A stretch of 44,428 nucleotides of DNA from the IMG/VR virus record IMGVR_UViG_3300044815_000097, positions 1-44,428 of that record; one strand, 5' to 3'. Made by a program: the position numbers and the translations under genes. The notes under the pieces were generated by a model. The model saw nothing but the letters and a program-made list of their open reading frames with translations, did no database searches and was not told the DNA's origin. Numbering within the stretch: the first letter of the stretch is position 1; each line of letters begins with the position of its first letter. Of the stretch, positions 1 to 44,428 are shown one piece after another. This stretch comes from a virus.

Positions 1-59
1 ACTTCTCCACGCCTCTCCCTCCGATCGGATTTCACACGTAGATCAACTCGGGGGTTCCT
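1..59. other. left window end, candidate cos-side non-coding DNA
   Basis: No gene is visible before the first GTG. The stretch is less GC-rich than the genes and sits immediately upstream of the packaging genes, where cos sites lie in HK97-type phages. If the window is closed into a circle, the last bases (GGAGAC) and the first (ACTTCTCC) form the dyad GGAGA-CACT-TCTCC across the junction. Assignment as cos is inference from position and this dyad. Confidence 0.35.
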
Positions 60-275
60 GTGGCAACTCACCGAGAGGCCCTGGAGGCCATCAGGGACCG
101 CCTGACGAACGAACTGGCTCTTGCGGAGGGTCGAGACGTCGCGGCCATCTCCAAGGAGCTACGGGCCACCTGGGTCGAGTTGGATGCCATGCCGAACCCC
201 GAGGGCGTCCGCGCGCCGGCTGATGAGATCGCCCGGCGCCGCGAGGAACGCCGGTTGAAAGCAGCCGGCGAATGA
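60..275 (+). CDS. small terminase-side protein, candidate small terminase subunit
   Basis: A 71-residue, charged, mostly helical protein starting at GTG (MATHREALEAI...). Proteins of this size and type, with a conserved 'ALEAIRDRL' opening, commonly precede the large terminase in actinophages and are often labelled small terminase or hypothetical. Its stop overlaps the TerL start (ATGA), so the two are translationally coupled. No HTH is obvious, so DNA recognition at cos is inferred from position only. Confidence 0.55.
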   Translation: MATHREALEAIRDRLTNELALAEGRDVAAISKELRATWVELDAMPNPEGVRAPADEIARRREERRLKAAGE

Positions 276-1750
276 CCGTCATCGACCTGGCCAGCGCCGA
301 GCAGCCGCGGATCCTGCACGTGCCGCGCTACTCGACCTCTGCCGGCGATGAGGCTGTGGACCTGGCGGCCTCGGCCGGCCTGATCCTCGACCCGTGGCAG
401 GCGTACGTCCTGCGCAACTCGCTCGGCGAACGCCCGGACGGCCGGTGGTCGTCCTTCGAGGTGGGCCTGATCGTCGCCCGGCAGCAGGGGAAAGGCTCCG
501 TTCTCGAGGCGCGCGAGCTGGCCGGCCTGGTGCTGTTCGGCGAGCGGCAGATCGTGCACACCGCCCACGAGCTGAAGACGTCGATGAAGCACTTCAAGCG
601 GCTGGTCAACCTCTTCGACGGCTCGGCCGACCTGCGTAAGCGGCTCAAGAAGGTCATCAACTCCAACGGCAAAGAGGGCCTGGAGATGACCGACGGGGCC
701 GTGCTGGAGTGCTTGGCGCGGACGAAGAACGCGGGCCGCGGCTTCACCGGCGACCTGGTCGTGCTCGACGAGGCGTACGCGCTGACCGCCGACCAGATGG
801 ACGCGACGATGCCGACGATGCTCGCAGTCGACAACGCGCAGGTCTGGTACACCAGCTCCCCGCCGCTCGACGCCGTGTCGGGGCAGGTGCTCATGTCGAT
901 CCGGGACCGCGCCCAGACGGGCGAGGCACGTCGGCTGGCCTGGTTCGACTACGGCCTGGCCGGCAGCCTGGACCGCCTCAAGGGCATCGACCTTGACGAC
1001 CGGGGCAACTGGTACGCCGCGCTTCCGTCGCTGCGCTCTGGCCGGATCCGCGAAGAGAACGTCCAGACCATGCGGGACGTTCTGCCGACGGACGCCGGGT
1101 TCGCCCGGGAGATCCTGGGAATTTGGCCGCCCGGCCTGGGCGGCAACTTCCAGGTCATCCCCAAGGCTGACTGGTCTGACGCCCTCGACGACCAGTCCGA
1201 GATCGTCGGCCCTCTCGCCTTGGCGGCGGCGGTGTCGCTGGACCGGACCCGGTCGTCGATCGCCGCGTGTGGGCACCGCGCCGACGGGAAGCTGCACGTC
1301 GAGCTGACGTCGACGGCGCTGCGGGTCGACAACCGCAACGGCACCGGCTGGGTCGTTCCCCGCCTGGTGGAGCTGGCCAGCCGGAACACGCCGGCGGCGA
1401 TCGTCATGGACGAGTTCGGCCCGACCGGCTCTCTGATCGCCTCCGCCGAGGAGGCCGGGCTCTCGATCACCCGCGCCGGCACCGCGTCGGTAGCCCGGGC
1501 GTACGGCATGTTCTTCGACGCGGTGTCGGGCACGGACCCGGCGTCGCGGGTGTTGAAGCACCTCGGCCAGCCGGAGTTGTCCGCGGCGGTGGCCGGCGCG
1601 AAACGGCGCCCGCTGGGCGAAGGATTCACCTGGGACCGCAAGGCGGCGGAGGTGGACATCACCCCGCTGGTCGCCGTGACGAACGCGATGTGGGGGTTCG
1701 CCGTGCACGGCCATGTCGAAGCGCCTGCGCCTTGGGCGATGTACGCGTGA
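272..1750 (+). CDS. terL: large terminase subunit (packaging ATPase-nuclease)
   Basis: A 492-residue terminase that would cut concatemeric phage DNA and pump it into the prohead through the portal. The N-terminal ATPase half has a Walker A-like ARQQGKGS (residues 69-76), a Walker B LVVLDEA (162-168), and a likely coupling motif YTSSPP (193-198). The C-terminal half has acidic residues typical of the RNase H-like nuclease, D324 in VSLDRT and D380 in IVMDEFG. Length is normal for the family. The ATG overlaps the upstream stop. The next gene starts inside its last codons. Confidence 0.95.
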   Translation: MTVIDLASAEQPRILHVPRYSTSAGDEAVDLAASAGLILDPWQAYVLRNSLGERPDGRWSSFEVGLIVARQQGKGSVLEARELAGLVLFGERQIVHTAHELKTSMKHFKRLVNLFDGSADLRKRLKKVINSNGKEGLEMTDGAVLECLARTKNAGRGFTGDLVVLDEAYALTADQMDATMPTMLAVDNAQVWYTSSPPLDAVSGQVLMSIRDRAQTGEARRLAWFDYGLAGSLDRLKGIDLDDRGNWYAALPSLRSGRIREENVQTMRDVLPTDAGFAREILGIWPPGLGGNFQVIPKADWSDALDDQSEIVGPLALAAAVSLDRTRSSIAACGHRADGKLHVELTSTALRVDNRNGTGWVVPRLVELASRNTPAAIVMDEFGPTGSLIASAEEAGLSITRAGTASVARAYGMFFDAVSGTDPASRVLKHLGQPELSAAVAGAKRRPLGEGFTWDRKAAEVDITPLVAVTNAMWGFAVHGHVEAPAPWAMYA

Positions 1751-1944
1751 CCCGCCGGGAGACGTTCCTGCTGCTGGTCGTGGCCGTGGTGTTCATCGCC
1801 GGCGGTCTGGTGTGGCTGTTCGGCCCGTATGGGCTGGTCGGCTCCGGTGTCGCTCTGCTCGCCCTGGCCCTGTTCGGTGTTGACGTGAAGGAGCAGGGGC
1901 GACGTGGCGAAGCTGTGGCGACTGCTGACCGGTTCGGGGAATAA
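1747..1944 (+). CDS. small two-helix membrane protein between terminase and portal
   Basis: A 65-residue protein starting at GTG, overlapping the end of terL. Two hydrophobic segments (about residues 6-24 and 28-45) are followed by a charged tail. Its 3' end overlaps the portal start by 41 bases. Similar short membrane proteins are often found between terminase and portal in Streptomyces phages, with no established role. It could be translated mainly to couple portal expression. Confidence 0.7.
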   Translation: MTRRETFLLLVVAVVFIAGGLVWLFGPYGLVGSGVALLALALFGVDVKEQGRRGEAVATADRFGE

Positions 1945-3268
1945 GGCCTGGTCCGAGCCCCCGTTCTGGGAGTCGGACCCGTTGCGGTTGCCGTTCCTGC
2001 AGCCGAGCCCGCTGTACCCGGACCAGGAACGCATCGTCCACGACTTCGAGGGCTACATCGCCGGGGCGTACAAGTCCAACGGTGTGGTCTTCGCGTGCAT
2101 CCAGGCCCGCCAGCTGGTGTTCTCCGAGGCCCGGTTCCAGTGGCGGCAGTTCTCCAAGGGCCGCCCAGGTGACCTGTTCGGCTCCCCGGAGCTGTCCCTG
2201 CTGGAGCGCCCGTGGCCGGGCGGCACCACCGGCGAGCTGCTGGCCCGGATGGACGTCACCGCGTCGCTGGCCGGCAACTACTACGCCACCACCGCCGACG
2301 ACCAGGGCCGCCTCGGCCGGGCCGCGACCGGCCCCGGCCGCCGGATCGTCCACATGCCCCCGGACCGGGTCGCGATCGTCATCCACGCCGCGTCGGGCAA
2401 CCCGAACGACCTGGACGCGAAGGTCGCCGGGTACCTGTTCGAGCCGCGCGACGCCCTGGGTAGGCCGGGCGCGTCGGTGCTGCTCACCCCGGACGAGGTG
2501 TGCCACTACTCGCCGATCCCGGACCCGGACGCCCGGTTCCGGGGCATGTCGTGGCTGACGCCGATCCTGACCGAGGTCCAGGCCGACAAGGCTGCGATGC
2601 GGCACAAGCTGAAGTTCTTCGAGAACGGCGCCACCCCGCAGCTGGTCGCCTCGCTGAAGGAGACCGTCACGGCGGGCGCGTTCAAGGAGTTCGTCCAGAC
2701 CATGAACGCCAGCCACAAGGGTGTCGACAACGCCTACAAGACGCTGTTCGTGGGCGGTGGCGCCGACGTGAAAGCAGTCGGCGCGGACCTGCGGCAGCTG
2801 GACTTCAAGCAGACCCAGGGCCACGGCGAGACCCGCATCGCGGCCGCCGCCGGTGTGCCCCCGGTGATTGTCGGCCTGTCCGAGGGCTTGCAGTCGGCGA
2901 CGTACTCGAACTACGCGCAGGCGCGCCGCCGGTTCGCTGACGGGACGATCCGGCCGCTGTGGCGGATGGCCGCGGCCAGCTTGCAGAACCTGGTCACACC
3001 GCCCCGGGACGGCGCGGAGCTCTGGTATGACGACCGCGACATCGCGTTCCTACGCGAGGACCGCATGGACGTCTCCGAGATCCAGGCGAAGCAGGCGCTG
3101 ACCATCCGGTCCCTCGTCGACGCCGGCTACACCGCCGAGTCCGCGGTCAGCGCGGTCATGGCCGAGGACTTCACCCAGCTGTCCCACTCGGGGCTGTTCT
3201 CCGTGCAGCTCCAGCCGCCCGGCAGCACCACCCCACCTGCGCCACCGACCACCACCCGGGAGCCGTGA
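1904..3268 (+). CDS. portal protein (HK97/SPP1-type)
   Basis: A 454-residue portal, forming the dodecameric ring at the unique capsid vertex through which DNA enters and to which the tail is joined. The body resembles the PF04860-type portal family, with a conserved centre around EVCHYSPIPDPD (about residues 199-210) and the stretch GVPPVIVGLSEGLQSATYSN (about 317-336). Start is GTG, with AAGGAGCAGG upstream. The C-terminus is Pro/Thr-rich. Stop overlaps the protease start. Confidence 0.93.
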   Translation: MAKLWRLLTGSGNKAWSEPPFWESDPLRLPFLQPSPLYPDQERIVHDFEGYIAGAYKSNGVVFACIQARQLVFSEARFQWRQFSKGRPGDLFGSPELSLLERPWPGGTTGELLARMDVTASLAGNYYATTADDQGRLGRAATGPGRRIVHMPPDRVAIVIHAASGNPNDLDAKVAGYLFEPRDALGRPGASVLLTPDEVCHYSPIPDPDARFRGMSWLTPILTEVQADKAAMRHKLKFFENGATPQLVASLKETVTAGAFKEFVQTMNASHKGVDNAYKTLFVGGGADVKAVGADLRQLDFKQTQGHGETRIAAAAGVPPVIVGLSEGLQSATYSNYAQARRRFADGTIRPLWRMAAASLQNLVTPPRDGAELWYDDRDIAFLREDRMDVSEIQAKQALTIRSLVDAGYTAESAVSAVMAEDFTQLSHSGLFSVQLQPPGSTTPPAPPTTTREP

Positions 3269-3987
3269 TGGACACCAAGAACCTGCGCGTCGAGGTGAAG
3301 GACGCCGACAAGGGTCAGGTGTCGGCGGTCTTCTCCACCAACGACGTCATCGACTCCGACGGCGACGTCACCGTGAAGGGCGCGTTCACCGACGGCGCCC
3401 CGGTGCGGATCTCCGCCTACCAGCACATGTCCTGGTCCGGGGCCCTGCCGGTCGGCAAGGGCGTCCTGCGGGTGTCCGGCAAGGAGACCCAGCTCGACGG
3501 CCAGTTCTTCTTGCAGACCACCGCCGGCCGCGACACGTTTGAGGTCGTCAAGCAGATGGGCGACCTGCAGGAATGGTCGTACGGGTACGACGTCGTCGAC
3601 GCCGAGTTCGGTGAGCACGACGGCAAGAACGTCCGCTTCCTGAAAGCGTTGAAGGTCCACGAGGTGTCCCCGGTGCTGATCGGCGCCGGCGTGGGCACCC
3701 GAACCCTGGCCGCCAAGAGCGGCGGCCGCACATTCTCCGACGAGGCGACGCTGGTCATGGCCAGCGTGAACGCCCTCGTCGACCGCGCCGCGGACGTCAT
3801 GGCCATGCGGCAGGAAAAGGGCAAGGCGCTCGGCACCGATTCGTCGGTGCTGCTCGACCAGCTCGAGGGCCAGCTGAAACGGCTGTCGGGGCTGCTGGTC
3901 GCCGCTGAGGCCACGCCCGATCACACCGAGGAAGAGCTGCAGCGCGAGTACCTGCGCTTCCTCCAGTCCGCATCCCGCGTCGCGTAA
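3265..3987 (+). CDS. HK97-family prohead protease, possibly with scaffold tail
   Basis: A 240-residue serine protease that would mature the prohead by cleaving capsid delta domains. The catalytic His is likely H54 in QHMSW and the catalytic Ser S105 in EWSYGYDV, in the usual spacing of the U35/S78 family. The part after about residue 170 is helical and charged, and could act as scaffold. Start may be GTG at 3265 or ATG at 3268. It lies between portal and capsid, the standard order. Confidence 0.92.
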   Translation: MMDTKNLRVEVKDADKGQVSAVFSTNDVIDSDGDVTVKGAFTDGAPVRISAYQHMSWSGALPVGKGVLRVSGKETQLDGQFFLQTTAGRDTFEVVKQMGDLQEWSYGYDVVDAEFGEHDGKNVRFLKALKVHEVSPVLIGAGVGTRTLAAKSGGRTFSDEATLVMASVNALVDRAADVMAMRQEKGKALGTDSSVLLDQLEGQLKRLSGLLVAAEATPDHTEEELQREYLRFLQSASRVA

Positions 3988-3999
3988 GAGGAGACGATC

Positions 4000-5232
4000 G
4001 TGAATTTTCCCGCGCTCAAGGAGGCCGAGGGCCGCCTCGAGGCCAAGCAGAAGGAGTTGGCCGGCATCTTCGCCGAGGCCGGCCCCGAGATGGACATGGC
4101 GAAGGTCAAGTCCGTCGACGGCGACTCGAAGGCCAAGGTCGACCACATCCGCGGCCTGAACACCACCATGGACGAGCTGGGCATCGAGCTGGAGGGCCTG
4201 CGTGAGGTCGCGAAGGCGGCTGGCCGGGTCCAGGACAGTGACGAGCAGCGCGCGAAGGCATCCGAGCGTGGCGACGCCGCCGGGTCGGGCAAGCGCGAGA
4301 GCGGCGCGAAGTCGGTCGGCGAGATGTTCGTCGAGTCGAAGGCGTTTACCGGCCGGCAGGGCCACGCCGGTCCCGAGGTGCGCCTCGACATGGACCTGAA
4401 GGCCCTGTTCGACACCGCCGGCGGCTGGGTTCCGGAGACCACCCGCGGCCCGCGGATCGTCGACTACGTGACCCGGCCGATCCAGCTGATCGACCTGATC
4501 CCGAACACGACCACCGGGCAGACGGCCGTCACCTACATGGAGGAGACGACGTTCGTCAACAACACGGCGGAGATCCCCGAGGGCAGCCCGTACCCCGAGT
4601 CTGCGCTGGGCCTTGAGGAGAAGACCTCGCCGGTCCGGAAGATCGGCACGTACATCCCGGTGACGGACGAGACGCTCGAGGATGTGCCGCGCGCCCGGGG
4701 CTACATCAACAACCGGCTGCCGTTCATGGTGCGTCAGCGCCTGGACTCGCAGCTGCTCGTCGGGTCGGGTTCGGGCTCGAACCTGCGGGGCCTGCTGAAC
4801 ACCACGGGCATCCAGACCCAGGCCAAGGGCTCCGACCCGGTCCCGGACGCCGTCTACAAGGCCATGACCAAAATCAAGATCAACGGTCTGGCGATGCCGA
4901 ACGCCACGGTGTGGCACCCCAACGACTGGCAGGACGTTCGACTCCTGCGCACCACCGACGGGATCTACATCTGGGGCTCGCCGTCCGAGCCGGGCCCGGC
5001 CCGGATCTGGGGACTGCCCGTCATCGAGGCGTTCGGACTGACCGAGGGAACCGCCGTCGTCGGCGACTTCGCGAACTTCTCGGAGCTCGCCGTGCGCCGC
5101 GGCATAGACGTGCAGATCTCGAACAGCCACGCCGACTACTTCGTCAACGGCAAGCAGGCGATCCGCGCCGACATCCGGGTGGCCCTGGTCTTCTACCGGC
5201 CCGCCGCATTCGCCACCGTCACCGGCGTCTGA
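4000..5232 (+). CDS. major capsid protein (HK97 fold)
   Basis: A 410-residue capsid protein. Residues 1 to about 85 form a charged coiled-coil delta domain; a Gly/Ser/Lys linker follows (about 88-105), and the HK97-fold body starts near residue 125, with GGWVPETT near 141 and a typical end in RVALVFYRPAAFATVTGV. The delta domain would be removed by the upstream protease. GTG start with an AAGAGGAGA ribosome site 6 bases ahead. Confidence 0.95.
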   Translation: MNFPALKEAEGRLEAKQKELAGIFAEAGPEMDMAKVKSVDGDSKAKVDHIRGLNTTMDELGIELEGLREVAKAAGRVQDSDEQRAKASERGDAAGSGKRESGAKSVGEMFVESKAFTGRQGHAGPEVRLDMDLKALFDTAGGWVPETTRGPRIVDYVTRPIQLIDLIPNTTTGQTAVTYMEETTFVNNTAEIPEGSPYPESALGLEEKTSPVRKIGTYIPVTDETLEDVPRARGYINNRLPFMVRQRLDSQLLVGSGSGSNLRGLLNTTGIQTQAKGSDPVPDAVYKAMTKIKINGLAMPNATVWHPNDWQDVRLLRTTDGIYIWGSPSEPGPARIWGLPVIEAFGLTEGTAVVGDFANFSELAVRRGIDVQISNSHADYFVNGKQAIRADIRVALVFYRPAAFATVTGV

Positions 5233-5256
5233 GCCGGTTAGACAAGGAGAACGATC

Positions 5257-5667
5257 ATGCCGTACTCGGGTGGTTACCCGGAGCAGCCCCTCAAGTCCAT
5301 GCGTGCCCGCTACGACTTCGCGGTCGACGGCGGCGCGGTCGGTGACATCGACCTGACCAAGACGGCCGCCTTGCCGATCAACGCGGTGATTGTGGGCGGG
5401 TTCGTCGAGGTCGACACCGTCCCGACGTCGGGCGGCTCGGCCACCATCGCGCTGAAGGTGGAAGGCGCTGCGGACATCGTCGCCGCGGCGGCCATCTCCG
5501 GCGCGCCCTGGTCGACGACGGGCCGCAAGAGCGTGGTGCCCGCGTTCACCGGCGCTACGTCGGTGAAGACGACCGCGGCGCGGAAGGTCCAGGCCACCGT
5601 CGCGGTCGCCGCGCTGACCGCGGGTGTCATCGACGTCGTCCTGTTCTACGTCAACCTCGCGGACTGA
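5257..5667 (+). CDS. probable capsid decoration or head-stabilising protein
   Basis: A 136-residue, Ala/Val/Thr-rich protein predicted to be mostly beta strands, directly after the capsid gene with a strong AAGGAGA ribosome site. In many actinophages a protein of this size and composition in this place is a virion head component or decoration protein. No catalytic motif is visible. Function is inferred from position and composition. Confidence 0.6.
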   Translation: MPYSGGYPEQPLKSMRARYDFAVDGGAVGDIDLTKTAALPINAVIVGGFVEVDTVPTSGGSATIALKVEGAADIVAAAAISGAPWSTTGRKSVVPAFTGATSVKTTAARKVQATVAVAALTAGVIDVVLFYVNLAD

Positions 5668-5678
5668 GGGGCGGCGCT

Positions 5679-5915
5679 GTGAAGGCAACCCAGAGGCTGT
5701 GGAAGTCCGCTGGCGGCCGGTTGGTGCCGGACGGGGATCCGACGGCGGTGTCGTTGGCGTACGCGGTCGGCGATGAGCTGACTAAGCACGACGAGTCCCT
5801 GCTCCCGGCCGATGACCAGGGCGACGTCGACGACGAGAAGGCCGTCGACAAGCCCGCGGACAAGGCGCTCGACAAGCCGGCTGACAAGTCCGGCGGGATG
5901 CGCCGCAACAAGTAG
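5679..5915 (+). CDS. small charged head-module protein
   Basis: A 78-residue protein starting at GTG. The N-terminal half (MKATQRLWKSAGGRLVPDGD) is a recurring opening among small actinophage proteins placed after the capsid gene. The C-terminal third repeats the pattern DKPADK/DKALDK, a low-complexity Lys/Asp tail. A strong hairpin follows its stop. Role unknown; the repeat tail suggests a flexible, possibly capsid- or DNA-associated segment. Confidence 0.7.
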   Translation: MKATQRLWKSAGGRLVPDGDPTAVSLAYAVGDELTKHDESLLPADDQGDVDDEKAVDKPADKALDKPADKSGGMRRNK

Positions 5916-5921
5916 CAGCCG

Positions 5922-5960
5922 CGCGAAGGCCTCCGCCACTCCCCGGCGGGGGCCTTCGCG
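5922..5960 (+). terminator. GC-rich hairpin after the capsid genes
   Basis: Perfect 10-bp arms CGCGAAGGCC (5922-5931) and GGCCTTCGCG (5951-5960), with inner CCGCC/GGCGG pairing. No T tract follows, so it may attenuate transcription or protect the abundant capsid mRNA 3' end instead of stopping transcription fully. Confidence 0.7.
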
Positions 5961-6025
5961 ATCAGGCGACGTCGGTTGCTGGCAAGTAACTCTCTCGCAC
6001 CACCCCTGACTCGAGGAGGCCGTTC

Positions 6026-6466
6026 ATGGCGCGTCTGACTGGCCCCGACGAGTCGTGCCGGGTGGTGTACGTCAACAGCGGCACCAACGCTGGGAAGGCG
6101 ACGGCGCAGGGCATGTCCGCCCCGCTGTACGCCGACCTCGCGGGGACGACCGCCGCGGACGTGCAGACCACGCTCGGCGCCGCGATCGAGGAGTCGACGG
6201 TCATCGTCGACGCGTACTCCAAGCTTCCGCTGTTCCTTTTCCCCGAGGGCGTCGACACGGTCTACACCAGCATCAATGGTGGCCCGATCGTGCCGCTGTA
6301 CGCCCGCGCCGACGACCGCCTCGACGCCCTCGCGGCCGCAGCCACGGCCGAGGCCGTGGCCCGTGCTGCTGCGGACACAGCGCTCGACGACCGGCTCGAC
6401 GCCCTGCCCAACACGTACGACTCCTACGGCCGGGCGACAGCCATGGCGTTCGTCTTCGGAAGCTGA
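6026..6466 (+). CDS. structural protein of unknown role
   Basis: A 146-residue protein with a GAGGAGG ribosome site. The first 85 residues look beta-rich, and residues about 90-130 form an Ala-rich helix with the repeated stretch DDRLDAL (two copies). No family recognised. It begins a four-gene set after the capsid block, so a virion role is likely. Confidence 0.6.
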   Translation: MARLTGPDESCRVVYVNSGTNAGKATAQGMSAPLYADLAGTTAADVQTTLGAAIEESTVIVDAYSKLPLFLFPEGVDTVYTSINGGPIVPLYARADDRLDALAAAATAEAVARAAADTALDDRLDALPNTYDSYGRATAMAFVFGS

Positions 6467-6475
6467 GGTCCCATC

Positions 6476-6865
6476 ATGGCCGCACCTAACCTGCTCGGTC
6501 TCCCCGGCGTCGCCGGCTCCGCCGCGAGCCTGATCCAGAAGCTGATCGCCGCCGTCCAGCTGACGACGACTGCCGAGACCACCGTCTACACCGTGCCCGC
6601 GAGCACCGGCGTGAAGCTCGCCCAGGCCACCCTGTGCAACACCTCCGCCGGCCTGGTCCACGTGTCGCTGAGCCTGGTCCCGTCCGGCTCTACCGCGGGC
6701 GTCGCGAACCGGATCCTGTCCGCGTACCCCCTCGCGGCCGGCGACAGCCTGCCGCTCGCCGACTTCCTCGGCGGGCACATGCTCGGCCCGGGCGACTTCA
6801 TCTCGGTCCTGGCCGACGTCGCGAACACGGTCACGGTCGTGGCGTCCGCCGCGGTGGTCGCATGA
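6476..6865 (+). CDS. small beta-rich structural protein
   Basis: A 129-residue protein, rich in Ala, Val, Leu and Thr, with a beta-sandwich-like alternation after residue 30 (TVYTVPAST..., CNTSAGLVHVSLSLVPSG). Such small beta-proteins are common as phage surface or fibre-associated components. Its stop overlaps the ATG of the following hydrolase gene, so the two are probably made together. Function not known. Confidence 0.65.
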   Translation: MAAPNLLGLPGVAGSAASLIQKLIAAVQLTTTAETTVYTVPASTGVKLAQATLCNTSAGLVHVSLSLVPSGSTAGVANRILSAYPLAAGDSLPLADFLGGHMLGPGDFISVLADVANTVTVVASAAVVA

Positions 6866-8652
6866 CCACCACCCTGCTGGCCCGCACCGGCGCCCTGCCC
6901 AAGACCACCCCGAACCCGAACCTGCTGCGGGTCCTCGGCAAGCTCACCGCCGGGACCGCGATCAAGGTCACGTTCCTGGGCGACTCCGGCCTCGAGGGCG
7001 GCACCGTCACGGTCCCGGGGACCGACGACTGCGCGTCACGGCTCTGCGCCGGCCTGGCCACCCGGTTCGGCGCCACGGTGACCAAATCGAACCGGGCGGT
7101 CAGCGGCAACACGTTCGCGCACGCTCTGGACCCGACGGTGGTCTCGCCGACCCGATTCGCGTCGGCGCTGGCGGACGCCGCGGACCTGTACGTGATCTCA
7201 TACGGGCACAACGACATCCGCGCCGAGTCGTTCTCGGCGACCTATGCGCCCACGGTCGGCTACCCGATCAACGCCGGGCGGGCCGCGCTCGAGCACATGA
7301 TCCGCCGGATCCGCATCGACGTGCCCGAGGCCGACATCATCGTGTCGTCCGAGTGGCCCTACACCGGGGCGTCGACCGCCACCAACACGTACCTGCTCGC
7401 GCACGGGACGATGATGCGCCGGGTCGCCGCCCAGTACGGGTGCGCGTTCGCCGACTACTACCAGCACCTGCTCGGCCTGGGCGTGAACAACGGCGCCGAA
7501 GACTCCTACGTCTGGGCTGTGGGCGCCGTCGGGACGAACGCGTCGGCGCAGCACCCGAACAACGCCGGGCACGCCGCCTGGTCCGATCTGCTGCTGTCGC
7601 TGCTGCCCAAGCTGACGACACTCGCGCCCGCCCCTGCCCCGCCGGCCCCGCTGGGCGCCCCGCTGTTCGGCGCCGAGCGGTACACCCACACCGAGATGCT
7701 CGACATCCCGAACTACACCGGGGCGGTTCTGCCTGCCCGGTGGCGGGTCAGCGGGACCTGGTCGTCGTCGACGACGACCCCGACGATCAGCAGCACCGCG
7801 ACGAACTTCGCCGAGGTCCAGGCCATCGGCACCGAAGTGCGGCTGCGCCTGGACTCCGGCGTCGGGCAGGGCATTGTCAAGATCGAGTGTGATGGCGCGA
7901 TCATCAACGCGACCCTGGACCTCTCTGCGGCGCTCGGCGGCGGATCCCAGCCGTACTTCCCGATCACCGGCCTGACGCCGGGCGCGCACCGGATCGTGGT
8001 CACCGTCGTGTCAGGGTCGGTGACGTTCCGCGGCGCGGTCAACATGCCGGCCATCGGCCACAAAATCCCGTACACGTCGGCGCTGATCACCTACACCGGG
8101 TCCTGGGCGGACGGGGCGTCGGACCCGGAAGTGTTCGACCTGGTCAACCACCGGACCACCACCCAGAACGACACCGTCGCCGTCACGTTCTTCGGCACCG
8201 GCCTGGCGCTCAGCGGCGTGCTCTACGCGGCGGCCTGGAGCATCGGCGTGACCACCGACGGCGGATCCGAAAGCGTCCAGGACTGGAACACCGGCGGAAC
8301 GCTCACCCAGTACGGGTGCCGCAACGTGGTCTCCGGCCTGGCCTACGGCCGCCACACCGTCTCGCTGAAGCTGCTGTCAACCGGCCGGGCGATCCGGGTG
8401 AGCCACTTCTTCGCCTTCGACGAGACCCGCACCGCCCGCCCGAACCGGGTCGCCGGGTTCGGCGTCGTCGGCGAGGCCGTCAACTACGGCAACCCGCTGC
8501 CGGCCAGCCCTGTGGTGCTGCTCAGCGCCGACGACGCGACGTCGCTCGTCCCCGCCAACCCGACCACGCCCACGTCGTCCGGGTTCACCGTGGCCGGCAC
8601 CGCGGCGTCCCGGCATCAGTGGGTCGCCGACGGCGGCCGCTGCGCCTACTGA
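6862..8652 (+). CDS. SGNH/GDSL-type hydrolase virion protein
   Basis: A 596-residue protein. Residues about 30-250 have the SGNH hydrolase blocks: FLGDSG (block I, nucleophile S42), Gly in VSGNT (block II), YGHND (block III, Asn117) and HPNNAGH (block V, likely His231). The Asp usually three residues before the block V His is not visible (Ser228 is there). Residues 260-596 are beta-rich and look like adhesive or carbohydrate-binding modules. It may deacylate or trim host surface polymers. Start is ATG overlapping the upstream stop; an upstream in-frame opening was rejected as it lies wholly inside the preceding gene. An SGNH enzyme inside the head module is unusual. Confidence 0.85.
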   Translation: MTTTLLARTGALPKTTPNPNLLRVLGKLTAGTAIKVTFLGDSGLEGGTVTVPGTDDCASRLCAGLATRFGATVTKSNRAVSGNTFAHALDPTVVSPTRFASALADAADLYVISYGHNDIRAESFSATYAPTVGYPINAGRAALEHMIRRIRIDVPEADIIVSSEWPYTGASTATNTYLLAHGTMMRRVAAQYGCAFADYYQHLLGLGVNNGAEDSYVWAVGAVGTNASAQHPNNAGHAAWSDLLLSLLPKLTTLAPAPAPPAPLGAPLFGAERYTHTEMLDIPNYTGAVLPARWRVSGTWSSSTTTPTISSTATNFAEVQAIGTEVRLRLDSGVGQGIVKIECDGAIINATLDLSAALGGGSQPYFPITGLTPGAHRIVVTVVSGSVTFRGAVNMPAIGHKIPYTSALITYTGSWADGASDPEVFDLVNHRTTTQNDTVAVTFFGTGLALSGVLYAAAWSIGVTTDGGSESVQDWNTGGTLTQYGCRNVVSGLAYGRHTVSLKLLSTGRAIRVSHFFAFDETRTARPNRVAGFGVVGEAVNYGNPLPASPVVLLSADDATSLVPANPTTPTSSGFTVAGTAASRHQWVADGGRCAY

Positions 8653-8705
8653 TCCGCCCGCGTCAGAGCTACCCCCTCGTACTTCTAGATCGGAGGTGAC
8701 GCCGC

Positions 8706-9323
8706 ATGCCCGTGCCCGCAGGAGGCGGACCAACCACCGACCTCTACACCGACGTGACCACCGTGAAGTCGACCCTGGGGAAGATCACGGTCGACGACCG
8801 GGACGACCTGATCGAGCAGGCCATCCGGTCCGCGTCCCGGATGATCGACCGGAAGACCGGGCGCCGGTTCTACGCCGACGAGGCCGCCTCCGCCCGCCTG
8901 TTCGTCATGCGCGGCGGGTCCTACACCGACGGCTGCGAGCAGGGCGTCCTCGTCGACGACATCTCCACCCTCGACGGCCTGGTCGTCGAGTCCGGCGGCA
9001 CCGGCAATTGGGCGGCCCTCGACACGTACGACACCGGCCCCGACAACGCCCTGGCGTACGGGCGACCGATCACCAGCCTGTACGGCACGACCGGGTGGCT
9101 GCCGTGGTCCGGGCGGGTCCGGGTCACCGCCCGCTGGGGTTGGCCGGCCGTCCCGGACGAGATCACCCAGGCCGCGATGATGCTCGCCGCCCGCCTGTAC
9201 CGGCGCAAGGACTCGCCACAGGGCGTCATGGGCTCGTCGGAGTGGGGCGCCATCCGGGTGTCTCGCCTCGACCCCGACGTCGAGGCCCTGCTGACCCCGT
9301 TCGTCATGCCCGTCGTCGCCTGA
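8706..9323 (+). CDS. head-tail connector (adaptor)
   Basis: A 205-residue protein with the layout of gp6/gp15-like adaptors: an N-terminal helical part (STLGKITVDDRDDLIEQAI), a central beta insertion, and a C-terminal helical bundle (EITQAAMMLAARLYRRKDSP). It would bind the portal underside. A strong GGAGGTGA ribosome site precedes the ATG. Confidence 0.82.
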   Translation: MPVPAGGGPTTDLYTDVTTVKSTLGKITVDDRDDLIEQAIRSASRMIDRKTGRRFYADEAASARLFVMRGGSYTDGCEQGVLVDDISTLDGLVVESGGTGNWAALDTYDTGPDNALAYGRPITSLYGTTGWLPWSGRVRVTARWGWPAVPDEITQAAMMLAARLYRRKDSPQGVMGSSEWGAIRVSRLDPDVEALLTPFVMPVVA

Positions 9324-9333
9324 GGAGGCCACC

Positions 9334-9612
9334 GTGCGCACCACCGACAGCATCATCGCCGACCTGAACAAGCGCGCCGAGCAGGGCGAGAACGTCACCC
9401 AGCAGGTCATCGCCCACGAGACCCTGGCCCGGCTGCGGGCTGAGCGGGCCGAGGCCGTCAAGCGCAAGGACTCCCAGCGGGTCCGCGACCTCGACACCCA
9501 GATCGTGCAGTGGCTGGGCATGGTCGACGAGGACGTCGACGACCGGATCGCCGAGCAGCCCAAGAAGGACTCGGTGAAGACCGTCGACGGCCTCGCCGAG
9601 CCCAAGGCCTGA
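9334..9612 (+). CDS. small helical head-tail region protein
   Basis: A 92-residue, highly charged, helical protein (GTG start, GAGGAGG ahead), likely coiled coil from about residue 25 to 70. It lies between the adaptor and tail-terminator genes. No family recognised. Could be a small connector or assembly factor. Confidence 0.65.
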   Translation: MRTTDSIIADLNKRAEQGENVTQQVIAHETLARLRAERAEAVKRKDSQRVRDLDTQIVQWLGMVDEDVDDRIAEQPKKDSVKTVDGLAEPKA

Positions 9613-9613
9613 C

Positions 9614-10039
9614 GTGAACATCGGGGCAGTCCGAGCCGGCCTGGCCGACGCGGTGCGCGCCGCCCTGCCGGAGCTGACCTGCTACGGGTACGTCCCGTTC
9701 GCCGTCGAGGTGCCGTGCTTCTACACGACCGGCCCGGCCATCACCTACGACGTGACGTTCGGCGGCACGGACGACATCGACAACTTCGTCTGCCGGGTCC
9801 TGGTGTCCAAGGCGGAAGACGTCGACGGCCAGGCCCTGCTCGACGCGTACCTGTCCCGCGGGTCCAAGTCGGTGAAGCTCGCCATCGAAGGCACGCCCGG
9901 TGTGGCGCAGACCCTCGGCGGGGCCTGCGACGACGTGCACGTGCGTCGGGCGCAGAGCTACGGCCTGTTCGAACACGCGGGCGAAACCTACTACGGCGCT
10001 GAGCTGGTCGTTCACGTCATCGGCGATCCGGAGGAGTAG
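9614..10039 (+). CDS. tail terminator / tail completion protein
   Basis: A 141-residue protein with the alpha/beta order of siphophage tail terminators: an N-terminal helix, a beta sheet with a central FVCRVLVSKAED, and a C-terminal strand (ELVVHVIGDPEE). It would cap the tail tube and join it to the head. Position directly before the tail-tube genes supports this. GTG start, one base after the previous stop. Confidence 0.7.
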   Translation: MNIGAVRAGLADAVRAALPELTCYGYVPFAVEVPCFYTTGPAITYDVTFGGTDDIDNFVCRVLVSKAEDVDGQALLDAYLSRGSKSVKLAIEGTPGVAQTLGGACDDVHVRRAQSYGLFEHAGETYYGAELVVHVIGDPEE

Positions 10040-10043
10040 GGCC

Positions 10044-10796
10044 ATGAGCAAGTTCGTCCTGAAAGGCACCCGGATCTTCGCCGGGGGTTGCGACCTCACC
10101 GGGCAGACCAACAAGGTCGAGCTGGGCGGCGAGTACGAGACCAAGGACGCCACCACGTTCGGGTCCGTCGACGCCGCCGGAGAGCTGTGGAAAGACGTCC
10201 TGGCCGGCCTCGGGTCGGCGTCGGTGTCTGCGTCCGGGTTCTGGGAGGCCGGCGACGCTGCGAAGGTCGACAACGACACGTGGACGCAGATCGGCACCGG
10301 CGCCGGCGGCCCGTGGACGATCTGCCCGACCACGGCGAACGCCGCCGACCTGGCGTATCTGCTGGCCGCCGCCCGCACCTCCTACAGCCAGGGTGGGGCG
10401 CCGGGCGACGTAGCCCCGTACGCGTCGCAGGCGGTCAGCACCTGGCCGCTGGCCCGGGGCAAAGTCCTCAACGCCCCCGGAACGGCCCGGACCGCGACCG
10501 GGACCGGGACGATCGTGCAGGTCGGCGCGGTGCCGGCCGGCAAGAGCATGTACGTGTCGCTGCACGTGGTGTCGGCGACCGGGACGACACCGTCGATCAC
10601 CGTGGCCGTGCAGTCCGCTGCGCTGGTCGGGTTCGGCTCCCCGACGACCCGGCTGACGTTCACCGCGGCGACCGCGCCCGGCGGGCAGATCCTGCGCGTC
10701 GCCGGCCCGATCACCGACGCGTTCTGGCGGGTCTCCTACACGGTCTCCGGGACCACCCCGAGCTTCCTGCTGCTGGCCGCCGCCGGCGTCGCCTGA
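10044..10796 (+). CDS. major tail protein A (long form with extra C-terminal domain)
   Basis: A 250-residue tail-tube-type protein starting MSKFVLKGTRIF. The first 130 residues share the opening and layout of the next gene product. Residues about 150-250 are an added Thr/Val-rich beta domain that looks like a surface-exposed Ig-like or jelly-roll module. A GAGGAGTAGG ribosome site precedes the ATG. It may be a decorated tube subunit, or one of two tube proteins. Confidence 0.75.
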   Translation: MSKFVLKGTRIFAGGCDLTGQTNKVELGGEYETKDATTFGSVDAAGELWKDVLAGLGSASVSASGFWEAGDAAKVDNDTWTQIGTGAGGPWTICPTTANAADLAYLLAAARTSYSQGGAPGDVAPYASQAVSTWPLARGKVLNAPGTARTATGTGTIVQVGAVPAGKSMYVSLHVVSATGTTPSITVAVQSAALVGFGSPTTRLTFTAATAPGGQILRVAGPITDAFWRVSYTVSGTTPSFLLLAAAGVA

Positions 10797-10868
10797 TCCC
10801 TGTCCTGATCCTCTCCCGGCTCCGTTCGGCGCCCGGGCGTTCCGTCGTGCCTGAAAGGGCGTCCGCTC

Positions 10869-11279
10869 ATGAGCAAGTTCGTTCTGGTCAGCACCTACCT
10901 GGGCCTCAACGGCGTCGACCGTTCCAGCTGGTGCTCGAAGGTGGAAGTCGCCGTCGAGGTCGAGGCGAAGGACGTCACCGTCTTCACCTCCGCCGGGTGG
11001 AAGGAAGTCCTCGGTGGCCTGAAGTCCGGCAACATGGCGATCACGTTCAAGAACGACGTCGCTGACGGGCTGCTCGACGACACCATGTGGACGCTGCTAG
11101 GCACCGTGGTCACGTTCGAGGTCCGCCCTACCAGCTCCGTGGTGGGCACCTCGAACCCGAAGTTCACCGGCTCCGTCCTGATCAGCGGCTGGACGCCGAT
11201 CAGCGGCTCGCCCGGCGACGTCGCTGAGGTGTCCGTCACCTTCCCGACCAGTGGTGCCGTGACTCGGGCGGAGGCCTGA
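10869..11279 (+). CDS. major tail protein B (short paralog)
   Basis: A 136-residue tail-tube-type protein starting MSKFVLVSTYLGLNGVDRS. It shares the MSKFVL opening, the EAKDVTVF/ETKDATTF strand and the WKEVLGGL/WKDVLAGL motif with the preceding gene, so the two are paralogs. It lacks the extra C-terminal domain. One of the pair is likely the main tube subunit; the sequence does not say which. Confidence 0.78.
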   Translation: MSKFVLVSTYLGLNGVDRSSWCSKVEVAVEVEAKDVTVFTSAGWKEVLGGLKSGNMAITFKNDVADGLLDDTMWTLLGTVVTFEVRPTSSVVGTSNPKFTGSVLISGWTPISGSPGDVAEVSVTFPTSGAVTRAEA

Positions 11280-11608
11280 TGAGCGACTGGCTGGTCGGCC
11301 GGTTCCGGCCGACGGACCCGATGGCGTCGGACCCGGAGACGCAGCGCGCGAGGGAGGCCGAGATCTCCACGCTGCTCCGCGAGCACGGCGTCGACCCGGC
11401 CGACGTGATGCAGGCGATGGCGGTCACCGCCACCGACGACGGGCGGCACCAGCTGCACGTCAGCCGGTTCCTGCGCAACGCCAACGGCCGCATGTACCTC
11501 GACGTCGCCCGTGACCAGGTGGTGTCCGAGCCGGTCGTCATCGACGTCGAGCAGGGCACCTGGCCGGCGTGGCTGACCGGCCTGAACGTGCCCGCGCTTC
11601 TGCCGTGA
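11279..11608 (+). CDS. small tail-region protein
   Basis: A 109-residue protein whose ATG overlaps the stop of the tube gene. Residues about 25-50 are helical (ETQRAREAEISTLLREHGVD), and the rest is mixed. No family recognised. Position suggests a tail assembly role. Confidence 0.65.
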   Translation: MSDWLVGRFRPTDPMASDPETQRAREAEISTLLREHGVDPADVMQAMAVTATDDGRHQLHVSRFLRNANGRMYLDVARDQVVSEPVVIDVEQGTWPAWLTGLNVPALLP

Positions 11609-12102
11609 TCGACCTCAGCGTCGACCAGGCCGCCCTCGAGGGCGTCGCGACGGCGCTGCGCTACGAGCAGGACGGCAAGCAGCTCCGCAAGGACCTCGTC
11701 ACCAACCTGAAGGCCGCCGTCGAGCCGGCCCTGCCGGTGATCCGGTCAGGGCTGATGACGATGAGCACGCACAGCCGGGTCACCCCGGCGCTGCGCACCG
11801 TCGTGCTCAGCAAGCTGAAGGTCACCACCCGCACCACCGGGGACCGGGCCGGCGTCCGGGTGGCGATTGGCAAGGCCGGCATGCCCCGCGGCTTCAAAAA
11901 CGCCCCCCGCCGGCTGAACAAGCCCGAGGGGTGGCGGCACCCGCTGTTCGGGCGCCGCGACAAGCCGTGGGTGGCCCAGCGCGGGGCGCCCGGCTACTTC
12001 GACCGACCGCTCGAGGAACGCCAAGACGAGATGCGCGCGGCTGTAGTGCAAGCGGTGCAGGACATGTCCGAGCGGATCGCCCGCCGGGCCGGGAGGGGAT
12101 AA
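11605..12102 (+). CDS. HK97 gp10-like tail/connector protein
   Basis: A 165-residue basic protein, GTG start overlapping the previous stop. It opens with a helix (AALEGVATALRYEQDGKQLR) and has a basic, Pro/Arg-rich middle (GWRHPLFGRRDKPWVAQRGA) like the minor HK97 gp10-type proteins that close the connector or tail end. In most phages this gene lies before the tube genes; here it follows them. Confidence 0.6.
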   Translation: MIDLSVDQAALEGVATALRYEQDGKQLRKDLVTNLKAAVEPALPVIRSGLMTMSTHSRVTPALRTVVLSKLKVTTRTTGDRAGVRVAIGKAGMPRGFKNAPRRLNKPEGWRHPLFGRRDKPWVAQRGAPGYFDRPLEERQDEMRAAVVQAVQDMSERIARRAGRG

Positions 12103-12105
12103 CCG

Positions 12106-12549
12106 ATGTTCGTGCAGTACAAGCCCAAGGGCGAGCCGGAACAGTCCTGGGACTTCGACCCCGAGGACGTCCGCCAGTCCGAAGCCGAGGTCGTCGAGAA
12201 GCGCTACGGCGCGAACTGGGACGACTTCCTCAACGCCGTCCGCGCAGGCAACGCGAAGGCCCGCCGGGTGCTGCTGTGGCACCTGACCCGCCGCACTCAC
12301 CACAACCTGCGGTACGAGGACACCCCGGACTTTCGGATGGGTGAGCTGCTCGTCGAGTTCTCCTCGAAGGAGATCGGGCACCTGCTCCGCGAGATCGAGA
12401 AGATGGACTCCTCGATCTCTGAAGAGGACCGCCAGATGATGGTCAGCCGGCTGAACGCCGACTACACCGAGGCGGTGCTGCGCGAGCGCGGCGGCCAGGA
12501 CGACGGTGCCGACATTCTGCCCGAGGTGGAAGCGGGAAAAGCGAGCTAG
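12106..12549 (+). CDS. tail assembly chaperone (short, unshifted product)
   Basis: A 147-residue acidic, helical protein just before the tape measure, in the place of lambda gpG. It would coat the tape measure protein during tail assembly. A slippery site lies five codons from its end and gives a second, longer product. The GAACTGGGACDDFL-type stretch (YGANWDDFLNAV, about residues 36-47) is typical of actinophage chaperones. Confidence 0.88.
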   Translation: MFVQYKPKGEPEQSWDFDPEDVRQSEAEVVEKRYGANWDDFLNAVRAGNAKARRVLLWHLTRRTHHNLRYEDTPDFRMGELLVEFSSKEIGHLLREIEKMDSSISEEDRQMMVSRLNADYTEAVLRERGGQDDGADILPEVEAGKAS

Positions 12550-12692
12550 AGGCTCTGCGCCTGCGCAACCTCGGCTTGTTCTCCGCCCAGCTGCACATCC
12601 GGCCCTGGGAGATCGGCCAGCTGACCGTGCCCGACTTCCTGCGCCTGTGCGACTGGCTGGACCGCAGCAACACACCCGACAAGGAGGGCTGA
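12106..12692 (+). CDS. tail assembly chaperone, -1 frameshift product (G-GT-like)
   Basis: Reading through the heptamer with a -1 shift replaces the last residues with about 50 new ones and stops at 12690-12692, for about 195 residues in total. The extension begins SELEALRLRNLGLF and ends DRSNTPDKEG. It contains HIRPWEIGQLTVPDFL, typical of the T part of these chaperones, and uses codons like its neighbours. It fills the gap before the tape measure with no in-frame start, which supports frameshifting over a separate gene. Confidence 0.85.
12534..12540 (+). other. programmed -1 frameshift slippery heptamer
   Basis: The heptamer G GGA AAA (GGGAAAA) lies in the zero frame as ..gcG GGA AAA gcg.., the canonical X XXY YYZ arrangement. 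The overlapping -1 frame is open for 50 codons. This is the conserved tail-chaperone frameshift of siphophages. Confidence 0.9.
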
Positions 12693-12695
12693 CCT

Positions 12696-15464
12696 GTGTC
12701 GGACACCTCTGTCGTCTTCAACGTGATCGGCAAGGAGCGGGTCGGTGGCGTCCTGGCCCGGGTACGGTCGCTGTTCCGATCGGCAGGCCAGGAAGCTCAG
12801 CGTGCTACCGGCGCCGCAGCGCAGTCGACGGAACGCCTCGATCATGAGATCCACCAGGTCGAGCGGTCGCTCGCCGAGCTGAACGCCGAGTTTGCGGCGA
12901 CCGGCAACAAAGAGCTGTTCGCGAAGATGAAACGCGACCGGTCCCTGCTTACCCAGCTCAAGACGGTGCGCAAGGAGCTGGGCGCGGTCAGCGGCGAAGC
13001 CGACCGGCTCGGCGGCGACGCAGACCGTACCGGGAACATGCTGTCGCGCCTCGGCGCGTCGGCAGGAAGCTCACTGTCGTCTGGCATGAACAACGCCGGT
13101 ACGGCGATGACCAACCTGTCGACCAACCTGTGGAACCTGATCCCGCTCCTGCTCGGCATGGCCGCCGCCGCGGCGGGCGCCGCCCCGGCCATGTACCTGC
13201 TCGGCGGGGCGATCGGGTCGCTGCCGGCCATCATCGCCGGCGCGGCGGCCGCCATGGCCGTGTTCCAGCTGGGCACGTCCGGGCTGTCCGAGGCGTGGAA
13301 GAAGGCCACCACCGCGACCAGCGGCGGAGCCAAGGCCGCCCGGGACATGACCTCAGCGCACCGTGCCGTCACCCAAGCGGCAAAGGAGGTCACCCGCTCC
13401 GAACGGGACGTCACCGACGCGTTGAAGCAGGTCCGGCAGGCTCACCTCGACGTCGCCGACGCTGTCCAGCAGGAACACCAGCGCCGCGGGCAGCTCAATC
13501 GGGATCTGGCCGGCGCGCGCCTCGACGAGCAGGACTCCGTCCAGGCGGTCACCGACGCCCAGACCGCTCTGAACGCGGCCCGGGCGAACGGTGCCCCACC
13601 GGACGAGGTCGAGGACCTGGAACGGGCCTACGAGCGGGCGGCGCTGCAACTGGACGACACCCGCGCCCGGCTGGGCGAGCTGACCCTGGAGCAGAAGAAG
13701 GCCGTCGCCACCGGGGTGCAAGGCTCGGCGCAGGTCGTCGCGGCGAAAGACCAAGAGGCCAAGGCGGTCCAGGGGGTCACTGACGCACAGGATCGCAACA
13801 AGGATGCGGTGCAGCGCCTCGCCGATGCCCAGAAGGCCCTCAACACCCCGGCTGGCGGCGGTGGCGGTGGCGGGCTCGCCTCGCCGAAGCTGGCCCCGGC
13901 TGCGCAGAAGTTCCTCAATGTGCTGCTGGGTTTGCGGCCGGCGTTCGAGAAGCTGCGCCTGGGCGTGCAGGAGAAGCTGTTCGCCGGGCTGGCCGACAAG
14001 TTCAAGACCATGGCCACGGCGTGGCTGCCTCAGCTGAACACCTCCCTGGGCCGGATGGCCACCACCTTCAACGGCATCGCGGGCAAGTTCATGGACACGG
14101 CGGCTAAGCCGGCGTTCATCACCAACATCGCCAAGGGCGTTGAGGGCGTCCGGTCGGCGTTCGACAAGGTCGGCCGGGTGGTGGCCGGGCCGCTGATGAC
14201 GGCGTTCGGGCAGCTGGCCGGCGTGTCGAAGCCATTCGTGGAGGCGCTCGGCGGCGAGGTCGCGAAGGTGCTCAGCGACTTCTCCGCGTGGATCGACAAG
14301 GTGTCGAAGAACGGCAGCCTGGACGTGTTCTTCACCCGGGCGACGGCCGTCATGAAGGACACGTTCGCCATGCTGAAGGACATCGGGTCGATCGCCGGAT
14401 CGGTCATGTCGATCCTGTTCGGCGCCGACCAGGACGTCACGATGTCGCCGTGGAACACCTTGAAGGTGTCCCTGGACAAGGTTGCGGCGTGGTTCAAGGA
14501 CCCGGAGAACCAGAAGAAGATCCAGGACTGGATCAACAAGATCAAAGAATTCGGCGTGTGGCTCGTGACCGACGCCATCCCGAAGATCGAACGCTTCGCC
14601 AAGAAGCTGGAGTCGTTTGCCAACAGGCTCAGCAATCCCAAGCAGCTGATCACCGACTTCTTCAACGCCATCAAGGACGCGGCGAAGCAGAGCCTCATCA
14701 GCATGGTGGTGGACCTCGCCACGCTGCCCGGCCGGGCGGCACGGGCGTTGGCCGGCCTCGGCCGTGCCATCGGGCCGGCAGTCACCCGAGGCATGGCGCG
14801 TCTGGGAGAGGTCATCGGCCGCGCCGCCGGTGCCGCAGTCCGGACGATGGTCCTGCTGCCCGGCCGGATAGCCGTCGCCCTGGCAACGCTCCCGGGCAGG
14901 GTTTGGAACGTCATCAAGGGCCTGCCCGATCTGGTCAGAAGAGGCGGCCCAGGGATGCACAACGCCGGCATGGACCTTGTGCGCGGCCTGTGGAACGGCA
15001 TCAAAGGCATGGGCGGATGGCTCATCAACAACGCTGTCGCATTCGGCAGCTCCATCGTCAAGGGGTTCAAAGAGGGCCTGGGCATCCACTCGCCATCCAA
15101 GGTGATGGCGACCCAGGTCGGCCATTGGATTCCGGCCGGCATCGCCGCCGGCATGGACTCCAACCGGCAGGCCGTCGTAGATGCCAGCAGCCGCATGTCC
15201 GGGCTGATCGGGATCGGAAAGCCCCGGCCGGTCGCAGGCTTCTCCAATGGCGCCCTTCGCCCAGCTGGCAGTCCGGCTGCGGCGTCCGGTGTCGCGACGG
15301 CTTCCCCGGCGGTCGGACCGACCGCCGGCGGTCGGACCGGCGGTGTGATCCGGTTCGAGGCCGGTGCGAATGGCGCGCTGGTCCAGGCGATCGTGAAGGC
15401 GCTGCGCTACGAGGTGCGCAGCGCCGGCGGCGGCAGCGCCCAGGCCCTGTTCGGTAAGGCCTGA
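12696..15464 (+). CDS. tape measure protein
   Basis: A 922-residue protein whose length would set tail length. It starts GTG. Residues about 48-110 and 210-370 are helical coiled coils, with a hydrophobic stretch at about 145-193, a run of Gly near 388, and helical repeats through the C-terminal half. Near the end it has GIHSPSKVM (796-804), followed by GHWIPAGIAAGMD, the hallmark end of tape measures of this type. No lytic transglycosylase or peptidase motif is visible. Confidence 0.95.
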   Translation: MSDTSVVFNVIGKERVGGVLARVRSLFRSAGQEAQRATGAAAQSTERLDHEIHQVERSLAELNAEFAATGNKELFAKMKRDRSLLTQLKTVRKELGAVSGEADRLGGDADRTGNMLSRLGASAGSSLSSGMNNAGTAMTNLSTNLWNLIPLLLGMAAAAAGAAPAMYLLGGAIGSLPAIIAGAAAAMAVFQLGTSGLSEAWKKATTATSGGAKAARDMTSAHRAVTQAAKEVTRSERDVTDALKQVRQAHLDVADAVQQEHQRRGQLNRDLAGARLDEQDSVQAVTDAQTALNAARANGAPPDEVEDLERAYERAALQLDDTRARLGELTLEQKKAVATGVQGSAQVVAAKDQEAKAVQGVTDAQDRNKDAVQRLADAQKALNTPAGGGGGGGLASPKLAPAAQKFLNVLLGLRPAFEKLRLGVQEKLFAGLADKFKTMATAWLPQLNTSLGRMATTFNGIAGKFMDTAAKPAFITNIAKGVEGVRSAFDKVGRVVAGPLMTAFGQLAGVSKPFVEALGGEVAKVLSDFSAWIDKVSKNGSLDVFFTRATAVMKDTFAMLKDIGSIAGSVMSILFGADQDVTMSPWNTLKVSLDKVAAWFKDPENQKKIQDWINKIKEFGVWLVTDAIPKIERFAKKLESFANRLSNPKQLITDFFNAIKDAAKQSLISMVVDLATLPGRAARALAGLGRAIGPAVTRGMARLGEVIGRAAGAAVRTMVLLPGRIAVALATLPGRVWNVIKGLPDLVRRGGPGMHNAGMDLVRGLWNGIKGMGGWLINNAVAFGSSIVKGFKEGLGIHSPSKVMATQVGHWIPAGIAAGMDSNRQAVVDASSRMSGLIGIGKPRPVAGFSNGALRPAGSPAAASGVATASPAVGPTAGGRTGGVIRFEAGANGALVQAIVKALRYEVRSAGGGSAQALFGKA

Positions 15465-15465
15465 C

Positions 15466-18198
15466 ATGGCCCTGTTCACCCCGGTCACCGAGCTCTTCAT
15501 CGACGGGTCCTGGGTCGACGTGTCCGACGACGTGCAGTACGAGACCGGTGTCGCCATCACCCGGGGCCGCGACGACGAACAGGGAACGATCACCCCGTCA
15601 CGGCTCAACCTGACCCTGAACAACCAGGATGGGATCTACTCCAACCGCAACCCCATGTCGCCCTACTACGGGCTGCTGGGCCGCAACACCCCACTGCGGC
15701 AACGCCAGGGCGGCATCGTGTCCCACCTGCGCATCAACGGCGACAGCGGCGGCAACGCGTCCGCACCGGACACTGCCGCCCTCGACATCGTCGGCGACAT
15801 CGACGTCCGCGCCGACATCGAGCCCGACACCTGGACGCCCACCCTCGACCAGGTCATCGCCTCGAAGACCAACCTGACCGGCGACCAACGCTCCTGGTAC
15901 ATGCAGCTGACCAGGTACGGGCGGATCGAGTTCGGGTGGTCCGCCGCCGGGACATTCCCCTACGAGCGGGTCTCGTCGACCGCGTCCGTCACGACCGCCG
16001 GCCGGGTGTCCGTCCGGGCCACCCTCGACGTCGTCTCCGGCGCGAACCACGTGATCACGTTCTACACCTCCGACTCGGTCACCGGAACGTGGACACAGCT
16101 CGGCCTACCCATCACCACAGCCGGCGCGACCAGCATCTTCGCCGGCACAGCCAACCTCGAGGTCGGCACCGGCAACAACGGGTCGACCGTGTTCACCGGC
16201 ACCACCGCGTTCCAGGGCAAGGTGTACCGCCTGCAGGTCCTGCAGGGCATCGCCGGCACGGTCCGCGCCGACGCCGACTTCTCCGCCCAGCCGATCGACA
16301 CCACCTCGTTCTCCGACGGCACGAACACCTGGACCGTCCTGGACCCGGCAGTCATCACCTCCGACGGGGTGCGGTTCTACGGCGAAGTCGCCGCCCTGCC
16401 GTCCAAGTGGGACCTCAGCGGGAAGGTGGTGTGGGCGCCGCTCGAGGCGGCCGGGATCACCCGCCGCCTCACCCAGGGCGCCCCGACCCTCCGCTCGCCG
16501 ATCTACCGCAACTTCCTGCGATACGGGCCGTCCGGGTACTGGCCGCTCGAGGACGGCTCCGAGTCGGAGACCGCCGCGTCCGCCGTCCCCGCCGGGCGTC
16601 CGGCCACGGTCAACGCTGTGACGTTCGCCGGCGACGACACCCTGCCCGGCGGCGACGTCGCGCTCACCCTCAACGACACCACCGCCCGGGTGAACGGGCA
16701 GGTCACCCAGTCCACCGGCGGCACCGGGTGGTCTTTCACGTTCTTCTTCAAGCTCCCGGCGATCCCCGGCGCGTCGAACCAGCTGATGTCGTTCTCGTCG
16801 TCGGGCACGGCCCAGCGGTGGGTCCTGTCCGTCACGTCGACCTCGTACCAGCTCGACGCCTACGACGTGAACGGGACCAGCCTGATCACGTCGGTGACCA
16901 CGTTCGGGACCGGCGCGGAACCGAATCAGTGGGTCGCGGTTCAGGTCGCCACGTCGGTGTCGGGCGCCACAGTTACCTGGTCGCATGTGTGGCATGCGGT
17001 CGGCGCCGACATCATCTACAGCGCCACCGGCACCTACGCCGGCACACCCGGGTCGGTGCGCGGCTGGTCCATCGTGGGCCAGTCCGCGCTCGTCGGCGCA
17101 GCGTTCGCCCACGTGTGGGCCGGCCCGAACGCCCTGCCGTTCGTCACGACCGAGTTCGAAGCCGTGTCGAACGGGTGGCGCGGCGAGCGGGCAGTTGCCC
17201 GGCTGACCCGGCTGTGCGCCGAGGAGAACGTTCCGCTGGTGGTCCGCGACCCGAACGGCGACTCCGCCCTGATGGGCCGCCAGGGCATCGGCACGTTCAT
17301 CGACCTGCTCGCGGACTGCGCCACCGCCGACCTGGGGATCCTGTACGAGCCCCGCGACCGGCTGGCGATCGGGTACGTCGCCCGGTCCGCCCTGTACGGG
17401 CAGCCGTCGCCGACCTTGTCGTACGGCACGCACATCGCGGAGCCGTTCGACCCGGTTGACGACGACCAGCAGCTGCAGAACCGGGTCACCGTGTCCCGGC
17501 CCGGCGGCAGCTCGGCGACCGCCCAGCAGGACACCGGCCCCCTGTCGGTCCTGCCGCCGCCGGCCGGCGTCGGCGTGTACGAGGCCAGCGCGGACGCGAA
17601 TGTCTACACGGACGACCAGCTGCCCGACGTCGCCGGGTGGCTGGTGCACCTCGGCACCCTCGACGCCCTGCGCTACCCGCAGATCACGTTGAAGCTGAAC
17701 AGCACGGCGTTCACCGGCAGCACCGCCGTGACCGCGGCCGCCGCCGGCCTGGACATCGGGCGGCAGCTGACGGTGGATTCCCTGCCGTCGTGGCTGCCAC
17801 CGGACCCGGCGGAAACCCTGATCCAGGGCTACACGGAGCGGATCACCCCGTACGACTGGGACCTGACGTTCAACACCACTCCGGGCGAGCTGTGGGATGT
17901 GGCGCACGCCGACAGCGCCCGCGTCGACACCGACGGCTCCACCCTCGCCGCCGGCGCGACGACCACCGCCACATCGCTGTCAGTCGCCTCGGTGGCCGGC
18001 GGGGTGCTGTGGACCCTCACCGCCGCGTCGTGGCCGTTCTCCATCGCCATGGGCGGGGAGAAACTCACCGTCACCGCGGTGGCCGGCGCAACGTCCCCGC
18101 AGACCCTGACCGTCACCCGGTCGGTCAACGGCGTCGTCAAAGCGCACCTCGCCGGCACGGCCATCCGGCTGTGGACCCCGTCGTACGTGGCCCTGTAG
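15466..18198 (+). CDS. large tail-tip protein, fused distal tail / tail lysin-like with lectin domains
   Basis: A 910-residue protein starting one base after the tape measure stop. Residues 1-90 resemble the opening of distal tail proteins (ELFIDGSWVDVSDDVQ). Two LamG/concanavalin-like beta domains follow (about 95-270 and 355-560; the second starts GYWPLEDGSESE). The C-terminal 300 residues resemble the hub half of tail-associated proteins. It would form the tip that meets the host surface. Only one small tail gene follows, so most adsorption functions seem to sit here. Confidence 0.8.
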   Translation: MALFTPVTELFIDGSWVDVSDDVQYETGVAITRGRDDEQGTITPSRLNLTLNNQDGIYSNRNPMSPYYGLLGRNTPLRQRQGGIVSHLRINGDSGGNASAPDTAALDIVGDIDVRADIEPDTWTPTLDQVIASKTNLTGDQRSWYMQLTRYGRIEFGWSAAGTFPYERVSSTASVTTAGRVSVRATLDVVSGANHVITFYTSDSVTGTWTQLGLPITTAGATSIFAGTANLEVGTGNNGSTVFTGTTAFQGKVYRLQVLQGIAGTVRADADFSAQPIDTTSFSDGTNTWTVLDPAVITSDGVRFYGEVAALPSKWDLSGKVVWAPLEAAGITRRLTQGAPTLRSPIYRNFLRYGPSGYWPLEDGSESETAASAVPAGRPATVNAVTFAGDDTLPGGDVALTLNDTTARVNGQVTQSTGGTGWSFTFFFKLPAIPGASNQLMSFSSSGTAQRWVLSVTSTSYQLDAYDVNGTSLITSVTTFGTGAEPNQWVAVQVATSVSGATVTWSHVWHAVGADIIYSATGTYAGTPGSVRGWSIVGQSALVGAAFAHVWAGPNALPFVTTEFEAVSNGWRGERAVARLTRLCAEENVPLVVRDPNGDSALMGRQGIGTFIDLLADCATADLGILYEPRDRLAIGYVARSALYGQPSPTLSYGTHIAEPFDPVDDDQQLQNRVTVSRPGGSSATAQQDTGPLSVLPPPAGVGVYEASADANVYTDDQLPDVAGWLVHLGTLDALRYPQITLKLNSTAFTGSTAVTAAAAGLDIGRQLTVDSLPSWLPPDPAETLIQGYTERITPYDWDLTFNTTPGELWDVAHADSARVDTDGSTLAAGATTTATSLSVASVAGGVLWTLTAASWPFSIAMGGEKLTVTAVAGATSPQTLTVTRSVNGVVKAHLAGTAIRLWTPSYVAL

Positions 18199-18208
18199 GA
18201 GGCTGACC

Positions 18209-18733
18209 GTGTCGCAGTACCCCGTCATCGCTGCGGGCGACCTCATCACCGGGTCGTTGCTGCGGTCCATGCTGCCCGACTACATCGTCAAGTCCGCGTC
18301 CACCGCCAGGGCGTCGACCACCACGTTCACCGACGACCCGGAGCTGAGCATCCCCGTGGTCGCCGGCGAGGTGTGCTGGATCGAGTTCTACCTGATGTTC
18401 GCGTCCCTGGCCGCCGCGGACCTGAAGACCCAATGGTCGTCGCCGGCCGGCACCACCGGCAACCGGCGGGTCCTCGGCCCCGGGTCGGCAGCAGCGGACG
18501 CGAACGCCGACAACATCGCTGTGCGCCTCGGTGTGCACGTCACCGCCGGGTCGACCACGTACAGCGGTGTGCGGGACTCGGCCGCCAACTTCTTCCAGGT
18601 CCAGGAAGTCGGCCTGATCACCGTGGGCGGCACGGCCGGCAACGTGGTCCTGCAGTGGGCGCAGAACACTTCCAACGCCACCGCAACGACCCTCGCCGCC
18701 GGGTCCTTCGTACGGAAGACGAGGCTGTCATGA
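18209..18733 (+). CDS. small minor tail protein
   Basis: A 174-residue beta-rich protein (MSQYPVIAAGDLITGSLL) with a GGAGG ribosome site. The opening PVIAAGDLITGSLL recurs in small tail proteins that follow the tail-tip gene in Streptomyces phages. It is likely a fibre or tip component. Its stop overlaps the endolysin start. Confidence 0.72.
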   Translation: MSQYPVIAAGDLITGSLLRSMLPDYIVKSASTARASTTTFTDDPELSIPVVAGEVCWIEFYLMFASLAAADLKTQWSSPAGTTGNRRVLGPGSAAADANADNIAVRLGVHVTAGSTTYSGVRDSAANFFQVQEVGLITVGGTAGNVVLQWAQNTSNATATTLAAGSFVRKTRLS

Positions 18734-19572
18734 CGCTTGCCCCTGCGCCGCTGCTGGACGCCCGGCGACTGCTCATCGACCACCTGCACATCGACCCGCT
18801 GTCCGTCGGCGTGGTCGGAGACACCGCCCACGCCGAAGGTGGCGACAGCTACCACCTGGGCGCCGACAAGCTGCGGGAACGCCTCGGTCATGACCGGTAC
18901 TCCGTCGACGAGTCCCCGCGCGACCGGCGTCCCACCGATGCGGCGGCCGCCCTCGACGTCGGCGACTTCGCCGTCACCGTGGCCGGGAAGCTGCACACCC
19001 TGCCCACCTTCAGCATCTGGCTGGTCGCCCAGTGCAAGGCCGGCACCGCGGACACCGCCGACATCCGGGAGGTCATCTACTCGCCGGACAGCAAGACGGT
19101 AAAGCGGTGGGACCGGCTCGGCCGGCGCACCAGTGGCGACGGCTCGCACCTGTTCCACACGCACATCTCGTATTTCCGGGACTCGGAGTCCCGGGACAAG
19201 GCCGGCCTGTTCCGCCGGTACCTGACCTACATCGGCCTGTTGGAGGACGGCGTGAGCCAAGCAGACGTGATCGCAGCCCTGAAGAGCCCCGAGGGTCAGC
19301 AGGCCATCGGCCTGGCCGTGAAGGCGCAGAAGATCCCCATCGTCGGCACCACCGTGCAGCGGGAGATCGGCACGGTGCTGTCCTGGATCGACCAGAACTT
19401 CACCGGCGTCAACAAGGCCATCGTGGCTTTGGCCGCGAAGGACCAGGTCGATGAGGCCGCCCTGGCCGCCGCGCTGATGCCGTTGCTGTCCGGCGACCAG
19501 CTCGAGGCTGTGATCCGGGCCGGGATGACCCCTGAGAAGCGTCTCGCTCTCGCCGCCCGGCTGGCGTCCTGA
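18730..19572 (+). CDS. endolysin, peptidase M15-like
   Basis: A 280-residue protein. Residues 1-160 look like a zinc peptidase of the M15/VanY group: HAEGGDSYH (34-42) and HLFHTHIS (140-147), where H145 would be a zinc ligand in HxH. It would cut peptidoglycan stem peptides at host lysis. The C-terminal 120 residues are helical and may bind the wall or form oligomers. The fit to M15 is by motif only. Start overlaps the upstream stop; holin-type genes follow. Confidence 0.75.
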   Translation: MTLAPAPLLDARRLLIDHLHIDPLSVGVVGDTAHAEGGDSYHLGADKLRERLGHDRYSVDESPRDRRPTDAAAALDVGDFAVTVAGKLHTLPTFSIWLVAQCKAGTADTADIREVIYSPDSKTVKRWDRLGRRTSGDGSHLFHTHISYFRDSESRDKAGLFRRYLTYIGLLEDGVSQADVIAALKSPEGQQAIGLAVKAQKIPIVGTTVQREIGTVLSWIDQNFTGVNKAIVALAAKDQVDEAALAAALMPLLSGDQLEAVIRAGMTPEKRLALAARLAS

Positions 19573-19574
19573 CC

Positions 19575-19883
19575 TTGGACCCGTTCGGAATCCCCGGCGG
19601 CGTCCTCGTCCAGGCCGGTGCCAGCGGGATCCTGCTCCTCACCGTCGTGGGAATCATGCTGGGCCGGCTCGTCCCGGTGCGCACCCTGGACCGTATTGAG
19701 AAGGTGCACTCCGACCGGCTCGCCGAGGAAAAGGCCAGGGGCGACGAATGGAAAGCGTTCGGGCAGGCCCAGGGGCAACGCAACGAGATCATCGCGCAGC
19801 AGCTCGCCGAGCTGACCGAAGTAGGGCGAACCGCGAACGCCATGATCGAAGGGCTGAAGCAGGCTTCGGGCAGGCGGACGTGA
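19575..19883 (+). CDS. membrane-anchored coiled-coil protein, lysis cluster
   Basis: A 102-residue protein starting at TTG. One hydrophobic segment (about residues 15-32) is followed by a charged coiled coil (about 40-95). The shape resembles a spanin-like or holin-like protein, and it lies directly after the endolysin. Confidence 0.7.
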   Translation: MDPFGIPGGVLVQAGASGILLLTVVGIMLGRLVPVRTLDRIEKVHSDRLAEEKARGDEWKAFGQAQGQRNEIIAQQLAELTEVGRTANAMIEGLKQASGRRT

Positions 19884-20098
19884 GGTGGCCGTGGACGAAG
19901 CGGTCGGCCACCGACGCCCCGCCGGCGTCCGACGACGTGCAGGAAGCCACCGAGGCCCGGCAGGCAGCTGAGGAGGCGTTGATGCGCAGCCAGGAACAGA
20001 CCGCTGAGGTGCGGGACCTGGCGGCGAAGCTGCGCCAGCACCGCCGGGTCAACCACTTCGCTGAGCTGTTCCACGAGTCGTTCGGGGGGCCGCGGTGA
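19880..20098 (+). CDS. small lysis-cluster protein
   Basis: A 72-residue protein starting at GTG inside the previous stop. A helical charged part ends with the conserved-looking NHFAELFHESFGG, a motif seen in small proteins next to holin genes of actinophages. Role unknown. Confidence 0.72.
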   Translation: MRWPWTKRSATDAPPASDDVQEATEARQAAEEALMRSQEQTAEVRDLAAKLRQHRRVNHFAELFHESFGGPR

Positions 20099-20409
20099 CC
20101 TGTCAGACCGTGTCGTCGTCGCCCTGGGCGAACGCCGCCATTGTGGCCACCGCCCTGGGCGCCCTCGTGTTCGTGACGCTGTACGCGTGGATCACCCGCG
20201 GGGGATGGCGGACGTCGATCATGGGAAAGCATGTGATGACGTTCATGATCGTGATCCTGTTGGTGTCCGCCCTGGCTGTCGCCGCGATCATCTGGGGCAC
20301 TGACTGGCCGTATCGGGAGCTGATCCGCGGGACGGCGTGGTCGCTGATCGCCGGGTGTATCTGGTGGCAGGTGTTCATCCTGATCCGGGTCCAACACAAC
20401 CGGCCCTGA
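20095..20409 (+). CDS. three-helix membrane protein, holin candidate
   Basis: A 104-residue protein starting GTG with about three hydrophobic segments (near 12-33, 44-66 and 76-95). It overlaps the preceding gene and ends the lysis cluster. Holin is the simplest reading, but the + strand gene at 21807 is an equal candidate. Confidence 0.7.
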   Translation: MTCQTVSSSPWANAAIVATALGALVFVTLYAWITRGGWRTSIMGKHVMTFMIVILLVSALAVAAIIWGTDWPYRELIRGTAWSLIAGCIWWQVFILIRVQHNRP

Positions 20410-20414
20410 TACCC

Positions 20415-20465
20415 GCGCCGGCCGGCCTGCCGCCACCCTCCCTGGTGCTCACGGCCGGCCGGCGC
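20415..20465 (+). terminator. GC-rich hairpin after the lysis cluster
   Basis: Perfect 13-bp arms GCGCCGGCCGGCC (20415-20427) and GGCCGGCCGGCGC (20453-20465) around a 25-base loop. No T tract follows, so it may be a weak or factor-dependent terminator. Confidence 0.6.
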
Positions 20466-20504
20466 GCCCCGGCCACCATCACGTAACTCACGAAGGAGAG
20501 CGCC

Positions 20505-20732
20505 ATGCCCAAGCCCGTGCTGCCGGACGAGAACGAGCTGGCCCAGGGGTCGTACGAGGCGTACGCCGAGGCGACCGGCGGCAAGACCTTCGACGGCCGC
20601 GACATGCCCGCCTGGGAGAACCTGGGCGAGAAGATCCAGGGCGCCTGGCGCGCGGCGGCGGCTAAGGCCATCTCGATGCGCGTGGACTACGGCCCGCAGC
20701 GCTGGCACGCCGAACCGGATTCGTCAGCGTAA
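20505..20732 (+). CDS. small acidic protein of unknown function
   Basis: A 75-residue protein with a GAAGGAGAG ribosome site. It is acidic and helical at the N-terminus, with RDMPAWENLGEKIQGAWRAA in the middle. It is the last gene of the rightward late block and converges with the - strand gene that follows. No family recognised. Confidence 0.75.
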   Translation: MPKPVLPDENELAQGSYEAYAEATGGKTFDGRDMPAWENLGEKIQGAWRAAAAKAISMRVDYGPQRWHAEPDSSA

Positions 20733-20927
20733 TCCGCTGGCCGCGGCCCGGACGCGCATGAGCGCCTGGTGCCCCGCGTCGACGAGCTGCGCGGGGGACG
20801 GCGCGACCTCGGCGTGCTCGTGGTCGTCGTCTGTCGGCCAGTTCGCAAGGTACTTCGGCTCGGCCGACTGGATCTCCGTGACGTCGAACAGCGCGTCCGG
20901 CTCCACCCCGCACCACCAGCACCTCAT
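20724..20927 (-). CDS. small CxxC protein
   Basis: A 67-residue protein beginning MRCWWCGVEPDALFDV, with a single CWWC pair and an acidic middle. ATG chosen because AGGAG lies 12 bases ahead. It overlaps the tail of the convergent + gene by nine bases. It may bind a metal with a partner; function unknown. Confidence 0.65.
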   Translation of the reverse strand: MRCWWCGVEPDALFDVTEIQSAEPKYLANWPTDDDHEHAEVAPSPAQLVDAGHQALMRVRAAASGLR

Positions 20928-20944
20928 GACGACACCGTAGCTCC

Positions 20945-21376
20945 TCAGGCGTACGCGGCCGCCGGTGCCCACTCGGCGAGATAGCCGGGGCGATTCGCGT
21001 ACGGCACCGCCAGCAGGCGAACCAGGGTGTCGCCCAGGTAGGGATCCTCCGCCTCGTCGCGGACGCCGACTCCGAACTCTCCCTCAACCTGGACATCTAG
21101 CCCATCGGCTTCGGGCACCACCTTCTCGAGGATGACGCGTTTGGCAGCCACCTCGGCCAGGACGCGGGCGGGATCCCAGCGGGCGATGTGCTCGGCGTAC
21201 TGGTCCTCGAGATCGCCCCAGACACCGCCCACAATGGGGCCCGGGTGCTGACTCTCATTCGACGGGTAGACGCCCGGGTCACCAGCACGCCAGGCGTCGC
21301 CGTAGTCGGCAGCTGCCCGTGCCACCCGCTCGTCATCGTCGAGCTGGGCGCGCAGCCAGGTCACCAGGTCCGTCAT
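20945..21376 (-). CDS. DUF6221-like protein
   Basis: A 143-residue protein opening MTDLVTWLRAQLDDDERVAR and containing HIARWDPARVLAEVAAKR and a C-terminal LAVPYANRPGYLAEWAP. These match the pattern of the DUF6221 family, common in actinobacteria and their phages, with no known function. A start three codons upstream (21385) is also possible. It precedes the CWWC gene in the same direction. Confidence 0.78.
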   Translation of the reverse strand: MTDLVTWLRAQLDDDERVARAAADYGDAWRAGDPGVYPSNESQHPGPIVGGVWGDLEDQYAEHIARWDPARVLAEVAAKRVILEKVVPEADGLDVQVEGEFGVGVRDEAEDPYLGDTLVRLLAVPYANRPGYLAEWAPAAAYA

Positions 21377-21430
21377 GCAAGCCATCGTCTCACCAGGTCG
21401 GCTGCGTTTCGAGACAGTAACCGCCCACAG

Positions 21431-21781
21431 TCACGCGCCGGGCCGACCTTCGTCCCTTGGGCCCGGCGCGCCAACCTCCCGGAACCACGTCCCACCCCGC
21501 CGTACCCAACCCGGCTCCGTCGGCTTGCCGTCCGCCCCGTACTGGGCTGGCGTGTCCCACCAGTCGCCGCCCACCCGCCACGACCCGGCCAGGGCCTCGG
21601 CGGCCGCCTGGTCGTCACACAGGTACGCGCCGCCCCGCATGCCGGTGTGGTCGGCGAACCAGCGGCCGTCAGCCAGGTACCCGACGTAGATGTAGCGGCA
21701 CCGGTACGACTCCGGCGGCGCACAACGCCACCCCGCCGTGCGGGTCACACCGTGCTGCAGGTGCAGCTGAACCCGATCCAT
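21431..21781 (-). CDS. hypothetical protein, Trp-rich
   Basis: A 116-residue protein read leftward, with GC-rich third positions. The second half is Trp/Gly-rich (WRVGGDWWDTPAQYGADG), like small beta proteins. Two more ATG codons lie upstream in frame, but MDRVQLHLQHGV looks the natural start. It faces the holin candidate head to head. No family recognised. Confidence 0.6.
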   Translation of the reverse strand: MDRVQLHLQHGVTRTAGWRCAPPESYRCRYIYVGYLADGRWFADHTGMRGGAYLCDDQAAAEALAGSWRVGGDWWDTPAQYGADGKPTEPGWVRRGGTWFREVGAPGPRDEGRPGA

Positions 21782-21806
21782 CCGCCCATCGTCACAAGGA
21801 GCACCG

Positions 21807-22178
21807 ATGATCAGCAAGTACGGCAAGGCCATCGCCGCGGTCATCACCGCTGCCGTCGTCGTCGCCTACCAGGCCCTGTCCGGCGACCAGCACATCGACG
21901 CCACCGAGTGGGTGTCCATCGCCGTCGCCGCGGTCACCGCCGTCGGGGTGTGGCTGGTCCCGCTCGCCCCCGCCGCGAAGTGGTCCAAGACCGCCGTCGC
22001 CGCGGTCCTCGCCGTCCTGCAGGTCCTCACCACCGCCATCCTCGGCGGCATCGGCGCCGACGAGCTCCTGTTGATGGCGATCACCGCGGCGGGCGCTTTG
22101 GGCATCTACGTCGCCCCGGCGATCTCCCGCCCGGACCGGGCGCCCGCGGTGGTCGTCACAGCCGGGGCGGACACGTAG
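21807..22178 (+). CDS. holin candidate, multi-helix membrane protein
   Basis: A 123-residue protein (MISKYGKAIAAVITAAVVVA) with an AAGGAG ribosome site. It has three or four hydrophobic segments separated by TEWVSIAV and AAKWSKT, the layout of actinophage holins annotated near endolysin genes. It stands alone on the + strand, amid - strand genes, and ends at a strong terminator. Confidence 0.75.
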   Translation: MISKYGKAIAAVITAAVVVAYQALSGDQHIDATEWVSIAVAAVTAVGVWLVPLAPAAKWSKTAVAAVLAVLQVLTTAILGGIGADELLLMAITAAGALGIYVAPAISRPDRAPAVVVTAGADT

Positions 22179-22257
22179 GGAATCACCCCAGACCGGCCCG
22201 GATCATGGCTCACGTTTGAGCTGAGCGGCTTTGGCCCTCTGACCAGGCACAACGAAA

Positions 22258-22288
22258 GCGGCCCACCCTCATCGTGAGGGTGGGCCGC
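22258..22288. terminator. bidirectional terminator between convergent genes
   Basis: A 13-bp perfect stem, GCGGCCCACCCTC (22258-22270) with GAGGGTGGGCCGC (22276-22288), and a five-base loop. A CTTCTT stretch follows on the + side and TTTCGTT on the - side, so it can stop both the holin candidate and the leftward operon. Confidence 0.85.
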
Positions 22289-22301
22289 CTTCTTGCTGTG
22301 C

Positions 22302-22538
22302 TCAGGACGCGTCGCGCTGCACCGAGCGGATCTGGTTCCAGATCCGCCGGCCGATCCGCAGTCGCCGTCCGGTGCCTTTGCACCACCAGCAGTTGCGGAA
22401 CACCTTGCCGTCCTTGCGGGAGTGCCGGCCGCTGCCGTCACAGCACCAGCAGTTCGCGAACGGCCACCACGCGCAGCCGCCGACATAGAAGATGGTCACC
22501 GCGGCGAGGATGCCGAGGCCGATCAGCGTTGCCTTCAC
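22302..22538 (-). CDS. membrane-anchored zinc-finger (DnaJ-like CxxCxGxG) protein
   Basis: A 78-residue protein starting at GTG with GGAGG ahead. A hydrophobic N-terminal segment (about 3-24) is followed by two CxxC-GxG units, CWCCDGSG and CWWCKGTG, as in the DnaJ central zinc finger. Similar short proteins occur in actinobacterial integrative elements. It lies last in the leftward direction, separated from the TraB-like gene by a repeat-bearing gap. Confidence 0.72.
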   Translation of the reverse strand: MKATLIGLGILAAVTIFYVGGCAWWPFANCWCCDGSGRHSRKDGKVFRNCWWCKGTGRRLRIGRRIWNQIRSVQRDAS

Positions 22539-22562
22539 GGGGGATCCTCCGGGTGAATGTTG

Positions 22563-22727
22563 GTAGCACGACCCGTGCTACCGGTAGCACGGGTGAGAGA
22601 TCGCCGTGCTACCGGGCCGATGGCCTCTGAGCTGGGAAAACTCACGCAGGTAGCAAGTAGCGCGACTGCAGGCCCCCACCCTCGAAACGGCCCAGAGGGC
22701 GCTCCGGGGGGTGCGGGCCCGTGCTAC
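22563..22727. repeat. octamer cluster GTAGCACG / CGTGCTAC, candidate transfer locus (clt) or operator
   Basis: Five exact copies of one octamer lie in the 191-base gene-free gap: GTAGCACG at 22563-22570 and 22584-22591; its reverse complement CGTGCTAC at 22574-22581, 22605-22612 and 22720-22727. Related GTAGCAAGTAGCGCG is at 22650-22664. Copies alternate in direction. The cluster is directly downstream of the TraB-like gene and upstream of the last - strand gene. In Streptomyces plasmids TraB pumps bind 8-bp repeats (TRS) in clt sites near their gene, so clt is a good reading; an operator for the downstream gene is the alternative. Confidence 0.6.
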
Positions 22728-22729
22728 CG

Positions 22730-24850
22730 CTACTTGCTCTCGACCTGCCGGCGCTGCATCGCCGCCTCAAGAGCGGCCAGGTCGAAGCCTTGACCCTTGC
22801 CCTTCTCGAAGTGCTTCGGGTCATGCACTGACTTGCCGGCCACACCCAGGTCGCGCAGCTGCGCAGAGATCGCCGCAGGGGTCAGATCGGCGTAGTGCTC
22901 CGGCATCTCCTGCGACATCCGGGCGGCCAGCTCCGGCCACGAGATCCGGGCTTCGCCGGCGTAGAACACCGACCGGGCGTCCGCCATGACGTCGCGAGCC
23001 AACCGCGCGGCTTCCTCGCCGATGGCGGCACCGGACAGCGTGCCGAGGCGCTCCCGGTGACGGCGAGCCGCGATGAGGATCTTCTCCGCGTCCCCGTGGT
23101 CAGCGAGGAACGTCCGGACCGTCGGAGTCAGGTCAGACGCCCCGTAGAGGATGCCGACACCGCGATAGTCCTTCGTCCCGTTCGTCCCGTCACCGATCGG
23201 CAGCGCGGACGCGTCGTAGCCCTCTGAGTAGGCGTCGCCGCCCAGCACGGCCTCGCTGACCAGGCGGTTGCCGCACCGCAACGCGAAGCGGACCTGGTGG
23301 TTGTCGCGGAACCGGTTGAACAGCCGCCCCACGTCGCCGGAGCCGACCCCGGAGGGCTTCTGTGAGCTGTCCAGCAGGATCACGCCGGCGGACGGGCCCT
23401 GCGCCATGATGCGGCCCCACTTGCCGGCGATCCGCTTGTTGTAGTCCTGGTCCTCGGTTTCGAAGTAGACCTGGAACTCCTCACCAGCCACCACCCACAC
23501 CCGCAGGGCCGGGTACCGCGGGTCCCGGGCCAGCTCCTCGGTGAGCTTGCCTTCGGGGCACATCTCCACCGGCAGCGACGACAGGATGTCGTTGACCTCG
23601 GCGATGTGGGCGAGGACCTCGTCGAGCATTTCCTCCAGGTGGGTGAGCGGGTCGTTGTCGCGAGGGTTCGGGGCGTCCCCGACAACCCACCGGTGCGCGA
23701 CCAGGCGGAACTTGTCGTAGTCGGAGCTCTTCTTCCCGTCCGCGCCGAGGATCTTCACCCACGGGTCGAGCGCCGCGAACAGCAGGATCAGCCGCACGAA
23801 GAACGTCTTGCCCCGGCGCGGCATGGCGCCGATCAGGATCGAGTTCCACAGCAGCGTCAGGGTGACGAGCCGGTCCCGCTCGTCCTTGCCGAGCCGGATC
23901 GCCCGCCAGATGTTGCGCTGCTTCAGGTCGAGCATGTCCGTGCGCCCGACCGGGATGGCCAGGGGGTCCTGGTCGGCGACGAACAGCTGATGGCGCCGCT
24001 CCGACGTCTTGTCCTTGGTGAGGAACACCTGCTGGGCGGTCACGTCCAGCCCCGAGGCGATCTTCTCCTTGACCTTGACCGCGTCGGCGAAGCAGCCGCC
24101 GAACGGCAGGTGGACGACGACCTGCGACCCGCTGTCCCTTTCGTCGCGCGACATCTGCGACCCGAAGTCGATGACCTGGTCAGGCTTGTTCGGGTTGCCC
24201 AGGTTGGCGGCGTAGTAGGCGCGCAGCACCACGTCGGAGTTGATGCGGCGCTGCGCGTGGGCGACCACCGCGGTCCGGACGATCGGCTTGTTCGCCGGCC
24301 GGCCCAGGTGCGCCAGCCCAGGCAGGGCGGTGAGGATCGCGAGGACGGTCACCCAGGTGGGCTGGTTCATCAGGACCACCACCACGACCACCGCGGCGAC
24401 CAGCTCGGCGAGCAGGATCAGGCCGCGGAACAGGCGGATCGCCCGGGCCTTGTCGTGCAGCTTGTCCCACTCGGCGGCGTCGCCGTTGCTGGCGGCCTGC
24501 TGCCGCAGCTTCGACGACTCGTCCACCCACCACCAGCGGATCTGCCTGCCCAGCAGGGCAAACACGCCGACCAAGCCCCAGAACACGGCCAGGGGCAGGT
24601 ACTGGAACGGCAGCCGCACCGCGTGCACGGCGGTGCGGTGCGCGGCCAGGTGGGTGTTGCGCTTGACGGTCTTCTTGATCCCGGCGACGGTGCGCAGGTT
24701 CGCCGGGATGATCGGCACCAGCTCGTGGGTGCGGGCGATCACGTCGACGAAGACGGGCGCCCGGTCGGGGCGCGGCTCGTCGTCGTCGAGGGCCAGGTCG
24801 TAGTGCGAGTCGTACGTCTGCGACCCGTCGGCGGGGACCTGCTCTGCCAT
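22730..24850 (-). CDS. TraB-like DNA translocase (FtsK/SpoIIIE family)
   Basis: A 706-residue membrane pump of the kind that moves double-stranded DNA between Streptomyces mycelia. Order: an acidic N-terminus, hydrophobic segments near residues 84-101 and 141-182, then the ATPase domain with Walker A GAMPRRGKT (341-349), a Walker B-like VWVVAGEE (451-458) and a conserved DSSQKPS (494-500). The last 75 residues (ISWPELAARMSQ..., LTPAAISAQLRDLGV) look like the winged-helix DNA-recognition part. Walker B has Gly-Glu-Glu where Asp-Glu is usual. An AAGGAGG ribosome site precedes the ATG. Chromosomal FtsK is unlikely: too short, and in a transfer-type operon. Confidence 0.87.
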   Translation of the reverse strand: MAEQVPADGSQTYDSHYDLALDDDEPRPDRAPVFVDVIARTHELVPIIPANLRTVAGIKKTVKRNTHLAAHRTAVHAVRLPFQYLPLAVFWGLVGVFALLGRQIRWWWVDESSKLRQQAASNGDAAEWDKLHDKARAIRLFRGLILLAELVAAVVVVVVLMNQPTWVTVLAILTALPGLAHLGRPANKPIVRTAVVAHAQRRINSDVVLRAYYAANLGNPNKPDQVIDFGSQMSRDERDSGSQVVVHLPFGGCFADAVKVKEKIASGLDVTAQQVFLTKDKTSERRHQLFVADQDPLAIPVGRTDMLDLKQRNIWRAIRLGKDERDRLVTLTLLWNSILIGAMPRRGKTFFVRLILLFAALDPWVKILGADGKKSSDYDKFRLVAHRWVVGDAPNPRDNDPLTHLEEMLDEVLAHIAEVNDILSSLPVEMCPEGKLTEELARDPRYPALRVWVVAGEEFQVYFETEDQDYNKRIAGKWGRIMAQGPSAGVILLDSSQKPSGVGSGDVGRLFNRFRDNHQVRFALRCGNRLVSEAVLGGDAYSEGYDASALPIGDGTNGTKDYRGVGILYGASDLTPTVRTFLADHGDAEKILIAARRHRERLGTLSGAAIGEEAARLARDVMADARSVFYAGEARISWPELAARMSQEMPEHYADLTPAAISAQLRDLGVAGKSVHDPKHFEKGKGQGFDLAALEAAMQRRQVESK

Positions 24851-24851
24851 C

Positions 24852-25301
24852 TCAGCCCTCCTTCCGTTGCGCTAACCGGTACTGTCGCCTGCGCGCGCGG
24901 GCGCATTGGCGGCACTGACGCCCACCGTTCGTCATGATCTTTGTATTCCTATCGTCGAACTCGTGACCGCGAATGCAGTGCGTCTTGGCTGCGTTGATCG
25001 CGGCCGGCGCGGTTCCGCGCAGGATGTTGGTCCGCTGGGTCGCTGGCTCAAGATGGTCGGGAGCGACGCACCAGGTATTGCCACAGAGGTGGTCCAGCGT
25101 GAGTCCTTGAGGGATCTCGGAGATCCACACCTGATAGGCGAATCGGTGAGCCAGGATCTGCCGATACACGTAACAGAAGCGGCCATACCCACAGTTGTTG
25201 AAGTGGCTGGTCCACCGCATACATCCGTTCGCGTCAGGTAACCGTATGCTCTTATGGAACCGGATCTTGTCCGCATGGTTCAGCCATCGGAGTTCAATCA
25301 C
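24852..25301 (-). CDS. HNH endonuclease, probable homing insertion
   Basis: A 149-residue HNH nuclease. The core is AHRFAYQVWISEIPQGLTLDHLCGN and CVAPDHLEPATQRTN, with H and N residues in the usual places; the C-terminus has HCIRGHEF and CRQCARARRR. It starts GTG with GAGGAG ahead. It lies between small operon genes and the TraB-like gene, and its DNA is clearly poorer in GC and less biased at third positions than the neighbours, which suggests recent arrival as a free-standing homing nuclease. Confidence 0.88.
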   Translation of the reverse strand: MIELRWLNHADKIRFHKSIRLPDANGCMRWTSHFNNCGYGRFCYVYRQILAHRFAYQVWISEIPQGLTLDHLCGNTWCVAPDHLEPATQRTNILRGTAPAAINAAKTHCIRGHEFDDRNTKIMTNGGRQCRQCARARRRQYRLAQRKEG

Positions 25302-25337
25302 GACTGGTGTGCTCCTCTGCAGTATCGGGAGGGTGGG

Positions 25338-25380
25338 GCGGGGCGCGACCGGCTGCCAGGCCGTGAGGGTCGCGCCCCGC
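25338..25380 (-). terminator. hairpin between small transfer genes and HNH/TraB
   Basis: Perfect 13-bp arms GCGGGGCGCGACC (25338-25350) and GGTCGCGCCCCGC (25368-25380), with a 17-base loop, directly after the last tiny gene. It could reduce readthrough into the HNH and TraB-like genes, so that the pump is made at a lower level. No T tract seen. Confidence 0.6.
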
Positions 25381-25386
25381 GCGGAG

Positions 25387-25521
25387 CTACTTGCCGTCCC
25401 GCTCGCGCTTACCGTCGGGGCGGATCTTGTTGTGCTCGTAGACGGCGCCGCTCTTCTTCTCGATGCGGATATCGCCGTTCGGGTACTTCGTCTTCTTCAC
25501 GGTCTTGTCGAAAATCGTCAT
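25387..25521 (-). CDS. tiny basic protein, transfer operon
   Basis: A 44-residue basic protein (MTIFDKTVKKTKYPNGDIRI) with GC-rich third positions. Its ATG overlaps the stop of the next upstream gene (TGATG). It is the last of a run of coupled tiny genes. Function unknown; tiny spread (Spd) genes are typical in such operons. Confidence 0.65.
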   Translation of the reverse strand: MTIFDKTVKKTKYPNGDIRIEKKSGAVYEHNKIRPDGKRERDGK

Positions 25522-25682
25522 CACTTGCCGCCCTTCTTGGCCTGCGCGGCCTCGCGCACCTCACGGGCGTAGCGGTCGGCCTTAGCCGCAGAGTCACCCA
25601 TGGCCAGCGAGGCCCGGCGCTTCTCCTCAGCTACCTGATCGATGATTTTCTTCGTCATCACTTGCCGCCCTTCTTGGCCTGC
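25515..25682. repeat. 31-bp direct repeat in two tiny genes
   Basis: The same 31 bases occur at 25515-25545 and 25652-25682. Each copy covers the end of one tiny gene (coding AKKGGK) and the start region of the next. It marks a tandem duplication of a gene end within the operon and could be a site for deletion by recombination. Confidence 0.85.
25521..25658 (-). CDS. tiny helical protein, transfer operon
   Basis: A 45-residue protein (MTKKIIDQVAEEKRRASLAM) ending QAKKGGK, one helix, strongly charged. The end is nearly identical to the upstream neighbour, consistent with the duplication. Start and stop overlap those of its neighbours by one base each. Confidence 0.65.
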   Translation of the reverse strand: MTKKIIDQVAEEKRRASLAMGDSAAKADRYAREVREAAQAKKGGK

Positions 25683-25783
25683 TGCTTCGCGGCCTTAGCC
25701 CGTTCGGCGTCCCGCTTGTCCCAGTAGTCCTTCAGCGACATCGAGCCGCCTTTGTACTGGTCCCACGCGTCCTTCTTCGCCAT
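25658..25783 (-). CDS. tiny basic protein, transfer operon
   Basis: A 41-residue Lys-rich protein (MAKKDAWDQYKGGSMSLKDY) ending QAKKGGK as in the next gene. Coupled to both neighbours by one-base overlaps. No known family. Confidence 0.65.
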   Translation of the reverse strand: MAKKDAWDQYKGGSMSLKDYWDKRDAERAKAAKQQAKKGGK

Positions 25784-25941
25784 CAGCGCTTCTTCCTTCC
25801 CAGCAGGCGGGCCAACGGGCCCTCGGTGAACGTGTGGATGGAGTACTCGTCGTAGCCGCGCAAATGCTTCGGCAGGGTCGTCTCGACCCGCTCCACCCGG
25901 CCGTTCTTCCCGACCCGGTGCCCGAACTCCCTCTTCGCCAT
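25783..25941 (-). CDS. tiny basic protein, transfer operon
   Basis: A 52-residue basic protein (MAKREFGHRVGKNGRVERVE) with a C-terminal GRKKR. The reading frame uses GC-rich third positions. It begins directly after the preceding stop. Function unknown. Confidence 0.65.
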   Translation of the reverse strand: MAKREFGHRVGKNGRVERVETTLPKHLRGYDEYSIHTFTEGPLARLLGRKKR

Positions 25942-26088
25942 CTACTTGCTCCCCTTCCTGCTGTCACGGCGCATCTCCACGACGGCCTTGACTGTCGCCG
26001 CAGGAACGCTTTTGCCCTGGTCTCGGTACTTGCCGACCCGCCGGTCGAGCTCCTGCAGCTTCCGGACCGCGTCGTCTCTACTCACCAT
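25942..26088 (-). CDS. tiny helical protein, transfer operon
   Basis: A 48-residue basic protein (MVSRDDAVRKLQELDRRVGK), likely two helices. Its start overlaps the stop of the SpdB-like gene (TGATG). A longer in-frame reading upstream lies wholly in that gene and was not used. Confidence 0.65.
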   Translation of the reverse strand: MVSRDDAVRKLQELDRRVGKYRDQGKSVPAATVKAVVEMRRDSRKGSK

Positions 26089-27005
26089 CAGTTGCTCTCC
26101 TTGCTCTCGGAACGGGACAGGTGGCGCAGGGCGCAGCCCATGCCGAACACGGCCACCGGGATGCACGCCACCACCGTGGTGATCTCCCACGGGGCGTGCT
26201 CGATCCCCGCCGCGACCATCAGGTGGTAGGCGACCTGGCCGCCGGCGCCCAACACCAGGGATCCGATCGCGGACCACTTCGCGAACGTGCGGGCGACAGC
26301 CGGGACGGCCCCCGACAGCCAGATGTAGGTCGCGTACGCCGCGTACGTCTCGAGGCCGATCGGGAGGGTGATCGCGGTGTTCAGGGCGACGTCGTCGAGG
26401 ATCCCCGGCAACGGGTGGACAACACCGAAACCGGTGAGCCTGCCCAGGTCCACCCACCCGGACCAGATCGCTACGAACGCGGGCAGGGCGAGGAGGAACA
26501 CCGGCCACGTCCGCGGTGGGCTGGCCGGCTTCGGAAGCGGCCGGTCAACGGCGACGGCGGGTGTTTCCAGGACCGCGACCGGCGGGGCGGCGAAAGCCGG
26601 GACCGCCACCGGCCTGACCGGGCCCAGCGGGCGGTCCGAGATCGGGTCGGCGGGCCACTCGGACGGTGTTTCCACAACCCTGCTGAGGTGCGCAAAGTCC
26701 GGCCCGTGGTCGTAGAAGACCGGCGACGGCATGGGGCTGACCGGGTTGCCCCAGGAACGGGGCGGCAGCGGCCGGGCGGGGCGTTTCTGCGTCGCTGCGG
26801 CCGCGAGGCGGCGCATGTTCGTCCGGGCCTGCTGGCGGCGCCGCTGGCGGTCCTCGGTGAGGGCGTCGAGAACGGCCGCCGCCTTCGGCAGACCCACCCG
26901 CAGCTCCTTCATCAGGGTGCGCTTCGACAGCGGACCCGGGACCCGCCGGGCGACGTCCTTAGCCGCCGGCAGCAGCTCTTCAACCTCGGTGCTAAAAACG
27001 GTCAT
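26088..27005 (-). CDS. SpdB-like membrane protein, DUF2637 type
   Basis: A 305-residue protein. Residues 1-70 are a basic helical part with a winged-helix look (GPLSKRTLMKELRVGLPKAA); 75-165 is a Pro-rich linker; 168-300 holds four hydrophobic segments in the order of DUF2637 proteins (VFLLALPAFVAIWSGWVDLG, then ALNTAITLPIGLETYAAY). DUF2637/SpdB proteins in Streptomyces plasmids and AICEs help spread transferred DNA along the recipient mycelium. The N-terminal part may contact DNA. Overlaps both neighbours by one base. Confidence 0.8.
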   Translation of the reverse strand: MTVFSTEVEELLPAAKDVARRVPGPLSKRTLMKELRVGLPKAAAVLDALTEDRQRRRQQARTNMRRLAAAATQKRPARPLPPRSWGNPVSPMPSPVFYDHGPDFAHLSRVVETPSEWPADPISDRPLGPVRPVAVPAFAAPPVAVLETPAVAVDRPLPKPASPPRTWPVFLLALPAFVAIWSGWVDLGRLTGFGVVHPLPGILDDVALNTAITLPIGLETYAAYATYIWLSGAVPAVARTFAKWSAIGSLVLGAGGQVAYHLMVAAGIEHAPWEITTVVACIPVAVFGMGCALRHLSRSESKESN

Positions 27006-27172
27006 CAGTTCGCACTCCCTTGACGCAGGCGGCGGGTGTTGGCGGCGTGCTGCACAGCGAGGGCGTCCCTGGTGGTCTGGCGCTGCTTGGCAAGCTGGGC
27101 TTCGAGCTGCTTCTCATGCTTGATCTCCGCGTTGCGTGCCGCGAACATCTCGGCGCCACCACGGCGGCTCAC
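27005..27172 (-). CDS. tiny helical protein, transfer operon
   Basis: A 55-residue protein starting GTG (VSRRGGAEMFAARNAEIKHE) with AAGGAG ahead, mostly one long charged helix. Start overlaps the previous stop (GTGA). It could be a coiled-coil partner of the SpdB-like protein encoded next. Function unknown. Confidence 0.7.
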   Translation of the reverse strand: MSRRGGAEMFAARNAEIKHEKQLEAQLAKQRQTTRDALAVQHAANTRRLRQGSAN

Positions 27173-27414
27173 GATGCGATCTCCTTGCGGCCTTGGGCGG
27201 CCTCGATGGCTTTGGCGGTCTGGCGGGAGTGGCGGACCACCGCGGAGCCCTGCGCCCACATCACGAACAGCACGGCGATGGACAGGCCGATCGCGGCCAG
27301 GGCGAGCAGCAGCATCACCGCGCCGGACGTCTGCCACCACGCGTTGGCGAACAGGCCGGCCATAACAGCGGTGATGGCCAGGGCGCCGGCGTTGCGGCGC
27401 AGGAAGGCGGTCAT
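27169..27414 (-). CDS. two-helix membrane protein, transfer operon
   Basis: An 81-residue protein (MTAFLRRNAGALAITAVMAG) with two hydrophobic segments (about 9-26 and 31-54) and a basic C-terminal helix. It looks like the small Spd membrane proteins of actinobacterial plasmids. Both ends overlap the neighbours by four bases (ATGA/GTGA). Confidence 0.75.
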   Translation of the reverse strand: MTAFLRRNAGALAITAVMAGLFANAWWQTSGAVMLLLALAAIGLSIAVLFVMWAQGSAVVRHSRQTAKAIEAAQGRKEIAS

Positions 27415-27827
27415 CGGTCGGCCGCCAGCGCCTCGGCGTGAGCCGCTTCGATCAGGGCCGCCTCGCCGTGGCCCATGTGCGGCGCCGCCGCGTTGATCTG
27501 CACGGCCTTGCGGTACATGGCGTCGCGCCAGTCCGCCCACTGCGCGCGCCCGGCCACCACGTCGCGGCCCGGCAGGATGATGTAGCCCAGCTCGGACGGC
27601 GACGGCGCGTCGTCCGGCCAGCTGTTGATGCAGGACCAGCAGTAGCCCTCCCCACGGCCACGCTCGTCCGGGTCGACGATGACGTCGCACTCGTCGGCGC
27701 CGCAGCCGCAGCACCCGTCAGCGGGGGATGGGACGTGCCGGCGGTCCTGCAGGACTCGGCCGACGATCGTGCCGGCGGTGAGCACCAGCAGGCTGGCCAG
27801 GATGACGAGGGGCAGGTAGGTGGTCAT
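27411..27827 (-). CDS. membrane-anchored Cys-rich protein, transfer operon
   Basis: A 138-residue protein. A hydrophobic segment (about 5-24) is followed by two Cys pairs, CCGCGADEC (about 38-46) and CWSC (about 62-65), which may bind zinc, and a helical acidic C-terminus. Start MTTYLPLVILASLLV was chosen over an upstream extension because it overlaps the upstream stop (ATGA). Confidence 0.72.
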   Translation of the reverse strand: MTTYLPLVILASLLVLTAGTIVGRVLQDRRHVPSPADGCCGCGADECDVIVDPDERGRGEGYCWSCINSWPDDAPSPSELGYIILPGRDVVAGRAQWADWRDAMYRKAVQINAAAPHMGHGEAALIEAAHAEALAADR

Positions 27828-27970
27828 CGGGTGCCCCGATCGGCTGCCCTGCGGGCGTCCGCGGCCGCGTCGAGCAGGCGCTGCCGGCATCCGGCGTCGC
27901 TGCTGAGCTTGGCCTGGGCCTCGGCGTCATCGGCGGCGCGGCGGAGACGGTCGATCTGGTCCTGGTTCAT
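27824..27970 (-). CDS. tiny helical protein, transfer operon
   Basis: A 48-residue Ala/Arg/Asp-rich protein (MNQDQIDRLRRAADDAEAQA), one or two helices. Overlaps both neighbours by four bases. Function unknown. Confidence 0.68.
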   Translation of the reverse strand: MNQDQIDRLRRAADDAEAQAKLSSDAGCRQRLLDAAADARRAADRGTR

Positions 27971-28077
27971 GCGAGGACACCTCCGAGGATTCCGTGGGGG
28001 CTCACCGCGGCGCACCACGCCAACACGGTCACGACGGCGGTGAGGCGATACACGAAGCGATTGATTGCAGCGGCCAC
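27967..28077 (-). CDS. tiny membrane protein, first gene of the leftward operon
   Basis: A 36-residue protein starting GTG with AAGGAGG ahead (VAAAINRFVYRLTAVVTVLA), one membrane helix. It is the first gene after the candidate promoter at 28125-28154, and overlaps the next gene by four bases. It may be a leader peptide as much as a functional protein. Confidence 0.6.
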   Translation of the reverse strand: MAAAINRFVYRLTAVVTVLAWCAAVSPHGILGGVLA

Positions 28078-28124
28078 TGCGGGCCTCCTTGGGTGGGGCT
28101 TGTTTTTGTCTTGCGTGAGACGTT

Positions 28125-28154
28125 AACGTAGGCCGAGACAGCAACGTGTGTCAA
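28125..28154 (-). promoter_or_regulatory. leftward promoter of the transfer operon with GAGAC repeats
   Basis: On the - strand a consensus -35 box TTGACA (28149-28154) and a -10 TACGTT (28125-28130) lie 18 bases apart, pointing at the tiny gene at 28077. Three GAGAC repeats overlap or flank the boxes (in GTGAGACGTTAACG, GCCGAGACAGCAACG and AAGTGAGACAGG), good operator candidates for the HTH protein encoded on the other side. Confidence 0.7.
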
Positions 28155-28173
28155 GTGAGACAGGGGTGATAAC

Positions 28174-28428
28174 GTGACCGCCGTGCCAAGGCCGGTAACG
28201 AAGCTGACCGACGACCAGCGGAAACTCCTCGCGGAAGCGATCAAGGCCGCAGCGGAATCCGACCGGGCTGAGCGGGAAGCCGAGCAGATCAAGGACGCGG
28301 CCTGGCAAGCGATCCTCGCGGCGCGCAACGCCGGCGTCCCCGACGACCTGCTCTGCAAGCAGACAGGGTTCAGCCGGGCAACGCTCAACCGGAAGTTCGG
28401 CACCCGCCCAGACGGCGCGGACGAATAG
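28174..28428 (+). CDS. small HTH protein, candidate transfer-operon repressor
   Basis: An 84-residue protein starting GTG, diverging from the transfer operon. The first 45 residues are a charged helix; the C-terminal part has a resolvase-type helix-turn-helix, GVPDDLLCKQTGFSRATLNR (about 54-73). In Streptomyces plasmids a KorA-type repressor sits at such a place and limits the lethal tra gene. No sequence match to KorA itself is claimed. Confidence 0.75.
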   Translation: MTAVPRPVTKLTDDQRKLLAEAIKAAAESDRAEREAEQIKDAAWQAILAARNAGVPDDLLCKQTGFSRATLNRKFGTRPDGADE

Positions 28429-28440
28429 CTCCACAACGAC

Positions 28441-28475
28441 AGCGGCCCCCGACCTGCGATAGGTCGGGGGCCGCT
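28441..28475. terminator. strong bidirectional terminator
   Basis: A perfect 15-bp stem: AGCGGCCCCCGACCT (28441-28455) with AGGTCGGGGGCCGCT (28461-28475), loop GCGAT, then TTTGT. It separates the converging HTH gene and the DUF4190 gene. Confidence 0.9.
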
Positions 28476-28490
28476 TTGTCGTGCGCGCGG

Positions 28491-28910
28491 TTACGGCGTT
28501 GGCGACGGCGACGGCAGGACCGAGCCCAGGCCGCCCATCACAACGAACACGATGATCGGCCCGACGAACAAATACCCGAGGACCAGCGCCGCGATCGCCA
28601 TCCCGCGGCCGCTCTTCGCTCCCGACTTCGTATCGATCAAGGCGGCATGCCCGCAGATCACCGCGATCACGCAGGGGATCGCGAACATGCACCAGCCACC
28701 GAGCGCCCCGATGATGCCGAAGATCAGACCGGTGACAGCCCACCCGGACGTCGGCGGACCCTGCACCACCACGACCTGCTGCTGCGGGATGTACGGCCCG
28801 GGCGGGTACTGCTGCTGCCAGCTGTCCTGCGGCGCCGGCGACTGCGGGACCGCCACCTGGGCGTACGGGTCGGGCTGGTCCTGCGACTGCTGGTACGGGT
28901 GATGGCTCAT
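28491..28910 (-). CDS. DUF4190-type membrane protein
   Basis: A 139-residue protein. A Gln/Pro-rich cytoplasmic N-terminus (1-55) is followed by two long hydrophobic segments (about 57-88 and 104-130) in the layout of DUF4190 proteins common in actinobacteria: GLIFGIIGALGGWCMF then GRGMAIAALVLGYL. RBS GAGGAG. It lies beside the lysogeny genes with its own gap upstream (28911-29182, no gene seen), so it may be expressed from the prophage as a surface or exclusion protein. The latter is a guess. Confidence 0.8.
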   Translation of the reverse strand: MSHHPYQQSQDQPDPYAQVAVPQSPAPQDSWQQQYPPGPYIPQQQVVVVQGPPTSGWAVTGLIFGIIGALGGWCMFAIPCVIAVICGHAALIDTKSGAKSGRGMAIAALVLGYLFVGPIIVFVVMGGLGSVLPSPSPTP

Positions 28911-29182
28911 CGGGCTCCTCGCGGTCCTGGACTGGGATGCGGCCGGGACCGCCAGCCCAGTGCCGAACCCGGCCGCCCGACCACCCTGCGCGACTCCCAG
29001 CCTGTTCCCAGGAAGGCGCGGCGGCCACTCGGATGATCGGCGAAGCGGAATGCCCGAAAGGGCACCCTAAGAAATTGCCCTCTAGGTATTCGGAACGGTC
29101 CTGCTGAGTAGCCAATAAACGATACGTCTGGCCATTCTGCGGAAACTCGAAACTCGTTCGGGTGACATGTCGTTGATCAGTC

Positions 29183-29482
29183 ATGGGACTGATCCGGGCA
29201 ATCATCTACGTCGACGGGGCCCTCGACCACAACACCGCGAAACGGCGGTGCCTGGACCACGTCCAGGCCCGCGGCTACCAACTCGTCAGCATCGTCGAAG
29301 AGACAGACGACGACGTCAGCCACTGGCGTGGAGCATTCGCCGCGCTCGCCACCGGCCACGCCGACGTCCTCGTCGTCGCCACCCGCGCCGACCTGCCCAC
29401 CGACCAGTTCCCCCGCGTCGAAGTCGCCGGTGAACACACCCCCGAGAACGGGCCGGCCCAACGTAGGCCCCGACGCAAATAG
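29183..29482 (+). CDS. resolvase-like protein without the usual catalytic serine
   Basis: A 99-residue protein whose fold pattern resembles the N-terminal half of serine recombinases: a first strand IRAIIYVDGAL, helix DHNTAKRRCLDHVQARGYQL, then a strand DVLVVATRADLP. The normal YxRVS strand end with the nucleophile is replaced by YVDG, so catalysis is unlikely. There is no DNA-binding tail. Its stop lies inside the terminator stem. No ribosome site is seen, and the start is uncertain. Confidence 0.65.
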   Translation: MGLIRAIIYVDGALDHNTAKRRCLDHVQARGYQLVSIVEETDDDVSHWRGAFAALATGHADVLVVATRADLPTDQFPRVEVAGEHTPENGPAQRRPRRK

Positions 29483-29520
29483 CGCGCCCGCCCCCTTGCC
29501 GAGGGGCAGGCGCGCTATTT
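29477..29520. terminator. strong bidirectional terminator beside the integrase
   Basis: Perfect 12-bp arms AAATAGCGCGCC (29477-29488) and GGCGCGCTATTT (29509-29520), with an inner CCCC/GGGG pairing. Followed by T-rich TATTTT on the + side and ATTT on the - side. It would end both the + gene at 29183 and the leftward integrase transcript. Confidence 0.9.
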
Positions 29521-29530
29521 TGAGGAACAA

Positions 29531-29553
29531 GGTTCGAGTCCTCAGCAGGGGCC
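29531..29553 (+). other. candidate attP core, tRNA T-arm-like
   Basis: GGTTCGAGTCCTCAGCAGGGG contains GGTTCGAGTCC, the T-loop and inner stem of a tRNA, and overlaps the 3' end of the integrase gene (stop at 29542-29544). Integrases of this kind often use a tRNA 3' end as attB with the attP core beside int. The 3' part does not fit an acceptor stem I can name, so the tRNA identity is open. Confidence 0.45.
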
Positions 29554-30411
29554 AGGGCTGAATGTGGGGAGCGTCTGGATAGCAGCCAGACGCTCCTCGT
29601 TCGTCACCAGGGTGTAGATCGCGGTCGTCGTCGGCGACGAATGCCGCATCAGCTCCTGAGTACGGCGGATGTCCTTCGTCGTGCGGTACAGATTCGTGCC
29701 GTACCAGTGCCGCAGTCGGTGCAACCCCACCCCCGGCATGCCGAGGTGACGCCGGAAGTAGACCGCCGTGCGGATGCTGACCCACTTCGCGTTGGCCGGC
29801 TCCCCCACGTCATTCCATGCCACCGGCCCCCTGGGCAGGTCTTTCACGGCGTCCCAGATCGCCGGATGAGTGGGCAGCACCCCCGGTCGCCCACCCTTCC
29901 CGGCCAGAACGAGCAGGTTGTCCTCGGTGATGTCCTGCCTACTCAGACCGGCGATCTCGATGGACCTCAGGCCGGCATAGGCGCCGAAGAGCGCCCAGGT
30001 CCGATAGGGCTCGGCAGACTCGGTAAGAATGCGACGCAGCTGGGCGTCAGAAACAGGCCTGGGTAGGCCCCGAGGGCTCTTTGGGCGGGGCAGCAGCGCG
30101 GACGGGTCGAAGTCGAGCTTCGGGTCGTACGGGTTACATGCCCACACGAAGAACGCGCGAACGGTGCCGTAGTACGCCTCGCGCGTGGCTGGCCCGAAGC
30201 GGTCTTGGTAGACCCAGGCGGACAGCTCGACGGAGGTAGCAGCTTCGATGCCGTAGGGCATCGCCGCGTTAATCCGCCCGAGGATTCCTTCACGGTGGGT
30301 GATGGTGCGCGGTGAGCTGTTGCGCTTCCGCAGCCACTCCAGATATTGGTCGATCAGTGGACTCATGCTGGTCATGCTGCGTTTACGGGGACGCAACAGG
30401 GAAGAGGTCAC
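29542..30411 (-). CDS. int: tyrosine site-specific integrase
   Basis: A 289-residue recombinase that would integrate and excise the element. N-terminal SAM-like core-binding domain (about 16-100). Catalytic residues: Arg149 in AGLRSIEI, Lys172 in GKGGRPG, His231-x-x-Arg234 in HRLRHW, His257 in RHSS, Tyr266 in AIYT. All are present. The GTG start overlaps the repressor stop (GTGA), so the two are co-translated; an ATG 36 bases inside (30375) is an alternative start. A terminator and the candidate attP sit at its 3' end. Confidence 0.93.
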   Translation of the reverse strand: MTSSLLRPRKRSMTSMSPLIDQYLEWLRKRNSSPRTITHREGILGRINAAMPYGIEAATSVELSAWVYQDRFGPATREAYYGTVRAFFVWACNPYDPKLDFDPSALLPRPKSPRGLPRPVSDAQLRRILTESAEPYRTWALFGAYAGLRSIEIAGLSRQDITEDNLLVLAGKGGRPGVLPTHPAIWDAVKDLPRGPVAWNDVGEPANAKWVSIRTAVYFRRHLGMPGVGLHRLRHWYGTNLYRTTKDIRRTQELMRHSSPTTTAIYTLVTNEERLAAIQTLPTFSPGPC

Positions 30412-30827
30412 GAGACCCGCTCAAAAGCGCCGAACGGTTGCGAGGGGGACGACTCGATACGAGCCGGGCGGCGCATGGTGGGGATCATGCGTGAGGCCGC
30501 GGCCAGGACCTTCGAGGGGTTGACGCTCGGATGATCGGCGATCGGCGCTTCTCGATCGGACAATGCAAGGTTCGCCACCGTATCTTTCACGCCTGTCCCT
30601 AACAACTCCGCCACGGTGACGTTCAGCTCACGGGCAATGATTTCGAGATCGTCGAGGTCAAGGGGCACCTCGCCGGTCATGCGCCGCGACAGATAGGTCT
30701 GCCCGACCCCCATGCGGGTGGCGAGCTTTGCTGCGCTCATCTTGCGGCGCGCCAGGAGCGCCCGGATCTCCTCGGCGGCCTGCTCGCGCAGGCGGCCCGT
30801 CTGCTCAGCAGGACGTTGTGTGGTCAT
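30408..30827 (-). CDS. XRE-family immunity repressor
   Basis: A 139-residue protein. Residues about 15-75 hold an HTH_3 domain (KMSAAKLATRMGVGQTYLSR as the helix-turn-helix). The C-terminal part is flexible, with no peptidase motif, so it is not an autocleaved CI type. It would keep the lytic genes off. It faces the Cro-like gene across a region with CCCGCTGAGCGG repeats. Start MTTQRPAEQ was chosen over an upstream in-frame start. Confidence 0.88.
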   Translation of the reverse strand: MTTQRPAEQTGRLREQAAEEIRALLARRKMSAAKLATRMGVGQTYLSRRMTGEVPLDLDDLEIIARELNVTVAELLGTGVKDTVANLALSDREAPIADHPSVNPSKVLAAASRMIPTMRRPARIESSPSQPFGAFERVS

Positions 30828-30840
30828 GCCGACAGTGTCG

Positions 30841-30944
30841 CCCGCTGACCGGCACAAATCAATGATCGGCGGGCCACCGGATCATCACATCGGGTGACCA
30901 TCCCGCTGAGCGGCTAGACAAACCTCCCGCTGAGCGGGTAGACA
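30841..30944. promoter_or_regulatory. divergent lysogeny control region with repressor operators
   Basis: Two near-identical 19-base copies start CCCGCTGAGCGG and end TAGACA (30902-30920 and 30926-30944), 24 bases apart. Each has an inverted CCGCTGAGCGG core. A third relative, CCCGCTGACCGG, is at 30841-30852 near the repressor start. Copies with their TAGACA also look like -35 (30915-30920) and -10 (30939-30944) boxes for the rightward gene. These are the likely binding sites of the repressor and Cro-like protein. Confidence 0.72.
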
Positions 30945-30951
30945 TAGCGAC

Positions 30952-31248
30952 ATGCAGCAGAACAAGCCGATCAGCAGCACGGACCAGGCTATCGCCGGTG
31001 CCGTCCGCGCCGTCATGGCGCGCCGCAAGGTCTCCCAGTCGAAACTGTGGGGCCTGATCTACCCCCAGACCAGCTGGTCCCGGTCGGCCCTCAACCGCCG
31101 AATCCAGGGCGACCTGGCCCTGACCCTCGGCGACGTCGCGGTCATCGCCGCGGCGCTCGAGGCCGACCCGACCCAGATCGTCAGCGAAGTCCTCGCCGAG
31201 CAGCCGTGGATCGAGACCCAAGAGCTCGTCGGGTCGGTGGCGGCATGA
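30952..31248 (+). CDS. Cro-like HTH regulator
   Basis: A 98-residue protein with an HTH-type domain (about 12-75): VSQSKLWGLIYPQTSWSRSA for the turn region and a C-terminal GDVAVIAAALEADP. It is divergent from the repressor, the standard place of Cro. The ATG begins about 7 bases after the -10-like TAGACA with no ribosome site, which suggests a leaderless mRNA. Confidence 0.8.
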   Translation: MQQNKPISSTDQAIAGAVRAVMARRKVSQSKLWGLIYPQTSWSRSALNRRIQGDLALTLGDVAVIAAALEADPTQIVSEVLAEQPWIETQELVGSVAA

Positions 31249-32033
31249 CCGACCTGGCCGTCTTCACCTACTCCAACCTCGACGTGCGGACCGTCGTCCG
31301 AGACGGCGAGCCGTGGTTCGTCGCCGTCGACGTCTGCGCCGTCCTCGGCGTAGCGAATCCGACCGACGCCGTTCGATCCCTCGACGACGACGAGTACGAG
31401 CTCGTCCCCGCTGCCCTCGTTAGTAGCGAGGGCAGGCCGCAGGACCTCCTCAACGTCGTCACCGAGTCCGGGCTCTACTCGCTGATCCTGCGGAGCCGCA
31501 AGCCCGAGGCGAAAGCCTTCAAGCGCTGGATCACCCACGAGGTCCTGCCGGCTCTGCGCAAGACCGGACGGTACGAAACGGCGCCCGCGATCCCGCAGAC
31601 GTACGCCGCAGCCCTGCAACTCGCCGCAGACCAGGCCCGCCAGATCGAGGCCCAGTCCGAGGAGCTCGCCGTCGCGGTGCCGAAGGCTGACGCCTGGGAC
31701 CACCTGGCCAGCGCCGCCGGCGACTACGCGGTGGCCGACGCGGCGAAGATTCTGTCCCGCCACCCGCTCATCAAGCTGGGCCGGGACCGGCTGTTCACCC
31801 TGCTGGCCCGTGACGGCTGGTGCTACCGCCGGCAGATCGACAACCGGTGGACCGTCTACCAGCGCGCCGTCGACTCCGGCTGGGTCACCGAGCTGGCCAG
31901 CTCCCACTACCACCCGCGCACCGGCGAGCTGGTCCTCGACGCCCCGCAGGTCCGGATCACCGCCAAGGGCCTGGGTGAGCTGGTCAAGCGTTTCGGCGCC
32001 GGCGAGCAGACGACGATCGAGGCCGCCGCATGA
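31245..32033 (+). CDS. Bro-N / KilAC-type antirepressor
   Basis: A 262-residue protein. Residues 1-112 form a Bro-N domain (WFVAVDVCAVLGVANPTDAV; VVTESGLYSLILRSRKPEA). Residues 140-255 form an ANT/KilAC-type DNA-binding domain (AKILSRHPLIKLGRDRLFTL; VRITAKGLGELVKRF). Such proteins antagonise phage repressors or drive the lytic switch. The start overlaps the Cro-like gene stop. Length is typical. Confidence 0.9.
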   Translation: MTDLAVFTYSNLDVRTVVRDGEPWFVAVDVCAVLGVANPTDAVRSLDDDEYELVPAALVSSEGRPQDLLNVVTESGLYSLILRSRKPEAKAFKRWITHEVLPALRKTGRYETAPAIPQTYAAALQLAADQARQIEAQSEELAVAVPKADAWDHLASAAGDYAVADAAKILSRHPLIKLGRDRLFTLLARDGWCYRRQIDNRWTVYQRAVDSGWVTELASSHYHPRTGELVLDAPQVRITAKGLGELVKRFGAGEQTTIEAAA

Positions 32034-32347
32034 GGACCAAGACCCGCAACATCCTCGACATCAGGCCCGGCATGGTCATCCGCTGCGAGTTCAGCACCCG
32101 CAGCGAGCTCCGCCAGGTCGCCGCCGTCAAGCACGGACCCTGGGCCTACAGCCGTCAAATCACCTTTACCGACGGCACCAGCCAGACCTACAGCCGCCTC
32201 TTCGATTTCCACGTCGTCCGCGGCAAGGCGGCCCGTAACGCCGTCAGGATCCGTGCCGCCGGCCTGCCGCGGCCGACCGCGCTGGAGTCCGTGTTCGCGC
32301 TGCTCGGCGGCTACGGCCACGCGCTTCTGACCGCTGGTGCCCGATGA
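32030..32347 (+). CDS. hypothetical early protein
   Basis: A 105-residue basic protein (MRTKTRNILDIRPGMVIRCE) with an N-terminal beta-rich part and a C-terminal helix. ATG overlaps the antirepressor stop. No recognised family. First of a dense run of small early genes. Confidence 0.7.
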   Translation: MRTKTRNILDIRPGMVIRCEFSTRSELRQVAAVKHGPWAYSRQITFTDGTSQTYSRLFDFHVVRGKAARNAVRIRAAGLPRPTALESVFALLGGYGHALLTAGAR

Positions 32348-32733
32348 CCGACCTCGTCGACCTGGCCCCATGGCCCACGTCGCGGATGTTCGCCGACAAC
32401 AACGTGGTCGCCCACCTCGCCGTCATGGCGTACCTGAAGCTGCGCCGTGACCTGCCCGCCCTGAACGCCGCGTGGATCGCCGCCAGCGCCCCCAAGGCCG
32501 GGGAGCTGCGGGAACTGTTCCTCGCCACCCAGCAGGCCGCCTACGCCGAAACCGCGGTGGTGCAGCTGCTCATGGCCGGCGGCGGGCGCCGCGCCGTCTA
32601 CGACACGTACCCGGCTGACGGCGACGACCTGGGCGTGCACGTCGACCGGCTCACCGACCGCCTCGAGGGGTGGCTCATCACGTTGGGCCTCGACCCCGAG
32701 GCCGTGCTCACCGCGCACGACGCGGCGTCCTGA
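32344..32733 (+). CDS. hypothetical helical early protein
   Basis: A 129-residue helical protein (MTDLVDLAPWPTSRMFADNN). No motif recognised. Overlaps the previous stop by four bases. Confidence 0.7.
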   Translation: MTDLVDLAPWPTSRMFADNNVVAHLAVMAYLKLRRDLPALNAAWIAASAPKAGELRELFLATQQAAYAETAVVQLLMAGGGRRAVYDTYPADGDDLGVHVDRLTDRLEGWLITLGLDPEAVLTAHDAAS

Positions 32734-32761
32734 ACCACCAACCACCCGGGAGGGAACACCC

Positions 32762-33538
32762 ATGTCCACACCTGTCCTGAACCTCGACACCCTGCACCTC
32801 GACAAAGGCAGCCACCCCGACCGGGAAGCCGGGATGTGCCTGCTCGAGGCGGCCGCGTTCATGGCCGGCGAGCACCACTCCGACAGCCCGAGTTGTGTGT
32901 CGTCGGTGCTGGGATCGTTCGGCCGCAGCCTCAACGACCGGCTCGACGACACCAAACGGCAGCAGCTCAAGCCGATTCTGCCCAGCCTCCTCAACACCGC
33001 GGGCGACGGCCTCGACGAGCAGCGCGGCTACCTGGCCCTGGACTGGCTGATCCGTACGTACACCCCGGCGTGGCTGGACCTGGCCGGCCTTACCGCCGAA
33101 GCCACGGAGCTGCGCGAGCTGCGCCGCATCGTCGACCTCGCCACCGCCCAGGCCGCAGGGCCGGTAGTGCGCGCCGGACAGACAAAGGCGGCCGCCGCTT
33201 GGGCCGCCGCTTGGGCCGCCGCTGGGGACGCCGCTGGGGACGCCGCTTGGGACGCCGCTTGGGCCGCCGCTGGGGACGCCGCTCGGGACGCCGCTGGGGA
33301 CGCCGCTCGGGCCGCCGCTCGGGACGCCGCTCGGGCCGCCGCTCGGGCCGCCGCTCGGGACGCCGCTTGGGCCGCCGCTCGGGACGCCGCTTGGGCCGCC
33401 GCTTGGGCCGCCGCTGGGGCCGCCGCTGGGGACGCCGCTTGGGCCGCCGCTCGGGACGCCTTGAAGCCGACCGTCACCCAGCTCCAGGACAGCGCCATCG
33501 ACCTGTACCGCCGCATGGCCGCCCCGGCGGCCTCCTGA
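32762..33538 (+). CDS. protein with 22 tandem AA[WRG][AD] tetrapeptide repeats
   Basis: A 258-residue protein. Residues 1-140 are an alpha-helical head (LLEAAAFMAGEHHSDSPSC); residues about 145-232 consist of 22 four-residue repeats, then a helical tail LKPTVTQLQDSAIDLYRRM. Each unit is Ala-Ala-X-Y with X = Trp (8), Arg (8) or Gly (6) and Y = Ala or Asp (11 each). Similar Ala-rich repeat proteins occur in actinobacteria and their phages without known role. RBS GGGAGGG. Confidence 0.82.
   Translation: MSTPVLNLDTLHLDKGSHPDREAGMCLLEAAAFMAGEHHSDSPSCVSSVLGSFGRSLNDRLDDTKRQQLKPILPSLLNTAGDGLDEQRGYLALDWLIRTYTPAWLDLAGLTAEATELRELRRIVDLATAQAAGPVVRAGQTKAAAAWAAAWAAAGDAAGDAAWDAAWAAAGDAARDAAGDAARAAARDAARAAARAAARDAAWAAARDAAWAAAWAAAGAAAGDAAWAAARDALKPTVTQLQDSAIDLYRRMAAPAAS
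33194..33457 (+). repeat. 22-unit, 12-bp tandem repeat inside a gene
   Basis: Twenty-two direct units of GCC GCT NGG GMC. Only two positions vary among all units: N is T, C or G, and M is C or A. The other ten bases are invariant, showing recent expansion or homogenisation. The array is in frame, so length changes add or remove four residues. It also opens long shadow frames on both strands. Confidence 0.95.
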
Positions 33539-33541
33539 TCC

Positions 33542-33591
33542 CCGGCCCGGGTTGGGCGCAGCCCACCGCACGGCCACCCGACCCGGGCCGG
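33542..33591 (+). terminator. GC-rich intergenic hairpin
   Basis: Arms CCGGCCCGGGT (33542-33552) and ACCCGGGCCGG (33581-33591) form an 11-bp stem with a large loop in the 139-base gap between genes. No T tract; possible attenuator or processing site. Confidence 0.45.
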
Positions 33592-33677
33592 TTCCGACCA
33601 CCCGCAACAGCAAGCAGCGCCCCCGGCCCGATCTGACAGGACCAACCGAGGGCGCTACCCAACCAAGGGAGATCGTA

Positions 33678-33908
33678 ATGCCCCCCACCGAACCGACCGC
33701 AGACGCCTGGTCCGTCGAAGCGATCGCCGGCCGACTACGCCCGCACTGGCACACCGGCGGCAACGTCTACGCCGCCGCGATCGGCGCCATCGAAGGCGTC
33801 CACCTCGGCGCAGGTTTCACCACCGCCGAGCAGGCCCGCATCACCCTCAACGTCCTCGCTGCCCTCGACGAGGTCACCGCCGAGCCCCGCGAAACGGGTG
33901 CGCTGTGA
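33678..33908 (+). CDS. hypothetical small early protein
   Basis: A 76-residue protein. ATG preceded by AAGGGAG; longer upstream frame lies in the hairpin gap and is not used. One helix pair (AEQARITLNVLAALDEV). No known family. Confidence 0.72.
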   Translation: MPPTEPTADAWSVEAIAGRLRPHWHTGGNVYAAAIGAIEGVHLGAGFTTAEQARITLNVLAALDEVTAEPRETGAL

Positions 33909-34336
33909 CCACCGCCGCCGGCTACGTCATCACCTACCTGCGCGAAGGCCACAAGAAGCCGTCCCACCTGCACGTCGGCGCCGGGCACCTCGTCCAGCAG
34001 GTCCGCGCGTGGACCACAAACCACACCGGCCAGCACGACCACCTACGGGTGCGGCTCAACGCCACCACTGGTGTCGGTTTGGTCAAAGCGGGCGGGGAAG
34101 TCCTGGCCCGGTTCACCGTCACCGCCCACGCCTACGGAGCGCCCATGACCCACGACCACGCCGAACCTGCCGCCCTGGTCCGCACCGAGGCGGAGATGCG
34201 CGCCGACAACCGGCTCGCCAAGTACGACGGGAACGACCTCACCCAGGCTGAGATCACCATCGAGGTGGCCGCCGACCTGGTCGCCGAGGCGCACACCGCC
34301 CTGCAGGCGTACCGGCGCCGGAAGCGGTCCATCTGA
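33905..34336 (+). CDS. hypothetical early protein
   Basis: A 143-residue protein starting GTG. Beta-rich N-terminal half (GYVITYLREGHKKPSHLHVG) and a helical C-terminus with basic end RRRKRSI. No recognised family. Overlaps the previous stop. Confidence 0.68.
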   Translation: MTTAAGYVITYLREGHKKPSHLHVGAGHLVQQVRAWTTNHTGQHDHLRVRLNATTGVGLVKAGGEVLARFTVTAHAYGAPMTHDHAEPAALVRTEAEMRADNRLAKYDGNDLTQAEITIEVAADLVAEAHTALQAYRRRKRSI

Positions 34337-34521
34337 TGGCCACCACCGAACAGGCCGTCTACGACACCGCCGTGGAACTGGTCAAAGCCCGCGAAGCGCT
34401 GCTGGACGCCGGCCTCATCGGCGCCGCAACCCAAGGCCACCGGGACAGGGTCGCCACCGCCGACCAGGCGTGGACCGCCGCCCGCGACGGGCGCCTCGAA
34501 GCCGGGCGGGTGACCAGGTGA
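34336..34521 (+). CDS. hypothetical tiny helical protein
   Basis: A 61-residue helical protein (MATTEQAVYDTAVELVKARE) whose start overlaps the previous stop by one base. No recognised family. Confidence 0.68.
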   Translation: MATTEQAVYDTAVELVKAREALLDAGLIGAATQGHRDRVATADQAWTAARDGRLEAGRVTR

Positions 34522-34811
34522 TCCCCCTCGACCCGTACGTGGTCATCGCGATCCTGCTCGCGCCCGGCCTGCTCGTCGCCCTCGTCATCGTCAGCGTCCT
34601 CCTAGTCGTCGTGCTGCACCAGGCCGACCAGGTCGTCGACGAGCACGACCTGGCCGTCGACGCCTACGACGAACTGCACCAGGTGCACCTGTCCGCCATC
34701 CGGCAGCACCGCGCCGACCGGCGCTCCCTCGACACGTTCCGCGACTTCTTCGCCGCCGACGTCGACGCCCTGCTCCCCGCCCAACGCCAACCAGGCAAGG
34801 ACGAACTCTGA
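34518..34811 (+). CDS. small membrane-anchored helical protein
   Basis: A 97-residue protein starting at GTG in the previous stop. A strong hydrophobic segment (about residues 8-32) and a charged helix (about 35-80) follow, so it is likely membrane-anchored with a cytoplasmic coil. Role unknown; such early membrane proteins can affect host envelope or superinfection. Confidence 0.7.
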   Translation: MIPLDPYVVIAILLAPGLLVALVIVSVLLVVVLHQADQVVDEHDLAVDAYDELHQVHLSAIRQHRADRRSLDTFRDFFAADVDALLPAQRQPGKDEL

Positions 34812-35206
34812 TGAGTACCCACGTATTTGGACATGGCAAGACCGTCTCGATCGAGGTCGAGTCGCCCGACAAGGGCAAGGTCCTGGTCGGCGACGCCGAC
34901 GTCAGCGGGATGGTCCGGAGCTTCGACTTCAGCGCAGGCGTCGGGCAGATGCCCACCCTGCACCTGGACCTGGGCGTGCACGACGCGACCCGGATCGAAG
35001 CCGTCGGCGTGGAAGTCGCGATGACCGGGCGTACCCGCGACCTGATCATTGCGGCTGGCTGGCTGCCGCCGGAGGCCCGCGCTCGGTTCGTGGAGCTCGC
35101 CGACAACTTCGACATCTCCGGTGACGTGCCTGGCGCTGGGGACGGCGTCCGGGAAGTGCTCACCGAGCTGGCCGCTGACGAGGTCACCGGGGGTGCTCGT
35201 GGCTAA
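34811..35206 (+). CDS. hypothetical early protein
   Basis: A 131-residue acidic protein with a beta-rich N-terminal half (KVLVGDADVSGMVRSFDFSA) and a helical C-terminus. No recognised family. Starts on the previous stop. Confidence 0.68.
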   Translation: MSTHVFGHGKTVSIEVESPDKGKVLVGDADVSGMVRSFDFSAGVGQMPTLHLDLGVHDATRIEAVGVEVAMTGRTRDLIIAAGWLPPEARARFVELADNFDISGDVPGAGDGVREVLTELAADEVTGGARG

Positions 35207-35387
35207 GCCTGATTCAGCTGCGGCCAAGATGCCGCTCGGCACGCGAATCCGTGCCGGCGGCCTGCTGCTCACCCTCAAGCACGGCCGCAAGCCCTGGCGC
35301 TCGATAGGCGGCGCCCGTTTCTCGCACGCACAGGTCGACGAGGCCCTCGCCGCCGGAGTCGCCGTGGTCGCAGAGCAGGAGAGCTGA
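35199..35387 (+). CDS. hypothetical small basic protein
   Basis: A 62-residue protein starting GTG (MAKPDSAAAKMPLGTRIRAG), overlapping the previous gene by eight bases. Basic first half, helical end. No known family. Confidence 0.65.
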   Translation: MAKPDSAAAKMPLGTRIRAGGLLLTLKHGRKPWRSIGGARFSHAQVDEALAAGVAVVAEQES

Positions 35388-35388
35388 C

Positions 35389-35808
35389 ATGCCCGTGCGT
35401 AATGACGAGAAGACCAAGACGATCCGGCTGACGCCGCCGCAGATCGAACTCCTGACGGACATCGCGACCAGACCGCAGATGTACTACAGCACGTACTCGC
35501 GGTGGGCCAAGACCGGCGCGGTCCTGGTCCGGCACGGACTCGCCGACGAGTCCTACGTCGGAGCGGGCAGCACGGAAATCGTCATCACCCAGGCGGGTCG
35601 CGATGAGGCTGCCCGCCGTGGCATCGGTGTTACCCGTCCGCAGCCCGTGGTTGAGCTCACGCCGCACTGGTACGTCAGCGGACCCAACCGGCGGTGCGCC
35701 GCGGCGGGCTGCGGTAAGGCGCCGCACGCCAAACTCCACCGAACCAGCGAAGTGCTCGCGCTGGCGGATACCGCGCCGAATGGCTCGGACGGCGGTGACG
35801 TCCGATGA
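35389..35808 (+). CDS. hypothetical protein, winged-helix-like part plus Cys/His tail
   Basis: A 139-residue protein. Residues 10-70 have the rhythm of a small winged helix (TPPQIELLTDIATRPQMYYS, then LVRHGLADESYV). The C-terminal half has Cys/His (CAAAGCGKAPHAKLH, about 103-117), perhaps a zinc site. Could regulate early transcription; not proven. Confidence 0.65.
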   Translation: MPVRNDEKTKTIRLTPPQIELLTDIATRPQMYYSTYSRWAKTGAVLVRHGLADESYVGAGSTEIVITQAGRDEAARRGIGVTRPQPVVELTPHWYVSGPNRRCAAAGCGKAPHAKLHRTSEVLALADTAPNGSDGGDVR

Positions 35809-36077
35809 GCGGCGACAACGTGATCGTTCGGACCTGCGGCCCGGACGGCTTGTGCTCGCTGTGCGCTGGCGAGGACCGGACCGGTAACGACGGCTGTGGC
35901 TCGTACTTCCAGGCCAGCACGCTGCCCGAGTGTGGCGGTTGGTTCAGCGGTGAGCACCGCCCAGGGTGTGAGCGGGTGGTGCCGTCCACCGACGATCCCG
36001 CGTCGGCACGGATGCGCGACCTGGCGCTTGACCGGGCTGAGCGGGTTACCGGTTCCAATCCCGCAGGTGGCGCGTGA
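35805..36077 (+). CDS. small Cys-rich protein
   Basis: A 90-residue protein with Cys residues near 11, 17, 20, 31, 43 and 55, enough for one or two metal sites. No known family. Overlaps both neighbours. Confidence 0.65.
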   Translation: MSGDNVIVRTCGPDGLCSLCAGEDRTGNDGCGSYFQASTLPECGGWFSGEHRPGCERVVPSTDDPASARMRDLALDRAERVTGSNPAGGA

Positions 36078-36367
36078 TGGCCGGCTGGAAGACCAACTAC
36101 GACGACTTCGACGAGGTCATCGTCCTGCGCGTCGTCTGCGGCGAGCGCCTCGGCACCCCCATCCCGGCCGCCGAGGCAGCCGAGGCGGTCCGTCGCCTGG
36201 CTCAGCGGGGCTACGACGACGGCCAGATCGCGTACCGGCTCGGCTTCCGCCGGCGGTCCGTCGTCCGCATCCGGCAGCGCCGCGGCATCCCCGCCGCCCT
36301 GCCGGTCGGCAGCAACCACTACGACCGCCTGGTCGACGCCCCGTCACGAGCAAGGAGCGCCGGATGA
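36077..36367 (+). CDS. small HTH protein
   Basis: A 96-residue protein with a homeodomain-like helix-turn-helix in YDDGQIAYRLGFRRRSVVRI (about 46-65). Likely DNA-binding. ATG at 36077 or GTG at 36074. No specific family recognised. Confidence 0.72.
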   Translation: MAGWKTNYDDFDEVIVLRVVCGERLGTPIPAAEAAEAVRRLAQRGYDDGQIAYRLGFRRRSVVRIRQRRGIPAALPVGSNHYDRLVDAPSRARSAG

Positions 36368-36768
36368 CCACCGAACCGACCGACGAGATGGTGCAGCTGG
36401 CCGTCAAGACGTTCCTGGATGCGCCCGGAACCAACATCGTCGAGATCGACGCCGCGATGCGCGCAGCACTCCTCGCTGCGTACCGCCAGGGCCGCCACCA
36501 CTCGCAGTACGAGCTGTGTCCTCGGTGCAGCGCCCAGCTAGCAGCCGAGATCAGCGAGCCGCAGCCAGGTATCAACCCGCGCCAGGCTGCCTACGACGCG
36601 GTCTTCGCCGTGATCCGGCAGCACCCGCCGCGGTCGACGGACGGCTACAACCAGGCCGCCGAGAACGGCCGGATCTGGCTCGCCGTGGAGGCCGCGCTAG
36701 ACGCCGTGGTCATCGTCCAGCTGCCGAGCAGAACTACTGCTACGAGCCCCGCACCGGACCCGTCATGA
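36364..36768 (+). CDS. hypothetical early protein
   Basis: A 134-residue protein, helical, with a single CPRC (about 52-55). The frame is real by overlap with both neighbours (ATGA joints). The opening TDEMVQLAVKTFLDAPGTNI recalls small phage proteins seen in many copies, without function. Confidence 0.68.
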   Translation: MTTEPTDEMVQLAVKTFLDAPGTNIVEIDAAMRAALLAAYRQGRHHSQYELCPRCSAQLAAEISEPQPGINPRQAAYDAVFAVIRQHPPRSTDGYNQAAENGRIWLAVEAALDAVVIVQLPSRTTATSPAPDPS

Positions 36769-37085
36769 GCGGCCCGCAGACCGGCGACGTCATCCTCATC
36801 GGCCCCACCGCCGGCGCCCAATTCGCCGGCGGCCGCCACCTCATCATGCGCGTCAGCAAAATCACCGCCTCGAAATCCTGGGACGGCATGGCGTGGATCG
36901 ACGGCTACGTCCTCAACCCGCAAGGCGTCGCTACCGAACGCCGCGAGGTGTACGTCCAGGTCAACGGCCTACGCCCCGTCGCCAGGGCCGCCAACCGCCA
37001 CGCCGAAACGGTCAACGGCGGCCCCCGCCTGCCCCGGCAGCGCATCACCACCACCACACCACGACCCACCGGGAGCACCCGATGA
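36765..37085 (+). CDS. hypothetical early protein, beta-rich
   Basis: A 106-residue protein with a compact N-terminal beta part (GDVILIGPTAG...) and a basic Arg-rich tail. No recognised family. Ends on the WhiB-like gene start. Confidence 0.68.
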   Translation: MSGPQTGDVILIGPTAGAQFAGGRHLIMRVSKITASKSWDGMAWIDGYVLNPQGVATERREVYVQVNGLRPVARAANRHAETVNGGPRLPRQRITTTTPRPTGSTR

Positions 37086-37510
37086 CCAACCAAGGGCCCT
37101 GCACCGCCCGAACCCACGGCACCGCCAACGACTACCGCCACCACGGCTGCCGCTGCCCCGAAGCCCGCAAACTCGAAATGGCCCGCAAAGCGAAGTACGA
37201 GGTCGCCCGCACCAACCGCGACCGCGACCGGCCACCACCGCTCAGCGCCATCATCCCCGCCGCACCCGCCTTCATGACCAACCCCGCCCGGGCCTGCGCC
37301 GCCCCCGGCATCAACCCCGACCTGTTCTTCCCTGACCGCGGCGACAACCCGAAACCCGCCCAGAAGATCTGCCGCAAATGCCCCCTGCGGGCCGAATGCG
37401 CCGACTGGGCCATCGAGACCGGGCAGGCCCACGGCGTCTGGGGTGGCACCACACCGCCGCAACGCCGCCTGCCCATCCTCAACCGGCGCAAGGTGCGGGT
37501 GAACGCATGA
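37082..37510 (+). CDS. WhiB-like iron-sulfur regulator with extra N-terminal Cys site
   Basis: A 142-residue protein. Residues 68-125 form a WhiB domain: Cys72, Cys97, Cys100 and Cys106 would hold a [4Fe-4S] cluster, and GVWGG (118-122) is the hallmark turn. Upstream residues 7-25 (C7, C23, C25, with HGTANDYRHHGCRC) form an additional Cys/His patch, often a separate small phage protein. Phage WhiB proteins can act on host sigma factor and help block superinfection or reprogram the host. Basic C-terminus binds DNA. Confidence 0.9.
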   Translation: MTNQGPCTARTHGTANDYRHHGCRCPEARKLEMARKAKYEVARTNRDRDRPPPLSAIIPAAPAFMTNPARACAAPGINPDLFFPDRGDNPKPAQKICRKCPLRAECADWAIETGQAHGVWGGTTPPQRRLPILNRRKVRVNA

Positions 37511-38385
37511 GCGTCGACCTCATGGCCGGGCTCGCCGGACCAACCGAGCCCCCGTCCACCATCACCGAGCTCCGCCAGGTCCTCATCAACTTCGAAGCCA
37601 ACCGGCCCCGCTCCATGCAAAAGGAACTCGGCCCGTCCGAGCTGGGCACCCCCTGCCAGCAGCAGATCGCCCGGAAGCTGGCCGGCGCACCGCAACGGCC
37701 GATCACCGAGCCCACCTGGGCGCCGTTCCAAGGCACCGCCGTCCACGCCTCCATGGAGGACGTCGTCGCGTTCTGGAACAAGCAGGAAGGGCGGGAACGG
37801 TGGCTGGCCGAGGACCGCCTCACCGTCGTCGGGGCGTGCCCGGACGCCGACGGCAACCCGTACCTGCCCGCCGTCGAAGGCAACGGCGACGCCTTCGACC
37901 TCGACCACCACATGGTCGTCGACTGGAAACACGTCGGGACCACCGCCCTGACGAAGCTCCGCACCGCGAAACGCCTCGGCAAACCCGCCAAGGAGCAGAT
38001 CTCCCAGGTGTACCGCGTCCAGGCGCACCTCTACGGCATGGGCCACGCCAACAAGGGACGCCGCGTCGACCACGTCCGCCTGGTCCTGCTCGCCCGGTCC
38101 TGGAAGTACGACGACTCCGACGAGTGGACCGAGCCGTACGACGAACGCATCGCCCAGTGGGCCATCGAGCGCTACTACGACGTCGTCGGCATGGTCCACG
38201 AACTCGACCTGACCAACCACCCCGACCAGGTCGCCCTGATCCCAGCCGCGCCCAGCAACGACGCCTGCGGCTTCTGCGCCTACAAACGCCCAGGCCAACC
38301 CTCCGACTTCGGAGGCTGCGCCGGCGACGAAGCGGCCACCGAACGGCGCATGGACCGCCTCACCGACGGGCTCATCGCCCGCTGA
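37507..38385 (+). CDS. Cas4/RecB-like PD-(D/E)XK nuclease
   Basis: A 292-residue nuclease. Motifs: His80 in GTAVH, Asp128 in GNGDAF, Asp139-Trp-Lys141 in VDWKH, and Gln167/Gln172 in QVYRVQAHLYG. Four Cys residues, C50 at the front and C254, C257, C271 at the end, fit the Cas4/AddB [4Fe-4S] latch. No CRISPR or other cas genes are present, so recombination or replication is the likely role, with the ssDNA-binding gene next to it. Confidence 0.9.
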   Translation: MSVDLMAGLAGPTEPPSTITELRQVLINFEANRPRSMQKELGPSELGTPCQQQIARKLAGAPQRPITEPTWAPFQGTAVHASMEDVVAFWNKQEGRERWLAEDRLTVVGACPDADGNPYLPAVEGNGDAFDLDHHMVVDWKHVGTTALTKLRTAKRLGKPAKEQISQVYRVQAHLYGMGHANKGRRVDHVRLVLLARSWKYDDSDEWTEPYDERIAQWAIERYYDVVGMVHELDLTNHPDQVALIPAAPSNDACGFCAYKRPGQPSDFGGCAGDEAATERRMDRLTDGLIAR

Positions 38386-38449
38386 ACTCCCACAGCAACC
38401 CGCCGTGGACCACAAGGAAACCAGCAGTCCAGGACAGAAGGAGCACCAC

Positions 38450-39031
38450 GTGGAAGCGAACGACCTGCTCATGGGCGGCGGCATCAAGTCCGCCGCATTC
38501 CCCGACCAGCAGTACGGCCACACCGTCGCCGGGACCATCGTCCGGCCGCCCCAGGTCCGCCAGCAGACCGACTTCGACACCGGCAAGCCCAAGGTGTTCG
38601 ACAACGGCGACCCGATGATGCAGATCGTCGTGCAGGTCCAGACCGACCTGCGCGACCCCAACGACAGCACCGACGACGGCGTCCGCGCCTTCTACCTCAA
38701 AGGCCAGATGCAGGCCGCCGTCCGCGACGCCGTCCGCGCCGCCGGCGCCAAGGGCCTCGAGCCGGGCGGGTTCCTCGCCATCCGGTACGAGAAGGACGAG
38801 CCGAACAGCCGCGGGCGCGGCAAGGACAAGAAGGTCTACGCCGCGAAGTACACCGCCCCCGCCGCCCAGCAGGCCAACGACGCACTCATGGGTGCCACAC
38901 CTCCCGCCGCGGCAGCAGTTGCGCCGCCGGCCGCCGACATCAACGACGTGCTCGCCCAGCTTCCGCCGGAGCAGCGGGCAGCACTGCTGGCCCAGGCCAG
39001 CAAGGCGGCGGCGAGCGCGCCCCCGTTCTGA
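38450..39031 (+). CDS. ssDNA-binding-type protein
   Basis: A 193-residue protein. The first 150 residues are OB-fold-like beta strands (TVAGTIVRPPQVRQQTDFDT, then MQIVVQVQTDL). The C-terminal part is flexible and Ala/Pro-rich, ending PPF like some single-strand binding proteins. This family occurs beside replication genes in actinophages. The GTG at 38450 was chosen for its AAGGAG at 6 bases; an upstream GTG at 38405 lacks one. Confidence 0.72.
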   Translation: MEANDLLMGGGIKSAAFPDQQYGHTVAGTIVRPPQVRQQTDFDTGKPKVFDNGDPMMQIVVQVQTDLRDPNDSTDDGVRAFYLKGQMQAAVRDAVRAAGAKGLEPGGFLAIRYEKDEPNSRGRGKDKKVYAAKYTAPAAQQANDALMGATPPAAAAVAPPAADINDVLAQLPPEQRAALLAQASKAAASAPPF

Positions 39032-39052
39032 GTCCGGTCCGGTGCTTCGCGT

Positions 39053-39084
39053 CGCCCACCAGCAGCCCCCGCTACTGGTGGGCG
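39053..39084 (+). terminator. intergenic hairpin upstream of primase
   Basis: Arms CGCCCACCAG (39053-39062) and CTGGTGGGCG (39075-39084) with a 12-base loop. No T tract. It may tune the level of the primase transcript. Confidence 0.55.
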
Positions 39085-39144
39085 GCCCCAGACACCGGAA
39101 CACCCACAGCATTCCGACCCGACGAAGAGCCGGAGCACGAACAT

Positions 39145-41676
39145 ATGAACGAGGTCTTGACCGCAGCGCTCACCTGGCACGACCAGGGGTACTGCGTCTT
39201 GCCGACCCGCACCGACGGGTCCAAGGCGCCCGACGTCACGACCTGGAAGGCATACCAGAACGAAGCACCCAACCGGCAACGCGTCGAAGCATGGTTCGCC
39301 GACGACCACCCCGGCGTCGGCGTGCTCTGCGGCGCCATCAGCGGCAACCTCGAAATGCTCGAGCTCGAAGGCCGCGCCGTCACCGAAGGGGCCCTCGCCG
39401 ACCTGCAACACCTCATCGAGCAGTCCGGCCTCGCCGACCTGTGGCTGCGCATCACCCGAGACGGATACACCGAACGCACCCCATCCGGCGGCCTGCACTT
39501 CCTCTACCGAGTCGACGGCACGCCGGTTCCCGGCAACACCAAGCTCGCCAACCGGCCGGCCACCGACGCCGAGCTGGAGGCCAAGCCGAAGGAGACGGTC
39601 AAAGGCCTCGCCGAGACGCGCGGTGAAGGCGGATACGTCGTCGTCGCCCCGTCCCACGGCCCCACCCACCCCAGCGGCAAACCGTGGGAGCTGGTGCACG
39701 GCGGACCCGGGCAGGTCGCCACCATCACCGCCGACGAACGCGAGCAACTACACCGCCTGTTCCGCTGCCTCGACAAAATCCCCGTCGTCGAGCCTGCGCC
39801 GGCCCGGCCCCTGCAGGTCGTCCGCGGCACCACCGACGGCGCCACACCCGGCGACGACTTCGAAGCCAAGGTGCCCTGGGACGACCCGATGCTGCTCGGC
39901 GGCGCCGGGTGGCGGCCAACATTCAGCCAAGGCCACGTCACGTTCTGGCGCCGACCCGGCAAGGACACACCAGGCGTGTCAGCCACCACCGGCAAGGACC
40001 CGGCACGCGACCGGCTCTACGTGTTCAGCTCCGCCACCGAGTTCCCCACCGAAACACCCATCACCAAGTTCGGCGCGTACGCCCTGCTCCACCACGCCAA
40101 CGACTTCAAGGCCGCCGCCCGGGAACTCCGCCGGCTCGGCTACGGCGCGCCCCTGCCCAGCCCGTCCGAGCAGCAACGCGCCGCGATCGCCGACCTGGTC
40201 CCCGACGTCGCCGAACGCACCATGAGCTCTGTCGACGGCAACACCGTGCGGGTCCTCGCCGAACCCAAGGCCAAGCCCCAGTTCTTCGGCGCCACCCAGG
40301 ACGGCATGGCCCGCGCCCTCGTCGAACACCACGGGCACGAATTGCGCTACGTGCCCCAGCGCGGCAAATGGCTGGCCTGGGACGGGCACCGCTGGCAGTG
40401 GGACGACAACGAACGCCACCGCGAGCTCACCCTCGGCCTGGCCCGCCACCTGCCCGAAGACGACAAGGACTGGAAACTGTTCCGGCGCAGCATGCTGTCG
40501 TCGGCCGGCGTCACCGGCGCTACCCGCCTCGCCCAGTCCAACGCGAAAATCGTCGTCGGCTTCGACAAGCTCGACGCAGACCCGTGGGTGCTCAACACCC
40601 CCGGCGGCATCATCGACCTGCGCACCGGCGAGCTCAGCCCGCCCGACCCGGCCGCCCTGTGCACCAGGTCGACCAGCTGCGCCCCCGACACCGACGCCGA
40701 CCCGCGCCGGTGGCAGGAGTTCCTCGCCGACACGTTCGGCGCGGACCAGGCGCTCGTCGGCTACCTGCAACGCCTGCTCGGATACTCGGCTGTCGGCGTC
40801 GTCGGCGCCCACGTCCTCCCGTTCGCCCACGGCTCCGGCGGCAACGGCAAAGGCGTCTTCCTCGAGGCGCTCGCCGGGGTGCTCGGCGAGTACGCCACCA
40901 GCGCCCCGAACGGCTTCCTCATGCAGCAGCCGTTCCCCGGCCACGACACCGAGATCGCCCGTCTCGCCGGGGCCCGGATGGTGATCTGCTCCGAGGTCAA
41001 CGAGGACGACCGGTTCGACGAAGCCAAGGTCAAGATGCTGACCGGTGGCGACACCCTCACCGCCCGGTTCATGCGGCAGGACTACTTCACCTTCCAGCCC
41101 ACCCACCAGCTCTGGCTGATGGGCAACCACCAGCCCGCTGTCCGATCCGGCGGCCGATCGTTCTGGCGCCGGCTACGCCTCATCCCGTTCGACCACGAAG
41201 TACCCGAGGACAAGATCGAGGACGACCTGCAGGGCAAGCTCATCCGCGACCACGGCCCCGCCCTGCTCGCCTGGATCGCCGCCGGCGCGGCCGCCTACCA
41301 CCGCGGCGGCCTGGGCGAGCCCGACAGCGTCAAGGCCGCCACCGCTGAGTACGCCCACGACCAGGACTCCGTCGCCCGGTTCGTTGAGGAGTGCTGCCGG
41401 GTCGGCGGCGGTGCCCATGTCACCACCAAGGTCGCCAAGGTCCGCGAGGCGTACGAAGCGTGGTGCCAGACCGAGGGGGCGAAGCCCGTCACAGCGAAGC
41501 GGCTGACGATGGACCTGGACCGCAAATTCGGGGTCACCGGCCACCGCACCAAGGCGGCCCGGATGTACTCCAACATCACCGTTCTGGCCGACGGAAACCT
41601 GTCACCCGATTCTTCGAACCTGTCACCCGATTCTTCGAACCTGTCACCCGGGCGCGAAGAACAAGGCGGGTGGTGA
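39145..41676 (+). CDS. prim-pol / P4-type primase-helicase
   Basis: An 843-residue replication protein. Residues 1-200: bifunctional prim-pol domain (GYCVLPTRTDGSKAPDVTTW; GVGVLCGAISGNLEMLELEG; SGGLHFLYR). The acidic pair after the strand reads E-x-E (LELE) where D-x-D is usual. Middle: a linker. Residues 530-760: D5/P4-type SF3 helicase with Walker A GSGGNGKG (563-570), Walker B VICSEVNEDD and LMGNHQPAVR. The C-terminus carries 7-residue NLSPDSS repeats coded by the iteron cluster. RBS GGAG at 9 bases. Confidence 0.93.
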   Translation: MNEVLTAALTWHDQGYCVLPTRTDGSKAPDVTTWKAYQNEAPNRQRVEAWFADDHPGVGVLCGAISGNLEMLELEGRAVTEGALADLQHLIEQSGLADLWLRITRDGYTERTPSGGLHFLYRVDGTPVPGNTKLANRPATDAELEAKPKETVKGLAETRGEGGYVVVAPSHGPTHPSGKPWELVHGGPGQVATITADEREQLHRLFRCLDKIPVVEPAPARPLQVVRGTTDGATPGDDFEAKVPWDDPMLLGGAGWRPTFSQGHVTFWRRPGKDTPGVSATTGKDPARDRLYVFSSATEFPTETPITKFGAYALLHHANDFKAAARELRRLGYGAPLPSPSEQQRAAIADLVPDVAERTMSSVDGNTVRVLAEPKAKPQFFGATQDGMARALVEHHGHELRYVPQRGKWLAWDGHRWQWDDNERHRELTLGLARHLPEDDKDWKLFRRSMLSSAGVTGATRLAQSNAKIVVGFDKLDADPWVLNTPGGIIDLRTGELSPPDPAALCTRSTSCAPDTDADPRRWQEFLADTFGADQALVGYLQRLLGYSAVGVVGAHVLPFAHGSGGNGKGVFLEALAGVLGEYATSAPNGFLMQQPFPGHDTEIARLAGARMVICSEVNEDDRFDEAKVKMLTGGDTLTARFMRQDYFTFQPTHQLWLMGNHQPAVRSGGRSFWRRLRLIPFDHEVPEDKIEDDLQGKLIRDHGPALLAWIAAGAAAYHRGGLGEPDSVKAATAEYAHDQDSVARFVEECCRVGGGAHVTTKVAKVREAYEAWCQTEGAKPVTAKRLTMDLDRKFGVTGHRTKAARMYSNITVLADGNLSPDSSNLSPDSSNLSPGREEQGGW

Positions 41677-41873
41677 CGTCCATGGCCTCCACAAACCTGT
41701 CACCCCTGACCACCCCCCACAAACCTGTCACCTGCCACCTGAGCTGCGCAAACGCCTCAGCGATCCAGGTGACAGGTGACAGGTGTGACAGGTTTCTGAA
41801 CTTATCGAAAGAACGTGCGCACACACATGCATGCACATGTCCGGCGAACCTAGAAAACCTGTCACCTGTCACC
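41596..41873. repeat. iteron-like cluster CCTGTCACC, candidate replication origin
   Basis: Seven exact forward copies of CCTGTCACC: 41598, 41619, 41640, 41696, 41724, 41858 and 41865 (start positions), plus two exact reverse copies GGTGACAGG at 41768 and 41775, with near copies at 41784 and 41731. The first three are 21 bases apart and lie inside the primase gene; the rest are in the gap before the next gene. A less GC-rich stretch (41790-41860) sits among them. Repeat array, AT-richer DNA and a primase-helicase alongside make an origin the best reading; an operator is possible. Confidence 0.72.
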
Positions 41874-41884
41874 CGGAGCCCTCG

Positions 41885-42169
41885 ATGACCCGCCGGATCG
41901 GCCACTCGCTGGAGACCAGCCCGGCCATCGCGAAGCCCTGCCCGCGGTGCCGCCGGCCGTTGCTCACCGGGCTGGCCGAGGGCATCCACGCCTACGTCGA
42001 CATCACGCCACTCACCCCCGCCGGTGAGATCGCCGCCGTGCTCGCCGGGCGACAGACCTACACCCTGCGCCGCACCGGGCTCATCCAGCGCGACGCCTAC
42101 CGCCGCGCCGACCCGGCGCTCGCCAGCCCAGTCCTCGCCCAGCACGACTGCCTACGGAGGACCGCATGA
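41885..42169 (+). CDS. small zinc-ribbon protein
   Basis: A 94-residue protein (MTRRIGHSLETSPAIAKPCP) with CPRC and one further Cys near the end (HDC). ATG lies just after the iteron cluster. A longer upstream reading passes through the repeats and is not used. Family occurs in actinophages next to the primase; role unknown. Confidence 0.7.
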   Translation: MTRRIGHSLETSPAIAKPCPRCRRPLLTGLAEGIHAYVDITPLTPAGEIAAVLAGRQTYTLRRTGLIQRDAYRRADPALASPVLAQHDCLRRTA

Positions 42170-42780
42170 CGCCCATCGTGATCGGGCTCGACCTCAGCCT
42201 CACCGGCACCGGGGTGGCCAGCACCGCCGGCTGGACCGACGTCATCCGGCCGGCCGCCAAGCAGCGCGGCCACTACCGGCTGCAGCACATCAAGGCCACC
42301 ATCCTCGAGCTGATCCCCGCCGACGTCGCCCTGGTCGTCGTCGAAGGCCCGTCCTACGGCAGCCAGGCCGGGCAGGCTGGGCACCACGAGCGGGCCGGCC
42401 TGTGGTGGCTGGTCACCCACAGCCTGTGGAAAACCGATGTGCCGTTCGCCGTGGCCAGCCCCACCGCCCGCGCCAAGTACGCCACCGGCAAGGGCAACGC
42501 CGGCAAGGCCGACGTGGTCCGTGAGACCACCCGGCGCTTCGACTGGTTCACCGGCGGCGAAGACGAGGCCGACGCCCTGGTCCTCGCCGCCATGGGCGCC
42601 GACTGGCTGGGCCACCCGCTCGCCCCACTGCCCGCCACCCACCGCCAGGCCCTGGACAAGGTCCAATGGCCGGAAGGCCTCAACGTGCCTGCCACCGAGG
42701 ACCCGCTCAGGCCGTTCAGGGACGAGCGGCTGCCCCGTGGGGTCACCGTGGACACCATCACCGCCACTGAGGCGCTCTGA
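42166..42780 (+). CDS. RuvC-like Holliday junction resolvase
   Basis: A 204-residue nuclease with the RNase H-fold acidic residues of RuvC-like enzymes: Asp9 in GLDLS, Glu60 in VVVEGPSYG, and the acidic cluster EDEADA (132-137) at the end of the fold. It would cut branched DNA intermediates before packaging. Overlaps the upstream stop (ATGA). Confidence 0.88.
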   Translation: MTPIVIGLDLSLTGTGVASTAGWTDVIRPAAKQRGHYRLQHIKATILELIPADVALVVVEGPSYGSQAGQAGHHERAGLWWLVTHSLWKTDVPFAVASPTARAKYATGKGNAGKADVVRETTRRFDWFTGGEDEADALVLAAMGADWLGHPLAPLPATHRQALDKVQWPEGLNVPATEDPLRPFRDERLPRGVTVDTITATEAL

Positions 42781-43082
42781 TGGGCTCTCAGCGGGCCACA
42801 CCCGACCAGTGGACGCCCCTGATCGAGGACCGGCTGCGGTTCTTCCTCGGCACCGACCCGCTCATGGGCGACGGCTACCAGCCCGCCGTCGAGTTCGGCA
42901 TCGACCCCGATTTCGACCCGGAGCACGGCCTGTCGCTGCTCGAGGTGCGCACCCGGGCGTCCATGCCGGCCGGGTGGCGGCTGCAGTTCCTGTTCGGGCG
43001 CCGCATGTACCTGCCGCTGGTCGGCGAGGAGCTGCGCCTGATCGACACCGCCCAGTTCCGCCTCGAAGGAGACACCCGGTGA
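42780..43082 (+). CDS. hypothetical protein
   Basis: A 100-residue protein (MGSQRATPDQWTPLIEDRLR) with a C-terminal beta part (RLQFLFGRRMYLPLVGEELR). No family recognised. Coupled to both neighbours by overlaps. Confidence 0.72.
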   Translation: MGSQRATPDQWTPLIEDRLRFFLGTDPLMGDGYQPAVEFGIDPDFDPEHGLSLLEVRTRASMPAGWRLQFLFGRRMYLPLVGEELRLIDTAQFRLEGDTR

Positions 43083-43906
43083 GCCAGAGCCTGTGCACGA
43101 CCTGCCCGCGCCCGGTGCCCGACACGGCGTACGGGTGCGTCCGCTGCGGGGTCGACCTAGCCGGATGGCTCGGCCAGTTGGCCGGGATCGTCCACGAGCT
43201 GGACGTCACCGTGTCCCGGCAGGACCGGCTCGGCTCCGGCGGCGCCCGCGGGACCGGTGCGGAGATCCCACTGCCGTACAACCCGCAGGCCGCTGAGCGG
43301 GCCGCTGCGGTCCTGGGGGAGCTGACCACGTGGGCGAGGCACGTCAGCGAGCAGACGGGCCGCAGCGTGCCCCGTGGGCATGCTGGAGCGGCCGCGGCGT
43401 CCGTGCTCGCCGGGTCCGTGAAGTGGCTTCGCTACCAGCAGGCCTGGGCTGAGGCTCATGCCGCCCTGGCCCCGCTGCTGCGCATCACCCTGCGGATCAT
43501 CGACCGGCCCGCCGACCGGGTCTACCTCGGACCCTGCGGCCATACCCCGGACGGCGAGACGAAGGCGTGCGCGGAGGACGTCTACGCCGCGCCCCGAGCC
43601 GCCACCGGTGAATGCCGCGGCTGCGGCGTCGTGCACCAGGTCGCCGGCGCGCTGCAATGGATGCGCGACCAGCTCGACGACCGGCTCGCCCGACCCGTCG
43701 AGATCGTCGGCCTGCTGCGTCGCTTCGACGAGAAGCTCAGCTACTCGGTGATCACGAAGTACATCCGGCAAGGCCGGCTCGTCGCCCACGGGCATGATGC
43801 TGACGGCCGGGACCTGTACCGCATCGGTGACGTCATCGCCTTGAAACGCGAGGCCACCACGGCTGCGCCACGCCGGAGCGAGGTGCTTGCGCAACCGAGG
43901 CCGTAG
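43079..43906 (+). CDS. zinc-ribbon and HTH DNA-binding protein
   Basis: A 275-residue protein starting at GTG in the previous stop. N-terminal zinc ribbon (CTTC at 6-9 and CVRC at 20-23); a second Cys pair near the centre (CRGC); C-terminal helical part (SVITKYIRQGRLVAHGHDAD) in a MerR/HTH arrangement, about 215-255. It fits a phage transcription activator or replication-linked regulator. No closer family named. Confidence 0.8.
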   Translation: MSQSLCTTCPRPVPDTAYGCVRCGVDLAGWLGQLAGIVHELDVTVSRQDRLGSGGARGTGAEIPLPYNPQAAERAAAVLGELTTWARHVSEQTGRSVPRGHAGAAAASVLAGSVKWLRYQQAWAEAHAALAPLLRITLRIIDRPADRVYLGPCGHTPDGETKACAEDVYAAPRAATGECRGCGVVHQVAGALQWMRDQLDDRLARPVEIVGLLRRFDEKLSYSVITKYIRQGRLVAHGHDADGRDLYRIGDVIALKREATTAAPRRSEVLAQPRP

Positions 43907-43958
43907 CGCTAGGTTCTGCGATCATCCGATCTTTATCGGACACCCAGTCTTCGTTGAC

Positions 43959-43986
43959 CGCCCGCCCAGCATTGCTGAGGCGGGCG
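43959..43986 (+). terminator. terminator before the cos-side genes
   Basis: CGCCCGCC (43959-43966) pairs with GGCGGGCG (43979-43986), and AGCA with TGCT inside; followed by TTCT. It would end the early rightward transcript. Confidence 0.8.
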
Positions 43987-44010
43987 TTCTGCTGTCCGAG
44001 GGTGGTGACC

Positions 44011-44103
44011 ATGCCCGCCAAGGATCTAGTCGCAGCAGCCTGCATAGGCGCTGTGTTGGCGCTGATCATCGCCAGCCTGACGTTCCCGCTCATCTTCGGC
44101 TGA
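44011..44103 (+). CDS. tiny single-helix membrane peptide
   Basis: A 30-residue frame (MPAKDLVAAACIGAVLALII) with one hydrophobic helix and GAGGG ahead. It stops two bases before the HNH gene. Small size makes it uncertain, but the codons and placement are plausible. Confidence 0.45.
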   Translation: MPAKDLVAAACIGAVLALIIASLTFPLIFG

Positions 44104-44105
44104 GT

Positions 44106-44378
44106 ATGGCCAGCCCCAGGCCCAACGGGCACAGGTACCGCATGGCCCGCCTCGCGGTGCTGGCTGAGTCCGACCTGTGCTGGATATGCGGACACCCCGG
44201 GGCCAACGAGGTGGACCACGTGGTGGCTCGCAGTGTGGACCCAGGCCAGGACGTGGCCGACCCATCGAACCTGATGCCTGCTCATGGCACGAGACCCTGC
44301 CTGACCTGCGGCATCGTGTGCAATCAATCTCGTGGAGATGGACGACGGTCAATCCCTAAGCGTTCTCGTGATTGGTGA
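44106..44378 (+). CDS. HNH endonuclease, cos-side packaging nuclease
   Basis: A 90-residue HNH protein. Core: CWICGHPGANEVDHVVARS, then DPSNLMPAHGTRPCLTCG and CNQSRGD, with paired CxxC and the HNH histidines. Free-standing HNH proteins beside terminase genes work with TerL in cos cutting (as HK97 gp74). In a circle it would precede the small terminase gene directly, which supports this role. Confidence 0.9.
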   Translation: MASPRPNGHRYRMARLAVLAESDLCWICGHPGANEVDHVVARSVDPGQDVADPSNLMPAHGTRPCLTCGIVCNQSRGDGRRSIPKRSRDW

Positions 44379-44428
44379 ACGTCGATGGGGGGTGGGGTGC
44401 CGTCGAACCGGCGACCCGGCCAGGAGAC
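44379..44428. other. right window end, candidate cos-side DNA
   Basis: Fifty bases after the HNH stop with no gene: a G run (GGGGGGTGGGG), a small inverted repeat (GTCGAACCGGCGAC) and the end GGAGAC. Joined to the left end this forms GGAGA-CACT-TCTCC. It is where cos sites lie, but the exact cut is not shown. Confidence 0.35.

Follow-up and report, generated by a model that had tools for sequence, protein, structure and literature searches.

A temperate actinobacterial phage with a TraB-type transfer operon homologous to those of AICEs

Introduction

Can a phage genome carry the means for conjugative transfer next to its virion genes? This question is raised by a compact minus-strand operon (22302-28090) that encodes an FtsK/TraB-type pump within a phage genome. 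The source is one metagenome-type record of 44,428 nt (IMGVR_UViG_3300044815_000097), analysed at its full length and called the window below; for such a record taken alone, an assembly fault is possible. The first-pass annotation had likened the operon to the transfer regions of Streptomyces conjugative plasmids and AICEs, and had seen in the hybrid a possible new class of mobile element.

Results

Judging from its gene content, the window holds all or nearly all of the genome of a temperate actinobacterial siphophage. Pfam and PHROG profiles recognised, on the plus strand, the large terminase TerL (272-1750; PHROG 9, 9e-66), the portal (1904-3268; PHROG 12, 2e-38), the major capsid protein (4000-5232; PHROG 10, 8e-53) and the tape measure protein (12696-15464; PHROG 4197, 2e-55). 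The minus strand carries a tyrosine integrase (29542-30411; PF00589 4e-10, PHROG 1 1e-32) and a cI/Cro-type repressor (30408-30857; HTH_3 6e-10, PHROG 4583). Further matches correspond to a protease, a head-tail adaptor, a tail protein, Ant, an exonuclease, a RuvC-like protein and a PrimPol/D5 helicase-primase (39145-41676, plus strand). The six genes by which we define a temperate siphophage (TerL, portal, capsid, tape measure, integrase and repressor) are all present, and the siphophage gene set with an integrase that had been described around the operon is real, with PrimPol in addition. An iteron-like array with seven copies of AACCTGTCA adjoins PrimPol (41596-41864, strand not assigned) and is a candidate replication origin. 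Plasmid replication and partition genes would mark a pZL12-like phage-plasmid; on the replication side the window offers PrimPol with this array, and no ParAB was recognised among the proteins scanned, which included part of the small ORFs. The idea that the whole element is an AICE could be ruled out: it has integrase, PrimPol and transfer genes, but also the head and tail gene set.

The pump (22730-24850, minus strand, 706 aa) was identified from its motifs, homology, phylogeny and predicted fold. It has a Walker A motif LIGAMPRRGKTF and a Walker B motif VVAGEEFQ, and the patterns GAxPRxGKT and hhhhEEF are kept across 21 alignment rows. Hydrophobic segments at residues 82, 143 and 165 indicate N-terminal membrane helices, and the structure model has winged-helix secondary structure at the C-terminus (635-705). 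Foldseek matched this model to the FtsK motor (6t8o/6t8b, E 1e-11) and to the conjugation protein TcpA (E 7e-11). A single-sequence search of the PDB with the pump gave no match, a direct search of 50,697 phage records returned no homologue, and the only library profile matched was PHROG 1358, an FtsK-like moron. Homologues were nonetheless present in 33 actinomycete plasmids, pSVH1 TraB among them, and at 45-74% identity in 14 viral contigs and 17 chromosomal loci. In our tree, which took in no chromosomal FtsK, the pump and nine AICE pumps form one clade (support 98/96), and the FtsKs of phages Hiyaa and P1312 and of pZL12 fall outside it (100/100). The TraB-like assignment of the first-pass annotation is thus sustained by motifs, fold and homology, and the grouping with phage FtsKs that would have counted against it was not obtained. 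Among the closer pairs dN/dS ranges from 0.08 to 0.37, values that indicate purifying selection.

The pump gene is followed by 191 bp (22539-22729) that contain five copies of GGTAGCACG in both orientations, six copies of the core GGTAGC (p about 3e-9) and the element CTGAGCTGGGAAAAC at 22627; none of 2000 shuffles reached the observed level. By its position and its repeats, this candidate clt looks like the docking site of TraB pumps, which strengthens the case for a TraB-type transfer module. AICE and phage relatives have lineage-specific repeats at the same position, with GGTAGC-type arrays in some and other cores in other lineages, although the arrays of L003, L004, L005, L008, L012, L017 and L069 are weak if judged by one exact 8-mer. 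The repeat units vary with the pump lineage. As a positive control, the same blind scan recovered the repeats of the pSVH1 transfer locus, whose unit we take to be GACCCGGA, in agreement with the scan output. The element CTGASCTGSGNAAAC is common to the pump-side array and the PrimPol-side iteron array, although their repeat units are not alike; it also occurs in the pSVH1 array that adjoins traB. Another element, CTGACCTGCGNAAACG, was rejected as a marker of transfer loci: it occurs in at least 120 viral contigs, by our estimate near chance, and in only two of them directly 3' of a pump.

The 305-aa protein encoded at 26088-27005 (minus strand) has, in its structure model, an N-terminal HTH, a disordered linker and four TM helices, and it shares 43-63% identity with the proteins that AICEs encode at this place in the operon. 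It had been described as DUF2637/SpdB-like. The SpdB-like anatomy stands, but the family assignment was rejected: there was no Pfam match to DUF2637 (PF10935) at E<=1, and in profile comparison with DUF2637 proteins only the HTH part aligns. The closest phage relative, L004, has a true DUF2637 protein in this slot (1e-11), as has one AICE, L012 (1e-23). The closest SpdB-like membrane domains were found in Nocardia and Cellulosimicrobium plasmids, one of which carries a MobF relaxase; that these might be phage-plasmids with this pump was unsupported in the stretches of both that were examined.

The several tiny coupled genes noted earlier are indeed there: upstream of the pump, on the same strand, lie ORFs of 41-138 aa, many with overlaps of 1-4 bp. 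Reading leftward, the operon begins with a 48-aa ORF (27824-27970), a 138-aa ORF with an N-terminal membrane anchor and a Cys-rich segment (27411-27827), a membrane ORF of 81 aa (27169-27414) and one of 55 aa (27005-27172). The SpdB-like gene is followed by ORFs of 48 aa (25942-26088), 52 aa (25783-25941), 41 aa (25658-25783), 46 aa (25521-25661, overlapping its neighbours) and 45 aa (25387-25524). Codon-position GC points to the last four and, with the sequence reading, to the 138-aa ORF; the others were read from sequence. A homing-type HNH endonuclease gene (24852-25301, minus strand; PHROG 826, E 1e-42; Pfam HNH_3) lies directly upstream of the pump, and L004 has a 76% identical protein in the same slot. 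Beyond the array, a 78-aa small membrane protein with a CxxC zinc-ribbon-like motif (22302-22538, minus strand) has a counterpart of 32-53% identity in the ORF that follows the pump gene of most relatives; phages and AICEs alike keep it on the downstream side of the pump. An inverted-repeat and terminator scan detected a strong stem-loop with 18-nt arms (22254-22292) in the gap where the late phage genes and the operon run towards each other, a candidate terminator at the operon's 3' end.

At the other end, the intergenic region 27971-28173, with an imperfect palindrome TGTCAAGTGAGACA at 28149, presumably controls both the operon and a divergent gene (28174-28428, plus strand). The latter encodes an 84-aa HTH-like protein, the small HTH protein of the earlier reading, with only weak HTH matches and with conservation at 39-49% in the same place in L004, L005 and L006; it is a candidate operon regulator. 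Pfam and PHROG profiles found no GntR (KorSA/TraR) match in this protein, whereas AICEs have a GntR regulator; in our view the transfer mechanism is not defined by such a regulator. Since the operon shares its strand with integrase and repressor and runs leftward from about 28.0 kb, it is probably expressed in lysogeny.

Phages account for ten close relatives, on differing phage backbones: one is a cultured Phytohabitans prophage and nine are viral contigs, two of which end in direct terminal repeats. Contig G001 has the same gene order (int, HTH84, operon, holin-like, portal, TerL). Phytohabitans maris has two such prophages: one contig unites the operon with Int, repressor, TerL, MCP and tail, and a second carries MCP and the pump. 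The pump, the zinc-ribbon-like gene and the repeat array are found together repeatedly in independent contigs, which is more than chance would give. A single clade of viral pumps was rejected (AU p 0.003). The relatives come almost solely from genera that form hyphae.

The nearest known systems are AICEs of the PrimPol/RepAM type (Kribbella, Actinophytocola and Kibdelosporangium loci L011-L024). Their pumps are 54-58% identical, and they share the SpdB-like slot protein (43-63%), the zinc-ribbon-like gene, a GGTAGC clt-like array in the same place and a tyrosine integrase; they differ in GntR, RepAM/PrimPol and an Xis-like gene, and lack virion genes. The AICE relatives of the pump carry GntR, PrimPol, a DUF3631 Rep, an HTH_17 Xis-like gene and Int. 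The Streptomyces plasmid pSVH1 (TraB/clt/SpdB2) likewise has a TraB-type pump, repeats directly 3' of its gene and spd genes in the operon, but its pump is 29% identical over 366 aa, its repeat unit is GACCCGGA and it has no phage genes. The Streptomyces plasmid-phage pZL12 combines phage genes with an FtsK-type tra locus, and conjugal transfer has been reported for it (via PMC3583192); it differs in its own FtsK outside the pump clade and in plasmid replication, and the same scan found no repeat array 3' of its FtsK gene. Pseudonocardia alni pPaSha2 and the P. broussonetiae plasmid unnamed3 are circular plasmids with phage-type genes and a DUF2637 and FtsK cassette, but their pumps are 26-28% identical, they are extrachromosomal circles and they have no GGTAGC array. 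Thermobifida phage P1312, an isolated phage with an FtsK gene, encodes a protein that shares 47% identity with the membrane part of the SpdB-like protein, although its FtsK is not in the pump clade. FtsK-type genes also occur in Streptomyces phages, and FtsK-type proteins in phages with no known transfer role.

Discussion

Our analysis supports the view that this temperate phage carries a TraB-type transfer operon with homology to the transfer regions of AICEs. The reading that we favour, with a probability of roughly 0.72, is that a temperate actinobacterial siphophage took up this AICE-shared module, keeps it under selection and uses it by the following route. The module would be transcribed leftward from about 28.0 kb, probably in lysogeny and under control of the small divergent HTH-like regulator. 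The N-terminal helices would hold the pump in the membrane, and its C-terminal winged helix could bind the GGTAGCACG repeats that directly follow the pump gene on its 3' side. The ring motor might then push unprocessed double-stranded phage DNA, or the prophage with flanking chromosome, into a neighbouring hypha, with the HTH and four-TM protein and the tiny genes as putative Spd-type factors for crossing septa.

The operon could instead serve spread within one mycelium, the pump and Spd-like proteins moving phage DNA through cross-walls after infection or induction without true donor-to-recipient transfer. The relatives come almost all from genera generally known to be hyphal, which fits this view. 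So does the role of Spd functions of Streptomyces plasmids in intramycelial spread (PMC4170104). Nevertheless, the same TraB of those plasmids carries out intermycelial transfer, the AICE relatives are taken to use the pump for conjugation, and the two roles are compatible; as a substitute for transfer we consider this role unlikely. Still less probable is a phage FtsK used in the lytic cycle or in host takeover, as the moron profile and the FtsK genes of Streptomyces phages might suggest: the pump stands apart from phage FtsKs in the tree, lies on the strand opposite to the late genes, and combines a winged helix and a clt-like array with neighbours common to AICEs.

We give very little weight to two other possibilities. 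An AICE inserted beside a prophage, or decaying within it, would account for an AICE-like pump with its neighbours in what is a single record. Yet only one integrase and one PrimPol were recognised, without AICE Rep or GntR, the arrangement recurs in G001, the pump also occurs in records with terminal repeats, its motifs are intact, and there is purifying selection. The array might also be a second replication or partition site through which the pump segregates extrachromosomal phage DNA, for instance into spores. The CTGASCTGSGNAAAC element shared with the PrimPol-side array is what suggests it, but the units of the two arrays differ, those at the pump change with its lineage, and the pSVH1 array with the same element adjoins traB; this reading seems equally remote.

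A wholly new class of hybrid, as had been suggested, must be given up because of the precedent of pZL12; what is new here is an integrative variant of an already known type of phage/conjugative-element hybrid. With slightly less than an even chance, integrative temperate phages of hypha-forming actinobacteria could constitute a widespread dual-mode group, spreading in virions and by TraB/clt transfer of double-stranded DNA from the lysogen, perhaps mobilising prophage-adjacent host chromosome, with the module passed repeatedly between phages and AICEs. The shared module with its matching candidate docking sites shows that transfer genes pass between phages and conjugative elements, and the question of a prophage behaving as an AICE becomes testable. 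If transfer works, a single genome would possess two routes of spread that do not depend on each other, one through lysis and one through contact alone, host chromosomal DNA could be moved as conjugative elements do, and the boundary between phage and conjugative element would blur for a whole group of soil viruses.

Results

The IMG/VR virus record (44,428 bp, terminal repeats absent) encodes TerL, portal, protease, major capsid protein (MCP), head-tail adaptor, tape measure and tail proteins on the plus strand of its first 22.2 kb. In the right part, a tyrosine integrase and a cI-type repressor lie on the minus strand and, after the repressor, Ant, an exonuclease, a PrimPol/D5 helicase-primase and a RuvC-like resolvase on the plus strand. 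A 12-bp tandem repeat (GGCCGCCGCTCG, 22.6 copies) occupies 33190-33460, within an ORF at 32762-33538. Between the late genes and the integrase/repressor side, a tight minus-strand operon runs from about 28.0 to 22.3 kb and comprises four small ORFs, a 305-aa membrane protein (26088-27005), five ORFs of 41-52 aa, an HNH endonuclease, a 706-aa FtsK/SpoIIIE-type pump (22730-24850) and a 78-aa small zinc-ribbon-like membrane protein. A stem-loop (22254-22292) divides it from the converging late genes, and at its promoter side an 84-aa HTH-like gene (HTH84, 28174-28428, plus strand) is transcribed away from it. The endonuclease (24852-25301), of homing type and directly upstream of the pump, has a 76% identical counterpart at this position in L004, the closest phage relative.

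The pump matched no Pfam family, no solved-structure sequence and, by tblastn, none of 50,697 phage records; PHROG 1358 (FtsK-like) was its only clear library match. By tblastn it matched 33 actinomycete plasmids; one of these is pSVH1, and no conjugative pump of this type has been studied more closely than its TraB. The AlphaFold model of the pump (pLDDT 76) resembles the motor domains of FtsK (E 1e-11) as well as the conjugation protein TcpA (E 7e-11), and it ends in a winged helix made up of the C-terminal 70 residues. Close relatives (45-74% identity) occur in 14 viral contigs and 17 chromosomal loci, most of the latter being AICEs; in those chromosomal/AICE relatives scanned, the pump is surrounded by a GntR regulator, PrimPol, a DUF3631 Rep, an Xis-like gene and an integrase. 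Closer pump pairs have dN/dS values of 0.08-0.37.

In an IQ-TREE phylogeny of 41 pumps, the window pump and that of L004 are sisters (support 100/100), nested in a clade with 98/96 support that unites four phage pumps with nine from AICEs. A grouping with phage FtsK, which the first-pass annotation had raised against its own reading, was not recovered: the FtsKs of phages Hiyaa and P1312 and of pZL12 fall outside the pump clade (100/100). Because a single clade for all viral pumps of this family was rejected (AU p 0.003), the pump appears, from its phylogeny, to have been swapped between phages and AICEs more than once. We found no account of repeated AICE/phage exchange of the transfer module in the open-licence papers searched.

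The 305-aa protein had been described as DUF2637/SpdB-like, which holds for its anatomy and fails for its family, as a search for DUF2637 gave no match. In its model, a disordered linker joins an HTH domain (pLDDT near 95) to four TM helices. Same-slot AICE proteins are 43-63% identical to it, and in L004 the slot holds a true DUF2637 protein. Since pSVH1 SpdB2, itself a DNA-binding membrane protein, interacts with TraB (PMC4170104), we regard the resemblance to SpdB, by analogy, as functional. In the Kineosporia locus L019 (8736-9686), the order of the HTH and 4-TM parts of the SpdB-like protein is swapped, as in DUF2637-HTH proteins.

The pump of a TraB system binds to a cis-acting site, clt, which contains short repeats and often adjoins the pump gene (PMC3583192, PMC4170104, PMC3218068). 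A blind scan for the most repeated 8-mer just 3' of each pump gene, with no motif named beforehand, returned GGTAGCAC in the window, with five copies in 191 bp, an array reached by 0 of 2000 shuffles and a candidate clt; GTAGCACG has just one further copy elsewhere in the 44 kb. For pSVH1 the same scan returned five copies of CCGGGTCG/GACCCGGA 3' of traB, a unit that is the TraB recognition sequence. The core GGTAGC occurs six times 3' of the window pump (0.12 expected, p 3e-9), 7-9 times at the same place in phage relatives L005-L007 and 7-10 times in most AICE relatives. Other cores take this position in further relatives: GTGCCGCG in L009, L010 and L071-L073, GTAGCGGC in L074 and L075, and GGTCGCGG in the AICE locus L015. 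Repeat units tend to track recognition-helix residues of the pump, a covariation for which relatedness alone could account. Only two other 8-mer arrays in the window are as strong: the tandem repeat near 33.2 kb and, following PrimPol, an iteron-like array. The latter, a candidate replication origin judging by its repeats, has seven copies of AACCTGTCA (expected 0.17) at the PrimPol/D5 gene end (41596-41864), three of them in a perfect 21-bp period. CTGASCTGSGNAAAC occurs exactly twice in the window, in the pump-side (22627-22641) and PrimPol-side (41739-41753) arrays, and is also found 3' of pSVH1 traB and in several relatives.

Discussion

The juxtaposition of virion genes and transfer operon could in principle come from a chimera, or from an AICE neighbouring a phage. 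Both are unlikely, because the arrangement recurs. Viral contig G001, whose pump is 74% identical, has the gene order of the window (integrase, HTH84, operon, small zinc-ribbon-like gene, holin-like gene, portal, TerL). Viral contigs G005 (71 kb) and G006 (53 kb) both encode TerL, portal, tail genes and the pump, and carry direct repeats at their termini (127 and 99 bp, respectively), typical of assembled complete genomes. Besides the window, nine viral contigs encode the pump alongside phage genes for the head or for packaging. In Phytohabitans maris, chromosomal-looking genes are followed on one contig by integrase, repressor, TerL, protease, MCP, tape measure, tail genes and the operon, the last of these reaching the end of the contig; MCP and pump also lie together on another contig. 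Terminases are 25-34% identical or undetected by tblastn, whereas pumps share 45-74% identity, which points to a transfer module that moves between backbones. The cultured P. maris genome holds two different phage-type regions (L059/L060 and L212), with a pump in each.

The proposal of a new class of mobile element has to be given up, as hybrids of phage and transfer operon were already known: conjugal transfer of the Streptomyces plasmid-phage pZL12 is reported in PMC3583192, citing Zhong 2010, and the Pseudonocardia plasmid pPaSha2 unites phage head genes, DUF2637 and FtsK. In the open-licence papers searched, we found no description of integrative phages that carry an AICE transfer module together with its clt. 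Pseudonocardia broussonetiae plasmid unnamed3, a 27-kb circle, encodes a terminase, PrimPol, an integrase, DUF2637 and FtsK, and so resembles another phage-plasmid that has acquired a transfer cassette. The isolated Thermobifida phage P1312 also has an FtsK gene, and the ORF downstream of it encodes a domain 47% identical to the membrane part of the window SpdB-like protein.

The main rival to transfer between cells is that the operon serves spread within a single mycelium, although the same machinery may do both. The operon is probably a lysogeny-phase transfer operon. We infer that, once expressed, the pump would bind its own repeats and, assisted by Spd-type helpers, would carry double-stranded phage DNA into a neighbour.

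Follow-up and report, generated by a model that had tools for sequence, protein, structure and literature searches.

A candidate clt locus of NGTAGC repeats beside the TraB-like translocase gene of a siphophage-type genome

An ordered array of NGTAGC(RC) sites, present on both strands, adjoins the 3' end of a TraB-like translocase gene in the siphophage-type genome of a phage of soil bacteria. We interpret it, with a probability of about 0.83, as a clt-type locus read by the winged helix of the element's own translocase, binding and transfer being inferred. The array, the spacing of its sites, its location at the end of traB, the concerted change of its letters and their link to three residues of the wing are established by sequence comparison; a TraB-read clt of new specificity is the best reading of these facts, in the absence of binding data.

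Results

A multi-site array between traB and the next gene

The window (the whole stretch that was analysed, a complete IMG/VR record of 44,428 b) contains six copies of the octamer GTAGCACG counted on either strand, five of them within 22563-22727, for a chance expectation of 0.92 in the whole record (100 dinucleotide shuffles; the maximum was 4 and none reached 6). The five exact copies noticed in an earlier sequence-only reading are thus real. They lie at 22563-22570 (+), 22574-22581 (-), 22584-22591 (+), 22605-22612 (-) and 22720-22727 (-) and have the 9-mer GGTAGCACG in common; the sixth copy falls within the tape-measure gene (12801-12808). That reading had the octamers alternate in direction and fill a gap 3' of the TraB-like gene. 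The gap exists, from the traB stop (22730, minus strand) to the start of the zinc-ribbon ORF (22538, minus strand), and the alternation is correct for the first four copies but breaks down at the fifth (+ - + - -); the gap is not filled, four octamers lying within 50 b and the fifth 107 b off. Nor are the octamers, present as they are, the whole story: a relaxed motif adds GGTAGCaAG at 22649 (+), aGTAGC at 22656 (+) and a site at 22729-22734 (-) that overlaps the traB stop codon (22730-22732). With these overlooked degenerate sites, the array becomes a conserved multi-site layout in inverted orientation (Table 1). It includes the palindrome GCTACCGGTAGC, and its sites stand at +0, -15, +21, -46, +87, +94, -161 and -167 from 22562, the canonical -33 site being missing.

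Clustering alone is little proof, because the record holds stronger repeat clusters elsewhere (33190-33460 and about 41600-41870), and the case rests on comparative evidence. The cluster at 33190-33460 consists of 22.6 copies of a 12-b unit, GGCCGCCGCTCG, whose length is a multiple of three, and is perhaps a coding Ala-rich repeat. At 41596-41870, AACCTGTCACC and its reverse complement recur many times, in part as a 21-b tandem (2.6 copies, 100% match), across the 3' end of the primase-polymerase gene and the DNA beyond; these look like phage replication iterons.

Table 1. Features of the window discussed in the text (strand. marks a feature on both strands)
Feature	Coordinates	Strand	Remarks
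Phage head module: terminase large subunit, portal, prohead protease, major capsid protein	272..5232	+	
78-aa zinc-ribbon ORF, CxxC...CxxC	22302..22538	-	weak DnaJ-like match, E 0.0095
Whole array, candidate clt	22562..22734	.	NGTAGC sites, both strands
Site 1, GGTAGCACG	22562..22570	+	
Perfect 24-b palindrome, array centre	22571-22594		formed by sites 2 and 3
Site 2, GGTAGCACG	22574..22582	-	
Site 3, GGTAGCACG	22583..22591	+	
Site 4, GGTAGCACG	22605..22613	-	canonical offset 46
Tandem pair GGTAGCaAGTAGC, 7-b period, degenerate	22649..22661	+	canonical +86/+93 pair; compare L055, L056, L062
Tandem pair AGTAGC-GGTAGCACG, 6-b period	22720..22734	-	canonical -160/-166 pair; overlaps traB stop codon
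TraB-like FtsK/SpoIIIE-type translocase, 706 aa, P-loop GAMPRRGKT	22730..24850	-	phrog_1358 FtsK/SpoIIIE-like, E 4.4e-12
C-terminal winged-helix domain, residues 618-706, proposed reader	22733..22999	-	from structure model
Wing hairpin: S674 (beta2), H676 (beta2), K685 (beta3)	22796..22831	-	motif-tracking residues
Membrane-protein ORF in traB operon	26088..27005	-	no Pfam match
Tyrosine integrase	29542..30411	-	PF00589, E 3.8e-10

A TraB-like pump in a phage-type element

We took motor homology to a tested TraB as one criterion for a TraB-type pump, and the window pump meets it: by tblastn it matched 33 plasmid records, every one below 60% identity, among them pSVH1 (match H19; E 3e-23, 29.8% over residues 245-605). 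No Pfam family matched the pump at E<=10, nor any of the 8 members of A1 at E<=0.1. It accordingly fails the PF01580 FtsK_SpoIIIE match, which, in the portions of PMC3218068 available, is the criterion of a survey and not a definition of TraB. An NCBIfam search for a name gave sub-threshold noise only, and a PDB search by sequence found no relative. For the C-terminus, we modelled residues 600-706 (the last 107) with 53 relatives, at a mean pLDDT of 83.4 (block means 83-94 from residue 21). The model has the order H-E-H-H-H-E-E-H, with a helix at 59-68 and strands at 74-77 and 86-91, and both fold comparisons returned winged-helix folds of many families, at modest scores (top Z 6.7); FtsK gamma was absent from the listed matches, an absence that carries no weight either way. 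The winged-helix-like end suspected from the sequence is therefore supported by model and comparisons alike, as a prediction.

The traB module lies between the late/lysis genes and the integrase, inside a genome that also carries tail, primase-polymerase (Prim-Pol) and RuvC-like genes. Searches of a phage collection with DNA and protein found no close relatives of the window phage. A zinc-ribbon homolog follows traB in 54 of the 61 loci compared, and homologs of the membrane-protein ORF lie upstream of traB elsewhere (tblastn matches in 20 loci; 39-73% identity among the 14 matches listed). Directly upstream of the window traB is an HNH endonuclease gene (24852-25301), shared among the compared loci only by L002/L054 (75.8%). 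Just past the zinc-ribbon ORF, a strong stem-loop (22258-22288; 14 pairs, 11 of them G-C, followed on the + strand by a T-rich tail) is likely a terminator between the + and - gene blocks.

With head and tail genes beside integrase, Prim-Pol and TraB, the window is a phage-type element; it does not meet the definition of an AICE (integrase, replication and Tra modules without virion genes). Its chromosomal relatives look like AICEs, judged from gene content: Prim-Pol lies <=5 kb from traB in 8 of the 9 loci that were checked, from 7 of 8 genomes, and an integrase is near in G001, G006 and G007. In a portal search that covered 32 of the 63 loci L009-L071, no phage portal was found anywhere in 9 of 14 chromosomal-relative genomes, and one was found in 10 of 18 viral records.

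Relatives carry the array with varying letters and a conserved spacing

Loci were drawn from scans (7 loci) and then from genomes (45) and viral records (18). After exclusion from the recount of L002-L008, which duplicate L054-L058, L065 and L066, 64 loci remained (the window and L009-L071); three were dropped (L036, whose gene runs off the contig without a stop; L046 and L053, whose frames are broken) to give 61, from AICE-like elements and phages. TraB of this superfamily occurs in 109 of 300 genomes of one actinomycete family. When the traB 3' flank of each locus was searched for over-represented words, the commonest motif was GGTAGCGG, others being GGTCGCGG, GGTAACG, GGTAGG, TGTAGCGG, TGTTGCGG, CGTAGCG and TGTGCCGCG. 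De novo clusters of 7/8-mers at E<=1e-5 occurred in the flank of 48/61 loci, compared with 23 of 1216 control windows taken within these 61, and in 10/61 loci a non-flank window had a stronger repeat than the flank. At least four core hexamers per 200 b were reached in the flank of 55/61 loci and elsewhere in the locus in none (0/61). A short-repeat cluster beside a tra gene, the mark of a clt, is thus present in the window, and the expectation that relatives would also carry repeats after traB is fulfilled relative to control windows. Within one array, the letters of the copies change in concert.

The canonical array starts with sites at +0, -15, +21, -33 and -45/46 and ends with two tandem pairs, one +/+ with a 7-b step (76/83 or 86/93) and one -/- with a 6-b step (~149/155 or 160/166). 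In L056 the offsets are 0, 15, 21, 33, 46, 86, 93, 160 and 166; along the + strand from 22562, those of the window are 0, 15, 21, (none), 46, 87, 94, 161 and 167, and because the two series match, the window array is the canonical array inverted relative to traB. A template of the first five positions (2 b tolerance), drawn post hoc from the training loci, was fitted at four or more positions by 35/61 of them. The window fits 4/5 in the inverted orientation, equalled by 0 of 300 random placements, and the best fit was likewise inverted at p <= 0.01 in L057, L058, L060, L061 and L069, making six training loci with the window. In an independent set, 39/41 new loci fitted 4 or 5 positions, all in the canonical direction, with a mean fit of 4.32 vs 2.01 for random placement.

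Motif letters co-vary with residues of the predicted wing

We scanned 671 alignment columns of 61 proteins for co-variation with the motif. Column 731 (window H676) tracked base 1 best (z 10.5, the runner-up reaching 7.1), and column 729 (window S674) did so for bases 4-6 (z 6.6, runner-up 5.9); column 741 (window K685) followed for base 4. The motif variants arise several times on a tree built from the motor part. Phylogenetically independent pairs among 101 proteins (L071 left out) were then compared: column 731 differed in 8/9 pairs differing in base 1 vs 5/28 pairs with the same base (rank 1/662; p 2.5e-4), column 729 in 7/7 vs 6/28 for bases 5-6 (rank 1/664; p 2.6e-4) and column 741 in 8/9 vs 10/28 for base 4 (rank 4/658; p 7.1e-3). 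A smaller first test of this type had not singled out column 741 for position 4 (rank 332/651). After correction for ~660 columns no single test is decisive (Bonferroni 0.16-0.17 for the best two); the weight of the co-variation comes from the fact that all three columns map to a single hairpin of the domain predicted to read the DNA, and not from the uncorrected p-values. The residues that track the motif letters thus sit mainly in the wing hairpin, and not in helix alpha-3, which has been named for pSVH1.

Several observations qualify this link. In the 54 loci with a zinc-ribbon protein, two motor columns were best for positions 4-6 (z 5.4), the wing columns 741 and 729 coming next (z 5.0 and 4.9). 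Identity over the whole domain separated same from different motifs mainly in close pairs (motor identity >0.70) and did not at 0.55-0.70. Exceptions are L023 (N at 731, mostly GGTAGC), L032 (R and P, GGTAGC) and L062 (A at 731, GGTAGC). The window wing is of the 'HF' type, for which the alignment of the three columns is less sure, and the motif of L060 was re-read as CGTTCC once the spacing was known and used so in the template, flank-count and independent-pair tests.

The motif can be forecast from the pump in new loci

A rule giving the hexamer from the wing residues, trained mostly on the other (non-'HF') wing type, was fixed before new loci were fetched. Removal of 27 loci of distant subfamilies and of 21 duplicates from the 89 new ones left 41 loci of the window's subfamily. 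The rule named the right hexamer in 39/41, compared with 11/41 for the nearest neighbour by motor and 13/41 for a constant GGTAGC; its misses were L154 (S at 741, yet GGTCGC) and L114 (no call). GGTCGC is the motif of 27/41 new loci, 23 of them from one family search, so independent successes are far fewer than 39. The distant TraB subfamilies (27 loci, L115-L141, same bacterial family) have mostly CGCTAG/CTAGCG-like clusters, one GGTCTAGA, those of L119 and L141 being weak.

In one pair of near-identical elements, L060 and L061, reading domain and array were exchanged together at the traB 3' end. The two share ~98% over more than 1,000 b of the motor; reading domain, array and the beginning of the next gene then differ, until near-identity returns about 400 b past the traB stop; their arrays, in shared register, read CGTTCC vs GGTAGC.

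Comparison with known systems

As a control, we ran this word search on the 3' flank of pSVH1 traB, and it returned GACCCGGA (5 copies, the first 15 b after the stop). We take this octamer to be the recognition site of pSVH1 TraB, although no printed confirmation appeared among the matches listed in a literature string search. The window octamer GTAGCACG differs from it, in line with the earlier remark that it departs from the best-known one. Both systems have short repeats just 3' of homologous traB genes, found by the same search. In the flank of pSVH1, GACCCGGA has four copies on one strand and one reversed, whereas the window has NGTAGC on both strands, a layout as in AICE-like elements and co-varying residues in the wing. 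The pSVH1 TraB also has a C-terminal winged helix, which reads 8-bp motifs through helix alpha-3 (cited second-hand in the portions of PMC3583192 available). According to the same partial source, the clt of pWTY27 (16 b inside traA and 159 b beside it, footprinted by TraA) overlaps a tra 3' end, as the window array does; its repeats are TGACACC/CCCGCCC, and those of the pJV1 clt CCGCACA(C/G)(C/G), in both cases direct and inverted, with no shared spacing described there (PMC3583192, in part).

The chromosomal relatives resemble AICEs in having Prim-Pol and integrase near traB, and the window differs from AICEs in its terminase, portal, protease, capsid and tail genes. Replicons that combine phage and tra genes also include the Streptomyces plasmid-phage pZL12 (from a title cited in PMC3583192) and, by annotation, pPaSha2 (L164), a complete circular phage-plasmid of Pseudonocardia with terminase, portal, protease, capsid, holin and a TraB-like gene. 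The pPaSha2 TraB is only 27.9% identical to that of the window, a neighbour gene of its traB is annotated DUF2637, and 4 TGTAGC sites, weak as a cluster (E 2e-3), lie after its zinc-ribbon gene. At about 16680-17220, pPaSha2 has a tight AAAGGGGC cluster (6 copies per 360 b), possibly an origin or partition site. No description of a clt array in pZL12 or pPaSha2 was found in the parts of the sources covered.

Alternative explanations

That the sites form an operator, bound by a regulator or by TraB itself and controlling the zinc-ribbon gene at 22538 or the traB operon, is suggested by the position of the array directly 5' of that gene and by the palindromes inside it, and dual use is possible. 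We nonetheless consider an operator alone, which the sequence-only reading had named as an outcome that would refute its clt proposal, to be very unlikely: a second cluster at another promoter was seen in 0/61 loci, no sigma-70-like promoter was detected in 22200-23000 (by a scan blind to other promoter types), some elements have the array turned round against the genes with unchanged spacing, and the TGTAGC sites of pPaSha2 lie past the zinc-ribbon gene, which directly follows traB. For motif position 1, TraB column 731 reaches z 11.3, the best zinc-ribbon column z 5.3. A regulatory role is not excluded, given that the next gene begins right beside the array. The zinc-ribbon protein could instead own the site, for stability or partition; it has two CxxC pairs, its homolog adjoins the array in 54/61 loci, and SpdA2 of pIJ101 binds palindromes in its own gene (PMC4170104, in the parts available). 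This is highly improbable in our judgement: the 7 loci in which no homolog was detected (L038, L040-L042, L064, L066 and L070) all have the array, and L060 and L061 differ in array although they have most of the zinc-ribbon end of the gene in common. The contrast is weak for positions 4-6, where the best zinc-ribbon column reaches z 5.1 and the best TraB column 5.4.

Array and TraB end might also co-vary without contact because they travel in one recombination block, and L060/L061 is such a block moving as a unit. Hitchhiking of this kind is very unlikely to be the explanation, as GGTAAC goes with V or P at column 729 convergently in dissimilar domains (L018, L051, L067 and the new L113), the best-linked columns lie in one hairpin, and all copies of an array change together. 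An origin made of replication iterons, or a partition centromere of the phage, is barely credible: the repeats are indeed ordered and include palindromes, but a better iteron candidate follows the primase-polymerase gene (about 41600-41870), the letters follow residues of TraB, and AICE-like elements and phages alike keep the array next to traB.

FtsK and SpoIIIE read octamer-sized sites, KOPS/SRS, through a C-terminal winged helix, and these sites are dispersed and polar over the chromosome. The window sites are octamer-sized too but clustered at one place, and a KOPS/SRS-like guide motif, which requires a dispersed, polar distribution, was rejected: 5/6 octamers lie in one gap. The octamer count suggested for such a use thus spoke against it, with one copy elsewhere in the record and 0-2 copies of the palindromic core per host genome (11 genomes).

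Discussion

The reading of the array as a clt locus made predictions that could be examined in silico, and these held: repeats follow traB in relatives, their letters co-vary with C-terminal residues of the pump (columns 731, 729 and 741), and the motif could be forecast from the pump sequence in 39/41 new loci. Specificity of the repeat for the C-terminus of its cognate TraB rests on co-variation and forecast data only, with no binding assay. In the proposed mechanism, TraB would dock on the array sites and seed one or more hexamers, which would pump the double-stranded DNA of the element through the septum or hyphal tip to a neighbouring cell. The motif letters would form a private address, so that each TraB would load mainly on its own element.

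A phage carrying tra genes is not new in itself (pZL12). For the NGTAGC motif, its spacing or the wing code, we found no description in the literature to the extent available, including PMC4170104, PMC3218068, PMC3583192, PMC9513070, PMC11652158 and PMC12857230, and our claim of novelty is limited to these sources. As the module lies within a siphophage genome, the phage may also travel by TraB-type conjugation. More tentatively, and with somewhat less belief than doubt, we propose that the wing code is near-deterministic (676 for base 1, 674 for bases 5-6, 685 for base 4), that reader and array form a portable, orientation-independent and exchangeable cassette, and that phages conjugate.

If this is true, a swap of the cassette would change transfer identity, and temperate phages would spread by double-stranded DNA conjugation as well as by virions. 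On the main reading, the array gives a large group of elements (the superfamily found in 109 of 300 genomes) an address that can be read from sequence, with a forecast rule that is testable by single-residue changes. Such an address would predict which elements share or hijack a pump, and would flag phages that may conjugate.

Follow-up and report, generated by a model that had tools for sequence, protein, structure and literature searches.

A candidate phage replication origin made of iterons at the 3′ end of a PrimPol-SF3-winged helix primase-helicase gene

The window, i.e., the whole 44,428-nucleotide stretch of the IMG/VR virus record IMGVR_UViG_3300044815_000097, carries a crowd of short repeats around the end of a primase-helicase gene, which raises the question of whether replication begins there and, if so, which protein reads the repeats. 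The answer proposed here, with a probability of about 0.87 and on the basis of sequence comparison, is that 41596-41873 is the replication origin of the phage and the cognate site of its own PrimPol-SF3-winged helix primase-helicase. The virus is a temperate tailed phage of the actinobacterial kind. Since the record carries terminase, portal, capsid, tape-measure, antirepressor and integrase genes (the integrase at 29542-30411 on the minus strand, phrog_1, E 1.2e-32), and a search of it for a terminal repeat found none, the plasmid-like life that had also been read from the repeats is unsupported.

In the 44,428-base record, CCTGTCACC occurs in nine exact copies, all at 41598-41873 (seven on the plus and two on the minus strand), with none elsewhere; the expectation for the window is 0.71, and nine copies were reached in 0 of 100 shuffles, which confirms the nine exact and at least two near copies of the original prediction. 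ACCTGTCACC is likewise found nine times in the window, always within the cluster, while the same sequence written backward, as a control, is found 0 times. Near copies with one mismatch lie within the cluster at 41731 and 41784, and a third such copy lies upstream at 41416. Over the whole window, however, matches to the iteron with at most one mismatch are not enriched (19 vs. 17.7 expected), so the signal is carried only by the exact copies. In 20 order-2 Markov replicas, the maximum was 3 copies of any 9-mer per 287 bp, and only one 9-mer cluster in the window is denser, namely a 12-bp tandem repeat at 33190-33460. This repeat, the densest of the window, consists of 22.6 copies of GGCCGCCGCTCG and lies within overlapping ORFs.

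The less GC-rich stretch that had been described at the cluster was also found again: GC is 0.53-0.60 in most 100-bp windows of 41550-41899 (0.53 at 41750-41849), against 0.65-0.81 outside. When an AT-rich opening element was looked for beside the iterons, the GC minimum was just 0.53, and a perfectly alternating purine-pyrimidine tract occupies the spot (Table 1). The last codons of the primase hold three tandem iterons of 21 bp and therefore encode the peptide given in the table. In the relatives L009 and L010, the iterons differ from those of the window and the primase tail differs to match (DDDASS), as would be expected if the DNA sequence dictates the peptide of the primase tail.

Table 1. 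Coordinates of the candidate origin, its proposed initiator gene and the neighbouring genes in the window.
Feature	Position	Strand	Evidence
Primase-helicase gene, 843 aa, Prim-Pol + D5_N + DUF5906 + C-terminal Pox_D5/winged-helix; proposed initiator	39145..41676	+	Pfam, PHROGs
Codons of the winged-helix (wH) domain; proposed iteron-binding domain	41332..41613	+	AF2 model, structural matches
Beta-hairpin wing, codons 798-808 (TGHRTKAARMY)	41536..41568	+	modelled hairpin; aligned residues co-vary with iteron in cluster K
Iterons 1-3, perfect 21-bp tandem repeat in primase gene 3′ end, encoding NLSPDSSNLSPDSSNLSPG	41596..41650	+	
Iterons 4-5 plus near copy CCTGCCACC at 41731	41695..41739	+	
Iterons 6-7 plus near copy 41784-41792, inverted; left flank of tract	41768..41792	-	
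Alternating purine-pyrimidine tract ACGTGCGCACACACATGCATGCACATGT, perfect, 28 nt; proposed opening element	41813..41840	.	
Iterons 8-9, head-to-tail pair; right flank of tract, inverted relative to left flank	41857..41873	+	
94-aa downstream gene from ATG 41885, weak phrog_10480, outside origin	41885..42169	+	
RuvC-like Holliday junction resolvase gene, next in operon	42166..42780	+	phrog_159 E 3e-40

The proposed reader of the iterons is the C-terminal domain of the primase-helicase. The AF2 model of helicase and wH together has a pLDDT of 88.2, and its matches in the PDB are ASFV PrimPol and monkeypox E5. The wH alone (pLDDT 78.9) is closest to the DNA-binding domains of RFX (Z 9.7 and 8.6), a eukaryotic transcription factor that reads DNA with its wing. 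After RFX comes the origin-binding domain of P4 (1ka8), with a middling Z of 7.6 and an rmsd of 3.0 over 77 residues, while the Z-alpha matches of the wH model were taken as generic winged-helix similarity. In addition, the family profile matches 7ola, entitled 'DNA primase' and presumably SaPI5 Rep, over the helicase and the C-terminus (E 4.7e-20).

Relatives of the primase were drawn from viral contigs, genomes and phage records, and their loci were numbered with the prefix L. The 3′ ends of their primase genes bear repeat clusters of their own, with sequences differing from the window's. In one orientation, the iteron is GGTGACAGGTT in the window, GGTGACCAGTT in L013, AGTGCCCAGTTT in L012, AGTGACACAAGT in L022, GGTGACACAAGTTT in L058, TGTGAACAGT in L016 (Lacipirellula) and AGGGACATG in L024, and cluster K iterons in the same orientation are AG(A/C/T)ACAGAT or GGCACAGAT. 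Because a search of viral contigs for exact AAACCTGTCACCTGTCACC gave no match, it is the place of the iterons, not their sequence, that is common to the relatives. After the removal of near copies, the primase clade of the window comprised 35 representatives, 21 of which carry some 8-mer in five or more exact copies close to the primase stop; the same was seen in 6 of 207 control regions. The other 14 have fewer than five exact copies in the searched region, some being degenerate (L020) and one displaced (L038); within the loci examined, L039, L040, L043 and L045 showed no iteron cluster. In L038, the array lies 1.6 kb further downstream of the primase stop and is still accompanied by a short alternating tract. 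This displaced origin-like unit (6490-6710 of L038), composed of AGTGACCG repeats, the tract and an inverted repeat, suggests that such a unit is portable.

Among the lower-scoring loci, 0 of 23 representatives reached five copies in the exact 8-mer count, which is blind to doublet iterons; because the count misses doublets, the iterons of these loci rest on inspection and on the inverted recurrence of 8-mers. Doublet iterons such as TGACGCATCTGACGC flank an alternating tract 3′ of the primase stop in L061-L107, and in many of them the apparent start of a RuvC-like gene then follows. The primases of phiC31, Vash and Armstrong have neither of the two features, i.e., neither an iteron cluster nor an alternating tract.

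The tract of the window has the inverted iterons 6-7 on its left and iterons 8-9 on its right, and the next longest alternating run of the window is 14 nt. Defined as alternation of at least 14 nt within 500 bp of the primase stop, such runs are present at 33 of 59 representative loci and in 8 of 805 control windows; split by group, they are found in 14 of the 35 representatives of the window's clade (cluster K included) vs. 5 of 535 controls; of the 24 lower-scoring D5 primase loci, 19 have one, vs. 3 of 270 controls. In a named relative, Acidithiobacillus phage AcaML1, three iterons are accompanied by a 20-nt tract and an iteron pair in inverted orientation, and Bacillus phage phi105, whose GC is low, has ATATATATATAC (12 nt) at the corresponding place. 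Since the cluster K loci have no alternating tract, the tract is inessential to this type of origin. Of 33 representatives, 30 have an exact 8-mer on one side of the tract and its inverted copy on the other; in 13 of the 30, however, 5 or more of some 46 placements made at random did equally well. The hairpin energy of the tracts showed no excess over alternation-preserving shuffles (mean z -0.20, SE 0.16, 51 distinct tracts); that is to say, hairpin stability is not the conserved property of the tract. A transition/transversion test of the tract over all pairs was dropped, as many pairs were misplaced, chiefly those with L065, and a second version was dropped with one family out of register and a partly circular design. 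In the rows pairing L030 with L149, L150 and L153, which have one common reference and are thus non-independent, the tract has 14 transitions and 0 transversions, and the flanks have 7 and 11.

The matching of wing and iteron can be followed in a cluster-K-type set of 43 loci, made up of 31 contigs and 12 named phages (mycobacteriophages). In 39 of the 43, the iteron is of one of four kinds, and the kind tracks the wing loop with zero exceptions: the wing H-G goes with GGCACAGAT (15 loci), N-G before R-V-Y with AGCACAGAT (10 loci), N-G before R-(H/L/F/Y)-Y with AGAACAGAT (7 loci), and N-S with AGTACAGAT (7 loci). Angelica is an example of an N wing with AGCACAGAT, and Lunahalos of an H wing with GGCACAGAT. 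The four loci outside these kinds are L134 and L135 (R-G wing, mixed repeats), L137 (Q-G, TGGACAGAT) and L168 (AGGGACGG). In L134 and L135, the stretch 3′ of the primase stop mixes TCTACAGAT, GGCACAGAT and AGAACAGAT, and may perhaps be an origin caught between specificities.

A scan was made of the 267 variable columns in the C-terminal 620 residues of the primase, using 37 different sequences. The first base of the iteron is fully explained by the N/H column of the wing, with N and A together in 23 of 23 sequences and H and G in 14 of 14; the next-best predictors of base 1 are the neighbours of that column, and base 3 is best explained by wing columns as well. On a tree from which the last 75 primase residues, the wing included, had been left out, the iteron class changes 17 times, base 1 changes 10 times and the N/H residue also 10 times. 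On supported branches, all 6 of 6 independent pairs agree in base 1 and N/H residue (p 0.031); for the wing V and C at base 3 the count is likewise 6 of 6, and for the wing S and T it is 4 of 4 (p 0.125). The matching rules were fixed before the 12 named phages were fetched, and the predictions for these were right in 9 of 9 cases, which is a weak test as all nine wings had already been seen; two further named phages have new wings outside the rules, and one has no motif. Taken as a whole, the pattern supports the proposal that the cluster K wing reads the variable bases of the iteron.

The same rule was scored by eye in other lineages, where it holds in 10 of 11. An N wing accompanies A at base 1 in L012, L024, L034, L038, L042, L046, L049 and L168, and an H wing accompanies G in L013 and GMA4, whereas Lactobacillus phage CL2 breaks the rule with an N wing and T at base 1. 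Left unscored were L039, L040, L043, L045 and L056 (cluster not found), L032, L036 and L037 (N-S wing, base 1 unconserved), and all loci with neither N nor H in the wing; the window belongs to the last group, so its wing is not covered by the rule.

As for known systems, P4 alpha is likewise a multidomain primase-helicase with a C-terminal winged-helix origin-binding domain and iterons 3′ of its gene. In the P4 record, crr is annotated right behind the 3′ end of the alpha gene and contains type 1 iterons, most of which read GGTGAACA in one orientation, i.e., with one extra middle A against the window's GGTGACAG. Unlike the window, P4 has a second site, a distant ori; alternating runs of 14 nt or more were not found in P4, and its primase is of the Toprim type rather than Prim-Pol (PMC4234260, in part). 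In SaPI Rep and SCCmec Cch2, the C-terminal domain recognises iterons directly downstream of the gene, as reported in the passages of PMC7581432 at hand, which mention neither a wing-base rule nor an alternating tract for SaPI/SCCmec; these differ from the window in being staphylococcal islands, with AAGTG as the Cch2 iteron. In the architecture PrimPol-SF3-winged helix, pRN1 ORF904 has its origin in the 166 bp downstream of the gene, described in the relevant part of PMC4234260 as a 100-nt stem-loop without iterons. The window is unlike this type in having iterons. In short, an array of short iterons adjoins the proposed initiator gene of the window, as it does at the same place in relatives, and the gene of the window has the Pfam domains D5_N and Pox_D5 and a winged helix in the AF2 model. 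The cluster is accordingly classed as a putative initiator-bound iteron origin of the P4/SaPI kind, new in its variant features. The original prediction that the element has an origin of its own in this cluster very probably stands, given the position in relatives, the co-variation of repeat and primase wing, and the homologous arrangement in P4.

Other explanations must be weighed against this one. The repeats lie directly 5′ of a gene start and might serve as operators, bound by a protein that regulates transcription of the operon from 41885 onwards, and iterons can indeed autoregulate too. As the repeats co-vary with the primase, specifically with its wing, and the downstream gene differs by lineage (an unknown protein in the window, RusA in cluster K, VRR-NUC in CL2), such a role by itself is very improbable; moreover, three iterons lie inside the primase gene, and the L038 array retains its short alternating tract even 1.6 kb away. 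A site that binds the initiator for another job, such as copy-number control or incompatibility, with the origin elsewhere, has a precedent in P4, which has both ori and a separate crr, the latter being the part 3′ of the primase gene. This is unlikely for the window, where no second cluster of its iteron was found and the alternating tract lies within the cluster. It has also been proposed, for pRN1 and Bordetella phage BIP-1, that the origin is a DNA stem-loop, an idea that its authors extended to phages (PMC4234260, in part). The inverted iterons of the window do form long complementary arms (41759-41794 with 41847-41882, 81%), and alternating tracts are partly self-complementary; a stem-loop in place of iterons is nonetheless the least probable of the explanations, as the hairpins of the 51 tracts are not favoured over shuffles, and a purely structural origin would give no reason for iteron bases to track protein residues. 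The data are thus in conflict with stem-loops as proposed, in that part of PMC4234260, for phages having the PrimPol-SF3-winged helix architecture.

The match of wing and iteron in cluster K could itself have arisen through inheritance of both in one short DNA block, without recognition, considering that no more than about 350 bp separates the wing codons from the iterons and that the inter-iteron spacers of near-identical pairs often differ along with the iterons. In three such pairs, differences inside the iterons are 14/63, 21/72 and 8/54, and those outside are 127/699, 112/681 and 137/729; since the spacers differ too, single switches may have involved a joint exchange of wing and origin. 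For the match as a whole, co-inheritance is quite unlikely: the stretch of primase tail that lies between wing and iterons is a poorer guide to the iteron class than the wing itself, the right-hand pair of L129/L170 differs solely at iteron bases with the rest of the stretch identical, and lineages that are unrelated (L012/L013, L024, L034, L038, L042, L046, L049, L168, GMA4) follow the same pairing of residue and base.

If the cluster is the phage's own initiator-bound origin, the wing of the wH would read the variable bases of each iteron, as extended from the co-variation in cluster K to the window, and the inverted iteron pairs on either side of the tract would seat two helicase hexamers facing each other. 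The tract would be the first to open, either through its weak pyrimidine-purine steps or by flipping into Z-DNA under negative supercoiling, after which the helicase would unwind the DNA and the PrimPol domain, judging from the family, would prime. As a wider and tentative generalisation, with slightly less than even odds, the PrimPol-SF3 initiators of phages from several bacterial groups may use inverted iteron pairs around an alternating, Z-DNA-prone opening tract in GC-rich genomes, together with a wing code (Asn-A, His-G) that allows repeated switches of specificity.

Among the annotated stretches examined, none marks an origin at the 3′ end of the primase, P4's excepted. A literature search, with subscription journals mostly outside its scope, returned no paper dealing with iterons or with alternating tracts in the origins of these phages, and the passages obtained from PMC3203893 mention the primase once and a replication origin not at all. 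The candidate gives a broad range of phages, cluster K mycobacteriophages among them, an origin that can be tested. The wing-iteron match is a natural series of repeated specificity switches, so that a recognition code of the initiator can be tested by swaps of single residues and bases, and the alternating tract may explain how an origin can open in a GC-rich genome that offers no AT-rich stretch.

Elsewhere in the window, the ORF at 22730-24850 on the minus strand, antisense to another long ORF, has a weak FtsK/SpoIIIE-like match (E 4e-12) and may be a chance frame. Right after the tape measure gene, a 910-aa ORF (15466-18198) matches phrog_5313, of unknown function, with an E of 1e-235. The ORF at 36893-37510 has WhiB-like matches at residues 133-198 and a weak HNH match at about 51-109, and is possibly two genes or a fusion.
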